Positions 1 through 64,000 of a DNA stretch of 64,000 nt are shown here, piece by piece. The notes below the pieces were generated by a model, which ran no database searches, was not told the origin of the DNA, and worked only from the letters and a program-made list of their open reading frames with translations. The stretch is from NCBI RefSeq assembly GCF_004137795.1, contig NZ_NWTM01000003.1, positions 1-64,000 of the forward strand. Direction: 5' to 3'. The position numbers and the translations under genes were made by a program. Each line of letters starts with the position of its first letter. Position 1 is the first letter of the stretch. The DNA comes from Pectobacterium zantedeschiae (GTDB taxonomy: Bacteria; Pseudomonadota; Gammaproteobacteria; Enterobacterales; Enterobacteriaceae).

Positions 1-35
1 AATTTTCGTTTGTCTACTATTCACCCATAAAGCGA

Positions 36-893
36 TTAAAGTGGCAGTTTTTCCAGCGAATCGAAGCCATAACGCTGCAATATTGGCCACAGCGTGGCTA
101 CTTTAGGCGTAATCGTCAGACAATAAACCAGGTTTTTATCTGTAGAAAGTGGAGGATTATCCAGATTAGCAATCAGCCATGCCGTTCTTTTGGCTATAGC
201 CGCGCCAGAATCCACAAGACGTGTACCTTCAGGCAATGCCACCTTCAGCTCTTCTGCTAACAATGGGAAATGCGTACATCCAAGCACAACCGTATCTGGT
301 GGTTCCGGCAGACGTAGCCAAGGACGCAGAATTTTTTGCAATTCAGAAATTGAGATCGTCTCCCCCTGCAATTTAGCTTCTGCCAACTCAACCAGTTCTG
401 ACGAACCTAGCGACAAAATCTGGCAATCCGTAGCAAAACGGGCAATCAGCTCGTGCGTATACGGGCGTTGAACCGTTGCTCGCGTCGCCAGTAGACCCAC
501 AACACCGTTACGTGTCAGCTTAGCCGCCGGTTTAACCGCTGGGACGACACCCACGACAGGGAAAGCAAAGCGCTCGCGTAGCGCAGGAAGGGAAATCGTG
601 CTCGCTGTATTGCAAGCAATCACAACCAGTGCGAGCTGATGACGTTGTTGGACTGCGCTAACAATCTCAACCACGCGCTCGATAATAAACTGCTGTGATT
701 TCTCACCATATGGAAACGCTTCGTTATCGAATGCGTATATATAGTGAAGATCCGGCAGGAGTTGCCGGATCTCATCATAAACAGACAGCCCACCTACACC
801 GGAATCAAACACCAGAACCGTAGGACGGGATGGCAGGTTAGAAGGTATAGCTTCCAGTGAGATAATATTCTCGCCCTGCCGTGCGGTAGCCAT
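36..893 (-). CDS. murI: Glutamate racemase MurI
   Basis: Cytoplasmic cofactor-independent racemase that converts L-glutamate to D-glutamate for peptidoglycan. The N-terminal VFDSGVGGLS motif and the two catalytic-cysteine motifs, ACNTAST (about residue 92) and LGCTHFPLL (about residue 204), are intact. The frame is open for 15 codons further upstream, but the ATG at 893 gives 285 residues beginning MATARQ, which matches the family length and N-terminus. With this start the gene overlaps the 3' end of btuB by 56 nt, the same arrangement as in E. coli, so translation is probably coupled to btuB. Identification is secure; the start is inferred from homology. Confidence 0.96.
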   Translation of the reverse strand: MATARQGENIISLEAIPSNLPSRPTVLVFDSGVGGLSVYDEIRQLLPDLHYIYAFDNEAFPYGEKSQQFIIERVVEIVSAVQQRHQLALVVIACNTASTISLPALRERFAFPVVGVVPAVKPAAKLTRNGVVGLLATRATVQRPYTHELIARFATDCQILSLGSSELVELAEAKLQGETISISELQKILRPWLRLPEPPDTVVLGCTHFPLLAEELKVALPEGTRLVDSGAAIAKRTAWLIANLDNPPLSTDKNLVYCLTITPKVATLWPILQRYGFDSLEKLPL

Positions 894-2742
894 ATGCCGT
901 CTCATAATCTTTATCAAACAGGTTGGCGATTCTACCACGAACTGTCAGATGAGAGGTGACTGGATATGAGGCTGCGAGATCAACAGTGCTGTAGCTTGGC
1001 AAGCGGCGAGTATTCGCTGCATTATCAAATCGCTTACCCACATACTGATAACTCAGATTAAAATCGACGTCATACAGATTCCAATCAACCTGGTACTTTG
1101 CTTGCTGCTTCGCACGACGAGCCAAAACCTTATCATTTTCATCGTTACGGGCATCGAGATAGTCCAAAGTGATTTGATGATTCAGAACACCTGTCTCAAA
1201 TGACCCCGTCCATTCCAAACCCTTCATCGTTGCTGCATCAACGTTATAATAAGTCCCGGTATTTGTTGCAAAAGCATACTCATACGCAATCAGATTATCG
1301 ATCTTATTAATATAACCCGACAAACGCCAACTTAATGGCCCGGTTACACCTTCCAATCCAGCTTCCCATTGTTTCGACTCTTCAGGCTTTAAGTTTTCAT
1401 TTGATTCAATATCGAAACGCTTCTGACCATATAACTGCCCTAAAGTAGGTGCTTGAAAACCTGTCGCATAGGAAAGGGTTACCCGGTAGTCGGGGAAAAA
1501 CTCCCAACCTGATGCCAGTTGCCAAGTACCATGTCTACCAAATTTCTCATTATCATCACCGCGTACAGATCCTTCCAAGATAACAGCACCATACTGCTGT
1601 TGCGCGGTTAAATAAGCGCCTGAATTATCCTGCTTATAGCGATTACTTTCACGATTTAGCGTATTAAAACTAACGCCTTCTGAAGTTAACTTCTGCCGGC
1701 GCCAATCAAAACCAGCACTGACCATGCCATGACTTAACGCCAAAGTGTTTCCCCACAGCATGTCATATTGATCTATATCATCTTGGGAATTATAGGCACC
1801 ATAACGTCCTTGAGTGCTGAGATACTGAATTGAAGTGTATTTCTGATAGCTGGCGATCAACTGAGAAGCATAATTTTCATGAGAGAACCGCAAACCACCA
1901 CTATAAGTATGGCTGTAGATCTGCTGTTCATCATTAATAGGGCCATAGGTGTCATCAGACAGCGCATCATAATCGCTATTAGTGCCATAGCCATAGCCAC
2001 GGAAGAACCCAGAAATTGAATCGTTAAACTGATGTTCAACACCCGCCCAGAATGTTTTGTTACGCCAACCATCTTTATCTGAGTCTAACGCTTGATTAGA
2101 AGAGTTCGGGTAAACATTAAATCCCCGAGAGTCCTGATATGCTCCAGCTAAAGAGACCCGAGTGTTATCACCAACCGACTGATGCAGGCTGCCACTATAT
2201 TCCTGATAGCGGTTCGAACCAATCCCAGTACTGAGTACGGTTTTATTTTCTGTTGTTTGCGTAATGATATTAATTACGCCACCAATAGCGTCAGCCCCGT
2301 ATACAGCCGAACGTGGGCCACGCATAAATTCAATGCGTTGTACTAAAGCAATAGGAATAAGGTTGAAATCTGGATTGCCTGTAATACCGTATTTAGCAAT
2401 AGGAACACCATCAATGAGTACCAACGTATGACGTGCTTCTGAGCCCCGAATATACATCGATGCGCTTTGCCCCACTCCACCGGTTTGAGCAATATTCACC
2501 CCTGGCAATCGACGCATAACTTCCAAAACATTTTTCGCTTGCCATCTATTGATATCATCACGAGTAACCACATCAATTGGTGCCAACACCGAAGACACAG
2601 GCTGGGCGAAACGGTTTGCTGTTACCACGATGTCATCAGCATTTTTTTCCGATGACGAGTTTTGAGATGAACTATTTTCCTGCGCCCAGCCAGAAAATGC
2701 CGTGACGGAAAGCGCCGTCAGCAGCGAAATTTTTTTAATCAT
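838..2742 (-). CDS. btuB: Vitamin B12 TonB-dependent outer-membrane receptor BtuB
   Basis: Outer-membrane beta-barrel that imports cobalamins using TonB energy. It has a signal peptide (cleavage near the GWAQ motif, about residue 21), a TonB box around DDIVVTANRF (residues 36-45), a plug domain with the GPRSAVYG and AIGGVINIIT motifs, and a C-terminal barrel ending in phenylalanine as outer-membrane proteins do. At 634 residues it is slightly longer than the E. coli protein (614), partly from a Ser/Asn-rich stretch after the signal peptide. A cobalamin riboswitch lies directly upstream and murI overlaps the 3' end. Confidence 0.96.
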   Translation of the reverse strand: MIKKISLLTALSVTAFSGWAQENSSSQNSSSEKNADDIVVTANRFAQPVSSVLAPIDVVTRDDINRWQAKNVLEVMRRLPGVNIAQTGGVGQSASMYIRGSEARHTLVLIDGVPIAKYGITGNPDFNLIPIALVQRIEFMRGPRSAVYGADAIGGVINIITQTTENKTVLSTGIGSNRYQEYSGSLHQSVGDNTRVSLAGAYQDSRGFNVYPNSSNQALDSDKDGWRNKTFWAGVEHQFNDSISGFFRGYGYGTNSDYDALSDDTYGPINDEQQIYSHTYSGGLRFSHENYASQLIASYQKYTSIQYLSTQGRYGAYNSQDDIDQYDMLWGNTLALSHGMVSAGFDWRRQKLTSEGVSFNTLNRESNRYKQDNSGAYLTAQQQYGAVILEGSVRGDDNEKFGRHGTWQLASGWEFFPDYRVTLSYATGFQAPTLGQLYGQKRFDIESNENLKPEESKQWEAGLEGVTGPLSWRLSGYINKIDNLIAYEYAFATNTGTYYNVDAATMKGLEWTGSFETGVLNHQITLDYLDARNDENDKVLARRAKQQAKYQVDWNLYDVDFNLSYQYVGKRFDNAANTRRLPSYSTVDLAASYPVTSHLTVRGRIANLFDKDYETAYGYRTAGREYYLTGSYTF

Positions 2743-2747
2743 TGTTA

Positions 2748-3036
2748 AAGCATCCGAGAAATAATAAGGATGCCGCAGATTCTGTTAATAGCACGCGATA
2801 TGCAGAACCAATTGCGACGTATTCCGGCAGGTCTTCGGGCTTGGATGCCGTTGTTACCACAAACCGTCAATAACGGTAGGGGATACAACGAAAGCGATGA
2901 CTTCCCATCCTCAAAAGTTGAAGACAGTGTCTGCATAATAATGCTATCGCTGGGGCATTCCTTACCGCTGCGCGTCAGCTCCAGATTTACACTGGATTCC
3001 CTTTTGACTTGTGAAACAAGGCCGGACGCTCATCCT
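2748..3036 (-). promoter_or_regulatory. Cobalamin riboswitch in the btuB leader
   Basis: Read on the minus strand, the leader contains the conserved B12 box (2824-2842, AAGCCCGAAGACCTGCCGG), preceded by the GCAGCGGTAAGGAATGCCCC segment and the GGGAATCCAGTG / ATCTGGAGCTGACGCGC segments typical of the adenosylcobalamin aptamer in btuB leaders. The aptamer spans roughly 2812-3030. A GCATCC/GGATGC hairpin at 2750-2773, just before the btuB ATG, matches the position of the ribosome-sequestering expression hairpin in E. coli. Cobalamin is expected to repress btuB and, through the overlap, part of murI expression. Confidence 0.93.
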
Positions 3037-3172
3037 ACAATTGCGAATTGTGGAAGTCTAGACTTCTATATCACTACAGGATAATAACGTAACAAAACTG
3101 GACTTCCTGGCCGGATTCCCTACAATTCCCGGCCAATAACACCCTTTTAGACGCTGTTCAGACGAGAAAACC

Positions 3173-4291
3173 ATGACGCCAGAAATCTTGCCCATCGAAC
3201 ACTATGACGACCAGCTTGCAGAGAAAACAGAGCGTCTGCGTGGAATGATGGCACCTTTCAACGCACCGGAGCCTGTCGTCTTCCGTTCTCCCGTCAGTCA
3301 TTATCGGATGCGCGCCGAATTCCGTATTTGGCACGATGGTGATGAGCTTTATCACATTATGTTTGACCAGCAGACTAAACAACGCATCCGGGTCGATCGG
3401 TTTCCTGCAGCCAGTGAACTCATTAACCGCCTGATGCCGGCGCTGCTTGCCGCGATCCAGCCTGACCCCGTACTACGCCGTAAACTATTCCAGATAGATT
3501 ATCTGTCGACTCTAAGCGGCGAAGTTATCGTTTCTCTTCTTTATCACCGCGCGCTAAACGAAGAATGGCAGGAACATGCCCGCACACTGCGCGATAGCCT
3601 GACGGCGCAGGGGTTCAACCTACAGTTGATCGGTCGCGCGACGAAAACCAAAATCTGCCTCGATCGCGATTATGTCGATGAATGTCTGCCGGTTGCTGGC
3701 CAGAATATGATTTACCGACAGGTGGAAAACAGCTTCACGCAGCCGAATGCTGCAATAAATATTCAGATGCTGGAATGGGCATTGGATGCGACGGCGGGCT
3801 CGAAAGGGGATTTGCTGGAACTGTATTGCGGTAATGGCAACTTTTCACTCGCGCTGGCAAGAAATTTCGAGCGCGTGTTGGCGACCGAAATCGCCAAGCC
3901 GTCCGTCGCGGCTGCACAATATAACATCGCCGCGAATCAGATAGAGAATGTGCAGATTATTCGTATGGCAGCAGAAGAATTTACGCAGGCTATGCAGGGC
4001 GTACGCGAGTTTAACCGCTTACAGGGCATCGATCTGACAAGCTACCAGTGTGAGACTATTTTTGTTGACCCACCGCGCAGCGGACTGGATGACGAAACGG
4101 TGAAACTGGTGCAGGCGTATCCGCGCATTCTTTATATTTCCTGCAACCCAGAAACGTTGAGCAACAACCTGCAATCGCTATCGGAAACCCACGACATTCG
4201 CCGTCTGGCGCTGTTCGATCAATTCCCTTACACCCATCATATGGAGTGTGGCGTGCTGTTGGAAAAACGCCACATACCGATCGACAAATAA
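3173..4291 (+). CDS. trmA: tRNA (uracil-5-)-methyltransferase TrmA
   Basis: SAM-dependent enzyme that makes ribothymidine at U54 of the tRNA T-loop. It has an SAM-binding Rossmann core with [12 protein letters not shown] (about residue 215), the [10 protein letters not shown] motif, the nucleophile Cys324 in ISCNPETL and the general base Glu358 in HHMECG, both at the E. coli numbering. Length is 372 residues against 366 in E. coli. It is transcribed divergently from btuB with the riboswitch between them, as in E. coli. Confidence 0.96.
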
Positions 4292-4366
4292 GTCATGTGC
4301 TCATCGTCAGGCCAGACTCTCTGTCTGGCTGGCGTGACAACATACGGAAGCACCGCAACCTAACGT

Positions 4367-4401
4367 AAAGAAGAAAGCGTGTCCCCCATGGGTATGACAC
4401 G
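4367..4401 (-). terminator. Possible terminator of the amino-acid ABC/dehydratase operon
   Basis: On the minus strand a CGTGTC/GACACG stem (4378-4383 with 4396-4401) containing an inner CCCATGGG is followed by a T-rich run (CTTTCTTCTTT). It sits 16 nt after the stop of the minus-strand gene at 4418. The stem is short, so this is tentative. A second hairpin without a T-tract (4311-4329) lies closer to trmA. Confidence 0.4.
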
Positions 4402-4417
4402 TTAACTCGACACCCTG

Positions 4418-5710
4418 TCAGAATGCGGTTTCCAATCCATCAGTTACGCAATAATCGTCATCGACCAGTGGCAGATAGCGCCACTTATCAAAGGCAGTGC
4501 AAGGATGGGAAATCCCACACCCCACCCAGTCACCAGGCTGTAGCGGCTCGGTATCCGGCAGATGCAAATAAGCGTGCTGATCGTTAACGTCAGTAATACG
4601 TAGGTTCGCTGCGCTGCGTGGTTCACTACCATCAGCCCGACGTATCCATAATGGCGTGGGCAGGTCTTGATCAAAAGGCACATCGCGGCGACCAAAATCA
4701 ACAAACGCCAACCCCGGTTCCGGGCGCGATAGCACGCGTCCCCAAATCTCTAACGCAGCGGTAAAATGATGACCAGAACCAGATTGAGAGAAAGGGGCAA
4801 TACGGGCATAGAGCCCATTATCATGGGCCATATAGGCACCAGAACGAATCAGCGGTGTAACGGGTAAAGGCAACTGTGCCGCAGTAAAACAAGCGCTGAC
4901 TATATCAAACCAGGCTCCCCCTCCTGCGCTGAGGATAATATTATTACCACTGAATAGCTGTTGTTCAGCCAGCATCGCCGCGGTTGTGATTAGCATCTGG
5001 CAATAATTTTGTACGCATGCAATACCCGCAACATCACGCCCTGCTCCCAATGCACCTTCATACCCTGCGACGCCCACCAGTTGCAGTACCGGGCTTGCCG
5101 CAATAGCTTCGGCTATCGTGAGGGCGTCATGCGGTGAACGACAGCCAGTACGGCCACCGCTGACCGACATCTCCAGTAACACAGCAATCTTGACGTTATC
5201 AAGGTGCTGCTCCAGCAATTTCACCCCCTGTAGTGAATCGACATAACAGAGGAAGCCGTGGTCAGGGTGTTGCTGTTGCCATTGTGCAATCCAGCGAATT
5301 CCTGCGGGATCAACCAATTGATTGGCAAGAAACACGTTGCGAATACCAAACTGTCGTAGTGCACGCACCTGAGCGGGTGTGGCGGCACTCAACCCCCACG
5401 CACCTCCTTCAGTAATGGCACGACGCAAAATGGCAGGAGACATTGAGGTCTTCCCATGCGCCGCCAATAAGACGCCTTGTTCACGACAAAATGCTGCCAG
5501 TTGGCGCAAATTGTTTTCCAATGCGGATTGTTTCATGATCATCAGAGGAGAAAAGACACGCTCACTGCTCAACACTGATGTACCTATAGGCAAAGGAGCA
5601 TCCCCACTACCCGCGACTGATTTAAAACGCGGCGTGTTTTGTTGCTCATCCAGCAAGCCATCCGCTAGCAGCGGAAAGTGAATAGACATAGCGTTCATAG
5701 CGTTTCCCAT
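4418..5710 (-). CDS. PLP/metal D-amino-acid dehydratase-like enzyme (fold type III, DSD1/D-threonine aldolase family)
   Basis: Alanine-racemase-type TIM barrel with the PLP lysine in AAHGKTSMSP (about residue 85) and a C-terminal beta domain carrying a His-Pro-Cys motif (GISHPC, about residue 405). In eukaryotic-type D-serine dehydratases and D-threonine aldolases such an HxC motif binds the zinc needed for beta-elimination or aldol cleavage. The product is likely an amino-acid deaminase or aldolase acting on a D-beta-hydroxy amino acid; the substrate cannot be read from sequence. The ATG overlaps the stop of the preceding ABC ATPase gene (TGATG), indicating translational coupling. A RidA-family gene in the same orientation favours a dehydratase that releases an enamine. 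Confidence 0.78.
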   Translation of the reverse strand: MGNAMNAMSIHFPLLADGLLDEQQNTPRFKSVAGSGDAPLPIGTSVLSSERVFSPLMIMKQSALENNLRQLAAFCREQGVLLAAHGKTSMSPAILRRAITEGGAWGLSAATPAQVRALRQFGIRNVFLANQLVDPAGIRWIAQWQQQHPDHGFLCYVDSLQGVKLLEQHLDNVKIAVLLEMSVSGGRTGCRSPHDALTIAEAIAASPVLQLVGVAGYEGALGAGRDVAGIACVQNYCQMLITTAAMLAEQQLFSGNNIILSAGGGAWFDIVSACFTAAQLPLPVTPLIRSGAYMAHDNGLYARIAPFSQSGSGHHFTAALEIWGRVLSRPEPGLAFVDFGRRDVPFDQDLPTPLWIRRADGSEPRSAANLRITDVNDQHAYLHLPDTEPLQPGDWVGCGISHPCTAFDKWRYLPLVDDDYCVTDGLETAF

Positions 5711-6447
5711 CAGTGTTCCAGTACGCGTGATAAAAATTGCTGAGTACGCGGATTTTGCGGATCTACGAAAATCTGTTCGGGAGCCCCCTGCTCAGCAATC
5801 ACGCCTTGATCCATAAACACCACACGGTCAGCCGTTTTGCGTGCAAAACCCATTTCATGTGTCACTACCACCATCGTCATGCCTTCACGTGCCAGACTGC
5901 GCATGACCTCCATCACTTCACCGACCAGTTCTGGATCGAGTGCTGAAGTCGCTTCATCAAAAAACATAATTTTCGGTTCGACTGCCAGTGCACGAGCAAT
6001 GGCTACTCGCTGTTGCTGCCCACCAGACAGCTGTGCTGGATAGTGATGGGCGCGCTCGGCCAAGCCAACACGGGACAGTGCAGACATACCGCGCTTAGCC
6101 GCTTCATCTTCAGATAACCCTTGCGCCTTGATCAGTGCCAACGTCACATTGCCCAGTGCTGTTTTGTGCGGGAACAGGTTGAACTGTTGAAATACCATAC
6201 CAACATGACCGCAGATTTCTCGGCTACGTTTAGCGTCGTGCAACGGTACATCGTTAACCCAAATTTCACCGCCATCTGCACGCTCCAGACCACTCATAAT
6301 ACGCAATACCGTACTTTTACCCGATCCAGAAGCACCAATCAGCACCAGTACTTCACCTGGCGATACGTCAAGGCTGATATCTTTCAACACCTGAGTGGCG
6401 CCGAACGATTTGGTAATACCACTCAGCGTAATGGCAAATTTGCTCAT
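5710..6447 (-). CDS. Polar amino-acid ABC transporter ATP-binding protein (GlnQ/HisP type)
   Basis: Cytoplasmic ATPase that powers the adjacent importer. It has Walker [10 protein letters not shown], signature LSGGQQQR, Walker [13 protein letters not shown] and the switch histidine in VVTHEMGF. This signature and spacing are typical of the polar amino-acid (PAAT) family. The start at 6447 is chosen because its ATG overlaps the permease stop (ATGA) and gives the usual N-terminus [10 protein letters not shown]; a longer in-frame start exists at 6483. About 245 residues. Confidence 0.9.
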
Positions 6448-7088
6448 GATAATTGGCTCCTGACTTGATGACGTTGAACCCAATGGGAAAGCGGAAAACA
6501 GACGGCGAAATAGAGCAAGGCAACCAGTCCGTAAATCACCACGGGTTGGCCGATGCGATCGACAATCACCTGTCCCTGGTGCATCAACTCCGACATGCCA
6601 ATCATGCTGACTATCGAGGTATCTTTAATCAGTGAAAGATACTGGCCGACTAGTGGAGGTAACACGATGCCGCGCGTCTGCGGCAAGATCACGCTGACAA
6701 AAGTCTGACGTTTGGAAAGACCGAGAATCCATGCCACTTCCCACTGTCCTTTAGGAACAGCCTCAATACCGGCGCGAAATATTTCGGCGATGTAGGCTCC
6801 CTGATAAATGCTCAGCCCGATAATGCCTGCTGCGAACAAGTTAATGTCATAACCGAGATACGCCACGCCAAAGTAGATAAACATCAGAGTGATGAGCACG
6901 GGTGTACCGCGAAACAGCTCAATGTAAAGCAGCGCTATTTTTCGAGTGACGGACAATCGGCTGGTACGTAGTACGGCAGCCAACAGGCCAAGCAACGTAC
7001 TACCCATCATGGCCACCACAGAGAGCAACAGTGTGGTACCAAGCCCTTTCAACAACATTGGCAACGAACTGGTGAGAACCTCGATCAT
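6444..7088 (-). CDS. Polar amino-acid ABC transporter permease (second subunit)
   Basis: Inner-membrane subunit of 214 residues in the HisMQ/GltJK family. It has several hydrophobic segments and the coupling-helix motif around [20 protein letters not shown], which contacts the ATPase. It overlaps both neighbours by 4 nt (ATGA), so the permease pair and ATPase are translated as one unit. The partner permease at 7085-7822 has a near-identical EAA motif. Confidence 0.9.
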
Positions 7089-7822
7089 CGTGTCTCTCCT
7101 CTTTTCAGCGGGCTAATCAGCCATTTTTTTGCCAACAGCCTGGTGGACTTTTTTACCGGAGCCACCATCGGCGGATGAAACAAACGCCGCCCCACCTGAT
7201 TGCCAAGCCACGAAAACAGGTTGCTGAGAAGTAGATAGATAAGCGTCACAATGCTGAACGTCTGGATATATAACAGCGTCCGCGCATTGATTACCATTGC
7301 TGTACCAGTCAGCTCCGGCAAAGCGATCGCCGATAACAGCGAGGTGCCCAGTAGTAATTGAATAAGGTTATTGATGATAGCGGGCCACACCGCGCGTACG
7401 GCCTGAGGCAGAACAACACTCAGGAAGATTTTCCGACGCGGAATACCCAGGATCCATGCAGCTTCCAACTGGCCTTTAGGTACAGATTGAATACCGGCCC
7501 GAAAAATCTCAGACAAATAAGCCCCTACATTAATGCCCAGAGCTAACACACCAGCGGTGAAAGCGCTCATGGTTATTCCTAGCGACGGTAGGCCGAAGAA
7601 AATAATGAAGATTTGCAATAACACGGGTGTATTACGAATAAATTCGACATAGCAGTGACTTAACCAGCGTACTGGAGCAAACGGTGATGCCTTTGCCAAT
7701 GCAGCCAGGAGTCCGAGCATCACCGACAGTGCAAAAGCAAGAAGCGTTACCTGTAATGTAAGCCAGGCGGCCGAGAGAAACGTATCGCCATAGCGCCACA
7801 GGGTTAGCCATTGATAATTCAT
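7085..7822 (-). CDS. Polar amino-acid ABC transporter permease (first subunit)
   Basis: HisMQ-family inner-membrane permease. It shows the FRNTPVLLQIF segment and the EAA-type coupling motif FRAGIQSVPKGQLEAAW. The start at 7822 (MNYQWLTLW) is preferred over the in-frame codon at 7849 because a clear AGGAG ribosome site lies just before it and the N-terminus then matches the family. Its 3' end overlaps the second permease by 4 nt. Confidence 0.89.
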   Translation of the reverse strand: MNYQWLTLWRYGDTFLSAAWLTLQVTLLAFALSVMLGLLAALAKASPFAPVRWLSHCYVEFIRNTPVLLQIFIIFFGLPSLGITMSAFTAGVLALGINVGAYLSEIFRAGIQSVPKGQLEAAWILGIPRRKIFLSVVLPQAVRAVWPAIINNLIQLLLGTSLLSAIALPELTGTAMVINARTLLYIQTFSIVTLIYLLLSNLFSWLGNQVGRRLFHPPMVAPVKKSTRLLAKKWLISPLKRGETR

Positions 7823-7870
7823 GAGCGCCTCCTCAGGACGGCGCAGCACTCAGGGCCGCGCCGTATACGG

Positions 7871-8707
7871 TCAATATTGCGGATTCAGCGGGTAACGCGG
7901 CTTGCTGCCAAACCACTTCTGGTATAGCTCAGCATTTTTGCCTGACGCATTAATTTCAAACAGGAACTCGTTCAGATAGTTAGTCCATATCTGATCGCCC
8001 TGTTTCACACCAAAGCCGTTGTACTCTAATGGCACCAAGGCTTCGTTAGTGACCGTCAGCGTCGGATCGAGCGTGGCTTGATAAGCAAGGAAGTTGTTAT
8101 CTTCGATCATTGCATCAGCCTGGCCCTGTTTTACTGCCAGAATGGCGGCCTGAGATGAATCGTACTCTTGAATTTTGACATTGATGCCGAGGTTGCGTAC
8201 CTCATCACCGTTGGTTGAACCTTTCACCGTGGCAATGGTTTTATCAGCCATATCGTGGGCTGACTGAATACCGCTGTTTTTGCGCACCAACATCGCTTCA
8301 CTCGCTACGACATATGGATGAGTGAAACCGATCTCTTTGGCACGTTCCAGATTGCGGGTAAAGTTACAAAACACCACATCGACTTTATTGGTTTGCAGGT
8401 TAGGAATGCGATTCGCGCTGGTCGTATTTACCATCTCCAGCTTCACCCCCATCGCTTCCGCCAGCTCTTTGGCCAAATCGACGTCATATCCATCAGGATT
8501 GCCCGCTTTGTCGTAAAAGCCGAACGGAGCAAAACTCAGGCAATCACCGACACGTAACGTCCCGCGTTGCAGAACGGTTTGCAGGGCTGACTGTGGTGCC
8601 GCGCTAGTCTCTTTTTTCTCTTCAGTGGGTGTACACCCTACCAAGGCTAACAAGACCAGTGTGCTGGCTATGGCTTTGGCACTTATTTTTTGCGGTATTA
8701 TATTCAT
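7871..8707 (-). CDS. Amino-acid ABC transporter substrate-binding lipoprotein (family 3)
   Basis: Periplasmic binding protein of 278 residues. It has a lipoprotein signal with lipobox LVGC (Cys about residue 25) and a family-3 fold recognisable from LRVGDCLSFAPFGFYD, GYDVDLAKELAEAMGVKLE and the C-terminal ELYQKWFG. It is likely anchored in the inner membrane by the lipidated cysteine. It precedes the two permeases by 48 nt in the same operon. Ligand is predicted to be a polar or hydroxylated amino acid related to the dehydratase substrate. Confidence 0.88.
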   Translation of the reverse strand: MNIIPQKISAKAIASTLVLLALVGCTPTEEKKETSAAPQSALQTVLQRGTLRVGDCLSFAPFGFYDKAGNPDGYDVDLAKELAEAMGVKLEMVNTTSANRIPNLQTNKVDVVFCNFTRNLERAKEIGFTHPYVVASEAMLVRKNSGIQSAHDMADKTIATVKGSTNGDEVRNLGINVKIQEYDSSQAAILAVKQGQADAMIEDNNFLAYQATLDPTLTVTNEALVPLEYNGFGVKQGDQIWTNYLNEFLFEINASGKNAELYQKWFGSKPRYPLNPQY

Positions 8708-8843
8708 TCTGTGCTCTCTTATTTAATGGAGATAATATGAAAACCGTTATTTCACAGCAAAATAAAAAATTGTAATGAATAACAGACAACCCTGATGTGG
8801 CGGTAAAAATGGAAATACTTAACCTGTCTTAAAGTGAAAGTAA

Positions 8844-9236
8844 TTATTTACGGTCTGCGCGGAAACATTTCATATCCACTTCCACTTTGCAGTCGACAAC
8901 CAAGTCCTGCACACTACAAATACGCGCAGGGGGGTTATCACTAAATATCTGTTTGAAAACTTTGTTGAATGAACTGAAATAACGGGCATCGGTTAATACG
9001 GCCGTCACATGCACGACATCTTCCACACGATAGCCAGCTTCATTCATGATATTCAGGCAATTATCAAATGCCAGTGCCGTTTGTTCAATGATGCCGCCCT
9101 CAACGACCTCACCATCGCGCATTGGCGTCTGGCCGGAGATATACAACCAGCCATCGGCCTCTACGGCGCGAGCGAACGGCAGTTTCTGCCCACCGGTACC
9201 CGTTCCACCCTCAATGCCGTAACGTTTGATTGTCAT
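8844..9236 (-). CDS. RidA/YjgF/UK114-family protein
   Basis: A 130-residue single-domain protein of the RidA family, enamine/imine deaminases that hydrolyse 2-aminoacrylate-type products of PLP dehydratases. The family core is visible: WLYISGQTP, the central FDNCLNIMNEAGY and the active-site arginine in PPARICSV near residue 104. It is not the housekeeping ridA by context: it is the first gene of the accessory amino-acid module, 136 nt before the binding-protein gene. Its pairing with a PLP dehydratase-like enzyme suggests it clears the reactive product. Confidence 0.87.
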   Translation of the reverse strand: MTIKRYGIEGGTGTGGQKLPFARAVEADGWLYISGQTPMRDGEVVEGGIIEQTALAFDNCLNIMNEAGYRVEDVVHVTAVLTDARYFSSFNKVFKQIFSDNPPARICSVQDLVVDCKVEVDMKCFRADRK

Positions 9237-9640
9237 ACTACCCTGCTCCTTTTTCGCGATAATCTCGCGTGTTTGGCTATTGGTGAGTAGTCTGGTATAC
9301 CAGACTCAAATCCAAAATACCGGATAGAGCAAGATTTGCACAGGTTTTTTATTTTTGCAATATATAAAGACGAATTTATTTTTTATAAACGCAGGTGAAT
9401 CTAAAAATATATTTAATGCTGAGTTTATTTATAAATAAATAGTATGGATTTTTTAGCATTATTAAAAATAGCGTTGCCGTGATGAGCTAAAATGAGGCCC
9501 CAAAATAGAGCAAAATAATTGTCGTTATACCTAACTAAATTTTATTTAACCGAAATGATTTTAAACAGCGTTCTCAGTGTATGATGCTTCTCTTTTTCTG
9601 TGTCTTTTCCACGGCATGACTGCTACAGGAGAGTGTATTT
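9237..9640. other. AT-rich divergent control region between the RidA-family and IclR-family genes
   Basis: This 404-bp gap separates two divergent genes and is strongly AT-rich from about 9340 to 9600. It holds an 18-bp perfect palindrome close to the RidA-family start and an AGGAGAG ribosome site before the IclR gene. I see no open frame with coding character. It most likely contains both promoters and the operator of the module. Confidence 0.6.
9289..9306. promoter_or_regulatory. 18-bp perfect palindrome, probable operator
   Basis: AGTCTGGTATACCAGACT is its own reverse complement over all 18 bases and lies 53 nt upstream of the RidA-family start codon. The position fits an operator for the module. 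The cognate factor could be the divergent IclR regulator; the TGGT-ACCA core also resembles sites of GntR/FadR-type regulators, so the assignment is open. Confidence 0.6.
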
Positions 9641-10393
9641 ATGTCTGACGAGAAACCATTACGGGCGCGTGGTGTTGACCGGGTTATCGGTATTTTTCGC
9701 CAACTGCATATTGCTCGCCAGCCAATGGCCATGCGAGATCTGATCGAAGCGACGGGAGCACCACGTTCCAGTGTGTATGAACTGGTGAATTTGCTGAGTG
9801 AAGCGGGACTGTTGGAAGTAGATGACGATGGTATCGTATTCTTTGGGCGTGAAATGCACTACTACGGTGCGGATTATCTGGCGCATAATGACCTGATTCG
9901 CAGGGCGCATCAGCTGATGGTGGAAGTGGTGACACATCACGGCGAAACGGTGCAGCTCTGTATGCTGGAAGGTAATAAATACACCGTCGTACTGTCGGAA
10001 AGTAATGCCCACCCTTTCAAAATCACCTCAGATATTGGCGTACGCATTCCTATTCCCTGGACAGCAACCGGCCGTTTGCTGCTGAGTAACTGGTCAGATC
10101 GTGACATTCTTGACCTCATCCCGGAAGAGGATTATCGCCTGGCTAATGGGAAAATACTCGATAAGCAAGCGTTTCTTGATGATATACACCGAGCTGGCCA
10201 ACTGGGATATTGCCAGACTGAAGGGCTATCGGAGAGTTTTACCTGTTGCATGGCAGCACCGATTCGTTCACGTAATGGCCAGGCTATTGCCGCTATCTGT
10301 TTTATGATCAGCCGTGATACGCCGACAGATCGCCGTCAAATGCTGCTTGAAACACTGATTTCTTCCGGGAAAAAGCTTTCAGATTTTATCTGA
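9641..10393 (+). CDS. IclR-family transcriptional regulator
   Basis: A 250-residue regulator with an N-terminal winged helix (recognition region GAPRSSVYELVNLLSEAGLL, residues 37-56) and a C-terminal effector domain with IPIPWTATGRLLL and the GLSESFTCCMAAPIR segment typical of IclR ligand pockets. The start has a good AGGAGAG site 8 nt upstream. It is divergent from the RidA/ABC/dehydratase operon and is the obvious local regulator, probably responding to the imported amino acid or a catabolite. Confidence 0.88.
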   Translation: MSDEKPLRARGVDRVIGIFRQLHIARQPMAMRDLIEATGAPRSSVYELVNLLSEAGLLEVDDDGIVFFGREMHYYGADYLAHNDLIRRAHQLMVEVVTHHGETVQLCMLEGNKYTVVLSESNAHPFKITSDIGVRIPIPWTATGRLLLSNWSDRDILDLIPEEDYRLANGKILDKQAFLDDIHRAGQLGYCQTEGLSESFTCCMAAPIRSRNGQAIAAICFMISRDTPTDRRQMLLETLISSGKKLSDFI

Positions 10394-10407
10394 AAGCCAT
10401 CCTCATT

Positions 10408-10438
10408 GGATAAACCAGTGCTGCAAACAGGTTTATCC
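10408..10438 (+). terminator. Inverted repeat after the IclR gene, possible terminator
   Basis: A perfect 9-bp stem (GGATAAACC / GGTTTATCC) with a 13-nt loop begins 14 nt after the IclR stop. The tail is only weakly T-rich (TTACC), so termination strength is doubtful. Confidence 0.4.
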
Positions 10439-10501
10439 TTACCTCTACGCGATCGCTAGTGCAGTTAGCGCTCTTTGAAATCGGTTGTAGCACCTATTCA
10501 G

Positions 10502-10888
10502 CTATAGCGTTTCACTCTCTTCTGCTGATACCGACTCCGTCGCTTTTCTGCGACGCAGTTTCAGGCCAATCCAGAAAACCAATGCCACACACAGGATTGA
10601 AGGAATAAAGTTCGATCCAATGGCGGGATATTCAACGCGCACGATGGCGCTGTAAATCAATAGACCTAGCAGAAAACTGGCCGCTGCCAACATCGGAATA
10701 CCTTCCGGCATACTGTGGTGCAAATAGCGTTCATGCAGGCAATAGATGGACAATACCAGCGCAATCAGAGGAAAAATCGAGAACGGAACAATACTGCTGA
10801 ACAAGGCGGCGAATGCACCGTTGACGGATAAGCCCGCAACCAGCGCCAGAACCAGCGTACCTTTTTCTTGGTGAGGTTTTTCTGTCAT
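10502..10888 (-). CDS. yijD: YijD family inner-membrane protein
   Basis: A 128-residue hydrophobic protein with about four predicted membrane segments and a basic C-terminus (LKLRRRK). Sequence and position match YijD, a conserved inner-membrane protein of unknown function that follows fabR in enterobacteria. The gap from fabR is 32 nt and the two are probably cotranscribed. No catalytic motif is seen. Confidence 0.87.
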
Positions 10889-10920
10889 GGTTTCTCCCTT
10901 CTCATGTTGGTATAGAGGAT

Positions 10921-11550
10921 TTATGGCACGGTAAAGCTACTATCGTGTTCTTTTCTGTACCAATAATAGGCACCTTTGGCGATCATTCGCAGTTGCAGCA
11001 CCAGTCGTTCTTCCAGTTGTTTACGCTGTTCCAGAGAAACATCCAGGGCTTCCGCTCCCGCACTGAAAACAATGGTCACCATCGCTTCTGACTGCGCTTC
11101 TGCAAAGCTGCGTGGAATATGGTTTTCCACCTCAAGATAATCCGCCAGTTCAGCAATAAAATGCTGAATCTCGCGTGCAACCGCCGCACGGAAGGCCGCC
11201 GATGTTCCTGAACGTTCACGCAGCAATAGCCGGAACGCATTCGGATTGTTACCGATAAATTCCATGAAGGTGGAAACCGACGTCCTGATTACGCTACCCG
11301 TTTTGGCGATACGTTGCCGGGCCTGCCGCATTAGCTGGCGCAGCATTAACCCGCTTTCATCAACCATTGTCAGCCCCAGCTCATCCACGTCACGGAAGTG
11401 GCGATAGAAAGATGTCGGCGCAATACCTGCTTCGCGAGCGACTTCACGCAGGCTCAAGCTGGCAAAACTGCGCTCAGCGCTTAACTGGCTAAATGCAGCT
11501 TCGATAAGGGAACGACGAGTCCGTTCTTTTTGTTGTGCTCTGACACCCAT
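10921..11550 (-). CDS. fabR: TetR-family unsaturated fatty acid synthesis repressor FabR
   Basis: TetR-type repressor that controls fabA and fabB in response to the unsaturated/saturated acyl pool. The N-terminal HTH ([20 protein letters not shown]) is practically identical to E. coli FabR, and the core including [19 protein letters not shown] is highly conserved. The start at 11550 (MGVRAQQ) gives the family N-terminus; the in-frame codon four residues upstream is less likely. It is divergent from sthA, with yijD downstream. Confidence 0.95.
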
Positions 11551-11761
11551 TATGCTGCCCAAATGATCTCTCCCCTTTCCAGAGGGGCACTATAGCAAAC
11601 TTTATTGTCCGCAGAATGAGACAAAGTTTGCCATATTAAGAATGTGAGAATCTGTTTCCTTATTAAAGGCAGGGATGATTGGGTTCTACCACAGTCGATG
11701 CTACAATCGCACAATGTTACAGTCGCGTTATTAATTTGTATAAAAACAGGTTTAACCTACC

Positions 11762-13168
11762 ATGACTCTAGAACATCAATTCGATTATGATGCCATCGTT
11801 ATTGGTTCCGGTCCCGGCGGTGAAGGTGCAGCGATGGGATTGTCCAAGCACGGTGCCAAAATTGCGGTGATTGAACGTCACTACAATGTCGGCGGCGGCT
11901 GTACCCACTGGGGTACGATTCCTTCCAAAGCCCTCCGCCATGCCGTCAGCCGTATTATCGAGTTCAACCAAAATCCCCTCTACAGTGACAACTCCCGCAT
12001 TATTCGCTCCTCATTTTCCGACATCCTGCGCCATGCCGACAGCGTCATTGGTCAGCAAACCCGTATGCGACAAGGATTTTATGAGCGTAATCAGTGTGAG
12101 CTGTTCTCCGGTGAAGCCAGCTTCATCGACGCCCATACGATTGCGGTTCACTACCCAGACAATACCCACGAAACGCTGACCGCTGCGAATATCATTATCG
12201 CGACCGGCTCGCGTCCGTATCATCCGGCAGAAGTCGACTTCAACCATCCGCGCATTTACGACAGCGACTCTATTCTGCAACTCGACCACGAACCTCAGCA
12301 CGTCATTATCTACGGTGCGGGCGTTATCGGCTGCGAATATGCCTCCATCTTTCGCGGTCTGAGCGTTAAGGTCGATTTAATCAACACTCGCGATAGGCTG
12401 CTGGCCTTTCTCGATCAGGAAATGTCGGATGCGTTGTCCTACCATTTCTGGAACAACGGCGTGGTTATCCGCCACAACGAAGAATTCGAAAGTATTGAAG
12501 GGCTGTCTGACGGCGTTATCGTCAATCTGAAATCAGGCAAAAAGATGAAAGCAGACTGCCTGCTCTATGCCAACGGACGCACGGGCAATACGGAAACGCT
12601 GGGGCTGGAAAATATTGGCCTGAGTACCGACAGCCGAGGTCAGCTCAAGGTCAACAGTATGTACCAGACGGCTCTGGCACATATTTATGCCATCGGTGAT
12701 GTCATCGGTTATCCCAGCCTGGCATCAGCGGCATACGATCAAGGTCGGCTCGCCGCGCAGGCGATCATCAAAGGTGATGCTAGCGCCCATCTGATCGAAG
12801 ATATCCCGACTGGTATTTATACCATCCCAGAAATCAGCTCCGTGGGGAAAACCGAGCAAGAGCTCACCGCGATGAAAGTGCCTTATGAAGTTGGTCGGGC
12901 ACAGTTCAAACATCTGGCACGGGCGCAGATTGTTGGGATGAATGTGGGGAGTTTGAAGATTCTGTTTCACCGCGAAACGAAACAGATTCTGGGTATTCAC
13001 TGCTTTGGTGAGCGCGCCGCGGAGATTATCCACATCGGGCAGGCCATCATGGAACAGAAAGGTGAAGGTAATACTATCGAATATTTCGTTAATACCACCT
13101 TCAACTATCCAACCATGGCAGAGGCTTACCGCGTGGCGGCATTGAATGGACTTAACCGCTTATTTTGA
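11762..13168 (+). CDS. sthA: Soluble pyridine nucleotide transhydrogenase SthA
   Basis: FAD-dependent enzyme that moves reducing equivalents between NADPH and NAD+. It contains the FAD Rossmann motif [13 protein letters not shown], the [19 protein letters not shown] region (a single cysteine, not the CxxxxC pair of dithiol flavoproteins), the NAD(P) motif [12 protein letters not shown] and the ANGRTGNT and AIGDVIG motifs. Length is 468 against 466 residues in E. coli. The 3' end overlaps the convergent oxyR by 9 nt. Confidence 0.96.
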
Positions 13169-14068
13169 CAGGTTTTCCATATAGCCCTGCATATGCTCGC
13201 GGATGGTATCAGCAAGCTGCTCATAGCGTCCGCGCAGCGGTGAACCAGGGCGATACACCAGCGCGATGGTACGTTTAGGCTCCGGTTTATAGCATGGCAA
13301 ATAGCAGACGCCATCACGCTCACGCTCACGCGGAACCGATAACGACGGCAGCAGCGTAATCCCGCTTCCGGCTGCGACCATGTTGCGCAATGTCTCCAGA
13401 CTCGTTGCCCGGAAATGCGTATCTTCATCCGCCCCAGCCTGAAAGCAGAAGCCCATTGCCTGATCGCGCAGACAGTGGCCATCTTCCAGCATCAGCAGCT
13501 TTTCACCCGCCAGATCGGACATCGCTACACGTTCGCGGTTCGCCCAAGGGTGATCCTGATAAATCGCCAGCTTCATCGGTTCGTCAAACAGAGGAACTTC
13601 GATAAAAGCCTCAGACTCTTTCACCATCGCCAGAATGGCGCAGTCCAGTTTGCCGCTGTCCAACTGGGCCAGCAGTTGATGTGTTTGCGCTTCGTGCAGA
13701 TACATTTCAAGCTTGGGGAACGTACGATGCAGCATCGGAATGATTTGCGGCAACAAATAAGGCCCCACGGTGGGAATCAGGCCAATGTGCAGCGGCCCAG
13801 ACATGGTTTCACCCTGCTGGCTCGCCATCTCTTTTAATACCTTGACCTCACGTAATACCGTTCGCGCTTGCTCAACCAACAGCAGCCCAGCCTGCGTAAA
13901 TAGTACCTTACGACTGGTTCGCTCCAGCAGCATTACCCCGAGCTCATCTTCCAGTTTACGAATCTGTCCACTGAGTGTTGGCTGACTTACATGGCAGGAA
14001 TCCGCCGCACGCCGAAAATGACGATGCTCCGCCAGCGCGACAAGATACTCTAAGTCCCGAATATTCAT
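13160..14068 (-). CDS. oxyR: Hydrogen-peroxide sensor regulator OxyR
   Basis: LysR-family activator of the peroxide regulon. It has an N-terminal HTH ([20 protein letters not shown]) and the redox cysteines nine residues apart in [12 protein letters not shown], equivalent to Cys199 and Cys208. The in-frame opening extends 25 codons upstream, but the ATG at 14068 ([10 protein letters not shown]) gives the conserved N-terminus and 302 residues. It converges on sthA with a 9-nt overlap. I could not recognise the divergent OxyS RNA that flanks oxyR in E. coli. Confidence 0.96.
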
Positions 14069-14225
14069 TATTATTCTCCTTATCATGATAGCTAACAGCG
14101 ATAGATAGGATATCAATGAACGATAATCCCTATCAACATCCAAAATGAATAATATATCCCACCGAAGCGTATCTATTTATTTCTACAAGAATAAAACAAT
14201 ATTTTTACGGTTTCGGTACCACTAG

Positions 14226-14462
14226 GGCATACCTACCAGCTTTCAGCCACGCTATAACAAGCGGACTGACATCTTCAAGCGATTTGGCATCGACAGCATT
14301 TTGTGTGCATCGATCAACGATACCCTCGCGATCCACACCAGGAAATCTGACCAGCAGGCGAAGCAATTAGCGATATGGGAATTGTTGGGCGGAAAAATAG
14401 AATTCGAACATTCAGAGGGAATGGCTAATCACATCGTAGGGAAGCCATCATACTGTTATTAG
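14226..14462 (+). pseudogene. Open stretch without start codon, possible remnant of an unidentified gene
   Basis: Seventy-eight codons run open between two TAG stops. The translation has ordinary protein composition (for example RTDIFKRFGIDSILCAS, then a Lys/Gln-rich part, then LAIWELLGGKIEFEH), but no ATG/GTG start or ribosome site is evident near the beginning. I do not recognise the family. It could be the decayed 3' end of a gene or chance coding-like sequence. Confidence 0.3.
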
Positions 14463-14592
14463 AAATAAAAATGATTAGCGATAAAACCATGCATTAGAGA
14501 TAAACGGTGGTTCAGGCCAGTGACGATTAGCAGAACTGCGCGAATAGGAATCTCATCCCTGAGACTCATCCCTTTCAAAGCCCCCACAAGCC

Positions 14593-14624
14593 GTAGATTC
14601 GGGTATTCCAATCCCTGAATCTAC
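14593..14624. terminator. Hairpin between oxyR and metF, possible terminator
   Basis: GTAGATTC / GAATCTAC form a perfect 8-bp stem, with GGG/CCC extending it across a one-base bulge. It lies 49 nt past the metF stop on the minus strand, where the following sequence is not T-rich. A CCCTTTTTCTT run follows about 20 nt later on the plus strand. Function is uncertain. Confidence 0.35.
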
Positions 14625-14672
14625 CGCAACTGCGTGACGGCCCTTTTTCTTCCTGAAATCTTGCGTATTGCC

Positions 14673-15608
<936 letters not shown>

Positions 15609-15610
15609 CT

Positions 15611-15634
15611 ACACGTCTATACGTTTAGACGTCT
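15611..15634. promoter_or_regulatory. MetJ operator (three tandem met boxes) of metF
   Basis: Three adjacent 8-mers, ACACGTCT, ATACGTTT and AGACGTCT, match the met-box consensus AGACGTCT at 7, 6 and 8 positions. They lie 42-65 nt upstream of the metF start. MetJ with S-adenosylmethionine binds tandem boxes cooperatively, so metF should be in the MetJ regulon. Confidence 0.9.
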
Positions 15635-15741
15635 ATATAGAAAATGACGTAATCCGCTTAAAGAGTCAACGTTTTTCAGCCCGACAGAGGTGATGATTGC
15701 TCACGGTAAATGAAAAAATTTCATGATGATCTTCCCGCAAG

Positions 15742-16045
15742 AGTGCTGTCTCTTATTCACATTGCTATGTCAACGTGGAGCCAGTTTCGTGCGCGATAAT
15801 ACCGTTATTTTCATGCTACCTCGTAGCATGCGCCCGACACGGGACGGCTCAAGCGCCACTCGCCCCGTGACCCCAGGCTTACGGCTAAATTATGCCGCTA
15901 CGCGGTTCCATCAGTGTTCTTGACCGCTAACCGAGCCGCCAGTGACGCGTTCCAGACGCGGCACTGGCTTTCGCGGCGTCCATGCCGCTCACTCGGCGCT
16001 CAAGCCCACTGATGCATAATTTTTACGCCGGATAACCGCAAAACC
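15742..16045 (+). repeat. Dispersed structured element, copy 1
   Basis: This roughly 304-bp block matches 61411-61716 over long stretches, with a divergent centre. It begins with CTGTCTCTTATTCACATTG and contains hairpins at 15812-15830 (CATGCTAC stem, CTC loop), 15838-15869 (CACGGG with CCCGTG), 15882-15897 (CGGC/GCCG around AATTAT), 15938-15968 (7-bp stem, A-G mismatch, 4-bp stem) and 15973-15988 (GCGGC/GCCGC, loop GTCCAT). The central hairpins keep shape but not sequence in copy 2. It has no convincing open frame. It could be a non-coding RNA, a MITE or both. Confidence 0.85.
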
Positions 16046-16092
16046 TTCACTCAGACTGCATAAAAAATGATTAAACCAAAGGGAACATGCCC

Positions 16093-16854
16093 TCAGCCAC
16101 AAGAGAAATCGTGAAAATGTACGGTGTGCCCGTCTTCCGTCGTCAGAAAAATAGCGTACTGCGGAGCCTCCAAACTGACTTCAAATCCAGGAGCGAAACG
16201 CAGGGCAGACTGATGATTGGTGCCGCGTATCGTACTGAATGACATTCCTCGCCAACTGCCGCTAGCAGGCCGATGCACGTGTCCTGCCGAAATATGCCGC
16301 ACATTACCGACGCGGTGGCATACCTGATACAGCGCGTCTGCGGCCTCGGGTGCCAACCTAACGCTATCAAGCGCTGGAAGCCCAATCGACACCGGTGGAT
16401 GGTGCAGGAACAGGAACACATTCTTTCCTTCAGCCGCCTGAAGCTGTTGCTCAAGCCATGCCAATCGCACGGAGCACAACGTTCCGGCCACTTCACCAGC
16501 ATGTAACGAGTCCAGCAGAATGACGCGATCATCTCCAACCGCCGTCACGCTCTGCACAAATCCGTTTTCATCCACCAGTGTCGGGAACTGAACCAGAAAC
16601 ATCTCCCGATCGTCGTGGTTCCCCATCGTCACACACCAGGGAACCTGTAATTCAGCCAGCGTCGATGCTAGAAAGGCATAGGATGCCGCACTTCCATCAT
16701 CGGACAGATCGCCAGAGATCACCACCAGATCGGCATCGCGGTGGTATGCGTTGATGTCGGCAATCGCCGCTTTCAGTTGCAGTTCGGGATCGCGACCGTG
16801 CAAGTTGCCGCCTTGTGCGGTCAAATGCAGGTCGGAAAGTTGAATCAGTTTCAT
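16093..16854 (-). CDS. Calcineurin-like metallophosphodiesterase (CpdA/GpdQ type)
   Basis: A 253-residue binuclear metal phosphodiesterase with the family motif series in order: SDLHL (D-x-H, residues 7-11), ISGDLSDDG, MGNHDDRE, FLHHPP and SAGHVHRP. These ligands suit cleavage of cyclic nucleotides or glycerophosphodiesters. Start at 16854 follows GAGGGTAACG, a good ribosome site; the frame extends far upstream into the LacI gene without support. As the last gene of the ABC/LacI operon it may process the imported phosphodiester, though the substrate is inferred only. Confidence 0.85.
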   Translation of the reverse strand: MKLIQLSDLHLTAQGGNLHGRDPELQLKAAIADINAYHRDADLVVISGDLSDDGSAASYAFLASTLAELQVPWCVTMGNHDDREMFLVQFPTLVDENGFVQSVTAVGDDRVILLDSLHAGEVAGTLCSVRLAWLEQQLQAAEGKNVFLFLHHPPVSIGLPALDSVRLAPEAADALYQVCHRVGNVRHISAGHVHRPASGSWRGMSFSTIRGTNHQSALRFAPGFEVSLEAPQYAIFLTTEDGHTVHFHDFSCG

Positions 16855-16901
16855 CGTTACCCTCGGTTTTGCTACCCACGCGCTGTCGCCCATCAATATC
16901 G

Positions 16902-17906
16902 TTACGCCGACTGGCGGCGGATTAATGGAGCGGCCACTTTCGCTCGGCACGCAGGTTCTTGTAGTTGAGACTGGCGTCGATCGAGCAACGCCAACGCCTG
17001 TGCCGCCATCGTTGCAGGATCCTGGCGAAACGTTGTCAACGCATAGGCATCCCACCCTGCCGCCGGAATATCATCAAACCCGATAACCATGAGATCCTGC
17101 GGAACGGTAAGCCCAAACTGCTTTGCGCGATCGATCACGCCAAATGCCACTAAATCGTTGACGCAGAACACTGCATCCGGTCTGGCGGCTTCCGGGAAAG
17201 AAAACAGCGTCTGCCCCACCGCCAGCCCATCGTCATAATCCGTATCACTACCGCGCACAACAGCCACGGGTAGCCCTAATGCGCGCGCCTCCTCACAAAA
17301 CGCCTGTTCACGTTCCATGATATTGGGCGTTGCCGAAGCCGCTCCGGCCAAAGCCAAACGCGTTCTGCCCGATGAGGCAAACAGCCGCGCCGCCATACGC
17401 GCGGCGGTGTCATTATCGATGTGTACGCTGTCACACGCAGGTTCATGCCGCCCAATAACAATCAGCGGCTGACCGTTTAGCTGTGCCAGTTCGACAAACT
17501 CTTTTGGCGGTGACCCCGAAAGCACAATCGTCGCTTCTGCCCGGTGACCAAATAGAATTGAACGCGCGGCAACCATCGCTTCTCGTACATGACCGGTATT
17601 AATGAGAACAGGAATTGAGCCGCGTTGAATTAACGCCTGCGATAGCTCCGCAACCAAATTGGCACGAAATCCGACTTCGGGATGCGTCACCACCAGCCCA
17701 ACCAGACGACTGCTGTTCGTCAACAGGCCACGCGCCAAATCGTTAACCTGATATCCCAGCTCCTGTGCCGCCGTCATCACTTTGGCATAGGTCGCAGCAG
17801 ACACGCTTGCGCCAGGGGTAAAACTGCGGGACACCGCCGAGCGCGATACGCCGGCCCGACGTGCGACATCCTGTGCGCTAACGTAGCCCGGTTTACCCAC
17901 CGTCAT
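16902..17906 (-). CDS. LacI-family transcriptional regulator
   Basis: A 334-residue repressor with an N-terminal LacI HTH (VSAQDVARRAGVSRSAVSRS, residues 9-28), hinge, and a periplasmic-binding-like core with GLVVTHPEVGF and VIGFDDIPAAGWDAY. Its ATG overlaps the stop of the upstream permease by 4 nt (ATGA), so it is made from the same operon it probably controls. The effector is unknown and would be expected to relate to the ABC importer ligand. Confidence 0.9.
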   Translation of the reverse strand: MTVGKPGYVSAQDVARRAGVSRSAVSRSFTPGASVSAATYAKVMTAAQELGYQVNDLARGLLTNSSRLVGLVVTHPEVGFRANLVAELSQALIQRGSIPVLINTGHVREAMVAARSILFGHRAEATIVLSGSPPKEFVELAQLNGQPLIVIGRHEPACDSVHIDNDTAARMAARLFASSGRTRLALAGAASATPNIMEREQAFCEEARALGLPVAVVRGSDTDYDDGLAVGQTLFSFPEAARPDAVFCVNDLVAFGVIDRAKQFGLTVPQDLMVIGFDDIPAAGWDAYALTTFRQDPATMAAQALALLDRRQSQLQEPACRAKVAAPLIRRQSA

Positions 17907-18709
17907 TTCCCTATCCTTGCCATAACGTCAGCCTTCAAAAAACGCTCTACGACCAGCATGAATAAGACAGAAGGAATCAGTAGTACCAGCGCGGTAATAG
18001 AGGCAATCTGATAGTTACCGCCCGCTCCTGCGGTATAGAGCAACAGTGGCATCATCTGCACATCCGGTGCTCCCACAAAATAGCTGCCAGTAAATTCATC
18101 CAACGATTCAAGGAAGACAAAAATGGCGGACGCCATCAGTCCCGGCATAGCTAGCGGTAAGGTAATATCAATAAAGGCACGCCACGGCCCGGCACCGATC
18201 GAACGTGCCGCCTGCTCCATTTCACGCCCCACCGCAGAGAACGCCGCCGAAGCAATCCAGACAGCAAATACCAGCCCGTGTACCGTATGAACCAGCACAA
18301 CACCCAGCAGCGTGCCATTCAGCCCCCACTGATAAAACAGACGGGCAATGTTGACGTACACCGTCAGGTTCGGAAACGCCTGCGGGATCAGGAATACCAG
18401 CAATATCAGGCCACGAGCGGGTAACGGCAGACGTGCCAACGCATATCCAGCCGGAATCGCCAGCGATAGCGAAGCCAGCACCGTGAACACCGCCACCAAC
18501 ACGCTATTCCCCAGCGCTTCCCAGGCTACACCGCGCGGTGAAAATACCCGCTTCCAGAAGGCAAAACCCCAGTCATTGGGCAGCAGGTGAGGATAGAACC
18601 ATTTTTCCGCTACCGACCACAGCAGGAGGTTCGCCAATGGTCCGAATATCAAGAAGATCAGCGTCCCCAGAATCAGCATCCTCGGGATCCACCACAGTAC
18701 GTTCTTCAT
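17903..18709 (-). CDS. ABC transporter permease (PotC/PhnV-like)
   Basis: A 268-residue inner-membrane protein of the binding-protein-dependent family with about six hydrophobic segments. The coupling motif is around EQAARSIGAGPWRAFIDITL, typical of spermidine/iron/phosphonate-type importers. The start has a GAGGGAGAAGG ribosome site and overlaps the upstream permease stop by 4 nt. It pairs with the permease at 18706-19545. Confidence 0.88.
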   Translation of the reverse strand: MKNVLWWIPRMLILGTLIFLIFGPLANLLLWSVAEKWFYPHLLPNDWGFAFWKRVFSPRGVAWEALGNSVLVAVFTVLASLSLAIPAGYALARLPLPARGLILLVFLIPQAFPNLTVYVNIARLFYQWGLNGTLLGVVLVHTVHGLVFAVWIASAAFSAVGREMEQAARSIGAGPWRAFIDITLPLAMPGLMASAIFVFLESLDEFTGSYFVGAPDVQMMPLLLYTAGAGGNYQIASITALVLLIPSVLFMLVVERFLKADVMARIGK

Positions 18710-19545
18710 GCCTTCTCCCTCATGTTCAAGCGGAGATAAATCACAGCAAACAGGCCGGTCATCAACAAGGAAATCACCCCCAGCGCATTCGCCACGCCAT
18801 AGTCACCGTAGGCGTTAATGCGGAAGGCAATATTGGCGGTTAGCATCGTCGGCGACTGAGCATTGATCATCATCGGCACGGACAGTACCGACATCATGGT
18901 GACGAAGGAGAGAATGAGCCCGGTGAGCAGCGTTTGCCCAACCTGGGGCACCACAATCTCACACAGAATACGCAGGCGCGATGCGCCTAAGTTACGAGCG
19001 GACTCTATCATCGTGCGATCCAACGACGCCATCGCACCCGCAACCAATAGCGCCACAAACGGCGTCTGTTTCCAGACGAAGGCGAACACGATGCCACGCC
19101 AGTCCAGCCAATTGCTGGCGCTGGCCATATCGACGATACCGAGCGTATCCAGCGCGCCATTCAGCCAGCCGTTTTTAGCCAGAAACGTGCGTAAAATTTG
19201 CCCGGTCACGATAAACGGGATAAACAGCGGCCAGCGATACACCCAACGTAGCAGCGCTACCATGCGCGGGCTTTCCCCCAGCGTCAGGTAGCCACCGATC
19301 AGGACGGACAGTAGACCGATCAGTAGCGTAGCAAGGCTCACAATCAGCAAGGTAAACAGGATATCGGGCAGATACAGCGTCAATGCCGTGACAAAATTAT
19401 CAATGCCCACGCCATTCTGACTGACAAACGCGCCCCCAACCGACAGCCCCAGCGGCGTGATAAAACAGACAGCCACCACCGCCAACGCGGGTAACACCAA
19501 CGCGATCCCCGCCAGTCGGGAAGATAATTGGGATACTTGCAACAT
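18706..19545 (-). CDS. ABC transporter permease (PotB/PhnU-like)
   Basis: A 279-residue multi-spanning permease with the cytoplasmic-loop motif ESARNLGASRLRILCEIVVP. The ribosome site GGAGACATTC precedes the ATG. Together with the next permease, the solute-binding protein and the ATPase it forms a family-1 type importer. It overlaps the second permease by 4 nt. Confidence 0.88.
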   Translation of the reverse strand: MLQVSQLSSRLAGIALVLPALAVVAVCFITPLGLSVGGAFVSQNGVGIDNFVTALTLYLPDILFTLLIVSLATLLIGLLSVLIGGYLTLGESPRMVALLRWVYRWPLFIPFIVTGQILRTFLAKNGWLNGALDTLGIVDMASASNWLDWRGIVFAFVWKQTPFVALLVAGAMASLDRTMIESARNLGASRLRILCEIVVPQVGQTLLTGLILSFVTMMSVLSVPMMINAQSPTMLTANIAFRINAYGDYGVANALGVISLLMTGLFAVIYLRLNMREKA

Positions 19546-19616
19546 GAATGTCTCCGCGCTCTGGCTTCATCCCGCCAGAGCGCCTGTAATACTAAAGGGT
19601 ATCTAAGCCAGTGGCA

Positions 19617-20750
19617 CTATTTTGCCATCGCCTGCTCATAGGCGTTCAGGATCGCGGTGTGGTAAGGCGCGATAGGGAACGTCTTGCCTTTGCTCGCCAG
19701 CTCATCAGGCGTCACATCGGTGAACAGACGCTGCCATACAGCAGGCTTCAGCTCAGCCTGAACGTACTTGGCATCAATCCCCGGATACCAGTTAAAGCGC
19801 TCGACAATCCCTTCAGCCTGTACTTTGGCGCTGGTTGCCAGTTCGACAAACTGTTTAGCCAGCTCGCGGTTCGGTGCCTGCGCGGGGATGACATAGTGCA
19901 TCGGCTGTCCCGGCATACCCGGTGCAGGAAGCAGCAGTTTGAAATTGTCTGGCAGTTGTCCACTCGCTTTCCAGGAATAGAACATGTCTACCCACACCGG
20001 TCCCATGGCGATTTCACCACGGCTCAACATGTCGAGCGTGCCCGCGTTGCCCGGCGTCAGCGTCACGTTCTTGTTAAAGGCTTTCAGGCGTTCAAACGCT
20101 GGCTGCCATTTCTTCGCTTCCGCTTCGTCAAACGGTCCGTTCATCAGTTTCTGCGCATCACCGCCGTAAGCGTAAATCCAGCCCATCACAAAACTGACGC
20201 CCGATGCTCCACCCTTAATGCCGTTATAACCAAACATCTTCGGGTTCGCGGCCGCCCACTGCTGGATTTCGTCATAGCTTTTAGGCGGATTAGCCACCAT
20301 GCCGGGGTTATAGGCCAGTGCCGTCTGGCTACTGAACATCGGCATCACATAGCCTTTCACATCTATCCCCATGGCTTTATCCGCGGCGGCCATGCTGACC
20401 AACTTGCCGCTGGCGATATCATCGCGATACTTCAGCAAATCGCCCTTTTGCACCATCGGGCCAACAAATTTCTCATGCACGATCGCGACATCGGTATCCC
20501 ATACTTTGGCCCCGGCAGCCTGCTGTGCATTAAAGCGCTCAAGGATTTTCTGCGACCCTGCATCACCTGGTCCTGTACCGACGGCACGCACTTTCACACC
20601 GGGATGCTGCTTCTCGAACAGCGGCCCTAAGTATTCATTCACATAGTCGACCATATTCTGATCGCCCGCCGTCAACACGGTTAACTCCTGTGCCTGCACG
20701 GCAGCCAGCGGCGTACTCATCATCAGCGTTGCAGCAAAAATGCGTTTCAT
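19617..20750 (-). CDS. ABC transporter periplasmic substrate-binding protein (family 1)
   Basis: Periplasmic binding protein of 377 residues. It has a Sec signal peptide (MKRIFAATLMMSTPLAAVQA, cleaved before QELTVL), then LTVLTAGDQNMVDYV and a C-lobe with MAKQ-type helices typical of the iron/spermidine/phosphonate group. The start at 20750 gives a normal signal peptide; the codon five residues upstream is less likely. Ligand unknown; the phosphodiesterase in the operon hints at an organophosphate. Confidence 0.86.
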   Translation of the reverse strand: MKRIFAATLMMSTPLAAVQAQELTVLTAGDQNMVDYVNEYLGPLFEKQHPGVKVRAVGTGPGDAGSQKILERFNAQQAAGAKVWDTDVAIVHEKFVGPMVQKGDLLKYRDDIASGKLVSMAAADKAMGIDVKGYVMPMFSSQTALAYNPGMVANPPKSYDEIQQWAAANPKMFGYNGIKGGASGVSFVMGWIYAYGGDAQKLMNGPFDEAEAKKWQPAFERLKAFNKNVTLTPGNAGTLDMLSRGEIAMGPVWVDMFYSWKASGQLPDNFKLLLPAPGMPGQPMHYVIPAQAPNRELAKQFVELATSAKVQAEGIVERFNWYPGIDAKYVQAELKPAVWQRLFTDVTPDELASKGKTFPIAPYHTAILNAYEQAMAK

Positions 20751-20772
20751 ATCATTTGTCTCCAATTCAGGG

Positions 20773-21963
20773 TCAGGCCGTCAGGCCAGGAAGCGGGGAA
20801 TAAAGTGAAGTGGTATCTGGTGCCGCGGCCGAAGACGTGAGCTCTGCTGCCAGCGGGAAAAGAAACAGCGCCTCGGCGGGGATCTGTACGGCAACCCGCT
20901 GCCCAATCGCATAAGGATGAGTGGCATGAACCTGTATCCGCCACGATCCACTGGCAATCGTATGCAGCCAATATCCGCCGGGGTAACTTTGTGACAGCAC
21001 GGTGCCGTAGCGCATCAACATGCCGGGCTGGACGAGCGGGGCATGCGCAGGATCGTAAAGCTGAGCAGCCTCCGCACGGAAACGTGCTTCTATCGGGCCG
21101 GGCTGTAGCGACGTGTTCTTTGGCACCAGTGAGTGGCTTTCTGCATCCCCGGAAATCATCAGCGTATCGCCGTCATAGCGAGCCTCCAGCACGAGCCGAT
21201 TTTCCGCGCCCATAAACGCCGCGACAAACGAACTGGCCGGATGGTGATATACCTCTTGCGGACTACCCGCCTGCATAATGCGGCCCTGATTCAAAATCAC
21301 GATGCGATCCGCCATCACCATCGCTTCTTCCCGATCGTGCGTAACGTGGATCGCAGTCAACCCCAGCCGCTGTTGCAGCGCACGGATTTCATCACGCAGC
21401 TGTAGGCGAATGCGGGTATCCAGATTGGAAAGCGGTTCGTCCAGCAGCAGAATGTCGGGCCGAACGGCCAGTGCACGGCCCAAGGCGACGCGCTGGCGCT
21501 GTCCACCGGACAATTCCGCAGGCTTACGGGCGCTTAGCCCCGTCAACCCCAGCATCGTCTCCAATTCCGCTACGCGACTGACTATCTCCGCTCGTGGTAC
21601 ACGGCGCAAACGCAGCCCGTAAGCAATATGCTGTGCCACCGTCATATGTGGCCACAACGCATAACTCTGAAACACCAGCGCCATTCCACGCTTCTCTGGC
21701 GGCGCTTGCGTCATATCCTGCCCGTTAACACGAATCACCCCAGCCTGCGGTGACGAGAAACCAGCAACCGTGCGTAATAACGTCGTCTTACCGCATCCTG
21801 ACGAACCGAGTAACGCAACGAATTCGCCCTGCGCAATCTCCAGATGGATATCGTTCAATACGGCTGTCGTGCCATATCCGACATGTAGATGGTCGATAAC
21901 AATGTGCGGGGCTGCCGCAGAGGAAGTGGTTTTTTGCACAGCTGTGCATTCCGCGATAATCAA
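20773..21963 (-). CDS. ABC transporter ATP-binding protein (PotA/UgpC-like, with TOBE-type C-terminus)
   Basis: Importer ATPase with Walker A GSSGCGKTT, signature LSGGQRQR, Walker B ILLLDEPLSNLD and switch HVTHDREEA, followed by a 130-residue C-terminal regulatory domain of the OB/TOBE type. It is the promoter-proximal gene of the operon ATPase, binding protein, permease, permease, LacI, phosphodiesterase. The start is unsure: the outer codon at 21963 is TTG without a ribosome site, and a GTG at 21939 is an alternative. That GTG lies inside a 14-bp palindrome (21935-21948, TGCACAGCTGTGCA) that could act in regulation. Confidence 0.85.
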   Translation of the reverse strand: MIIAECTAVQKTTSSAAAPHIVIDHLHVGYGTTAVLNDIHLEIAQGEFVALLGSSGCGKTTLLRTVAGFSSPQAGVIRVNGQDMTQAPPEKRGMALVFQSYALWPHMTVAQHIAYGLRLRRVPRAEIVSRVAELETMLGLTGLSARKPAELSGGQRQRVALGRALAVRPDILLLDEPLSNLDTRIRLQLRDEIRALQQRLGLTAIHVTHDREEAMVMADRIVILNQGRIMQAGSPQEVYHHPASSFVAAFMGAENRLVLEARYDGDTLMISGDAESHSLVPKNTSLQPGPIEARFRAEAAQLYDPAHAPLVQPGMLMRYGTVLSQSYPGGYWLHTIASGSWRIQVHATHPYAIGQRVAVQIPAEALFLFPLAAELTSSAAAPDTTSLYSPLPGLTA

Positions 21964-22073
21964 ACAATGCGCCGATTGTGCGGTGAGATCGTGTCAGTGG
22001 CGTGTTGTCACCGTGACATTTCAATGACAGGACTACGGGGGAGCATGAAAATAGCCGTATTGTGGCGCGTGAA

Positions 22074-22114
22074 ACCGTCTCTTGGTCTGCATAAAAATAC
22101 GACTAAGAGACGGT
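22074..22114. terminator. Long inverted repeat, possible metL terminator
   Basis: ACCGTCTCTT and AAGAGACGGT form a perfect 10-bp stem enclosing a 21-nt interior. On the minus strand it comes 28 nt after the metL stop and is followed only by TTTCACG, so it is a weak terminator candidate. The GTCTCTTGGTC ends faintly recall the CTGTCTCTTGATC end of the dispersed element in this window. Confidence 0.45.
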
Positions 22115-22142
22115 CAACGGTGATGGGCAATGACAGCAGACT

Positions 22143-24578
22143 TTACAAGAGTTGCGCCAAACGACTGAGGTCAGATTGAAGCGCACCCGCCGTCACATCA
22201 CGCCCTGCCCCCGGCCCACGGATGACCAACGGGTTATCCCGATACCAACGGCTTTCAATCGCAAACACGTTGTCACCCGGCAGCAACGAAGCCAGTGGAT
22301 GATCGGGGCGAACCGCCTCAACGCCAACGCGAGCCTTGCCGTTGCTGTCAAAACGCGCGACATGGCGCAGGACCAAGCCCATTTCCTGTGCGGCTTCCAA
22401 GCGTTGCAGCATCTGCTCGTTCAGCGAATCGCCGTTTTCAAAGAAGTGATCGACAGACCCCTGTTCACAACCTGGCGGCACCAGCGACTCAACCCGCACC
22501 TGACTAGGCTCAATGTCATATCCCGCCTCACGCGCCAGAATTACCAGCTTGCGCATGACGTCCTGACCGGAGAGGTCAACGCGCGGATCTGGTTCGGTCA
22601 GCCCCTGCTGGCAAGCCTGATCGACCAGGTCGGTAAACGGTACGGTACCGTCGAACTGCAAAAACAGCCAGGAGAGCGTGCCGGAGAAAATCCCGCTAAT
22701 CGCCAGAATGCTGTCGCCGCTTTCCCGCAAATCGCGTACGGCAAAGTTGACTGGCAATCCTGCGCCCACCGTCGCGTTATACAACCAGTGACGATCCGTT
22801 TTAGCAAAAGCATCACGGATCTGGCGATAGTTATTGCCACCGGATGCACCCGCCAGTTTGTTAGCACTGATGACGTGGAAACCATAGCTGGCGAAATCCA
22901 GATACAGATCGGCGACTGATTCACTGGCAGTGACATCCAGAACGACTAAATCATCAAAGGGGTGCGCACGCATCCACAGGAACAGATCTTCGCCATCCCG
23001 CTCTTGCGCTTCACTTTCGAAGAAAGCCAACGCGCGGCTAGCATCCAGTCCATCATAGTTCAACAGGCTGCGCGTACTGTCCACCACACCAGCCAGTACA
23101 AATTCAAAACCGGTACGTGCAGAAAGGTTGCTCTGCTCACGCGCAAACAGCTCTAGCCAGCGTGAACCAATATTACCCTTGCCGAACAGCACCAGACCGA
23201 TACGCTTTTCCGCACGGAACAGTGAATGGTGCAAGCCACGAATCAAATGTTCCGTCGGGCCAACACGCAACACGGCCACCAAACTGATGCCATCATCAGC
23301 CTGACGGACAAATTCAATCGGCTGATCTTTTAACTGCTGGTAGAAACGGTGGCTGTGTAGCGGATTTTTACCCACGCCTGCACCAACCATCGCAACCATC
23401 GCCAGCCCATCACGTTCGCTGAGTTCAACGGGCAACGCGGCCTGCGTCAGCAACTGCAATGCACTCTCCACCACTTCGGAGGTGTAGCACAGTTGCAGCA
23501 GATTACGATCCTGATGAACGCCGATCGCCAACGGTTTCAACTGTGCGCGGTTCAGCAGTTGTTCGACTTCTTTTTGCAGCAGCACGAAATCGTGTTCGGA
23601 AGGAATCTGAACTTCAATAAGGCACACATCATCGTGGCTGGTGACAATTTTGGCACCCGTGCCCGAGGCCAGCACGCGTTCGATGCGCGTTGACCCTTGC
23701 TCAGGCTGATAGCTGCAACGCAGTTGCAGATCGATATCGCTGCCGGAAACGGGTTGTAAAGTTCGCGTATGCAGCACCGGTGCAGCCAGACGAGCCAGTT
23801 CGCTGGCTTCATCCAGACGCAGCAGCGGCAGCAGGCAGGCATCTTTTACTTTGCGCGGGTCAGCGCTATAAACCCCGGCAACATCGCTCCAGATGGTCAC
23901 GCGCTCAACACCTGCCAGCGCACCAATTTGCGTCGCGGAGTAGTCACTCCCGTTGCGCCCCAGCAGCACCGTTTCACCCGCGTCATTACGGCAGATAAAA
24001 CCGGTCACCACCAAACGCTGCCCTGAGTGTTGCGTCAGATATTGCTGCAACAGCGGCCAGGAACGCCCTTCGTCAACCTGAGGCTGTGCGGCACGTTCCG
24101 CACAGAGAAAATCACGCGCATCCAGCCAGGCTGCATTCATATCCCGATGATTCAGCACAGCGGACATCAAACGAGCCGACCAAATTTCACCGTGCCCAAC
24201 GACTTCGGCGTAGACAGCATCCGTAATCTTGCCATCCAGCAGCGCAGCCAAACGCTCCAGATCGCGAATAAACTGGACTGTCAGCGCTTCTGCATCTTGC
24301 GCAGGTAGAAGCCCGGCAATCAGTTCACTGTGGTAGCGACGTAATGCCTGCTGAACCTGATGCGCAGACAGGCGATCGCTCTGACTCAGTTTCAACCAGC
24401 TAATCAGCTGGTTTGTGGTACTGCCTGCGGCAGACACCACCATCAAATCACCGGGGTGGCTATACTCCGCCATAATACCGGCTACGCGCAGGTAACACTT
24501 CACATCGGCCAGACTGCTACCGCCAAACTTATGCAGCTGTCGGCCTGTTACCGATGGCGCTACTCCTAATGCACTCAT
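22143..24578 (-). CDS. metL: Bifunctional aspartokinase II / homoserine dehydrogenase II MetL
   Basis: An 811-residue fusion catalysing the first and third steps from aspartate to homoserine. The N-terminal kinase shows KFGGSSLADV (residues 18-27) and GRNGSDYSAT; the C-terminal dehydrogenase shows the NAD motif LFGKGNIGSRW (about residue 464) and the SANKLAGASGGNNY and SGTLSW segments. The length equals E. coli MetL within one residue. It starts 2 nt after the metB stop, so the two form an operon under MetJ control. Confidence 0.96.
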   Translation of the reverse strand: MSALGVAPSVTGRQLHKFGGSSLADVKCYLRVAGIMAEYSHPGDLMVVSAAGSTTNQLISWLKLSQSDRLSAHQVQQALRRYHSELIAGLLPAQDAEALTVQFIRDLERLAALLDGKITDAVYAEVVGHGEIWSARLMSAVLNHRDMNAAWLDARDFLCAERAAQPQVDEGRSWPLLQQYLTQHSGQRLVVTGFICRNDAGETVLLGRNGSDYSATQIGALAGVERVTIWSDVAGVYSADPRKVKDACLLPLLRLDEASELARLAAPVLHTRTLQPVSGSDIDLQLRCSYQPEQGSTRIERVLASGTGAKIVTSHDDVCLIEVQIPSEHDFVLLQKEVEQLLNRAQLKPLAIGVHQDRNLLQLCYTSEVVESALQLLTQAALPVELSERDGLAMVAMVGAGVGKNPLHSHRFYQQLKDQPIEFVRQADDGISLVAVLRVGPTEHLIRGLHHSLFRAEKRIGLVLFGKGNIGSRWLELFAREQSNLSARTGFEFVLAGVVDSTRSLLNYDGLDASRALAFFESEAQERDGEDLFLWMRAHPFDDLVVLDVTASESVADLYLDFASYGFHVISANKLAGASGGNNYRQIRDAFAKTDRHWLYNATVGAGLPVNFAVRDLRESGDSILAISGIFSGTLSWLFLQFDGTVPFTDLVDQACQQGLTEPDPRVDLSGQDVMRKLVILAREAGYDIEPSQVRVESLVPPGCEQGSVDHFFENGDSLNEQMLQRLEAAQEMGLVLRHVARFDSNGKARVGVEAVRPDHPLASLLPGDNVFAIESRWYRDNPLVIRGPGAGRDVTAGALQSDLSRLAQLL

Positions 24579-24580
24579 TC

Positions 24581-25741
24581 TTACCTCTTGGCTGCGGCTT
24601 GAAACGCACGATCCAGATCGGCAACCAGATCATCGCCGTCTTCAATGCCGGTGGAAATACGCAGTAATGTTTCAGAGATACCCGCCGCGGCACGCGCCTC
24701 TGGCGCCATACCCGCATGCGTCATCGTTGCGGCATGAGAGATGAGGCTCTCAACTCCACCCAGCGATTCCGCCAGCGTGAACAATTCCAACGAGGCCAGA
24801 AAACGCCGCAGGGTATCTTCATCCCCATCCAGCTCAAAACTTAGCATAGCGCCAAAACCAGATTGTTGACGGCGGGCAATATCATGGCCGGGATTGTTGG
24901 GCAGTGAAGGATGGTACAGCGCCTTCACCAGCGGCTGCGTTTGTAAAAATTCAACCACTTGTTGCGCATTACGCTGCGCGGCCGCCATACGTGGCGATAA
25001 GGTACGCAGACCACGGAGCAGCAGATAGCTGTCAAACGCGGCACCCGTCACACCGATATTGTTCGCCCACCAGGCCAGTTCAGTAATGGTATCAGCATCT
25101 TTGGCAATCACAGCCCCCGCAACCACGTCGGAGTGACCATTCAGGTACTTCGTGCATGAATGCACCACCAGATCGGCCCCCAGCTCCAGCGGCTTCTGCA
25201 ACGCCGGGCTCAGGAAGGTATTATCCACCACGCTGACTGCGCCAGCTTCCCGCGCAGCCTGACAAATCGCAGCAATATCCACGACGCGCAGTAGAGGATT
25301 GCTCGGGCTTTCCACCAGCACTAACTTCGGCTTTTCTGCCAACGCCGCGTTGAGCGCAGTGGTGTCACTTTGATCGACAAATTTAACGCGAAACGCGCCG
25401 CGTTTGCTCAGGCTGTCAAACAAACGATAGCTACCACCGTAACAGTCGTGCGGTGCCACCAGCAGATCGCCGGGACGCAGGAACACCGTGCAAACCAGCA
25501 TAATCGCCGACATCCCGCTGCTCGTCATTACCGCACCCGCACCACCTTCCAGTTCAGCAAGCGCACGCTGCACCACATCACGCGTGGGGTTACCGCGACG
25601 TGAATAGTCATGTGCACGTGGCTGGTTGAATCCGGTAAAGTTATACGTGCTGGAAAGGTGAATCGGGGGGACGACGCAGCCATACTGCTCATCATCATTT
25701 AACCCACTGCGGACTGCGATCGTTGCCTGTTTACGCGTCAT
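24581..25741 (-). CDS. metB: Cystathionine gamma-synthase MetB
   Basis: PLP enzyme of 386 residues that joins O-succinylhomoserine and cysteine in methionine synthesis. It shows YSRRGNPTRD, the SSGMSAI segment, VVDNTFLSP and the PLP lysine in VHSCTKYLNGHSDV (about residue 198). First gene of metBL, divergent from metJ. Four tandem met boxes lie 62-93 nt upstream of the start. Confidence 0.96.
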   Translation of the reverse strand: MTRKQATIAVRSGLNDDEQYGCVVPPIHLSSTYNFTGFNQPRAHDYSRRGNPTRDVVQRALAELEGGAGAVMTSSGMSAIMLVCTVFLRPGDLLVAPHDCYGGSYRLFDSLSKRGAFRVKFVDQSDTTALNAALAEKPKLVLVESPSNPLLRVVDIAAICQAAREAGAVSVVDNTFLSPALQKPLELGADLVVHSCTKYLNGHSDVVAGAVIAKDADTITELAWWANNIGVTGAAFDSYLLLRGLRTLSPRMAAAQRNAQQVVEFLQTQPLVKALYHPSLPNNPGHDIARRQQSGFGAMLSFELDGDEDTLRRFLASLELFTLAESLGGVESLISHAATMTHAGMAPEARAAAGISETLLRISTGIEDGDDLVADLDRAFQAAAKR

Positions 25742-25802
25742 CGGCTCATTTCCTGGCTGGAGGCTGAAAAGATAGGAACTTAAGAGTAAACGCAGTTTTA
25801 AT

Positions 25803-25834
25803 AGACGTCAACACATCTAGACATCTAAACTTCT
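25803..25834. promoter_or_regulatory. MetJ operator (four tandem met boxes) between metB and metJ
   Basis: Consecutive 8-mers AGACGTCA, ACACATCT, AGACATCT and AAACTTCT match the AGACGTCT consensus at 7, 6, 7 and 6 positions. They lie in the divergent metB-metJ interval, so MetJ should repress both metBL and its own gene. The arrangement is the same as in other enterobacteria. Confidence 0.92.
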
Positions 25835-25928
25835 TTGCGTATAGATTGAGCATAAGCATAATAACCGCTAGAATTGTGGCATTTCATGACAGATGCTGTC
25901 TTCATTAGATTAATTTTTAAGGTATCCC

Positions 25929-26246
25929 ATGGCTGAGTGGAACGGCGAGTATGTCAGCCCTTACGCTGAACACGGTAAAAAAAGCGAACAAGTCAAGAAG
26001 ATAACAGTATCTATCCCTCTGAAAGTATTGAAGATACTGACTGACGAACGCACGCGTCGTCAGGTGAATAACCTGCGCCATGCCACCAACAGCGAGCTGC
26101 TGTGCGAGGCGTTTCTGCACGCGTTCACGGGCCAACCGTTACCGAATGACGAAGACCTGCGTAAAGAACGCAGTGATGAAATTCCTGAAGCAGCGAAAAT
26201 CATCATGCGTGAAATGGGCATCGACCCAGATACGTGGGAATACTGA
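25929..26246 (+). CDS. metJ: Methionine repressor MetJ
   Basis: A 105-residue ribbon-helix-helix repressor that uses S-adenosylmethionine as corepressor. The beta-strand that enters the major groove ([15 protein letters not shown]) and the helix region [20 protein letters not shown] are essentially identical to E. coli MetJ, as is the C-terminus DPDTWEY. Divergent from metBL with the shared operator between. A strong terminator follows. Confidence 0.97.
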
Positions 26247-26274
26247 TCGCGCTTGCGCTGTCTATTTTCTAGCT

Positions 26275-26301
26275 AACCCCCGCCTTTCCCGGCGGGGTTT
26301 T
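26275..26301 (+). terminator. Intrinsic terminator of metJ
   Basis: A GC-rich hairpin (ACCCCCGCC with GGCGGGGT, TTTCCC loop region) is followed by TTTT. It begins 29 nt after the metJ stop. Confidence 0.88.
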
Positions 26302-26418
26302 GCTATGCAGAGAATCCCCATCCGTCCCATCGCGCCTCACTGACACATATCAACCGCCCTCTTTTCTTCCGCTCGTTTCCTTTTCCGCTCACGTTCAGAA
26401 TCAGGATTGCATTTAATT

Positions 26419-26437
26419 TGTTATGTTATAACATATC
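26419..26437. promoter_or_regulatory. Probable Zur box upstream of the FecCD-type importer
   Basis: TGTTATGTTATAACATATC differs from the E. coli-type Zur consensus (TGTTATANTATAACATTTC) at only two defined positions. It includes a perfect 14-bp palindrome, TATGTTATAACATA (26422-26435), and lies 34 nt before the ATPase start, overlapping the likely promoter. The match to a Fur box is much poorer. This predicts zinc-dependent repression of the three-gene importer; the factor is inferred from the motif only. Confidence 0.68.
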
Positions 26438-26470
26438 AATTATGATTTATAACGCTGATATGCCCGCATC

Positions 26471-27268
26471 ATGACAGAGCCTCTATCCAACAGGCCTTTA
26501 TTGCTACAGCTTCACCATGTTTCTGTTGCCGACGCCAATCGAGCACCGCGACTCAGTGATATTTCGCTTTCCATGCACGCTGGTGAACGCCTGGCACTCA
26601 TCGGGCCCAACGGCAGCGGCAAATCCACACTGTTACGCGTGCTGACCAGTGAACTCAGCGCAACGACAGGGTATGTCTGTTTGAATGGACAACCTCTGAG
26701 CGCACTCAGTCGCCATGAGCGAGCAAAGCGTATCGCGATTCTGGCACAAAGCGATGCGCCAGACCTGCGCCTGCGGGTCGCGGAATATGTCGCCTTAGGG
26801 CGGATTCCGCACCACGGATGCAGTACACCTGCACACGATCGCCAACTCATCGAGGAAGCGTTGGACGATACCGGATTACTACCGCTGCGCCACCGACTGC
26901 TGGGTACGCTCTCTGGCGGGGAACGTCAGCGTGCCGCGCTGGCGCGAGCTTTTGCACAAACGCCGCAGCTCCTGCTGCTGGATGAACCGACCAACCATCT
27001 CGATCCGTTAGCACGCGCGCAGTTGCTGTCTCTCGTGCGAAAACGCGGCATTTCAACGCTGGCGGTGTTGCACGATCTGCCACTGATTACCCCCTTTGCC
27101 GATCGCGTTGCCGTTTTGCAGCAGGGAACACTACTCCGCTGGGGAACGCCTGCACACGCGCTGAGCGCTGACTGTGTGAAATCAGTATTTGGGATGGAGA
27201 GCTTTACGGTACCGCATCCGCTAAATGGGCTACCCATTCGCATCTTTGAAGCCCCTGAACTGCACTAA
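26471..27268 (+). CDS. FecE/BtuD-type ABC importer ATP-binding protein
   Basis: A 265-residue ATPase of the siderophore/cobalamin/heme class. It has Walker A GPNGSGKST, signature LSGGERQRAAL, Walker B LLLLDEPTNHLDP and the switch histidine in AVLHDLPL. It is the first gene of an ATPase, binding protein, permease operon inserted between metJ and rpmE. A probable Zur box lies just upstream, suggesting a zinc-limited regulon. The ligand (metallophore, cobalamin or other chelate) cannot be decided from this subunit. Confidence 0.88.
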   Translation: MTEPLSNRPLLLQLHHVSVADANRAPRLSDISLSMHAGERLALIGPNGSGKSTLLRVLTSELSATTGYVCLNGQPLSALSRHERAKRIAILAQSDAPDLRLRVAEYVALGRIPHHGCSTPAHDRQLIEEALDDTGLLPLRHRLLGTLSGGERQRAALARAFAQTPQLLLLDEPTNHLDPLARAQLLSLVRKRGISTLAVLHDLPLITPFADRVAVLQQGTLLRWGTPAHALSADCVKSVFGMESFTVPHPLNGLPIRIFEAPELH

Positions 27269-27277
27269 GGAACCCTG

Positions 27278-28240
27278 ATGAAAATAACGCTTCTGTCTGG
27301 ACTGCTGGCATTAACGTCGTACGGGGCGCTCGCCTCGAATTTTCCGGTCACGGTCGACAGCTGTGGGCAACCGCTCACTTTTACCCAGCCGCCGCAGCGC
27401 GCCGTTATTCATGACCTGAATATGACAGAGATGGCGTTTGCACTTGGGTTGCAAAAAGATATCGTCGGGCTGACCGGAATCACCGGCTGGTATAAGGCAC
27501 CGCCAGACTTTATCCAGCAGCAGGGCACGATCCCTGAACTGGCAGCAAAATATCCAACGCTGGAAAATCTGCTAGCCGTCCACCCGGATTTCTTCTTTGC
27601 AGGGTGGAACTACGGCATGAAAGTAGGCGGAGAAGTCACGCCACAGTCGTTGAAAAAATACGGTATTCAGACGCTGGTGCTCAGCGAAAGCTGTGTGTTC
27701 ACCGAACCGCAGCAACAGCGTCCGCGAGCCAGTATGGATCTGCTCTACGGCGACATGCTGAAGCTGGGGAAAATCTTCGGTAAGCAGGAACAGGCTCAGG
27801 AACAGATTGATGGCTGGAAACAGCACCTTGCGGAATTGCAAATCCGTATTGGCAATCGGCCAAAGCAGAGGGTTTTTCTGTATGACTCGGGCGACGATAA
27901 GCCTTTTACCAGCGGGAAATTTGCCATGCCGACTGCCATCATTGAGGCTGCGGGCGGCAAGAACGTGATGGACGATATGGAAACAAGCTGGGCCTCCACA
28001 TCGTGGGAAAGCGTGGCGGCACGTGAGCCCGACTTTATCATTTTGCTAGATTATCAGACGGGCAATGGCGCAGATGCCTTAAGGCGCTTTTTGGAATCAC
28101 ACCCGCTGATGAAATTTACCCCTGCCGTACAGCAGCAGCGCTACCTGAAACTGCAATATGCGGAGCTAACGCCAGGGCCAGCCAATATAAAAGCCATCGA
28201 TAAACTGGCGCACACCCTTTACCCGGATGCCTTCAAGTGA
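27278..28240 (+). CDS. FecB/BtuF-type periplasmic metal-chelate binding protein
   Basis: A 320-residue class III binding protein with a Sec signal (MKITLLSGLLALTSYGALA, about residues 1-19) and the family layout: VTVDSCGQPLTF, PPQRAVIHDLNMTEMAFALGL, LLAVHPDFFFAGWNYG and EAAGGKNVMDDMETSW. It would deliver a metal complex to the adjacent permease. No TonB-dependent receptor lies next to it, so the outer-membrane step must be encoded elsewhere. It follows the ATPase by 9 nt. Confidence 0.87.
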   Translation: MKITLLSGLLALTSYGALASNFPVTVDSCGQPLTFTQPPQRAVIHDLNMTEMAFALGLQKDIVGLTGITGWYKAPPDFIQQQGTIPELAAKYPTLENLLAVHPDFFFAGWNYGMKVGGEVTPQSLKKYGIQTLVLSESCVFTEPQQQRPRASMDLLYGDMLKLGKIFGKQEQAQEQIDGWKQHLAELQIRIGNRPKQRVFLYDSGDDKPFTSGKFAMPTAIIEAAGGKNVMDDMETSWASTSWESVAAREPDFIILLDYQTGNGADALRRFLESHPLMKFTPAVQQQRYLKLQYAELTPGPANIKAIDKLAHTLYPDAFK

Positions 28241-29250
28241 GCCCAACGCCTTCACGTTATGCCGCGACTCTCATTATCGCGCTGCTAATACTGGCTGGGC
28301 TGATGCTGTTAAATATTGCGACAGGCAGCACGACAATCCCTCTTACTCAGGTCGCCAGCGTATTAGGGTTATCGTCAGCAGACGTTTCGCCGATGACCTC
28401 ACGCATCATTCTGGATCTGCGCATTCCCCGCAGCCTGCTGGCAGCATTATGCGGAGCGGGTTTAGCGATGGTCGGCGCTTTTCTGCAAACGGCGACTCGT
28501 AACGATCTGGCAGACCCTTTTCTGTTCGGCCTGTCTGCTGGAGCCTCGGCAGGTGCCGTCGCCGTCATCACTCGTTTTGGTGAACAGCTCGGTGACTGGG
28601 CGCTACCGATGGCGGCCTTCTGTGGCGGACTTTTATCGGCCGTCGCCGTGGCCGCACTGTTTCTACTGCAACAGGCGCGTGGTGCGGAGCGCCTAATCAT
28701 CTGCGGATTAGCGATCTCTTTTCTCTTCGGCGCATTGACGAATTATCTGGTATTTTCCGGCGATCAACGCGCTGCCAGCTCGATTCTTTTCTGGTCACTG
28801 GGCGGGCTGGGCCTTGCCCGTTGGGATACCTTACCCTTCGCGCTGTTCAGCGTTCTGCTGTTATTTGGCCTCACAGTCCTCCGCTGGCGCGCGCTCGACG
28901 CGCTGTTGGCTGGCGGGCAAACTGCGGCTTCAATGGGGGTTAATCTGTCTCGCGTACGGGTGGAAATTTTCATCTGCTGCGCGTTCGCCACCTCGCTGTT
29001 GGTCGCGTTGACCGGCGTGATCGGTTTTATCGGCCTGATGATTCCCCATTTGGCTCGCCCATTGAGCGGCGTGTTGCACAAGAGGCTTCTGCCGCTGGCA
29101 GCGGTGCTCGGTGCGATACTGCTATGCGGTGGTGATTGGCTCAGCCAGCAGCTATTGGCTCCGCAGGAATTACCTATCGGGATTATTACGGCAGGATTAG
29201 GCGGCATCTTCGTTCTGGGACTACTAGTAAAACGTCAGCAGGGATACTGA
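28237..29250 (+). CDS. FecCD-family ABC importer permease
   Basis: A 337-residue membrane protein with about ten hydrophobic segments. Family motifs include RIPRSLLAALCGAGLAM, ADPFLFGLSAGASAGA and GFIGLMIPHLARPL, which couples to the ATPase. It starts with GTG, and that codon overlaps the binding-protein stop (GTGA), indicating translational coupling. It is a single homodimer-type permease, as in BtuC systems. Confidence 0.9.
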   Translation: MSPTPSRYAATLIIALLILAGLMLLNIATGSTTIPLTQVASVLGLSSADVSPMTSRIILDLRIPRSLLAALCGAGLAMVGAFLQTATRNDLADPFLFGLSAGASAGAVAVITRFGEQLGDWALPMAAFCGGLLSAVAVAALFLLQQARGAERLIICGLAISFLFGALTNYLVFSGDQRAASSILFWSLGGLGLARWDTLPFALFSVLLLFGLTVLRWRALDALLAGGQTAASMGVNLSRVRVEIFICCAFATSLLVALTGVIGFIGLMIPHLARPLSGVLHKRLLPLAAVLGAILLCGGDWLSQQLLAPQELPIGIITAGLGGIFVLGLLVKRQQGY

Positions 29251-29263
29251 TACGCCAGAAACA

Positions 29264-29289
29264 ACAAAGGCACCTGTCGGTGCCTTTGT
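29264..29289. terminator. Bidirectional terminator between the importer and rpmE
   Basis: ACAAAGGCACC and GGTGCCTTTGT pair perfectly over 11 bp with a 4-nt loop. It lies 13 nt after the permease stop and 47 nt past the convergent rpmE stop, serving either direction. Confidence 0.75.
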
Positions 29290-29336
29290 CGAAAGTTACT
29301 GTGCCAAAAATGGCGATGCCAGTTGGCCAGTAAAAC

Positions 29337-29552
29337 TTATTTTTTAGCGCCTGGAACGGAGAAACGCTTGTTGAAGCGGTCAACACGGCCACCGGTTGCA
29401 ACATCACGTTGTTTGCCAGTGTAGAACGGGTGGCATTCGCCACAAACGTCCAGGTTCAGGTCACGACCCACGGTAGAATGGGTTTTGATCACGTTACCGC
29501 AAGAGCAAGTTACAGTAACTGCAGAATAATTCGGGTGAATACCTTTTTTCAT
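29337..29552 (-). CDS. rpmE: 50S ribosomal protein L31 (zinc-binding form) RpmE
   Basis: A 71-residue ribosomal protein carrying the zinc-type cysteines (CSCG at residues 16-19 and CGEC at 37-40), so it is the C+ paralogue rather than the zinc-independent type. The ribosome site AGAGG precedes the ATG. Divergent from priA, as in E. coli. It stands next to a probable Zur-regulated importer, though no Zur site was seen at rpmE itself. Confidence 0.96.
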
Positions 29553-29760
29553 GGGGAAACCTCTGTTAAGGCCGTGTCGCTATCCAGCCTTGTTCCGCCA
29601 GACACCACACGAAAGTTGAGTAAGTAAGTTCATTATGCAAACGGCACAATGGCGGCGGATCATACAGAATCTGCTACCCCGATGCAATCGCATCCACACA
29701 TTATCCCTCGCAGCATGTACACTAGCGCCTTGCGTTATTTTCTACCTGCGTCGCGCATGA

Positions 29761-32022
<2,262 letters not shown>

Positions 32023-32321
32023 CGCTTCCTGTTAGGTCATTTCGGTTTTTTGCCACGCATTTTTTGCGAGCAGCGTCGCTAACACGATATTCATCACACT
32101 TTCTGTGCAAATTAAGCAACAAAACCTGCGTTCAATCTGTTATCACTGTTTACGCAGGCAGTATGCTGGGACAGATCGTTTACTGACATGTTTACTGACA
32201 TATAGTGCCACTCGGTTGGCATACTACGCCGAAAAGTGTATCCGTAATCATAGAGAGTCAGCAGACAGGAGCGTTCTGCTGACAGTCAGCGCCAGTTAAC
32301 GCTGACGCAAGGAGAAAAGCG

Positions 32322-33365
32322 TTGAAGCAGAAGAAAGGCGTCACCACGGCGACGATGAAAGACGTGGCGGATGAGGCAGGCGTTTCCACCGCCACCGTAT
32401 CTCGAACGTTAATGAACCCGGAGAAAGTCTCTGCGACCACCCGTAGGAGGGTCGAGCAGGCTGTCATCGCCGTTGGCTATTCGCCTCACGCACTCAACAG
32501 AAACCTCAAGCGTAACGAATCACGCACGATCCTGACGATCGTGCCAGATATCTGCGATCCTTATTTCTCCGAAATATTTCGTGGGATCGAGGAAACGGCA
32601 GCCGAACACGGCTATCTGGTGTTGATTGGCGACTGCGCTCACCAGCATCAGAAAGAAAAAACCTTCGTCGACCTGATTATTACCAAACAGATCGACGGCA
32701 TGGTGCTGCTTGGCTCTAATCTGCCGTTTGACGCAGGTCAGGAAGAGCAGCGTAATCTGCCACCGATGGTGATGGCGAATGAGTTTTCACCGGATCTGGC
32801 GCTGCCAACCGTGCATATCGATAACCTGACCGCCGCCTTTGAAGCCGTACACTATTTGCATCAGGCCGGTCATCAGCGCATCGCCTGCATTGCGGGCCCA
32901 GAGCACATGCATCTGAGCCAATATCGCCTGCAAGGGTATATTCAAGCCCTGCGCCGCAACGGGATTCTTATCGATACCCAGTATATCTTTCGGGGCGATT
33001 TCACCTACGAAACGGGAATCAATGGTCTGATTGCGCTGATGCAACACCCACAGCCACCCAGCGCTATCTTCTGCCATAGCGATCTCATGGCGTTGGGCGT
33101 GCTGGCGCAGGCCCGAAAGATGGGACTGGATATCCCGCGCGATCTCTCCATCATCGGTTTCGACGATATCGAACAAGCGCAGTACTGCTGGCCTCCTCTG
33201 ACTTCTGTCGCCCAACCACGTTATCAGATCGGACGTGAGGCAATGCTGCTACTCTTAGAGCAGTTGCAAGGTAACACGGTACAAAGCGGTTCCCGTCTGT
33301 TGTCCAGTGAGCTGGTCATACGCGATAGCGTCGCCGCTCCGAATTACGCCCGTAACAGGCTTTAA
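32322..33365 (+). CDS. cytR: Nucleoside-regulon repressor CytR
   Basis: LacI-family repressor that works with CRP on nucleoside uptake and catabolism genes. It has HTH TMKDVADEAGVSTATVSRTL (about residues 11-30) and a core nearly identical to E. coli CytR (NESRTILTIVPDICDPYFSE, CAHQHQKEKTF). The start is TTG at 32322, supported by an AAGGAGAAAAGCG site directly upstream. 347 residues. It precedes ftsN as in E. coli, but an ERIC element sits between. Confidence 0.94.
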   Translation: MKQKKGVTTATMKDVADEAGVSTATVSRTLMNPEKVSATTRRRVEQAVIAVGYSPHALNRNLKRNESRTILTIVPDICDPYFSEIFRGIEETAAEHGYLVLIGDCAHQHQKEKTFVDLIITKQIDGMVLLGSNLPFDAGQEEQRNLPPMVMANEFSPDLALPTVHIDNLTAAFEAVHYLHQAGHQRIACIAGPEHMHLSQYRLQGYIQALRRNGILIDTQYIFRGDFTYETGINGLIALMQHPQPPSAIFCHSDLMALGVLAQARKMGLDIPRDLSIIGFDDIEQAQYCWPPLTSVAQPRYQIGREAMLLLLEQLQGNTVQSGSRLLSSELVIRDSVAAPNYARNRL

Positions 33366-33423
33366 GACTTCAGGTGCTGGTCAAATATTTGAGGGTTCAG
33401 TAACATGACCCCCTAATTATGTT

Positions 33424-33549
<126 letters not shown>

Positions 33550-33578
33550 TTTACCTATCAATTCACAGCGAAACGACA

Positions 33579-34439
33579 GTGGCACAAAGAGACTACGTGA
33601 GCCGGGGACGTTCATCAGGAACGCGTCGGAAAACGACAAATAGCCGAAAAAAAGGCAACGCTTCAGGCGCGTCCAAAACAATGGTCGCGCTTGCTGTTGC
33701 CGTTTTGGTCACCTTCGCGGGCGGTCTGTACTTTATCGCCCATAATAAACCCGATGACTCACCCGTCCTGCCACATCAGAACACGGGCAAAGGTAACGGG
33801 CTGCCACCCAAGCCGGAAGAACGCTGGCGCTACATCAAAGAGCTGGAAAACCGTCAGTTGGGTGTCACGACGCCAACAGAGCCTTCGGCTGGTGGAGAGA
33901 TCCGCTCGCCGGTACAGTTGACGGATGAACAGCGCCAGCTGTTGGAACAGATGCAGTCTGATATGCGTCGTCAGCCAACACAGCTTTCCGAAGTGCCGTA
34001 TAACGACCAGACACAGGTTCCGCGCTCGCAGGTAACAATTAAGCCACCGACGCAAACAATGCAACAGCCGCCTGTTGTGACGACCCAGCCTGCAACACGT
34101 GCACCAGCGGTCACGCAAACGACGCCTGTGGTTCCAAAACAAGATATTCCAAAACAAGAAGCACCGAAGCAACAGCCGGTCAAACAGCCTGAAGCACCAA
34201 AAGTCGAAAAAACACAACGCTGGGCGATTCAGTGTGGCTCCTTCAAAACCATGGATCCAGCCGAATCCGTGAGAGCACAGTTGGCGTTTGCGGGTATCGA
34301 AAGCCGCATCACCTCTAACGGTGGCTGGAACCGTATTATGCTGGGGCCTTACAACAACCGGGCTGCGGCGGACAGTATGCTTCAACGTCTTAAAGGCGCA
34401 GGTGCATCAAACTGTATTCCTCTTGCCAGCGGGGGTTGA
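33579..34439 (+). CDS. ftsN: Cell division protein FtsN
   Basis: Bitopic division protein that triggers septal peptidoglycan synthesis. The real start is the GTG at 33579 (protein begins AQRDYVSRG); the in-frame ATG at 33492 lies within the ERIC element and is an artefact. It has a basic cytoplasmic tail, one membrane segment (VALAVAVLVTFAGGLYFIA, about residues 31-50), helical periplasmic repeats (PPKPEERWRYIKELENRQ), a Gln/Pro-rich linker and a C-terminal SPOR domain (RWAIQCGSFKT to NCIPL). 286 residues, shorter than the 319 of E. coli because of the linker. Confidence 0.95.
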   Translation: MAQRDYVSRGRSSGTRRKTTNSRKKGNASGASKTMVALAVAVLVTFAGGLYFIAHNKPDDSPVLPHQNTGKGNGLPPKPEERWRYIKELENRQLGVTTPTEPSAGGEIRSPVQLTDEQRQLLEQMQSDMRRQPTQLSEVPYNDQTQVPRSQVTIKPPTQTMQQPPVVTTQPATRAPAVTQTTPVVPKQDIPKQEAPKQQPVKQPEAPKVEKTQRWAIQCGSFKTMDPAESVRAQLAFAGIESRITSNGGWNRIMLGPYNNRAAADSMLQRLKGAGASNCIPLASGG

Positions 34440-34500
34440 AAAAACCCACGCCTTCCCCCATCTATAACATCAATGCGCCCCGAGTAATGTGGGCAATGCC

Positions 34501-34573
34501 GATCGGTTAAGGGTCGAGAGACCGGACTAGCACGGTGCGAGGTATCATCAGCATTACCTCACACCGTATTTTT
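34501..34573 (+). terminator. ftsN terminator within a leader-like module shared with glpX
   Basis: ACGGTGCGAGGTA and TACCTCACACCGT (34532-34567) pair with a single mismatch and are followed by ATTTTT, an efficient intrinsic terminator. The preceding 30 nt include GGTCGAGAGACC, a 4-bp stem with a GAGA tetraloop. The whole block aligns with 41612-41685 upstream of glpX. The block ends 71 nt before the hslV start codon. Confidence 0.8.
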
Positions 34574-34644
34574 CTGGCATCAAACCTAAACGAGCAACAT
34601 TGCGCGTGATGCGGGGGTCTTTTTCTTCAAACGGGGACTGACTC

Positions 34645-35175
34645 GTGACAACAATTGTAAGCGTACGCCGCAACGGCCAGGTGGTCATTGGCGGTGATGG
34701 ACAAGCCACTCTGGGCAACACCGTGATGAAAGGCAACGTGCGTAAAGTACGTCGTCTCTACCATGACCGCGTCATCGCTGGTTTCGCAGGCGGTACAGCG
34801 GATGCCTTCACCCTTTTTGAGCTTTTCGAGCGCAAGCTGGAATTACACCAGGGCCATCTGGTGAAAGCGGCCGTCGAGCTGGCTAAAGATTGGCGTACTG
34901 ACCGTATGCTACGCAAACTGGAAGCCTTGCTGGCCGTCGCAGACGAAAATGCCTCACTGATCATTACTGGTAATGGCGATGTCGTGCAGCCTGAGAACGA
35001 TCTGATCGCCATTGGTTCCGGCGGTCCTTATGCGCAGGCCGCAGCGCGTGCTTTACTGGAAAATACCGAGCTGGGTGCCCGCGATATCGTCGAGAAATCT
35101 CTGGGGATTGCTGGCGACATCTGTATCTACACCAACCAGTTCCACACGATAGAAGAATTAGCCTCCAAGGCGTAA
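34645..35175 (+). CDS. hslV: ATP-dependent protease peptidase subunit HslV (ClpQ)
   Basis: A 176-residue threonine peptidase that forms the double-hexamer core of HslUV. The start codon is GTG at 34645; after removal of the first residue the catalytic Thr is N-terminal (TTIVSVRRN). GDGQATLG and the [14 protein letters not shown] segment are conserved. hslU begins 9 nt after its stop. A heat-shock promoter is expected upstream, but I could not place it convincingly. Confidence 0.96.
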
Positions 35176-35184
35176 GGATCAACT

Positions 35185-36516
35185 ATGTCTGAAATGACCC
35201 CGCGCGAGATAGTCAGTGAACTCGACAGCTATATCATCGGCCAGCATAAAGCGAAACGCGCCGTTTCCATCGCGCTGCGTAACCGCTGGCGCCGTATGCA
35301 GTTGGACGAAGCACTCCGTCATGAAGTGACGCCTAAAAATATTCTTATGATCGGCCCGACCGGCGTAGGTAAAACCGAAATCGCTCGTCGCCTCGCGAAG
35401 CTCGCCAATGCGCCGTTCATCAAAGTGGAAGCGACCAAATTTACTGAAGTCGGCTACGTGGGTAAGGAAGTGGATTCCATCATCCGCGATCTGACGGATT
35501 CCGCGATCAAAATGGTGCGCCACCAGTCCATCGAAAAAAATCGCTTCCGTGCGGAAGAGATGGCGGAAGACCGCATTCTGGACGTGCTGATTCCTCCGGC
35601 AAAAAACAACTGGGGACAAGCAGAAGGCACTCAGGAGCCTTCCGCAACTCGTCAAGCATTCCGCAAGAAACTGCGTGAAGGTCAGTTGGACGACAAAGAG
35701 ATCGAAATCGATCTGGCTGCCGCCCCCGTCGGCGTAGAGATCATGGCTCCGCCGGGCATGGAAGAGATGACCAATCAGCTACAGTCCATGTTCCAGAATC
35801 TGGCAGGACAGAAGCAGAAAGCCCGTAAGGTCAAAATCAAAGACGCCTTCAAGCTGCTGATAGAGGAAGAAGCGGCCAAGCTGGTGAACCCGGAAGAGCT
35901 GAAACAGCAGGCAATTGAAGCCGTTGAGCAGCACGGTATCGTGTTCATCGACGAAATCGACAAAATTTGTAAGCGTGGCGAAAGCTCAGGCCCGGATGTT
36001 TCCCGTGAAGGCGTTCAGCGCGACCTGCTGCCGCTGGTTGAAGGCTGCACCGTATCGACCAAGCACGGTATGGTCAAAACTGACCACATCCTGTTTATCG
36101 CGTCCGGCGCATTCCAGGTTGCCAGCCCGTCCGACCTGATTCCAGAGTTGCAGGGACGTCTGCCGATTCGTGTGGAATTGCAGGCGCTGACGACGGAAGA
36201 TTTCGAGCGCATTCTGACAGAACCGAGCGCCTCGCTAACCGAACAGTATAAAGCGTTGATGGCAACAGAAGGCGTGGAGATTTCATTCACCGCCGATGGC
36301 ATTCGTCGCATTGCCGAAGCGGCCTGGCAGGTAAACGAAAGCACCGAGAATATCGGCGCGCGCCGTTTACACACCGTTATGGAGCGTCTGATCGAAGATG
36401 TTTCTTACGACGCCAGCGAAATGAACGGCCAAAGCGTTACCATTGACGCAGATTACGTACGTAATCATCTGGATGAATTAGTAGCAGATGAAGATCTGAG
36501 TCGATTTATCTTATAA
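35185..36516 (+). CDS. hslU: HslUV protease ATPase subunit HslU (ClpY)
   Basis: A 443-residue AAA+ unfoldase, equal in length to E. coli HslU. Walker [14 protein letters not shown] (about residue 57), intermediate domain (about 110-240) rich in charged residues, Walker [11 protein letters not shown] and the C-terminal sensor-2 region [14 protein letters not shown], ending DEDLSRFIL, the tail that docks into HslV. Cotranscribed with hslV and followed by a strong terminator. Confidence 0.97.
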
Positions 36517-36546
36517 TCCGTTTTCGCGGATCGCACTATTAACGAT

Positions 36547-36575
36547 AAAGTGGGAGGCGTTGGCCTCCCACTTTT
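36547..36575 (+). terminator. Intrinsic terminator of hslVU
   Basis: AAAGTGGGAGGC and GCCTCCCACTTT form a 12-bp stem with a GTTG loop, ending in TTTTG. It starts 30 nt after the hslU stop. Confidence 0.92.
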
Positions 36576-36660
36576 GTTTCTGACGCCACCATCACTGACT
36601 TTTTTTATTTATAAACGGATGATTCACGCAATTGAATCGTCAATAAAATTGAAGCACACC

Positions 36661-37578
36661 ATGACCTTATCGACCCATAGCAGCAAAACCAAAGCCTGGC
36701 TGGATAGTCTGCGTCCAAAAACGTTGCCATTAGCTTTTGCGTCCATCGTCACCGGCTCGGCGATCGCGAGCTGGCATAGCAGCTTTAAACCGGGCGTAGC
36801 ATTACTGGCGTTGTTGACCGCCGGACTGCTACAAATCCTTTCCAATCTGGCGAACGACTATGGGGATGCGATAAAAGGTAGCGATACCGAGGAACGCATC
36901 GGGCCGTTGCGCGGTATCCAGACTGGTGTTATTACACTGTCGCAACTGCGCAATGCGCTAATCGTAACCGTGGTACTCACCATCATTTCTGGTGTGAGTC
37001 TGGTCATTCTGGCATGTGAAAAGCCAGCGGATATCTTCGGTTTCCTGATTCTGGGGCTGCTGGCGATTTTTGCCGCCATCACCTATACCGTCGGTAACAA
37101 GCCCTACGGTTATATCGGACTCGGCGATATCTCAGTGCTGATCTTTTTCGGCTGGCTCAGCGTCGCGGGGTCGTATTATCTGCAAACTGGCCATTTCGAC
37201 AGCATCGTGATGCTGCCAGCAACGGCCTGCGGTCTGTTAGCGACAGCGGTACTGAATATCAACAATCTGCGCGATATCGACAACGATCGCATCAGCGGGA
37301 AAAACACGCTGGCGGTGCGTCTTGGCGCGGAAAAAGCACGCTTCTACCACACGATGCTGCTGCTGCTGGCACCGGTTTGTCTCGGTCTGTTTGCGACGTT
37401 TTATCTGCACAGTCTGGCGGGCTGGCTGTTTATTCTGGCGCTCCCGCTGCTGATTAAGCAGGCACGCTATGTATTGCGTGAAACCAGCGCGTTCAGTATG
37501 CGTCCAATGCTGGAAAAAACAGTGAAGGGCGCGCTGCTGACCAACATTCTGTTCGCCGTTGGCGTGATACTGAGTTAG
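36661..37578 (+). CDS. menA: 1,4-dihydroxy-2-naphthoate octaprenyltransferase MenA
   Basis: UbiA-family membrane prenyltransferase in menaquinone synthesis. It has two Asp-rich prenyl/Mg motifs, NDYGDAIKGSD (about residue 66) and DIDNDRISGKN (about residue 205), and about eight hydrophobic helices. The start at 36661 (MTLSTHSSKT) gives 305 residues, near the 308 of E. coli; a 37-codon extension upstream would run into the hslU terminator and is rejected. The ribosome site is weak. Confidence 0.95.
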   Translation: MTLSTHSSKTKAWLDSLRPKTLPLAFASIVTGSAIASWHSSFKPGVALLALLTAGLLQILSNLANDYGDAIKGSDTEERIGPLRGIQTGVITLSQLRNALIVTVVLTIISGVSLVILACEKPADIFGFLILGLLAIFAAITYTVGNKPYGYIGLGDISVLIFFGWLSVAGSYYLQTGHFDSIVMLPATACGLLATAVLNINNLRDIDNDRISGKNTLAVRLGAEKARFYHTMLLLLAPVCLGLFATFYLHSLAGWLFILALPLLIKQARYVLRETSAFSMRPMLEKTVKGALLTNILFAVGVILS

Positions 37579-37685
37579 TGCGGGTAAATTGAGCGCAGGC
37601 GAAAAGCAGCACGCATTTACTGATGCGCATCAAGTTAACATTTGATGATTTTGCCAACAGCCGCCAGAAAGGGATATACTCATGA

Positions 37686-38198
<513 letters not shown>

Positions 38199-38240
38199 TA
38201 TCGTTGAATTTCCGCGTTTTTATTGCGGTAACATCACCAC

Positions 38241-38267
38241 AAAAAAGGGCGATTTACGCCCTTTTTT
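38241..38267. terminator. Terminator between rraA and zapB
   Basis: AAAAGGGCG and CGCCCTTTT pair around ATTTA, with A- and T-runs on both sides, so it can serve both convergent genes. Confidence 0.88.
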
Positions 38268-38316
38268 ATTTGGCTCAATCGACAAGCCGTTCCTTCGTTT
38301 GAGCCAGCAAGCCCGA

Positions 38317-38556
38317 TTAGACTTCTTCCATTTTGCCTAACAGCGCGCGCAGGCGCTCTTGCCATACCACTTGCTCTTCTTTCAACTGTTCGTTCTCGCG
38401 CACCAGCGCTTCACGTGAACCGGCTGCCGCCTGAACATCCTGCGACAGCGTGTTGTTCTGCTCTTTCAGCTCTTCAATTTCCATTTGCAACAGCGTGATA
38501 GTATCAATCGCCTGCTGAACTTTCGCTTCCAGCTTTTCAAACACTTCAAATGACAT
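38317..38556 (-). CDS. zapB: Cell division protein ZapB
   Basis: A 79-residue, almost entirely coiled-coil protein (heptads from [17 protein letters not shown] through to the C-terminus) that joins ZapA at the Z-ring and links it to MatP. Sequence and position between rraA and glpF match E. coli. There is no membrane segment. Confidence 0.94.
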
Positions 38557-38781
38557 TCTTCAAACCCCTTTTAATCGCAACAAGGCAAAGATCGGTTAAC
38601 GCTGGCTTTCGGACTCTGTAACCAACACTCACGGTGTCGCGTCATCCGCCCGCAAACATAATCCTGACCGCGGGACGGCTGGCAAGACAGACCATAACGA
38701 AATTGTATGTAGCCAATGGCCGCCTGTCTAGCGCACATCCCCCACTACGCGAGTGTGGCAGCTTTTCCGACTTAACACTAT

Positions 38782-38843
38782 CAGTACAAACTGAAAAACG
38801 GGCAGTACAAACCGAAAAACGAGCGGCTAAAACTGAAAACGCC
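38782..38843. repeat. Three tandem 21-bp repeats
   Basis: CAGTACAAACTGAAAAACGGG is followed by a copy with three changes and a third, more degenerate 20-bp copy. The period is exactly two helical turns. No function is known to me; it could be a binding array or simple slippage. Confidence 0.8.
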
Positions 38844-38935
38844 CTCGTTCACTTCTCCGTTACTCCAATTGTGTTAATAAATTTAACCTGAGCGTTACTA
38901 TCAACCACCGACGAAAAACCACTACGAGTCATTTT

Positions 38936-39006
38936 ATAAGCGAATACGCTCATTTTTTTGACGAGCAACACACATTTCAATTTCGATATTTCTCGTTTTC
39001 GCTCAT
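38936..39006. promoter_or_regulatory. Putative GlpR operators upstream of glpFKX
   Basis: ATAAGCGAATACGCTCAT (38936-38953) and ATTTCTCGTTTTCGCTCAT (38988-39006) are imperfect palindromes whose half-sites resemble the ATGTTCG/ATGAGCG halves of GlpR operators. Their position, 100-170 nt before glpF, fits glycerol-3-phosphate repression. The assignment rests on motif similarity and context only. Confidence 0.5.
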
Positions 39007-39106
39007 TAACGATAAATTCACATCATAAATACATTTAAAACAGAGGATGCCGCCAGACGGTATCCTTAGACCTACCACTCTGTATGTTACCCAGCAGGAA
39101 AAAATT

Positions 39107-41511
<2,405 letters not shown>

Positions 41512-41520
41512 TCTCTCCCT

Positions 41521-41549
41521 ATCGGGCGCGACAGACGCGCCCGATTTTT
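41521..41549 (+). terminator. Intrinsic terminator after glpK
   Basis: ATCGGGCGCG and CGCGCCCGAT form a perfect 10-bp stem around ACAGA, followed by TTTT. It starts 9 nt after the glpK stop, so glpX transcription needs readthrough or its own promoter. Confidence 0.93.
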
Positions 41550-41611
41550 CCGCATCACTTAACCGCCGCCCTTCCCCGTTGTGATAAAATCCCACTTAAT
41601 ATTCTAATGTT

Positions 41612-41685
41612 GATCGCTTAAGAACCGAGATACCGGGTGCGACCACGATGCGAGGTCTCCCTGCGGGAACCTCATCGTCGTGTTT
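41612..41685 (+). promoter_or_regulatory. Leader-like hairpin module upstream of glpX, related to the one before hslV
   Basis: The block begins GATCGCTTAAG, then CCGAGATACCGG, then a hairpin with CACGATGCGAGGT pairing to ACCTCATCGTCGTG around CTCCCTGCGGGA, and ends in TTTCC. It aligns with 34501-34573 over its whole length. It could be an attenuator or terminator in the glpX leader, or a small dispersed repeat. The glpX start is 70 nt downstream. Confidence 0.55.
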
Positions 41686-41754
41686 CCCCCTCAATCCACA
41701 TTTAAGCGGCCAACATAAGGCTTCCCTTTCCCGATCGACAACAGACAGGTATTT

Positions 41755-42765
41755 ATGAAACGTGAATTAGCCATCGAGTTCTCGCGCGTCACTGAAGCAG
41801 CCGCGCTGGCAGGCTATAAGTGGTTAGGTCGTGGCGATAAGAATGCCGCCGACAATGCCGCCGTACAGGCAATGCGAATTATGCTGAATCAGGTCAATAT
41901 CAACGGTCAGATTGTCATCGGTGAAGGGGAAATCGACGAAGCACCCATGCTATTCATTGGCGAGCAGGTCGGCACCGGTCAGGGCGATGCTGTTGATATT
42001 GCTGTCGACCCGATTGAAGGCACGCGGATGACGGCAATGGGTCAGGCAAATGCGCTAGCTGTGCTGGCCGTTGGCGAAAAAGGCGCGTTTCTGCACGCAC
42101 CAGACATGTATATGGAAAAGCTGATCGTCGGGCCCGAAGCGAAAGGAGCGATTGACCTCAACCTGCCGCTGGCGGACAACCTGCGCAATGTCGCCCTGAA
42201 GCTGGGTAAACCGCTCAGCCAGTTAACCGTGATTACGCTGGCCAAGCCGCGCCACGATGCCTGCATTGCGGAAATGCAGCAGTTGGGTGTGAAAGTGTTC
42301 GCGATTCCAGATGGCGACGTAGCGGCATCCATCCTCACCTGCATGCCAGACAGCGAAGTTGACGTACTGTACGGCATCGGCGGTGCACCAGAAGGCGTCA
42401 TCTCGGCAGCCGTTATCCGCGCGCTCGACGGCGACATGCAAGGGCGTTTACTCGCACGTCATGAAGTCAAAGGCGATAGCGCTGAAAACCGCCGCATCGG
42501 TGAAGACGAATTAGCACGCTGCCGACAAATGGGCATCGAAGCCGGTGGCGTTCTCAAGCTCGATGACATGGCGCGTAACGATAACGTGATTTTCTCCGCA
42601 ACCGGCATCACCAAAGGCGATTTGCTGGACGGGATCGCGCGTAAAGGCAATATGGCCACGACAGAAACACTGCTGATCCGCGGTAAATCTCGCACGATCC
42701 GCCGGATTAAATCGACGCACTATCTGGATCGTAAGGATCGCAAGCTGCACGAATTCCTGCTGTAG
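41755..42765 (+). CDS. glpX: Class II fructose-1,6-bisphosphatase GlpX
   Basis: A 336-residue metal-dependent gluconeogenic phosphatase, same length as E. coli GlpX. Lithium-sensitive phosphatase motifs GEGEIDEAPML (residues 57-67) and DPIEGTRMT (about 85-93) hold the metal ligands. Third gene of glpFKX, allowing glycerol carbon to enter gluconeogenesis; separated from glpK by a terminator and a structured leader. Confidence 0.96.
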   Translation: MKRELAIEFSRVTEAAALAGYKWLGRGDKNAADNAAVQAMRIMLNQVNINGQIVIGEGEIDEAPMLFIGEQVGTGQGDAVDIAVDPIEGTRMTAMGQANALAVLAVGEKGAFLHAPDMYMEKLIVGPEAKGAIDLNLPLADNLRNVALKLGKPLSQLTVITLAKPRHDACIAEMQQLGVKVFAIPDGDVAASILTCMPDSEVDVLYGIGGAPEGVISAAVIRALDGDMQGRLLARHEVKGDSAENRRIGEDELARCRQMGIEAGGVLKLDDMARNDNVIFSATGITKGDLLDGIARKGNMATTETLLIRGKSRTIRRIKSTHYLDRKDRKLHEFLL

Positions 42766-42856
42766 CAGACCACGACCCAACTGACTGATTGTTTCACAGT
42801 TGTTAATAAATGGCGTATCTTAGATGCATGACTTACATGCACAAATAGTGGCATCG

Positions 42857-42978
42857 ATACCCTAGATAATTCGAGTTGCAGGCAGACGGCAATCGCGCGA
42901 GTCCTCAGGAGCTTACTCAAGTAAGTGGCTGAGGTGAGAGAAGCCAACGTACATGCAGCTTGAAGTATGGCGGGGATA
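42857..42978. repeat. ERIC element between glpX and fpr
   Basis: A roughly 122-bp ERIC copy. Ends ATACCCTAGATAATTCGAG and CTTGAAGTATGGCGGGGATA form imperfect inverted repeats, and the core AGGAGCTTACTCAAGTAAGT matches the consensus closely. It ends 25 nt before the fpr start and so forms its leader. Confidence 0.92.
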
Positions 42979-43003
42979 ACGCAAGCAACAGGAGCAGAAA
43001 AAT

Positions 43004-43750
43004 ATGGCTGAATGGGTGACAGGCAAAGTGGTTCAGGTGGAAAACTGGACAGAAAGTCTGTTTAGCATTCGGGTTCACGCACCCACCGATGCGTTCACTG
43101 CCGGGCAATATGGCAAGCTGGCACTGGAGATTGAGGGTGAAAAAGTGCAGCGCGCGTATTCCTACGTGAACGCACCCAGCGATCCTACACTTGAGTTCTA
43201 TCTGGTGACCGTGCCGGAAGGCAAACTTAGCCCTCATCTGCATGCGCTACAGCCCGGCTCAGAAGTTATGATCGTCAAAGAAGCCGCCGGATTTTTCGTG
43301 CTGGAAGAGATTCCTGATTGTGAAACGCTGTGGATGCTGGCAACAGGCACGGGCATCGGCCCTTATCTGTCGATCCTTCAGGAAGGCAAGAACCTGGAGC
43401 GCTTTAAGAACATCGTGCTGGTTCATGCCGCTCGGTTTTCACGCGATCTCAGCTATCTGCCGCTGATGCAGCAGTTACAGCAGCGCTACCACGGCAAACT
43501 GCATATTCAAACGGTGGTCAGCCGGGAAGAGGAAGCTGGCTCGCTGACAGGCCGAATTCCTACATTGATCAGCAACGGCACGCTAGAAGCCGCGGTGGGC
43601 TTGCCGATGGATACCGCCACCAGCCATGTCATGCTGTGCGGTAACCCACAGATGGTGCGTGATACTCAGCTGTTGCTGAAAGAAGAGCGGCAAATGACCA
43701 AACACCTGCGCCGCAGGCCCGGTCATATGACTGCCGAGAACTATTGGTAA
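43004..43750 (+). CDS. fpr: Ferredoxin/flavodoxin-NADP+ reductase Fpr
   Basis: A 248-residue FAD enzyme that reduces flavodoxin and ferredoxin with NADPH. FAD-binding RAYSYVNAPSDP (about residue 50), NADP-binding ATGTGIGPYLSIL (about residue 112) and C-terminal AENYW match E. coli Fpr. The ribosome site CAGGAGCAGAAAAAT precedes the ATG. Convergent with the DUF805 gene, 17 nt apart. Confidence 0.95.
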   Translation: MAEWVTGKVVQVENWTESLFSIRVHAPTDAFTAGQYGKLALEIEGEKVQRAYSYVNAPSDPTLEFYLVTVPEGKLSPHLHALQPGSEVMIVKEAAGFFVLEEIPDCETLWMLATGTGIGPYLSILQEGKNLERFKNIVLVHAARFSRDLSYLPLMQQLQQRYHGKLHIQTVVSREEEAGSLTGRIPTLISNGTLEAAVGLPMDTATSHVMLCGNPQMVRDTQLLLKEERQMTKHLRRRPGHMTAENYW

Positions 43751-43767
43751 GCAACACTCGTTGCCAT

Positions 43768-44190
43768 TCAGCGGCGGAAGCGAAACGGCTCCGCCTCTGC
43801 TCCAAACCGGTTTTCCCCTTTTGTTCCCAGAAAAACGCCGCAGTCGAGCAATGTCATCACGACAATCAGGATCGGTAAGAAACGGCCAATACCCCACTGC
43901 CAGATAGTGGAGAACATGCTCCAATTCCCCGACACCAATATCCATGCCACCACTAACAGCAGCGCCCACCAGCCGCTTTTGTTACGGTCGTGCAGCCGTT
44001 TCACCATCATCGCCGCTGTCGGCCACAGCAATACCACCAGACCAAACGCCGTCAGTTGCGTATCCAGCCAGCGTTGACCAGAAAGCGTAAACAATACCGC
44101 CATCAGCGCCACCCAAATAGCCATCCAGAGCCAGAAATCACGACGGCCAATACGGCCTTTAAACGAGAAGCACCATTGCTGTAATGTCAT
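43768..44190 (-). CDS. yiiR: DUF805 inner-membrane protein YiiR
   Basis: A 140-residue membrane protein of the DUF805 family: short N-terminus with FSFKGRIGRRDFW, four hydrophobic segments and the KRLHDRNKSGWW motif between helices 2 and 3. Function unknown. The place between fpr and yiiQ matches E. coli. Confidence 0.88.
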   Translation of the reverse strand: MTLQQWCFSFKGRIGRRDFWLWMAIWVALMAVLFTLSGQRWLDTQLTAFGLVVLLWPTAAMMVKRLHDRNKSGWWALLLVVAWILVSGNWSMFSTIWQWGIGRFLPILIVVMTLLDCGVFLGTKGENRFGAEAEPFRFRR

Positions 44191-44295
44191 TAACGATAAC
44201 GCCCTGAATTATTAGCCTGCCTGGCCGAATTAATCTGTATTTTAGTCGGAACGATTTTACCTCAACCCACGTGTTTGCCTGCAATCTTTACGCGA

Positions 44296-44374
44296 TTTTT
44301 GACAACCCCGTACTCTTTTTTGACAAGTCCGTACGATTTCAGGCAGCGATGCACTATTTTTGACAACGACGTAC
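44296..44374. promoter_or_regulatory. Three phased TTTTTGACAA-NNN-CGTAC repeats upstream of yiiQ
   Basis: Copies at 44296-44313, 44317-44334 and 44357-44374 share TTTTTGACAA, three variable bases (CCC, GTC, CGA) and CGTAC. Start-to-start spacings are 21 and 40 bp, near two and four helical turns, so all three face the same side of the DNA. The last copy contains TTGACA with TTTAAT 18 bp downstream, a possible sigma-70 promoter for yiiQ. The repeats may be binding sites of an unknown regulator. Confidence 0.65.
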
Positions 44375-44448
44375 AAATGCCGCTTTAATCAAACGTATTC
44401 TGCCGTTATCGGCCTGGACATCTTCTGAAGTGGCTGACCCGAATCCCT

Positions 44449-45048
44449 ATGACACGAAAACGCATCGCTTCACTGTTGGTTTTATCATCACTGGTGCTGT
44501 ACCAGACTCACGCGGGGGCCGATCCGACGTTTCCGCCCAAGACATCAGCCAATGCGCCGTATCTGCTAGCCGGTGCCCCAACCTTCGATCAAACCATCAC
44601 GCAATTCCGTTCTCGCTACAACCTGAGCAACCCGACGCTGCCGATCGGTGAATTTCGAGTTGTCGATACCGGTAATATCATCAGCATGTTGACCCGTGCT
44701 GCCAGCCGGATCAACGACCACCTCTATGCGTCAACCGCACTGGAGAAAGGCACAGGGAAAATCAAAACGCTGCAAATCACCTGGCTACCGCAGCCGCAGA
44801 ACGAACAAGAAACCGCAGCGCGTCGCAAACAAGCTATCGACTATATGGCAGCACTGGCACGTACGTTCGCACCGTCACTGACGGAAGAACAGAGTGTGAA
44901 AAAAGTCACCGAACTGCTAGGAAAAGGCAAAGGACAGCGCTTTTACCAGCAAACGGAAGGCGCCTTGCGCTATGTCGTTGCAGATGACGGCGAAAAAGGG
45001 CTAACTTTTGCTGTTGAACCGATTAAGCTAACGCTATCTGAACCGTGA
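44449..45048 (+). CDS. yiiQ: DUF1454 periplasmic protein YiiQ
   Basis: A 199-residue protein with a Sec signal (hydrophobic residues 6-19, cleavage near HAGA, about residue 24) and no later membrane segment, so it is likely periplasmic. Sequence and the fpr-yiiR-yiiQ-tpiA order match YiiQ of unknown function. An unusual triple repeat lies in its upstream region. Confidence 0.87.
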   Translation: MTRKRIASLLVLSSLVLYQTHAGADPTFPPKTSANAPYLLAGAPTFDQTITQFRSRYNLSNPTLPIGEFRVVDTGNIISMLTRAASRINDHLYASTALEKGTGKIKTLQITWLPQPQNEQETAARRKQAIDYMAALARTFAPSLTEEQSVKKVTELLGKGKGQRFYQQTEGALRYVVADDGEKGLTFAVEPIKLTLSEP

Positions 45049-45168
45049 TCAATGCAGTAATTAATGACGAAAAACAGAGCCACGGTCACATTTCGTCTCT
45101 ATACTGTGGGCAAGTTATATTGCCTGATGGGCACTACTGTTTACGTCATTAATGCATTGATTCATTAA

Positions 45169-45975
<807 letters not shown>

Positions 45976-46011
45976 GCGTCTCGAGAAAAGACAGGCAGAT
46001 GTCAGCCTGAT

Positions 46012-46050
46012 AAAAAGCCGGTTTACGCTATCGCGCCAACCGGCTTTTTT
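46012..46050. terminator. Intrinsic terminator of tpiA
   Basis: AAAAAGCCGGTT and AACCGGCTTTTTT form a 12-bp stem around a 14-nt loop. It starts 37 nt after the tpiA stop; the symmetric A/T tails would let it work for convergent aguA as well, though it lies 80 nt past that stop. Confidence 0.92.
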
Positions 46051-46129
46051 ATGACCGACATCCCTGTTCGTCACCCTTCGGGCACCCGCGCCCCTTCTTT
46101 TCAGCCGTCCGTTAACAGCTCGACGGTTA

Positions 46130-47230
46130 CTACACCGCTGGAATTTGCTGCGTAATGCAGTGAATATTTCCCCCGCCCAGCAGGATTTCCCGCGCAGGCA
46201 CACCGCTAATCAAGTAGCCAGGGAACATCTGTTGCAGCAGATCGCGTGCAACGTCATCCGTCTTCTCATCCAGCAACGGGAAAATGATCTGCTGATTGCT
46301 GATCAGGAAGTTCACATAAGAGCCCGCAAGACGAGAACCGGCAAGGCGCTCGACCGCATCGCCGCTATCCACGCTCTGCGCTTCCTCTTTGGTCGCATAG
46401 AGCGGGCCGGGTGCAGGCAATTTCCAGATTTTCAGCTCACGTCCTTGCGCATCCCGTGCTGCCGACAGCACGTCATAGGCTGCGATGGAGCGCGCATACT
46501 GCGGATCGTTTTCATCATCCGTCCAGTGCAACGCCACTTCACCGGGGCGCACGAAGCAACACATGTTATCGATATGCCCATCGGTTTCGTCGTTGTACAC
46601 GCCTTCTTCCAGCCAGATAATCGTCGAGATGCTGAGGTAATCACGCATCAGCTGTTCGATTTCCATTTTGCTCAGGTGCGGGTTACGGTTCGGATTGAGC
46701 AAGCATTCTGCCGTGGTCAGCAACGTGCCTTCACCATCGACATGGATCGAGCCACCTTCCAGAATCAGCGGAGCGGCATAGCGTGCCGTCTGATGATAAT
46801 CCAGCACCTGCGCTGCGACTTTTTCATCCTGACGCCAGTCTTCGTATAGACCGCCCAGCTCGCCGCCCCAGGCGTTGAACTGCCAGTCGATACCCCGACG
46901 CTCACCAGCCTGATTCAGCACGATGGTTGGGCCCGTGTCACGCATCCAGGCATCGTCGCTTTCCATTTCCACCAGCGTGACGTTCACCGGCATTACTTTC
47001 TGCGCATCCGCCATGTAACGTGCAGGTACGCCCATGATGACGGGCGTGTTTTGAGCGATGGCTTCCGCCACGCGTGCGAACGTTTTCTGCGCCGGAACAC
47101 CCTGCTCGCGCCAGTTGTCGGTACGATATGGCCAGATCATCCACACGGCGTCATGCGGTGCCCACTCGGCGGGCATCGCAAAACCATCCTGATGTGGTGT
47201 CGTGAGGTGAGGCGTTACTAACTGTGACAT
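46130..47230 (-). CDS. aguA: Agmatine deiminase
   Basis: A 366-residue guanidino-group hydrolase converting agmatine to N-carbamoylputrescine and ammonia. Motifs: [13 protein letters not shown] (about residue 83), [20 protein letters not shown] and TDGHIDN with the catalytic His; the nucleophilic Cys is in GGGNIHC (about 358). The start at 47230 is preferred because GGAG lies just upstream; a GTG directly after the aguB stop would add one residue. It follows aguB immediately in the same operon. Confidence 0.94.
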
Positions 47231-47233
47231 CAC

Positions 47234-48118
47234 TTATCTCCGGGTCTTGCCATCTGAACTGGCAATGGTGCCGTACATTTCCGGGCGACGATCGCGGAAC
47301 AGCCCCCACGAGGCGCGCTGGGCGGCAATCGCTTCTAAATCAAATTCATGCACCAGAATAGCTTCGTCCGTCTTATTGGCCTGAGCCAACAGCGCACCGG
47401 TTTGATCGGCGATGAAAGAAGAACCGTAGAACGTCATTTCCAGACCATCGATATATTTGCTGGCTTCCGTACCGATGCGGTTGGATGCGATCACCGGCAC
47501 CAGATTCGCCGCGGCGTGCCCTTGCTGAACGCGGGTCCAGTGCGGCTGGCTGTCGATGTCCGGGTAGGCCGGTTCCGAACCGATGGCGGTCGGATAGAAA
47601 ATCAATTCTGCGCCCTGCAACGCCAGACTGCGTGCGGTTTCCGGGAACCACTGATCCCAGCAAATGCCCACGCCGATTTTCGCGTAACGCGTCTGCCAGA
47701 CTTTAAAGCCCGTGTCGCCTGGAATGAAGAACTGCTTTTCCTGATACGCCGGACCGTTCGGAATGTGTGTTTTGCGGTAAACGTCCAATACGGAACCATC
47801 CGCATCAATCATCACCAGCGAGTTGTAATAGGCGTTATTGGCACGCTCAAAGAAGCTCAACGGCAGTACCACGTTCAGCTCCGCCGCCAGTGCGGAAAAA
47901 TGCTTAATCAGCGGGCTGGTTTCCAGCTCCTGCGCCAGCGCGTAGTGCTCTGGGCTTTGATCGATACAGAAATACGGCGCGGCAAACAGTTCCTGAATCA
48001 GGATAACCTGCGCGCCTTTTGCATGCGCTTGTCGCACCAGTTTTTCAGCGTTTTCGATATTCTTGGGCAGATCCCAGGAACACGCCATTTGTGTTGCGGC
48101 AACGGTAACTTTTTTCAT
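47234..48118 (-). CDS. aguB: N-carbamoylputrescine amidase
   Basis: A 294-residue nitrilase-fold amidase that releases putrescine from N-carbamoylputrescine. The catalytic triad is visible: Glu in LIQELFAAPYF (about residue 43), Lys in VYRKTHIP (about 116) and Cys in GVGICWDQWFPE (about 153). First gene of the aguB-aguA pair, giving an arginine-decarboxylase-linked putrescine route. Its upstream region carries an ERIC element. Confidence 0.94.
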   Translation of the reverse strand: MKKVTVAATQMACSWDLPKNIENAEKLVRQAHAKGAQVILIQELFAAPYFCIDQSPEHYALAQELETSPLIKHFSALAAELNVVLPLSFFERANNAYYNSLVMIDADGSVLDVYRKTHIPNGPAYQEKQFFIPGDTGFKVWQTRYAKIGVGICWDQWFPETARSLALQGAELIFYPTAIGSEPAYPDIDSQPHWTRVQQGHAAANLVPVIASNRIGTEASKYIDGLEMTFYGSSFIADQTGALLAQANKTDEAILVHEFDLEAIAAQRASWGLFRDRRPEMYGTIASSDGKTRR

Positions 48119-48239
48119 GCGAAAACCTCAATAATAACGATATATACCTGCCCTTTTTCACCGGCAAGTATCGGCAATAAGTGTTTCTCTCGGTCACGAT
48201 TATGCATCGTCACTAACCGGCGCGGCCTTAACGAGTGCC

Positions 48240-48433
<194 letters not shown>

Positions 48434-48566
48434 GGCCAACACACCTGCGCATACCCAATAGGAATATCCTGTTAAGGTATTGACCAAGAATGACATGCGC
48501 ATTATGCCAGTTAATGACAGCACTTCACTATGCTGAAAATGAATGATCTCACGTGCGGAAAGAAAA

Positions 48567-48594
48567 GAAAAAACCGCCTTTTCCGCGGCGGTTT
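48567..48594 (-). terminator. Intrinsic terminator of the tonB-exbBD-ABC operon
   Basis: On the minus strand AAACCGCC (with GCGGAAAA loop region) and GGCGGTTT form an 8-bp stem followed by TTTTCTTTTC. It starts 35 nt after the ATPase stop. Confidence 0.85.
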
Positions 48595-48629
48595 CTGTCG
48601 ATACTCGAGATGAGGGAGGAAGCGATCGC

Positions 48630-49388
48630 TCAGGCTTCAACGGTATCCGCCTGATGCAGCGCCTGACTGACTGCTTGGCGTTGCTCCAGCAAGGCGGTGC
48701 TGGTTCGGTCGCGAGGATAGGCCAGATTGACCGGAAGAATTGCACTAATCCGACCGGGCCGGGGTGACATGACGACCACTCTGTCCGCCAGAAACACGGC
48801 TTCTTCCACATCATGCGTCACCAGCAAGATCGTCAAATCCGTTTGCTGGCGAATCTCCGCGAGACGTTCCTGCAACTGCTGTTTGGTCAGCGCATCAAGC
48901 GCGCCGAAAGGTTCATCCAGCAAGAGAATGCGCGGCGTCGATACCAGCCCACGGGCGATCGCCACACGCTGTGCCATCCCGCCTGACAGCTGATGCGGCC
49001 ATGCATCGGCAAAACCTTCCAGTCCCATTATCTGAAGATAATGGACAATTCGCTGCGCAATTTCCGCAGGAGAAAGATTGAGATTGAGCATACCGAGGCG
49101 AATATTGCCCGTCACGGTGAGCCACGGAAACAGTCGCGGCTCCTGAAACACCAGACTGACCTCATCGGGAATGCCATTAACAGGCCGATCGCCAATCAGA
49201 ATACGTCCTCGTCCAGTGGTATCAATCCCGGCAGCCAAACGCAACAGCGTCGATTTACCACAGCCGCTGGTACCGATGACCGCAACCAGCTCACCAGCAT
49301 GCAGCGAGAGGTCAATGTCCTGTAACACCGTCAGAGGGGCTCCGTTGACGGTAAAATGTTTGGTAATGTGCTGAAAATGCAGGGACAT
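48630..49388 (-). CDS. NitT/TauT-type ABC importer ATP-binding protein (SsuB/TauB-like)
   Basis: ATPase with Walker A GTSGCGKST, Q-loop VFQEPRLFPWLTV, signature LSGGMAQRVAIARGL, Walker B ILLLDEPFGALD and VTHDVEEAVFLADRV, the pattern of sulfonate/nitrate/taurine importers. The start at 49388 follows GGAGAATCT; an earlier ATG at 49409 overlaps the permease stop (ATGA) and is a real alternative. Last gene of the operon tonB, exbB, exbD, permease, ATPase. Confidence 0.9.
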   Translation of the reverse strand: MSLHFQHITKHFTVNGAPLTVLQDIDLSLHAGELVAVIGTSGCGKSTLLRLAAGIDTTGRGRILIGDRPVNGIPDEVSLVFQEPRLFPWLTVTGNIRLGMLNLNLSPAEIAQRIVHYLQIMGLEGFADAWPHQLSGGMAQRVAIARGLVSTPRILLLDEPFGALDALTKQQLQERLAEIRQQTDLTILLVTHDVEEAVFLADRVVVMSPRPGRISAILPVNLAYPRDRTSTALLEQRQAVSQALHQADTVEA

Positions 49389-49405
49389 AGATTCTCCGTT
49401 AACCG

Positions 49406-51016
49406 TCATGCAAAGCGCCAGCGGGTCAGCCGCCGTTCCGATAGGGTAATCAACCGGGAAAAAAGCGCGGCCACCACCGCAATCAGCACCACACCGGCCA
49501 TAATGCGATCGGATTCAAGCAGTTGTTGCGCGCGAATCATCATGCCGCCCAACCCCTCTCCCGACGGCATGAAATACTCGGCACCAATCGCCCCCGTCCA
49601 CGCATGCATCAACGCCAGCCGTAAACCGGAAAACATCGGCGGTAACACGCTGGGCAGTATCAGCGTGCGGAGCGTCTGCACTGGCGTCAGACGCAGAACC
49701 TGCGCCACTTCCAACAGCATGGGCGGAAGCTGGGCGATTCCCTGACGGGTCGCCAGCATGACGGGAAAGAATGCCGCTACAGCGATAAACACGATTTTGG
49801 CACTCTCGCCTAAACCGAACCAGGCTGTGATCAGCGGCAGCCAGGCAAATAGCGCCACACAGCGCAAGGCGGACAACGCCGGATTAAACAGCCTGTCGGC
49901 GATGCGCCAGCCACCGAGCAACGCACCAATCAGCACGCCGATAGCGCTTCCCAGCATGAAACCCTGTAGCGCACGCAGCAAACTGGCATTGAGATCGGCC
50001 CACAGCCCGCCTTGAATCAACCCCGACCACAGCGCGTCAACCACGCTACTCGGCGCGGGAAGGAAAGCCACGTTCACCCACTGGTGGGTACTGCTCATCT
50101 GCCATAGTACAATCAGTACTAATGGCGCGAGCCAAGGCGTCAGAGACAGACTCGGCAGCGCATAGCTCAGGCTATCACGCCCCAGTACTGGCGCAGGCCA
50201 GTGAATCCAGCGACGCTCCAGCTTCAGCAGCACGCGTTCCCCGGCAAACCCCAGTATTCCAATGATCAGAATGCAGACGAACACCAGATCCAACATGAAC
50301 AACTGGCGGCTTTGAACCAACAGATAGCCCAGTCCTTCGCTGGATGCCAACAGCTCAACCGCAATCAAAGCGACCCATCCGGTAGAAAATGCCAGCCGCA
50401 CGCCCGTCATCACATACGGCAGCATCGCAGGTAAAATCAGATAACGCAGGAAGGCAGCCTGTGATAAACGCAGACTACGCGCCATTTCGTGCAGTTTTTG
50501 TGGCGTCTGTTGAATACCGGCACAGGTATAGAGCGTCACAGGCACCGTGACCGATTTCACCAGCACCACCAGCTTCAGCGCTTCACCGATCCCCAGCGAC
50601 AACATCAAAAGCGGGATCCAGGCTAACGTCGGGATCTGTGCGATGACGGTAAATAGCGGCATAAACAGCGCATTCAATCGTCGATTCAGACCGAATAGAC
50701 TGCCCAATACCAGACCCAGCACGATACCGCCGCTAAAACCAATCACCAGCCGCATCAGGCTGATGGGCAACTGGTGAATCAACTCTTCGGGGATAAAAGC
50801 CCGTGCGCTATCGATGACCGCCAGTGGTGAAGGCAGGATTTGCTCAGACATCCATCCGTGCCAGCTAGCAAGCCACCAGCCCGCAAGTACCAGCAGCGGC
50901 ACGACAAGCGATACAGTCAGTGAAATAACCAGCGCAGAATGTCCGGCCGACAGCGCAGCAGCGGTCAGAGAAGTATCAGGGGCTGAACGTATCCGCAGCG
51001 GAGATTTGGGCATCAT
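49406..51016 (-). CDS. Fused double-domain NitT/TauT-type ABC permease
   Basis: A 536-residue membrane protein made of two SsuC-like halves in tandem. Each half has its own set of hydrophobic helices and a coupling motif: MARSLRLSQAAFLRYLILP in the N-half and VAQVLRLTPVQTLRTLILP in the C-half. Usual permeases of this family are about 260 residues and homodimerise; here one chain should form the whole pore. The frame also allows a TTG six codons upstream, but the ATG at 51016 is likelier. It follows exbD by 20 nt. Confidence 0.9.
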   Translation of the reverse strand: MMPKSPLRIRSAPDTSLTAAALSAGHSALVISLTVSLVVPLLVLAGWWLASWHGWMSEQILPSPLAVIDSARAFIPEELIHQLPISLMRLVIGFSGGIVLGLVLGSLFGLNRRLNALFMPLFTVIAQIPTLAWIPLLMLSLGIGEALKLVVLVKSVTVPVTLYTCAGIQQTPQKLHEMARSLRLSQAAFLRYLILPAMLPYVMTGVRLAFSTGWVALIAVELLASSEGLGYLLVQSRQLFMLDLVFVCILIIGILGFAGERVLLKLERRWIHWPAPVLGRDSLSYALPSLSLTPWLAPLVLIVLWQMSSTHQWVNVAFLPAPSSVVDALWSGLIQGGLWADLNASLLRALQGFMLGSAIGVLIGALLGGWRIADRLFNPALSALRCVALFAWLPLITAWFGLGESAKIVFIAVAAFFPVMLATRQGIAQLPPMLLEVAQVLRLTPVQTLRTLILPSVLPPMFSGLRLALMHAWTGAIGAEYFMPSGEGLGGMMIRAQQLLESDRIMAGVVLIAVVAALFSRLITLSERRLTRWRFA

Positions 51017-51036
51017 GATCGTCGGTATCCGCAACG

Positions 51037-51438
51037 TTATTTTTGCGTCAGCAGGGATAGTCGGGTAATCCCCGCCTGCTCAACATCGGCCAGCAACGCG
51101 GCAACATCACCGTAATTCGCTTCTTTATCCGCCTGCACCTGCACGATCAGATCCGCATTACCTGCTTTAGCCTGTTGTAGACGTGGCACCAGTTGTTCCC
51201 GCGCCAAGTTTTCTTTATTGATGAAGACACGCTGTTCACCATCAATGCTAATAACAACCGGATCGGTGCGATCGACCGGGGCCACCGCCGCTGTTTTTGG
51301 TAACTGAATAGGAATGGCATTGGTCAGCATCGGCGCAGTAACGATAAACACCACCAGCAATACCAGCATGACATCCACGAGCGGCGTGATGTTCATTTCA
51401 CTCATGACGTCGTCATCATTACGCGAGGTAAACGCCAT
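51037..51438 (-). CDS. ExbD/TolR-family proton-channel subunit
   Basis: A 133-residue protein with one N-terminal membrane segment containing the essential aspartate (NITPLVDVMLVLLVVFIV, about residues 16-33) and a periplasmic domain. It should form the proton-driven complex with the ExbB homologue and power the TonB next to it. It starts 1 nt after the exbB stop, so the genes are translationally linked. Confidence 0.92.
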   Translation of the reverse strand: MAFTSRNDDDVMSEMNITPLVDVMLVLLVVFIVTAPMLTNAIPIQLPKTAAVAPVDRTDPVVISIDGEQRVFINKENLAREQLVPRLQQAKAGNADLIVQVQADKEANYGDVAALLADVEQAGITRLSLLTQK

Positions 51439-51439
51439 T

Positions 51440-52156
51440 TCAGACCACCTCTCTCAGGTTCTTCACGGAGAAAGCGGCAGACGATGACTCCGCACCGGTG
51501 TGAAACGCGCTGACATGAAAATCGTGCGCCTGCATCACGCTGTAGACATCATGAGCGAAGTCATCCATGTCTGCGACGGCCAGCTTAAGACGACGCAAAA
51601 AGTAGTTGTAGATCAGTACCGCAGGAACCGCGACAGCGATCCCAACTCCAGTGGCTATCAACGCATTACCAATCGGCCCCGCGACAGTGTCGAGACTGGC
51701 AGAGCCAGAAAGCCCGATCTCCTGCAACGCCGCCATAATGCCCCAAACGGTACCAAACAGGCCGATAAACGGCGACGTACTGCCAATACTAGCCAAAACC
51801 GCCAGCCCGCTTTCCAGCGAGCGGCGTTCGCGTTGAATCTGCTGTTGCAGCGCACGCTCAACCCGATCGGGCAGATGAATATTCAGAGCAAGCTGCCCGC
51901 TAATCCGCTCCGGCGCTTTGACCGCAGCCAGCGCCAAATTGGCGAGTGAACCAGGCTGTTTTGCGCTGGTTTCTGGCGTCTGGCTGACATCAGCCTGCTG
52001 CCAGAAGGCCTCGCGAAAACGTCGATCGCGCCGCTGCGCGCGCCCATATTGGACGAACTTCAGTAGCCCCAGTCCCCAGGTGACGAGAGAAAATAGCAGC
52101 AGCAACAGGATCACCGCGCCTTCCGCAGAAAAGAGTTCAATGTGTCCAAGCGTCAT
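51440..52156 (-). CDS. ExbB/TolQ/MotA-family proton-channel subunit
   Basis: A 238-residue membrane protein with one N-terminal helix and, after a cytoplasmic loop, the conserved pair of helices around ASIGSTSPFIGLFGTVWGIM and NALIATGVGIAVAVPAVLIYN. Start at 52156 has GAGGT upstream; a TTG two codons earlier is possible. It partners the adjacent exbD and tonB genes. Confidence 0.92.
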   Translation of the reverse strand: MTLGHIELFSAEGAVILLLLLFSLVTWGLGLLKFVQYGRAQRRDRRFREAFWQQADVSQTPETSAKQPGSLANLALAAVKAPERISGQLALNIHLPDRVERALQQQIQRERRSLESGLAVLASIGSTSPFIGLFGTVWGIMAALQEIGLSGSASLDTVAGPIGNALIATGVGIAVAVPAVLIYNYFLRRLKLAVADMDDFAHDVYSVMQAHDFHVSAFHTGAESSSAAFSVKNLREVV

Positions 52157-52166
52157 AACCAATACC

Positions 52167-53021
52167 TCATGAGTTCAGCGAAAAATCGACAGGAACAACG
52201 ACCCAGCCGCTAACCGGCTGACTGCCGCGACGCGCCGGAACAAAAGACCAGCGCAGCACCGTATCTCTGGCGGCCTCATCAAGTGACGGATAGCCACTTG
52301 ATTGATGAATACGGATGGTTTGCACTTTGCCGTCGGCACGTACCTGCACGTTCAACAGCACAGTGCCTTCATAGCCGCGGCTAATCGCCACATCGGGATA
52401 AGACGGTGCGGGGTTATGCAGGTAGTCGGCATTAGCGAGCGGCGGTGTCAACGGTGCGTCAACGGGCTGCGCGACTGCGTTTTGCGCCACCGGCGTTGGC
52501 GTTATCGGTGCTGTTGCGGTTTCCTTCTGGGATTGCACCGTCGGTTTGGGCGCGGGAGTGCTCTTTTTCACCGGCGTCTTTTTCGGTACAGGTTCAGGTT
52601 TTTTCTCCGGTACTTTTTTTTCCGGAGCAGGGGGCAGCAATGCATTTTCATCCACCTGCGGCTCAGTTATCGTTGGTTCTTCCACCTGTTGTGGCGTCGG
52701 CATCTCAGGTTCAGCAACCGGAACAACCTCTTGCTGCACAGGTTCTGCAACCATAGAAACCAGCTCAACGCTGACAGGCTGCGGCCGAGCAGGCACCGTA
52801 ACGGGCGGCGTCGACGCGGCGTTGAACAATGCAAGCACCCCGGCGTGCAATAGCAGCGTCGCTACCACCGCCAGCCAGCGCTCCGGTCGGGACGAGGGCG
52901 TCGTATTCAGATGCGGTAAGCGCTGCTGCACCGCACCACTTACTCGGCTAGCATGCGGCGTTGGTTCCGGTGAATAAGACCGGGGTATCGGCGCGGCTCC
53001 CGCATAGAGTAATTCCGTCAT
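52167..53021 (-). CDS. TonB-family energy transducer dedicated to this locus
   Basis: A 284-residue TonB homologue. It has an unusually long cytoplasmic N-terminus (about 47 residues) before the membrane segment (WLAVVATLLLHAGVLALF, about 49-66, with the conserved His), then a Pro/Glu/Lys-rich spacer and a C-terminal TonB domain (NPAPSYPDVAISRGYEGTV to WVVVPVDFSL). First gene of the operon, with a GGAG ribosome site. Likely specific for the divergent TonB-dependent receptor. Confidence 0.92.
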   Translation of the reverse strand: MTELLYAGAAPIPRSYSPEPTPHASRVSGAVQQRLPHLNTTPSSRPERWLAVVATLLLHAGVLALFNAASTPPVTVPARPQPVSVELVSMVAEPVQQEVVPVAEPEMPTPQQVEEPTITEPQVDENALLPPAPEKKVPEKKPEPVPKKTPVKKSTPAPKPTVQSQKETATAPITPTPVAQNAVAQPVDAPLTPPLANADYLHNPAPSYPDVAISRGYEGTVLLNVQVRADGKVQTIRIHQSSGYPSLDEAARDTVLRWSFVPARRGSQPVSGWVVVPVDFSLNS

Positions 53022-53465
53022 GATGGGTTGCTCCTGACAATATATCTTTATCGCCCTATTTCACGTTGCAGGTGTCAATGACTATGTCGCCTGAAATAGC
53101 GTTGGGATAATCGATTCTTCCCGACTATTTAATAAAGTCAACGTATGTATCTGCATATCGATATTCATTTCATTCTTTATTTCTTTAATAAGACGATAGC
53201 GTTAATAATCGACATTCAGACTAAAGGTAAAAATTACCGCCAGGCTAATGCATAGTTGGAATAGTTTTTTTTCGTTCGCTGCATATTGATGAAATAGACG
53301 ATGAATACTGATTTAGCTATTTACTAACAATAATAATGCTTTTTTTGTATTAGTCAGTTTATTGCCAAGCCTTTAAATGTGGTGCTGCACACGATATGAC
53401 GCCGTTCGAAACAGGCGCAATAACACAATTCCTATTCATCAATTTCATTACTGGCGGGTAAAATA
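53022..53465. other. AT-rich divergent control region of the TonB/ABC locus
   Basis: A 444-bp gap between divergent tonB and the binding-protein gene, AT-rich especially at 53100-53380. I see no open frame. Candidate short dyads and A/T tracts are present, but nothing I can assign to CysB, Cbl, Fur or the local LysR regulator with confidence. Both operon promoters should lie here. Confidence 0.6.
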
Positions 53466-54473
53466 ATGACGACATCAGGACGAAAATGGTTAGTAACCAG
53501 CTTATTGGCAATGGGTATGGCCTGGTCAGGCGTCGCATCAGCGATCACCGAGATTCGAATTGCCGCGCCAGACATTGGCGCGGGTACAAAACCCAGCGGC
53601 GGCGGCTTGCTCGACGTCATCCACAGCCAGAAGCTGCTGGAACGCGAGTTTAGCAAAGATGGGATCAGCGTGCGTTGGACGTTCATCAAAGGCGCAGGCC
53701 CCGTCATCAACGAAGCATTCGGCAACCATCAGGTCGATGTGGCCTATTTGGGGGATTTAGCCAGCATTATTGGCCGTTCGCGTGGTCTGGATACCCGCGT
53801 GATCGCCGTAGCCTCACGCGGTATCAATCACTATCTGGCAGTGGCGAAAGGCTCCGGTATTGAAAAAATCCCCGATCTGAAAGGCAAACGTATCGGGCTC
53901 TTTCGTGGAACGGCTGGCGAGCTTTCCTTCGTCAGCGCGCTCGATTCTCAGGGCCTGAAGCCCTCTGACGTTAAGCTAATTAATCTCGATTTCGCGGCGG
54001 CCAGCGCGGCGTTAGCTGCCGGACAGATTGATGCCACCTGGGGCGGCAGCAATACGCTTTCACTACGGGATAAAGGGCTGGCAGACATTCCATTATCCAG
54101 CCGCGATTTAAACGGTGCGGGTCAGCTAAGCGGCTTCCTGTTGGTGGATGAGAAATTTGCCAAAGGCAACGAGGATATTCTTCGCCGCTTAGTCAAAGTT
54201 CAGCGAGAAGCAGCAAACTGGGCTAGCGCTGATAAAAATAAAGACGAATTTATTCAGCTATTAGCTACCCAATCGGGTTATCCAGAAAATATATTACGCG
54301 TCGAATGGGATACATTGCCGCCATTAACCGAGCGTCTTTCACCCGAATTGGATCCCGCCTTCGTAGAAAAATTAAAACGTGCCGTCACATTGGCCTATGA
54401 ATCGCGTCTTATTCGGCAACCTTTTGATGTCGATAAATGGCTGGATGATTCTTATCTAAAAGCAACGCAGTAA
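53466..54473 (+). CDS. NitT/TauT-type periplasmic binding protein (SsuA/NrtA-like)
   Basis: A 335-residue binding protein with a Sec signal (hydrophobic residues 8-25, cleavage after VASA), then TEIRIAAPDIGAG and the family hallmarks NEAFGNHQVDVAYLGDLASI, DLKGKRIGLFRGTAGELSFVS and AAGQIDATWGG. This family binds sulfonates, nitrate, taurine and related anions. The cognate ATPase and fused permease lie in the divergent operon. Ligand unknown; the partner TonB receptor implies something too large or scarce for porins. Confidence 0.9.
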   Translation: MTTSGRKWLVTSLLAMGMAWSGVASAITEIRIAAPDIGAGTKPSGGGLLDVIHSQKLLEREFSKDGISVRWTFIKGAGPVINEAFGNHQVDVAYLGDLASIIGRSRGLDTRVIAVASRGINHYLAVAKGSGIEKIPDLKGKRIGLFRGTAGELSFVSALDSQGLKPSDVKLINLDFAAASAALAAGQIDATWGGSNTLSLRDKGLADIPLSSRDLNGAGQLSGFLLVDEKFAKGNEDILRRLVKVQREAANWASADKNKDEFIQLLATQSGYPENILRVEWDTLPPLTERLSPELDPAFVEKLKRAVTLAYESRLIRQPFDVDKWLDDSYLKATQ

Positions 54474-54503
54474 TTAACTCCCCTAAAAAATGATAACCCA
54501 CGT

Positions 54504-54526
54504 ATTGCCGTGAATTTCACGGCAAT
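54504..54526. other. Hairpin between the binding-protein and receptor genes
   Basis: ATTGCCGTGA and TCACGGCAAT pair perfectly over 10 bp around ATT. There is no T-tract, so it is not a classical terminator. It may set the relative mRNA levels of the binding protein and the receptor by stabilising the upstream message. Confidence 0.5.
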
Positions 54527-54558
54527 CGGCAGCGTATTGACTACATTCGGAAGAAGCT

Positions 54559-56829
54559 ATGTATTTTAAAAAACACCAGCAGTATTTAAAAAAACACCAG
54601 CGAAAAATAACATCAGGTATTTTAATGAGCTGTGTCTTAACGCTTCCTGCTATAGCACGAGCAGCCGATCCGCAAGTCACAGCGGAGAACGTTCCACAAA
54701 CCGAGGCAACAACCGCCGCCCCCGTCCAGTTGAAACGTGTAAAAGTGAACGCCCAGCGTGCGCCTGTTCAACCGCCGACTACGCTGGCATCAGTGATTGA
54801 CGGCAAAACGCTCGAAGAAGAGCGGATATACCGCTTTGAAGAGCTGTCACAGCTCGTGACGGGGCTGGATGTTGATACCGTTGATGTGATGGATACCACC
54901 GTCACCATCCGTGGGATTGGTGATGGTGGCGAGAGCGGCACCAACATCGGTATGCCGGGTAGCGTGGGCCTGTTTGTCGATGGCGTCTACTTATCACGCC
55001 CCGGCGTCATCTCTAACGATTTGCTGGATATCGACAGTACCCGCGTGTTGAAAGGCCCACAGGGTGCCGCTTACGGCTTTAATACCACTGGCGGTGCGAT
55101 TGACATTCGCACCCGCAAACCCACCTTCACACCCGAATATTCACTGGAACAATCGTTCGGACAGCGCGGCTACCTGCAATCCAAACTGATGGCTTCTGGG
55201 CCACTCAGCGACCACTGGGCAGGCCGTATCAACCTGTCCCGTACCGAACGCGGTGGAAACGTCACGAATATCGAAAATGGCCATAAGCTTGGAGGCAGTA
55301 CCAATAACGGCGTGCGCGGCCAGTTACTTTATCAGCCCAATGACAGCTTTAGCCTCAGAATTACCGGTGACTACAGCGATTCCACCCAGCGCCCCGTCTC
55401 GGTGTTGGTGAGCGCAACTGACGCGTTTCGTACTCGCGCGGAACAGACAGGCCTCAAGGTCGTCAGCGGTCGTCAGGTCGCCATGGATGACGAGAACGTG
55501 ATTCGCGTTGCACAAGGCGGCGGCTCAGTAGAGGCCAACTGGAAGCTGAAAAACGGCTATAGCGTCAACTCTCTGTCATCACTGCGCTATTTCCGTGTGT
55601 TACCCAGCACAGCAGATAACTGGAATATTCCGCTCTACCACGACAGCGGTGCCGATGTACGCGATCGCGTCTGGTCGCAAAGCTTTTGGCTGGACTCACC
55701 CAAAGGCAATAAATTTGATTATTCACTGGGCGTCGATTACTGGGGAGAGAACCTCGATACCGAGGCAAACAGTCGCTACTACAACGACAACCGCGTACGG
55801 ACATGGGTAGGAAATGGCTATCAGGGCATTAACGTGCAGCGCTTTGGCACGTTAGATGACACCGTTTATTCCGTCTATGGCCGTGGAACCTGGCACGCTG
55901 CCGATAAACTGGATGTCATTGTCGGCCTGCGCCAAACCTATGAGAAAAAGGAAGGGACATTTGTTCGCAAAAACCGTGCAACCTTTGACTCCGGCCCGCT
56001 TTCGCAAACCAACCGCCTGCCTTCTGGCTCCATCAGCCTGAACTGGTTCGCTGCACCGAATGTCACCCCTTATGCCACATTGGGCTATGGGGAAAAATCC
56101 GGCGGCCTGAACGTATCGTCCGGGGCGGCAAGGCAGTTGGGGATAGACTCGTTATACGTCGATCCAGAGAAAACCCGCTCTGCGGAATTGGGCGTTAAGA
56201 CACACTGGCTACAGCGTAAAGTAGAGTGGAATACCGCGCTGTTCTGGAGCGTGGTCGAAGATTTCCAAAATAACGCCTATGACGAAGAAACAGATACCAG
56301 CTATCTGATTAACGCTGGGAAATTTCGTTCACGCGGCGGGGAATCTCAGTTGACACTACGCCCGCTTGACGGCCTGAGTATCAGTCTCGCCGGTACTGTT
56401 CTGGATACCAGCTACCTGAATTTCCCTAACGCCCGCTGCCCGGCAGAAATCTCCGCCGTCTCGTGCGATATGTCAGGAAAACGCGTCTTTAAATCCCCGA
56501 CGCTGAGCTACAACACACGCGTGCGTTATCAATGGGATACGCCAAATAACCTGCAAGCCTCGGTTTCCGGTCAATGGTCATGGCGTAGCTGGGCCTACGG
56601 TACACTCGATGATTCCGAGAGCAATCGCATTCCATCGTATGGCGTCCTGAATCTGTCTAGTGGACTGAGCGGCAAGCAAGGCGACAACCGCTGGAACGTA
56701 TCGCTATGGGTAAAAAATGCGCTGGATAAAAACTACTACCGCTCCGTCAGAGGCTCCAGCGCCACAACGGGCGTGATTGGCGAACCGCGCATGGTCGGCA
56801 TATCCGTCGGTTACGACTTCAAGGGCTGA
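54559..56829 (+). CDS. TonB-dependent outer-membrane receptor
   Basis: A 756-residue receptor. It has a long signal peptide (hydrophobic core about residues 18-33, cleavage near ARA), a TonB-box-like LKRVKVNAQR (about 58-67), a plug domain with TVTIRGIGDGGESGT, VGLFVDGVYL and GPQGAAYGFNTTGGAIDIRT, and a 22-strand-type barrel. It lacks siderophore-synthesis neighbours. The N-terminus carries a duplicated FKKHQQY/LKKHQRK stretch from a 21-bp direct repeat. It precedes the Tat-exported enzyme gene by 4 nt. Confidence 0.93.
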   Translation: MYFKKHQQYLKKHQRKITSGILMSCVLTLPAIARAADPQVTAENVPQTEATTAAPVQLKRVKVNAQRAPVQPPTTLASVIDGKTLEEERIYRFEELSQLVTGLDVDTVDVMDTTVTIRGIGDGGESGTNIGMPGSVGLFVDGVYLSRPGVISNDLLDIDSTRVLKGPQGAAYGFNTTGGAIDIRTRKPTFTPEYSLEQSFGQRGYLQSKLMASGPLSDHWAGRINLSRTERGGNVTNIENGHKLGGSTNNGVRGQLLYQPNDSFSLRITGDYSDSTQRPVSVLVSATDAFRTRAEQTGLKVVSGRQVAMDDENVIRVAQGGGSVEANWKLKNGYSVNSLSSLRYFRVLPSTADNWNIPLYHDSGADVRDRVWSQSFWLDSPKGNKFDYSLGVDYWGENLDTEANSRYYNDNRVRTWVGNGYQGINVQRFGTLDDTVYSVYGRGTWHAADKLDVIVGLRQTYEKKEGTFVRKNRATFDSGPLSQTNRLPSGSISLNWFAAPNVTPYATLGYGEKSGGLNVSSGAARQLGIDSLYVDPEKTRSAELGVKTHWLQRKVEWNTALFWSVVEDFQNNAYDEETDTSYLINAGKFRSRGGESQLTLRPLDGLSISLAGTVLDTSYLNFPNARCPAEISAVSCDMSGKRVFKSPTLSYNTRVRYQWDTPNNLQASVSGQWSWRSWAYGTLDDSESNRIPSYGVLNLSSGLSGKQGDNRWNVSLWVKNALDKNYYRSVRGSSATTGVIGEPRMVGISVGYDFKG

Positions 56830-56833
56830 TGTC

Positions 56834-59608
56834 ATGGATAAGATGACCTACTCACGCCGCCGCTTCCTGCGCGACAGCACGCTGCTGGCGCTGTCAGCAC
56901 CGTTCTGGAAACCTGCGATCGCCGCACCTTTCACTGCGGCCTCCAACCATGCTGGCGGGGCCGCACCGCAAGTCAGCCTGCACTGGTTGGACGGACAGGT
57001 GCCTCACGCCTTCAGTGGCGTAACCTGGGGCGTACCCTGGCCGCAGGGGGTCGTACGCAGCGATAGCGACTTCCAGTTACAGGGCACCCAGCAGCAGGTT
57101 TACGACCTGCAAAGCTGGCCGCTGGCACGCTGGCCGGACGGCTCGATTAAATGGTCGGCACATGCGTTGGGCGGCGACACGCCGCCACAAGACACACTCG
57201 TTCTCCGGCCGACAGCCAAAGCAGGCGTGCCATTGGGTGTCGGAATGGTCAGCGAGCACGATCGCGGCTGGACAATCGATACCGGCCATATTCGCTGCCT
57301 GATTCCACGCTCAGGCTCCCGCCTGATTGAAGAAATCTGGCGGGATAATCGTCTGGCGTTAACCAACAGCAGGCTGGTATTGCGCATGCAGCGAGGCGCC
57401 GAGACGGACAGTACGCTGACACAGGACACCTATCAGGGCGAGATCGACACGGTAACGGTGGAGCAAAGTGGGCCACAGCGCACAGTGATTGCGCTACGCG
57501 GTACACACCATACGCAGCAGCAGGGGGTTACGCGCATCCCCTTTGTTATCCGGCTGTATAGCTATGCGAATACCGACTCGCTGCGCGTGGTACACACCCT
57601 GATCTATGACAACGATGACGATCGGCTCAGCCTGAAAGGGCTTGGGTTAGCGTTCGACATTCCACTAGAGGGGGAGTTGCACGATCGACACGTACGCTTC
57701 GTCTCGGATCAAGGCGGACTCTTTCGTGAAGCGGTACGCGGCCTGAGCGGGTTACGTCGCGATCCCGGTGCTGCCGTTATCGCGGCACAGTTGGCCGGGC
57801 AGGCCACGCCGCCGATAGCAGAGTTTTCACCGGAGGTCAGCAAACGGCTGGATTATATCCCCGCGTTTGGCAGCTACCGCCTGACTCAGCATCATCCCGA
57901 TGGATTCCAGATCCATAAACGCACCGCAGCCGGACAGGGTTGGCTGCTTTCAGCCACGGGCGAACGGGCAGCGGGCGTCGGCTATCTGGGCACGCCGAAA
58001 GGCGGCGTGGCGTTCGGCCTGCGCAATTTCTGGCAGAGTTACCCCGCCAGTCTGGAAATCGACAATGCCCACACCGACGTGGCGACCGTCACGCTCTGGC
58101 TGTGGTCACCGTGGGCAGAACCGATGGATATGCGCTTTTATCATGACGGGCTCGGTCAGGATAGCCATGACAAACAGCGCGAAGGGCTGGCGATAACCTA
58201 TGAAGATTACGAGCCCGGTTTCGGCTCCGCCGTTGGCGTAGCACGCACCAGTGAACTGTTTATCGATATTCTGCCCGCGACGCCCGACGCAGAAAATCTG
58301 GTGAATCGAGCACGACGTATGCAGCAACCGCCGCTGCTGGTGGCGGATGCACAAGATCTGTACCGTGCGCAGGCGTTTGGATCGATGTGGGCACCGGCCT
58401 CTGCCACAACACCCGCCCGAACCAGTCTGGAGCAACAGTTGAGGGCATATTTCGACGCCTACCAGCAGGAGGTCGAACAGCGAAAATGGTATGGCTTCTG
58501 GGATTTCGGTGACGTCATGCATACCTATGACAGCGACCGTCACGTCTGGCGCTACGATGTGGGCGGCTACGCGTGGGATAACTCAGAACTGAGTACCGAT
58601 CTGTGGCTCTGGTATTACTTCTTACATAGCGGACGCGCCGAGGTGTTTCATATGGCGGAAGCCATGACACGCCACACTGGTGAGGTCGATGTGCACCATT
58701 TGGGACGCTTTAGCCCGTTAGGATCTCGGCACAATGTCCGCCACTGGGGCGACAGCGCCAAACAGTTGCGTATTTCTACCGTCGCCAACCGCCGTTTTCT
58801 CTACTACCTCACCGCCGATGAGCGTATCGGGGAATTGATGGATGAACAGGTTGAAGCATTGCGCACGCTAAGCGCGGTGCTGCCCGGTCGCAAAATCGGC
58901 CAGACACATCCCGATAACCCAAACCATATCAGTCTGGGTTTCGGGACCGACTGGGGGGCCGTCGCTGCCGCGTGGCTCACCGCCTGGGAACGCCACGGCG
59001 ATCCAGCGATGCGCGAACGCTTGCTAAACAGTATGCAAACGCTGGCCGCTCAGCCACACGGTTTTTTCACTGGCAGCGCAGCCATCGATCCCGATACCGG
59101 CAGATTTCTACCCGCGCCTGTGGGTAAGGTAGAAATCTCACACCTCAGTGCAGTATTTGGTCTGACAGAAATCTGTAGTGAGCTGGTTGAGGTGCTGCCC
59201 GATCCTGCCTTTAAACGCGCATGGCTCGACTACTGTCGACTGTATAACGATCCCATCGCGTTAAGTGCAGCCGTTGGTAAAACGGTGAAAAAACTCAACC
59301 TGGCTCAAGGTCATGCCCGACTGACCGCCTTTGCTGCACGACAGTTGAACGATCGTACGCTGGCGCAGCGCGCGTGGGTAGAATTTACCGCAGGCAGCGG
59401 CGGCATTGCCAACCCGATGCTCACGCAGAAACGCCTGACGCCCCCTGACGTGCTCTACCCCATCAACGAGCCGGTGATTAACTCCACCATTGATAAACAT
59501 TCCGGCAGTACCACCGCGACCAATCTGGCGACCAACGCTGTTGCACAGTGGGGATTAACCGCCATCGCCCTACTTGCCGTGCTGGATGACATTCCTCCTT
59601 CTTCTTAA
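56834..59608 (+). CDS. Tat-exported PL26/YetA-like (PcRGLX family) protein, possible exo-rhamnogalacturonan lyase
   Basis: A 924-residue protein. The N-terminus has a twin-arginine motif (YSRRRFLRDS, residues 6-15) and a hydrophobic stretch ending near AIAA, so it is exported folded. I read the rest as the three-domain PcRGLX/YetA layout: N-terminal RIFT-barrel (HWLDGQVPHAFSGVTWGVPW), central beta-sandwich, and C-terminal alpha/alpha toroid with WYGFWDFGDVMHTYD and WDNSELSTDLWLWYYFLHSG. That family includes exo-rhamnogalacturonan lyases (PL26). Activity here is inferred, not shown. Start at 56834; the frame extends into the receptor gene without support. Confidence 0.75.
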   Translation: MDKMTYSRRRFLRDSTLLALSAPFWKPAIAAPFTAASNHAGGAAPQVSLHWLDGQVPHAFSGVTWGVPWPQGVVRSDSDFQLQGTQQQVYDLQSWPLARWPDGSIKWSAHALGGDTPPQDTLVLRPTAKAGVPLGVGMVSEHDRGWTIDTGHIRCLIPRSGSRLIEEIWRDNRLALTNSRLVLRMQRGAETDSTLTQDTYQGEIDTVTVEQSGPQRTVIALRGTHHTQQQGVTRIPFVIRLYSYANTDSLRVVHTLIYDNDDDRLSLKGLGLAFDIPLEGELHDRHVRFVSDQGGLFREAVRGLSGLRRDPGAAVIAAQLAGQATPPIAEFSPEVSKRLDYIPAFGSYRLTQHHPDGFQIHKRTAAGQGWLLSATGERAAGVGYLGTPKGGVAFGLRNFWQSYPASLEIDNAHTDVATVTLWLWSPWAEPMDMRFYHDGLGQDSHDKQREGLAITYEDYEPGFGSAVGVARTSELFIDILPATPDAENLVNRARRMQQPPLLVADAQDLYRAQAFGSMWAPASATTPARTSLEQQLRAYFDAYQQEVEQRKWYGFWDFGDVMHTYDSDRHVWRYDVGGYAWDNSELSTDLWLWYYFLHSGRAEVFHMAEAMTRHTGEVDVHHLGRFSPLGSRHNVRHWGDSAKQLRISTVANRRFLYYLTADERIGELMDEQVEALRTLSAVLPGRKIGQTHPDNPNHISLGFGTDWGAVAAAWLTAWERHGDPAMRERLLNSMQTLAAQPHGFFTGSAAIDPDTGRFLPAPVGKVEISHLSAVFGLTEICSELVEVLPDPAFKRAWLDYCRLYNDPIALSAAVGKTVKKLNLAQGHARLTAFAARQLNDRTLAQRAWVEFTAGSGGIANPMLTQKRLTPPDVLYPINEPVINSTIDKHSGSTTATNLATNAVAQWGLTAIALLAVLDDIPPSS

Positions 59609-59643
59609 GGCCGCCCCCCGGCGGCACGTTACAGGACATCATC

Positions 59644-60336
59644 ATGATTGACCCAAGCTGTACTGAAAACACGCTCCTTCTATCGCCGCAGGTAAACGGC
59701 ACGCGTGACATCATCGGTTCCCCGCACCGTTCGGCGCTTATCTGGTCCACAGATTCCACCGGTCAGCCACTACAGTGGCAGGTGGAGCAGGAAGATCCTG
59801 ACCGCACGGCGATCCAGACCACGCCTGAACGCCTAACGCTAGAGAGCGCCGCTGGGCTAACACTTTGGCTGGATGCTCCGCTTTCTGGCACCTATCGCAT
59901 CGCCTTCACGCGGGAAATTCTGGTCGCAGAGCGCCCTTATGACCGTGTGTCCGATCTGAATCAGTTCTGGGCTGCACGCGACCTGCACCGCCCGAACCTG
60001 TTTACCCGGCACGGTAAGCTCAACGAATATGACAGCCTGAACTTGTACTATGTCGGAATGGGCGGCAACTGGAACAGCACCACGCGCTTTCGTTATTACG
60101 ACGGTCATGGTGAGCGCCTGCTGCTTGGCGAATACACTGATGCTGCGCATCTGCTACGCCCTAATCATCGCTATCGCATCGTGATTGAAGTGGATCGGCA
60201 GGAAACGCGTTTCTGGGTCGATGATGTGCTCTATTTCCACGCGAGCTACCCGAATACGCCGGCTCCGGGCTATTTCGGTTTTCGGACGGTATTTTCACGT
60301 CAGGAAATCAGCGAGTTCAGCATCACTCCGCTGTAA
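59644..60336 (+). CDS. DUF6250-like protein, probable beta-sandwich
   Basis: A 230-residue protein without signal peptide or membrane segment. The C-terminal half (RVSDLNQFWAARD, YYVGMGGNWNSTTRFRYYDG, APGYFGFRTVFSR) matches what I know of DUF6250, a concanavalin-like beta-sandwich often found beside polysaccharide-degrading genes. Function unknown; a carbohydrate-binding or glycan-processing role is inferred from the neighbouring PL26-like gene. It ends inside the convergent LysR gene (14-nt overlap). Confidence 0.65.
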   Translation: MIDPSCTENTLLLSPQVNGTRDIIGSPHRSALIWSTDSTGQPLQWQVEQEDPDRTAIQTTPERLTLESAAGLTLWLDAPLSGTYRIAFTREILVAERPYDRVSDLNQFWAARDLHRPNLFTRHGKLNEYDSLNLYYVGMGGNWNSTTRFRYYDGHGERLLLGEYTDAAHLLRPNHRYRIVIEVDRQETRFWVDDVLYFHASYPNTPAPGYFGFRTVFSRQEISEFSITPL

Positions 60337-61252
60337 GCGACGCAGGCGCGCCGTGCAGGTCACTATCGACCTGCACGAAAGTATCAATCAGCTTACGTGC
60401 CAGCAGAGACAGACGGGCATCCGCCAGATAAATAATGCCGTAATGGGTATAAAATTCGTCGGTGTTGTCGTCCAGACCCGCAATCTTCAACATATGAATG
60501 CCGTGCCGATCGGGCTCGTTGAAATGATTGGTCGTCCCGATAGCATCCGAATGGCGCACCACGTCCAGCAGACTATAGCCATTCTCACACTCAATACTGG
60601 TGCGAATATCCAGTTTACCGCTCAGTTGCACCAGTGCACGATGCAGGTTGGGTGGGCGGATCGTTGCTGCCAGCGGATAGGAAAAGAACTGCTCGACGGT
60701 AATCTCTTCCTGCGCCGCCAACGGGTGTCCGCTACGGCAGCAAAATCCCCAGCGATGCTGGCTCAGCGGCTGGACACGATAGCGGGTATCGAATTCAAAG
60801 TTACGCATGTCTGCCACGATGAAATCCAGTTCTTCGGCCATGAGCCGATGGCCCAGCGCCTGCCAGTTATCAACGCGAAAGACCATTCGTACCTTAGGGT
60901 ACAGCCGAGAGAAAGCCCCGATCACCTGCGGCATCAGCCACGCGGCGGGTGCAGGACCGCAGCCAAAATTCACTTCGCCCGCCTCTTTCTCATTGAACTG
61001 CTGAATATCATTAAACAGGTCGTGTGTCTGATTAATCAAACGACGTGCGTGCTCCAGCACCACCAGCCCTTTCGGCGTCGGTTCCAATTGGTTCATGCGA
61101 TCGATCAGGCGGGTGCCGATGGTCTGTTCCAGCGACTGGATGCTGCGGCTGAAAGCGGACTGTGACAGCTTCATCGCCTGTGCCGCCGACGTAAAATTGC
61201 GATGCTCAATCAGGGCAATAAAGTGGCGCAGTTGGCGAAGATCGATATTCAT
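60323..61252 (-). CDS. LysR-family transcriptional regulator of the TonB/ABC locus
   Basis: A 309-residue LysR regulator. It has HTH FTSAAQAMKLSQSAFSRSIQ (about residues 20-39) and a periplasmic-binding-like effector domain with FGCGPAPAAWLMPQVIGAF and LDFIVADMRNFEFDT. It is convergent with the DUF6250-like gene, overlapping by 14 nt at the 3' ends. Position at the edge of the locus makes it the best candidate regulator; its effector is unknown. Confidence 0.88.
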   Translation of the reverse strand: MNIDLRQLRHFIALIEHRNFTSAAQAMKLSQSAFSRSIQSLEQTIGTRLIDRMNQLEPTPKGLVVLEHARRLINQTHDLFNDIQQFNEKEAGEVNFGCGPAPAAWLMPQVIGAFSRLYPKVRMVFRVDNWQALGHRLMAEELDFIVADMRNFEFDTRYRVQPLSQHRWGFCCRSGHPLAAQEEITVEQFFSYPLAATIRPPNLHRALVQLSGKLDIRTSIECENGYSLLDVVRHSDAIGTTNHFNEPDRHGIHMLKIAGLDDNTDEFYTHYGIIYLADARLSLLARKLIDTFVQVDSDLHGAPASLTAE

Positions 61253-61765
61253 GGCAGCAATCGGCGTGTCATCAGGACGGAAGGAATTTGCAGGCTAGCA
61301 GGTCTGCTCGTGCAGAAAAAATAATAAAACCGATTTTTATATTCTTGCTGGTTATATATCTAAGGCGGTTGATGTAATGGGGGGAAGCAACGGAGATAGC
61401 ATCTCCACTTAGTGCTGTCTCTTGATCATATGTTTTATATAGCCTGGGGAATAGTTTCGTGCGCGATAATGACGTTATTTTTATGCTACCTCGTAGCACG
61501 CGCCCGACACGGGACGGCTCAAACGCCGCTCGCCCCGTGACCCCAGGCTTTCGGCGGAAATTATGCCGCTGAAGCGGTGCCTTCGTCGATACCCAGCTTT
61601 ACGGACCGCTTGCGACACGCTCCCTGCGTGGCGCAAGCTTGAGCCGCGTCCATGCGGCTCATCCTAAACTAGCTATCTCCTCAGCATAATTTTTTACGCC
61701 GGATAACGGCAAAACCAGCAAAACTTGTGTAGTCGCCATTCAGCGAAAACATCAACTTTCCTAGA
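61253..61765. other. Intergenic region between the LysR gene and pfkA
   Basis: A 513-bp gap dominated by copy 2 of the dispersed structured element (61411-61716). The first about 155 bp should hold the LysR promoter; the last about 50 bp before the pfkA stop show no clear terminator, so the element itself may end pfkA transcription. Confidence 0.65.
61411..61716 (+). repeat. Dispersed structured element, copy 2
   Basis: A 306-bp block homologous to 15742-16045, in the same orientation. It begins CTGTCTCTTGATCATATGT, close to the inside end of IS50. Hairpins: 61484-61498 (TGCTAC stem, CTC loop), 61552-61568 (CGGC/GCCG around AATTAT), 61608-61638 (GCTTGCG/CGCAAGC stem, A-G mismatch, CACGC/GCGTG) and 61640-61661 (TGAGCCGC/GCGGCTCA, loop GTCCAT). 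Stems differ in sequence from copy 1 but keep length, mismatch and loop. No coding frame is convincing. Confidence 0.85.
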
Positions 61766-62728
61766 TCAGAACAGCTTTTTCGCCGTATCCAGCCAGTCGC
61801 CTTTGAAAGGACGCTTCATGTTCTCGATGGCGTCAACGATGTCGTGGTGCACCATTTTTTCATTCTGGATACCGACACAGCGACCACCGTAGCCCTGCTG
61901 AAGCAGTTCAATCGAATAGGCACCCATGCGGGAAGCCAAAATACGGTCGTACGCGACCGGCGAACCGCCGCGCTGAATGTGACCGAGTACGGTCGAACGG
62001 GTTTCGCGCCCGGTCTCTTTTTCAATGTATTTCGCCAGCTCATCGACGTCGCACACCAGCTCGGTGATTGCCACAATCGCGTGCTTTTTACCTTTCTCAA
62101 TGCCAGCCTTAATTTCGCTAACCAGATCTTCCGGGCTGAACGGCACTTCCGGCAGGACGATAAATTCACAGCCACCTGCAATCGCGGCCGCCAGCGTCAG
62201 GTCACCACAGTGGCGTCCCATGACTTCAACAATGGAAATACGCTGGTGGGAAGAGGAGGTATCGCGCAGGCGGTCAATCGCCTCCAGCACGGTTTCCAGC
62301 GCGGTAAAGTAGCCGATCGTGTAGTCTGTACCCGCCACGTCATTATCGATCGTGCCCGGTAAACCGATACAGGGAAAACCCATTTCCGTCAGACGCTTGG
62401 CACCCATATAGGAACCGTCACCGCCGATAACGACCAGCGCATCCAGACCGCGTCTCTTCATGTTTTCCACACAAACCTGACGCACCGCTTCATCACGGAA
62501 CTGTGGGAAACGTGCGGAACCAAGAAACGTACCACCCCGATTAATGACATCCGATACGCTGTAGCGATCCAACTGCTCCATGCGATCTTCGTACAAGCCC
62601 TGATAGCCATCATAAATGCCGTAAACTTCCAGACCTTCCGTTAGTGCAGCACGAACCACACCACGAATTGCCGCATTCATACCTGGTGCATCGCCACCGC
62701 TCGTCAACACTCCGATTCTTCTAATCAT
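61766..62728 (-). CDS. pfkA: 6-phosphofructokinase PfkA
   Basis: A 320-residue ATP-dependent glycolytic kinase, same length as E. coli PfkA. Motifs: ATP/Mg site [15 protein letters not shown] (residues 9-23), GGDGSYMGA, catalytic Asp in [11 protein letters not shown] (about residue 128) and MGRHCGDL. Its position before fieF (minus strand) is the conserved enterobacterial order; the tpiA-pfkA interval holds the accessory TonB/ABC locus instead of E. coli sbp-cdh. Confidence 0.97.
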
Positions 62729-62934
62729 GACAACCTCTGGACTTGTAGATGTAATTTTGCAGGATTCTTCTATCGTAAATTCACCGCCGCCGTTAGGCAG
62801 GCAGCAACGCCTTATTCTTTTATTAGCATATTATAACAAACACCCGAAGCTGAATTGATTCAGGTCAGGCTAAATTGTGCATAAATTTTCATGACCTATC
62901 ACGTTTTTAACATAAAATGCTGAAACACAGTCAA

Positions 62935-63837
62935 CTACGCCGTCAACCGGCCACGCTGATTTTCCGGCACGGCAGAAACGGGATCCTGATGGATAATAAT
63001 ATCGGCACCCGGAAACTGTTTAAGTAACGCCTGCTCCAGCTCATCGGCGATCTGATGCGCCTCAGCCAGCGGCAGGGCGTCATCCATTTCCAGATGCAGT
63101 TGAATAAAGCGCGTCGGCCCAGAACGTCGGGTGCGCAACGCATGTGCGCCGCGAATCCCTGGCCAGTTCACAATCACCTCAGCGATAGCGCGATGCTCGT
63201 TATCCGGCAGTGCGCGATCCAGCAGTGACTGCACGGCGTCATACCCCATACGCAATGCGCTATATAAAATATAGCCGCCGATACCCAACGCAAACAGAGA
63301 ATCGGCGCGCGTAATGCCTTTCCAACTGAGCGCCAGCGCCACCAGAATCGCGCCATTCATCAACAGGTCAGACTGATAATGCAGCATATCCGCCCGTACC
63401 GCCTGACTGTGCGTGCGCTTGACCACCCAGCGTTGGAACGACACCAGCAGCAGCGTAGCCACCAGCGCAATGAGCGTCACCCACATGCCCACTTCCGGCG
63501 CGTGCAGCGTCTGCGGCTCCAGCGAATGTTGTAGCCCCGTCAAGATCAGGAACAGCGCCGAACCGGAAATAAACATGCTCTGCGCCAGCGCCGCTAGCGA
63601 TTCCGCCTTACCGTGGCCGAACGCATGCTCAGTATCTGCTGGCTGTAACGAATAGCGCACCACCAGCAGGTTCACCAACGAGGCGGCGATATCCACCAGC
63701 GAATCAACCAGCGATGCCAGCAGGCTGACCGAACCGGTATGCCACCAGGCGAATACTTTCATCACAAACAGTACCAGCGCAACAGCCGTTGCACTCACCG
63801 CCGCCAGCGTCACCAGACGCGCATAGTGTGGATTCAT
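62935..63837 (-). CDS. fieF: Cation-efflux (CDF) transporter FieF
   Basis: A 300-residue homodimeric proton antiporter exporting Zn2+/Fe2+. It has six membrane helices; the transport-site residues are visible in [12 protein letters not shown] (Asp pair about residues 45 and 49) and [10 protein letters not shown] (His, Asp). A C-terminal cytoplasmic ferredoxin-like domain includes [18 protein letters not shown]. Start at 63837 (MNPHYARL) matches E. coli length and leaves room for the GAGGG site; the adjacent ATG at 63840 is an alternative. Confidence 0.95.
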
Positions 63838-63880
63838 CATGCCCTCACAGAAAACAGATCGTCTGAGTCGTTGCCCACAT

Positions 63881-64000
63881 TCAGTTCGTTAATGACGTTT
63901 TTAACACACGGGAATAGCGAACAAACGTAAAAATACAGCACACCGTCGCCAATATCGCCATCGCCGCGCCAATGTAGCCGATATCAGGCAGCCCCAGATG
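63881..64000 (-). CDS. C-terminal end of a membrane protein, cut by the window edge
   Basis: On the minus strand an open frame enters from beyond the window and stops at TGA (63881-63883), giving 39 residues. They contain a hydrophobic helix ([21 protein letters not shown]) and a basic tail. This looks like the last transmembrane segment of a transporter, possibly of the major facilitator type, but too little is visible to name it. Confidence 0.55.

Follow-up and report, generated by a model that had tools for sequence, protein, structure and literature searches.

What does a compact Pectobacterium locus take up when it combines its own TonB-ExbB-ExbD genes, an ABC importer and a polysaccharide lyase? 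We analysed a 64,000-nt stretch of DNA (the window), in which ten genes at 48630-61252 form a cassette, with all families above the Pfam cut-offs. The layout proposed in the first-pass annotation, ten genes in two divergent operons, was borne out by the coordinates and the Pfam families: an ATPase-fused permease-exbD-exbB-tonB operon on the minus strand faces away from a plus-strand operon encoding a periplasmic binding protein (SBP), a TonB-dependent receptor (TBDR), a PL26 enzyme and a DUF6250 protein, and a LysR gene is convergent with the latter. The features are as follows (start codons were chosen mechanically).

48630..49409, minus strand: ABC ATPase, AtsC/SsuB-like, 259 aa (Pfam ABC_tran)
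49406..51034, minus strand: fused ABC permease, AtsB-like, 542 aa (two BPD_transp_1 stretches; tree)
51037..51438, minus strand: exbD (Pfam ExbD, 102.9 bits)
51440..52162, minus strand: exbB (Pfam MotA_ExbB, 117.8 bits)
52167..53021, minus strand: tonB (Pfam TonB_C)
53022..53465, no strand: divergent promoter region, 444 bp (sequence)
53341..53363, no strand: conserved element, putative regulator site (20-mer comparison)
53466..54473, plus strand: periplasmic SBP, SsuA/AtsR-like, 335 aa (Pfam NMT1; tree)
54559..56829, plus strand: TBDR, kin of receptors beside ats-type clusters, 756 aa (Plug and TonB_dep_Rec barrel; tree)
56834..59608, plus strand: PL26 (PcRGLX-like) lyase with twin-arginine motif, 924 aa (PcRGLX 1st, 2nd and 3rd domains)
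59644..60336, plus strand: DUF6250 protein, predicted lectin-like fold nearest YesU (Pfam DUF6250, 206.9 bits)
60323..61252, minus strand: LysR regulator (Pfam LysR; tree; operator match)
61314..61332, minus strand: PhoP operator, exact copy of a printed one, 61 bp upstream of the LysR start

The ATPase and permease genes overlap by 4 nt, and the following gaps in this operon are 2, 1 and 4 nt. In the other operon the PL26 ATG at 56834 lies 4 nt past the TBDR stop and DUF6250 starts 35 nt downstream of PL26, while the convergent LysR and DUF6250 genes overlap by 14 nt. The flanking genes are tpiA, aguA and aguB on one side and pfkA and fieF on the other. The cassette had been placed between tpiA and pfkA, which is correct, but aguAB also lie between tpiA and the cassette.

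The first-pass annotation held that the two operons belong together, and non-co-occurrence was looked for among 147 sampled relatives. PL26 was found in 21 of them and a permease ortholog (89% or more) in exactly those 21. All ten genes had matches, in one order, in 20/20 fetched same-genus regions. Both PL26 and the permease ortholog are absent from the same four of 25 same-genus genomes, and one empty site was found. Three further enterobacterial genera carry the cassette in the same order with different flanks, one of them without the ATPase. The gene order kept within the genus and across these three genera argues that the cassette is not a chance assembly. Accidental joining of the two operons was rejected on their joint presence, their joint absence and this order. 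The further proposal that the locus is dedicated to one substrate stands only in part: the operons are co-inherited, but the fetched Paraburkholderia and Oxalobacteraceae stretches have TBDR-PL26-DUF6250 with no cassette-type SBP or fused permease found, and in nine of ten Pseudomonas versions neither a fused permease nor tonB-exb was found over about 37 kb. These absences suggest that the ABC transporter may have a different role. One Paraburkholderia region (L115) instead carries a taurine-type ATPase and a partial match to a permease, along with a downstream TauD gene.

By Pfam, the cassette holds a complete TonB-dependent set (receptor with plug and barrel, TonB, ExbB and ExbD). Six TonB_C matches in the genome pass the cut-off, the weakest only reaching it, and one of the five outside the cassette adjoins an exbB and an exbD (40% and 33% identity). 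The earlier suggestion that the cassette set is dedicated, not general-purpose, agrees with this second tonB-exbB-exbD set, and a housekeeping role was rejected on the same matches.

In trees, LysR, SBP, permease, ATPase and TBDR each fell nearest to parts of ats/sft-type clusters among the rows tested, the outside rows being mostly from ats-type clusters, the roots midpoint roots and no characterised ats/sft sequence being included. An ats-type cluster in the same genome (L161) reads LysR-AtsR-AtsBC-arylsulfotransferase; the cassette ATPase is 59% identical to the ATPase of this cluster, and the cassette permease is 48% identical to its own paralog at G000:C3:1824576. The sulfate-ester cluster of Pseudomonas putida is sftR-atsRBC-sftP. 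Like the ats/sft clusters, the cassette has a LysR regulator, an AtsR-like SBP, a fused AtsB-like permease and an AtsC-like ATPase, plus a TBDR as in Pseudomonas. Unlike them, it has PL26, DUF6250 and its own TonB-ExbB-ExbD, and no sulfatase or arylsulfotransferase was found by Pfam among its ten genes. From these comparisons the cassette looks like a refitted ats/sft-type sulfate-ester uptake system in which PL26 and DUF6250 replaced the sulfatase/sulfotransferase. The SBP exceeds the Pfam NMT1 cut-off (75.4 bits, cut-off 20.5) and stays below that of the SsuA subfamily model TIGR01728 (147.4 bits, cut-off 163.5); its predicted structure (pLDDT 62.1) is too weak for pocket analysis. In the accessible portion of PMC4079955, sftP, atsR, astB, ExbB and ExbD of Dickeya dadantii 3937, and sftP and astB of P. 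carotovorum WPP14, appear as predicted host-interaction genes; by names and numbering, not by sequence, these may be the cassette locus. PMC10580964 and PMC12581299, in the portions available, deal with different receptors and with sulfur starvation in general. Our literature search found no study of the cassette locus as an RG-I system.

The lyase gene points to a probable substrate. A 924-aa PL26-like enzyme with a Tat signal had been predicted; we found 924 aa from the ATG at 56834 and the twin-arginine motif SRRRFLRD. The three PcRGLX Pfam domains (N-terminal RIFT barrel, beta sandwich and alpha/alpha toroid) are above cut-off, the third at 569.5 bits. The match to the solved enzyme PcRGLX (PDB 5xq3) scores 751 bits and aligns residues 46-906 of 924, so that the cassette enzyme shares the three domains of the PL26 (PcRGLX, YetA-like) family over nearly its full length. 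It differs from PcRGLX in its twin-arginine export motif and in the position of its gene beside a TonB receptor and an ABC importer. The fungal relative reportedly has exo-lyase activity, going by the title of a 2018 structure paper in FEBS Lett that PMC7596534 cites, and we predict from it that the cassette enzyme is an exo-RG lyase acting on RG-I. The DUF6250 protein has a predicted lectin-like fold with YesU as nearest neighbour and is fused to PL26 in four Oxalobacteraceae; inspection of the Pectobacterium sequence revealed no visible signal peptide. Paraburkholderia versions carry an additional PL4 RG lyase. Because PL26 matches the fungal exo-RG lyase, DUF6250 is YesU-like and found fused to PL26, and PL4 occurs in Paraburkholderia, we regard a fragment of RG-I as the probable substrate. 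The first-pass annotation had suggested a sulfonated, sulfated or glycosylated plant compound; RG-I has better support than a sulfonate.

Other RG-I systems differ from the cassette in gene content. YesU and RhgT are placed in a Bacillus subtilis RG-I setting in the available part of PMC6120924. Like the cassette, the B. subtilis yes/yet RG-I region has a YesU-fold protein, and B. subtilis, a control in the 147-genome search, also gave a match to the PL26 domain; unlike the cassette, the yes/yet region has no outer membrane step. This region, of which we take YetA to be a part, uses other ABC transporters. Soft-rot bacteria have the rhiE-rhiT-rhiN RG pathway, which serves the same polymer with different genes and, to our knowledge, includes no PL26 or TonB receptor. 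As in the PULs of Bacteroidota, a TonB-dependent receptor is tied to carbohydrate enzymes, but no SusD-type family was found by Pfam among the ten genes. Elsewhere the genome holds candidates for an RG-pathway endo-lyase (one PL4 gene), MFS importer and GH88/105. The presence of an RG-type MFS importer candidate speaks against the RG-I reading.

We put at roughly 50% the probability that the cassette is a self-contained uptake system for RG-I fragments, built by refitting ats/sft-type sulfate-ester uptake. RG-I oligosaccharides would be freed outside the cell by an endo-lyase and pulled across the outer membrane by the TBDR, energised by the cassette TonB-ExbB-ExbD. Working by beta-elimination in the periplasm, the Tat-exported PL26 enzyme would trim the oligosaccharide ends together with a partner, the YesU-like DUF6250 protein, which may cross via the Tat system as a PL26 passenger. 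The SsuA/AtsR-like SBP would bind the small anionic product and pass it to the fused-permease ABC transporter for import. We infer the substrate, the compartment of DUF6250, the direction in which material flows and, most of all, the SBP ligand. The NitT/TauT binding proteins that have been characterised bind small anions rather than sugars, which speaks against the RG-I reading.

The operator upstream of the regulator gene gives a probable identity for the regulator. The PhoP operator of sftR OA04_43750 (2.34-fold) printed in the accessible part of PMC7843439 matches exactly at 61314..61332 on the minus strand, upstream of the cassette LysR. By this match the cassette LysR is very probably SftR of P. 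versatile. It probably controls the cassette, and would itself be under PhoPQ. The element at 53341..53363 is a candidate site: the best 20-mers in one region from each of the three other enterobacterial genera keep 17, 20 and 18 of 20 bases (sum 55; shuffled maxima 40-43). It was not convincingly found in ten Pseudomonas upstream regions: the best match on either strand was one base better than the highest of 20 single-strand shuffles in three regions, level with it in one and worse in six, so the element is enterobacterial at best. An element common to the cassette and ats-type promoters is marginal (25 versus shuffled 22-23). The consensus of a pectin-regulator (KdgR-like) box gave best matches with two or three mismatches at varying places in 27/27 promoter regions, unshuffled and none convincing, which counts against the RG-I reading.

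It is possible, though unlikely, that the cassette still does the ancestral ats/sft work of scavenging sulfur. It would then import a plant glycoconjugate bearing sulfate or sulfonate, and PL26 and DUF6250 would do no more than remove the glycan, which lets the part with the sulfur fit the SBP and ABC transporter. The tree neighbours of the five transport and regulator genes and the arylsulfotransferase cluster in the same genome fit this explanation. The Pseudomonas dryadis cassette lies next to atsRBC-type genes and an ASST, and in region L261 MetQ and a 2OG oxygenase adjoin it. Sulfur-acquisition genes flank several relatives' versions, an observation that goes against the RG-I reading. Sulfur markers (taurine, cystine, MetQ, DmoA-type and others) occur no more than 10 kb from PL26 in 10/14 regions versus 3/20 random Pseudomonas regions, but some of the markers had been chosen from four of these 14 regions and the controls were all Pseudomonas while four test regions were Paraburkholderia; the count is 6/10 without those four, 4/8 without two near-identical kin as well, and 3/8 versus 0/20 for matches above 30% identity only. 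Some markers belong to general amino-acid uptake or broad monooxygenase families. The ten genes include no sulfatase, the Pectobacterium flanks named above are not sulfur genes, and the Paraburkholderia PL4 RG lyase also counts against sulfur scavenging.

Two loosely joined systems are likewise improbable: TBDR-PL26-DUF6250 would import and trim RG-I fragments, and the SBP/ABC part would import a different co-released small molecule, e.g., an ester-bound aromatic acid or another side-group. The Paraburkholderia and Oxalobacteraceae core without the cassette SBP/ABC agrees with such a division, as does an esterase (BD-FAE) near PL26 in 6/10 Pseudomonas regions. Against it, the genes of the set are passed on together in Enterobacterales and are also lost together in the sampled genus (apart from the ATPase absent in one genus), and there is no esterase among the ten Pectobacterium genes. 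A further, rather doubtful reading would be two-membrane sulfur mining of pectin, in which the lyase frees the sulfur-bearing end of sulfur-decorated RG-I-type fragments, or of a rhamnosyl-uronate-organosulfur conjugate, for ats-type ABC import; if true, a polysaccharide lyase serves sulfur, not carbon, nutrition and sulfated pectic material of land plants is a bacterial sulfur source. It is very improbable that the cassette is a siderophore or general TonB locus in which a lyase gene landed by chance: the TBDR matches the TonB-siderophore subfamily model (136.8 bits, below the cut-off of 223.5) and the pesticin receptor in PDB (75.8 bits), but the cassette has no iron-type SBP, the genome has the five other TonB_C matches, and the PL26-TBDR linkage spans gamma- and beta-proteobacteria.

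Both the proposed ats/sft-type origin of the transport and regulator genes and the RG-I fragment substrate would be new. The cassette is a compact, co-inherited locus with steps from the outer membrane to the cytoplasm and a dedicated TonB-ExbBD, and it suggests that exchanging the enzyme can turn an organosulfur uptake system to a new use. DUF6250 gains PL26 as a partner, YesU as its neighbour in fold and a passenger route open to testing, and whether a NitT/TauT-type SBP can take a sugar acid becomes directly testable. For soft-rot bacteria, the cassette is an additional candidate route for the pectin backbone, with its regulator under PhoPQ.

The locus at 48630-61252 has ten genes, a pair of divergent operons plus a LysR gene in convergent orientation, and is flanked in the window by tpiA-aguA-aguB on one side and pfkA-fieF on the other.

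Minus strand: operon tonB-exbB-exbD-fused permease-ATPase, with gaps of 4, 1 and 2 nt followed by a 4-nt overlap
Plus strand: operon encoding a periplasmic binding protein (SBP), a TonB-dependent receptor (TBDR), a PcRGLX-like polysaccharide lyase (PL26) and a DUF6250 protein

The named matches place the window in Pectobacterium: loci of P. betavasculorum and P. carotovorum, with PL26 matches of 92% and 88%, have an identical gene order. Of 147 genomes (the window genome and relatives), 21 contain PL26, and every one of them belongs to the genus of the window. A permease ortholog (at least 89%) is present in exactly those 21 genomes, the next matches being at most 49%. All ten genes were matched, in the same order, in 20/20 regions from the other carriers, in two of which some genes are damaged or incomplete (L050, permease and PL26; L049, LysR, 67% covered). 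In these regions tpiA/aguAB adjoin the ATPase gene in 14/20 and pfkA is seen in 18/20; the fetched stretches of the remaining regions do not contain them. PL26 and the permease ortholog are both missing from four of the 25 same-genus genomes, and none of the ten genes lies on the cassette side of pfkA in the four cassette-free stretches (2.4 to 13.6 kb). One cassette-free genome shows an empty site, with aguB about 280 bp beyond pfkA. Another cassette-free pfkA-aguB site (L278, 1890-5189) holds a 416-aa frame, levansucrase-type by eye, and smaller frames. The first-pass annotation had proposed the two operons and the LysR gene as one locus, with the doubt that the operons might not occur together; the shared presence, kept order and joint absence establish the locus as a real, co-inherited unit.

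Among 392 sampled Enterobacteriaceae, ten genomes from four genera carry PL26. Six regions from three other genera (two of them, L260 and L264, with genes in pieces) keep the ten-gene order, except that the ATPase gene is missing in three of one genus (L261, L262 and L263). These cassettes may borrow an ATPase from another ABC system. In L261 a diguanylate cyclase gene adjoins the permease gene. The flanks differ in these genera, since tpiA, aguA, aguB and pfkA were not seen in any of the six 20-kb stretches. The fragmented genes in the L050, L260 and L264 copies could reflect recent loss or assembly faults.

In wider samples PL26 is found in 10/398 Pseudomonas genomes, 4/144 genomes of the Paraburkholderia genus and 4/369 sampled Gammaproteobacteria (one is the window genome and three are weak). 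TBDR-PL26-DUF6250-LysR is present in all ten Pseudomonas regions, the SBP in nine and a BD-FAE esterase in six, one of which is the query source. Only P. dryadis (1/10) carries tonB-exbB-exbD and a fused permease with ATPase; its permease groups with AtsB-type rows. Some other Pseudomonas regions, e.g., G890, show weak partial NitT-type matches farther away. A second SBP, fused permease and ATPase of ats type directly adjoin the P. dryadis cassette (L083, 1343-4958); a single permease may therefore serve both binding proteins. All four Paraburkholderia regions contain PL4, DUF6250, FecR, TBDR and PL26 (the PL4 and FecR queries were taken from one of them), two contain exbD-exbB-tonB and none of the four has a cassette-type SBP. 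L115, one of these four, carries a taurine-type ATPase, a partial match to the permease and TauD downstream. A FecR-type gene adjoins the PL26-linked receptor in L110 (assigned by Pfam) and in L115, G933 and G1053 (assigned by similarity); regulation in Paraburkholderia may therefore work through surface signalling rather than LysR. Because it is found across the Pseudomonas and Paraburkholderia regions, TBDR-PL26-DUF6250 is the inner core; it is joined by SBP and LysR in Pseudomonas and Enterobacterales, and the dedicated permease and energiser complete the cassette in Enterobacterales.

PL26 aligns to PcRGLX, a fungal exo-rhamnogalacturonan lyase of solved structure, across nearly its full length. 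In 25 of 80 PL26 loci (kept from at least 571 confirmed) DUF6250 was detected, at most 1 kb from PL26 in 20 of them and chiefly in Bacteroidota and Proteobacteria. In 4/4 Oxalobacteraceae frames scanned (L097, L127, L143 and L108) the two form a single open frame with both Pfam domain sets, and the fusions start with twin-arginine-like motifs by eye. By a simple hydropathy measure, seven stand-alone DUF6250 proteins of Pseudomonas/Enterobacterales read from ATG, the window's included, lack a strongly hydrophobic start (peak values 0.16 to 1.49); all 11 others have one (at least 1.9), including one gammaproteobacterial protein (Povalibacter, L106). DUF6250 may be exported piggy-back with PL26. 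A glycan-binding role is likely because its predicted structure is nearest YesU, followed by CBM66 and legume-lectin-like folds.

A paralogous cluster is found in the window genome (ats names assigned here):

C3:1815500-1835400, 6571-13225 (L161): LysR-AtsR-AtsB-AtsC-arylsulfotransferase, the last fused to a thioredoxin domain

In maximum-likelihood trees (midpoint roots, only four Pectobacterium rows, rows covering less than 70% of the query dropped), single clades are formed by the PL26-linked LysR proteins (100/100, 19 rows), SBPs (97/95, 18 rows) and gamma- and betaproteobacterial TBDRs (100/99, 25 rows), and by the enterobacterial cassette permeases (100/100, nine rows). The nearest outside rows to the PL26-linked clades come from ats-type clusters, which also supplied most of the outside rows. 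Resolution is poor in the ExbB tree, whose bootstrap had not converged, and some forks of the ATPase tree stay open. Six TonB_C matches in the genome pass the cut-off, the weakest only just, and one of the five outside the cassette adjoins exbB and exbD (40% and 33% identical to the cassette's). Therefore the earlier concern that the cassette set might be the only one falls away.

According to PMC7843439, sftR (OA04_43750) of P. versatile is activated 2.34-fold by PhoP, and its best operator is printed. This 19-mer occurs with zero mismatches at 61314-61332, directly upstream of the cassette LysR gene; it is exact in 17/20 same-genus regions (1, 1 and 3 mismatches in the remaining three) and was not found in L161 at up to three mismatches. 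On this evidence the published SftR is very probably the cassette LysR. The same paper places the only likely SftR operator between atsR and atsBCA (data not shown), which argues against the cassette LysR acting on the cassette's own promoter, unless the published motif came from the ats lineage.

A sulfur role is kept alive mainly by the PL26 neighbourhood. Sulfur-acquisition markers, partly taken from the tested regions, occur no farther than 10 kb from PL26 in 10/14 regions, against 3/20 regions picked at random from the same Pseudomonas genomes (controls without Paraburkholderia). The count is 6/10 without the four source regions and 4/8 also without two near-identical kin; with matches above 30% identity only, it is 3/8 vs 0/20. 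In the enterobacterial L261, a MetQ-type lipoprotein and a 2OG oxygenase adjoin the cassette. This neighbourhood is suggestive, not decisive. The cassette parts are of known kinds in a new variation: a probably ats/sft-derived two-membrane uptake system with a PL26 lyase, most likely for rhamnogalacturonan I fragments.
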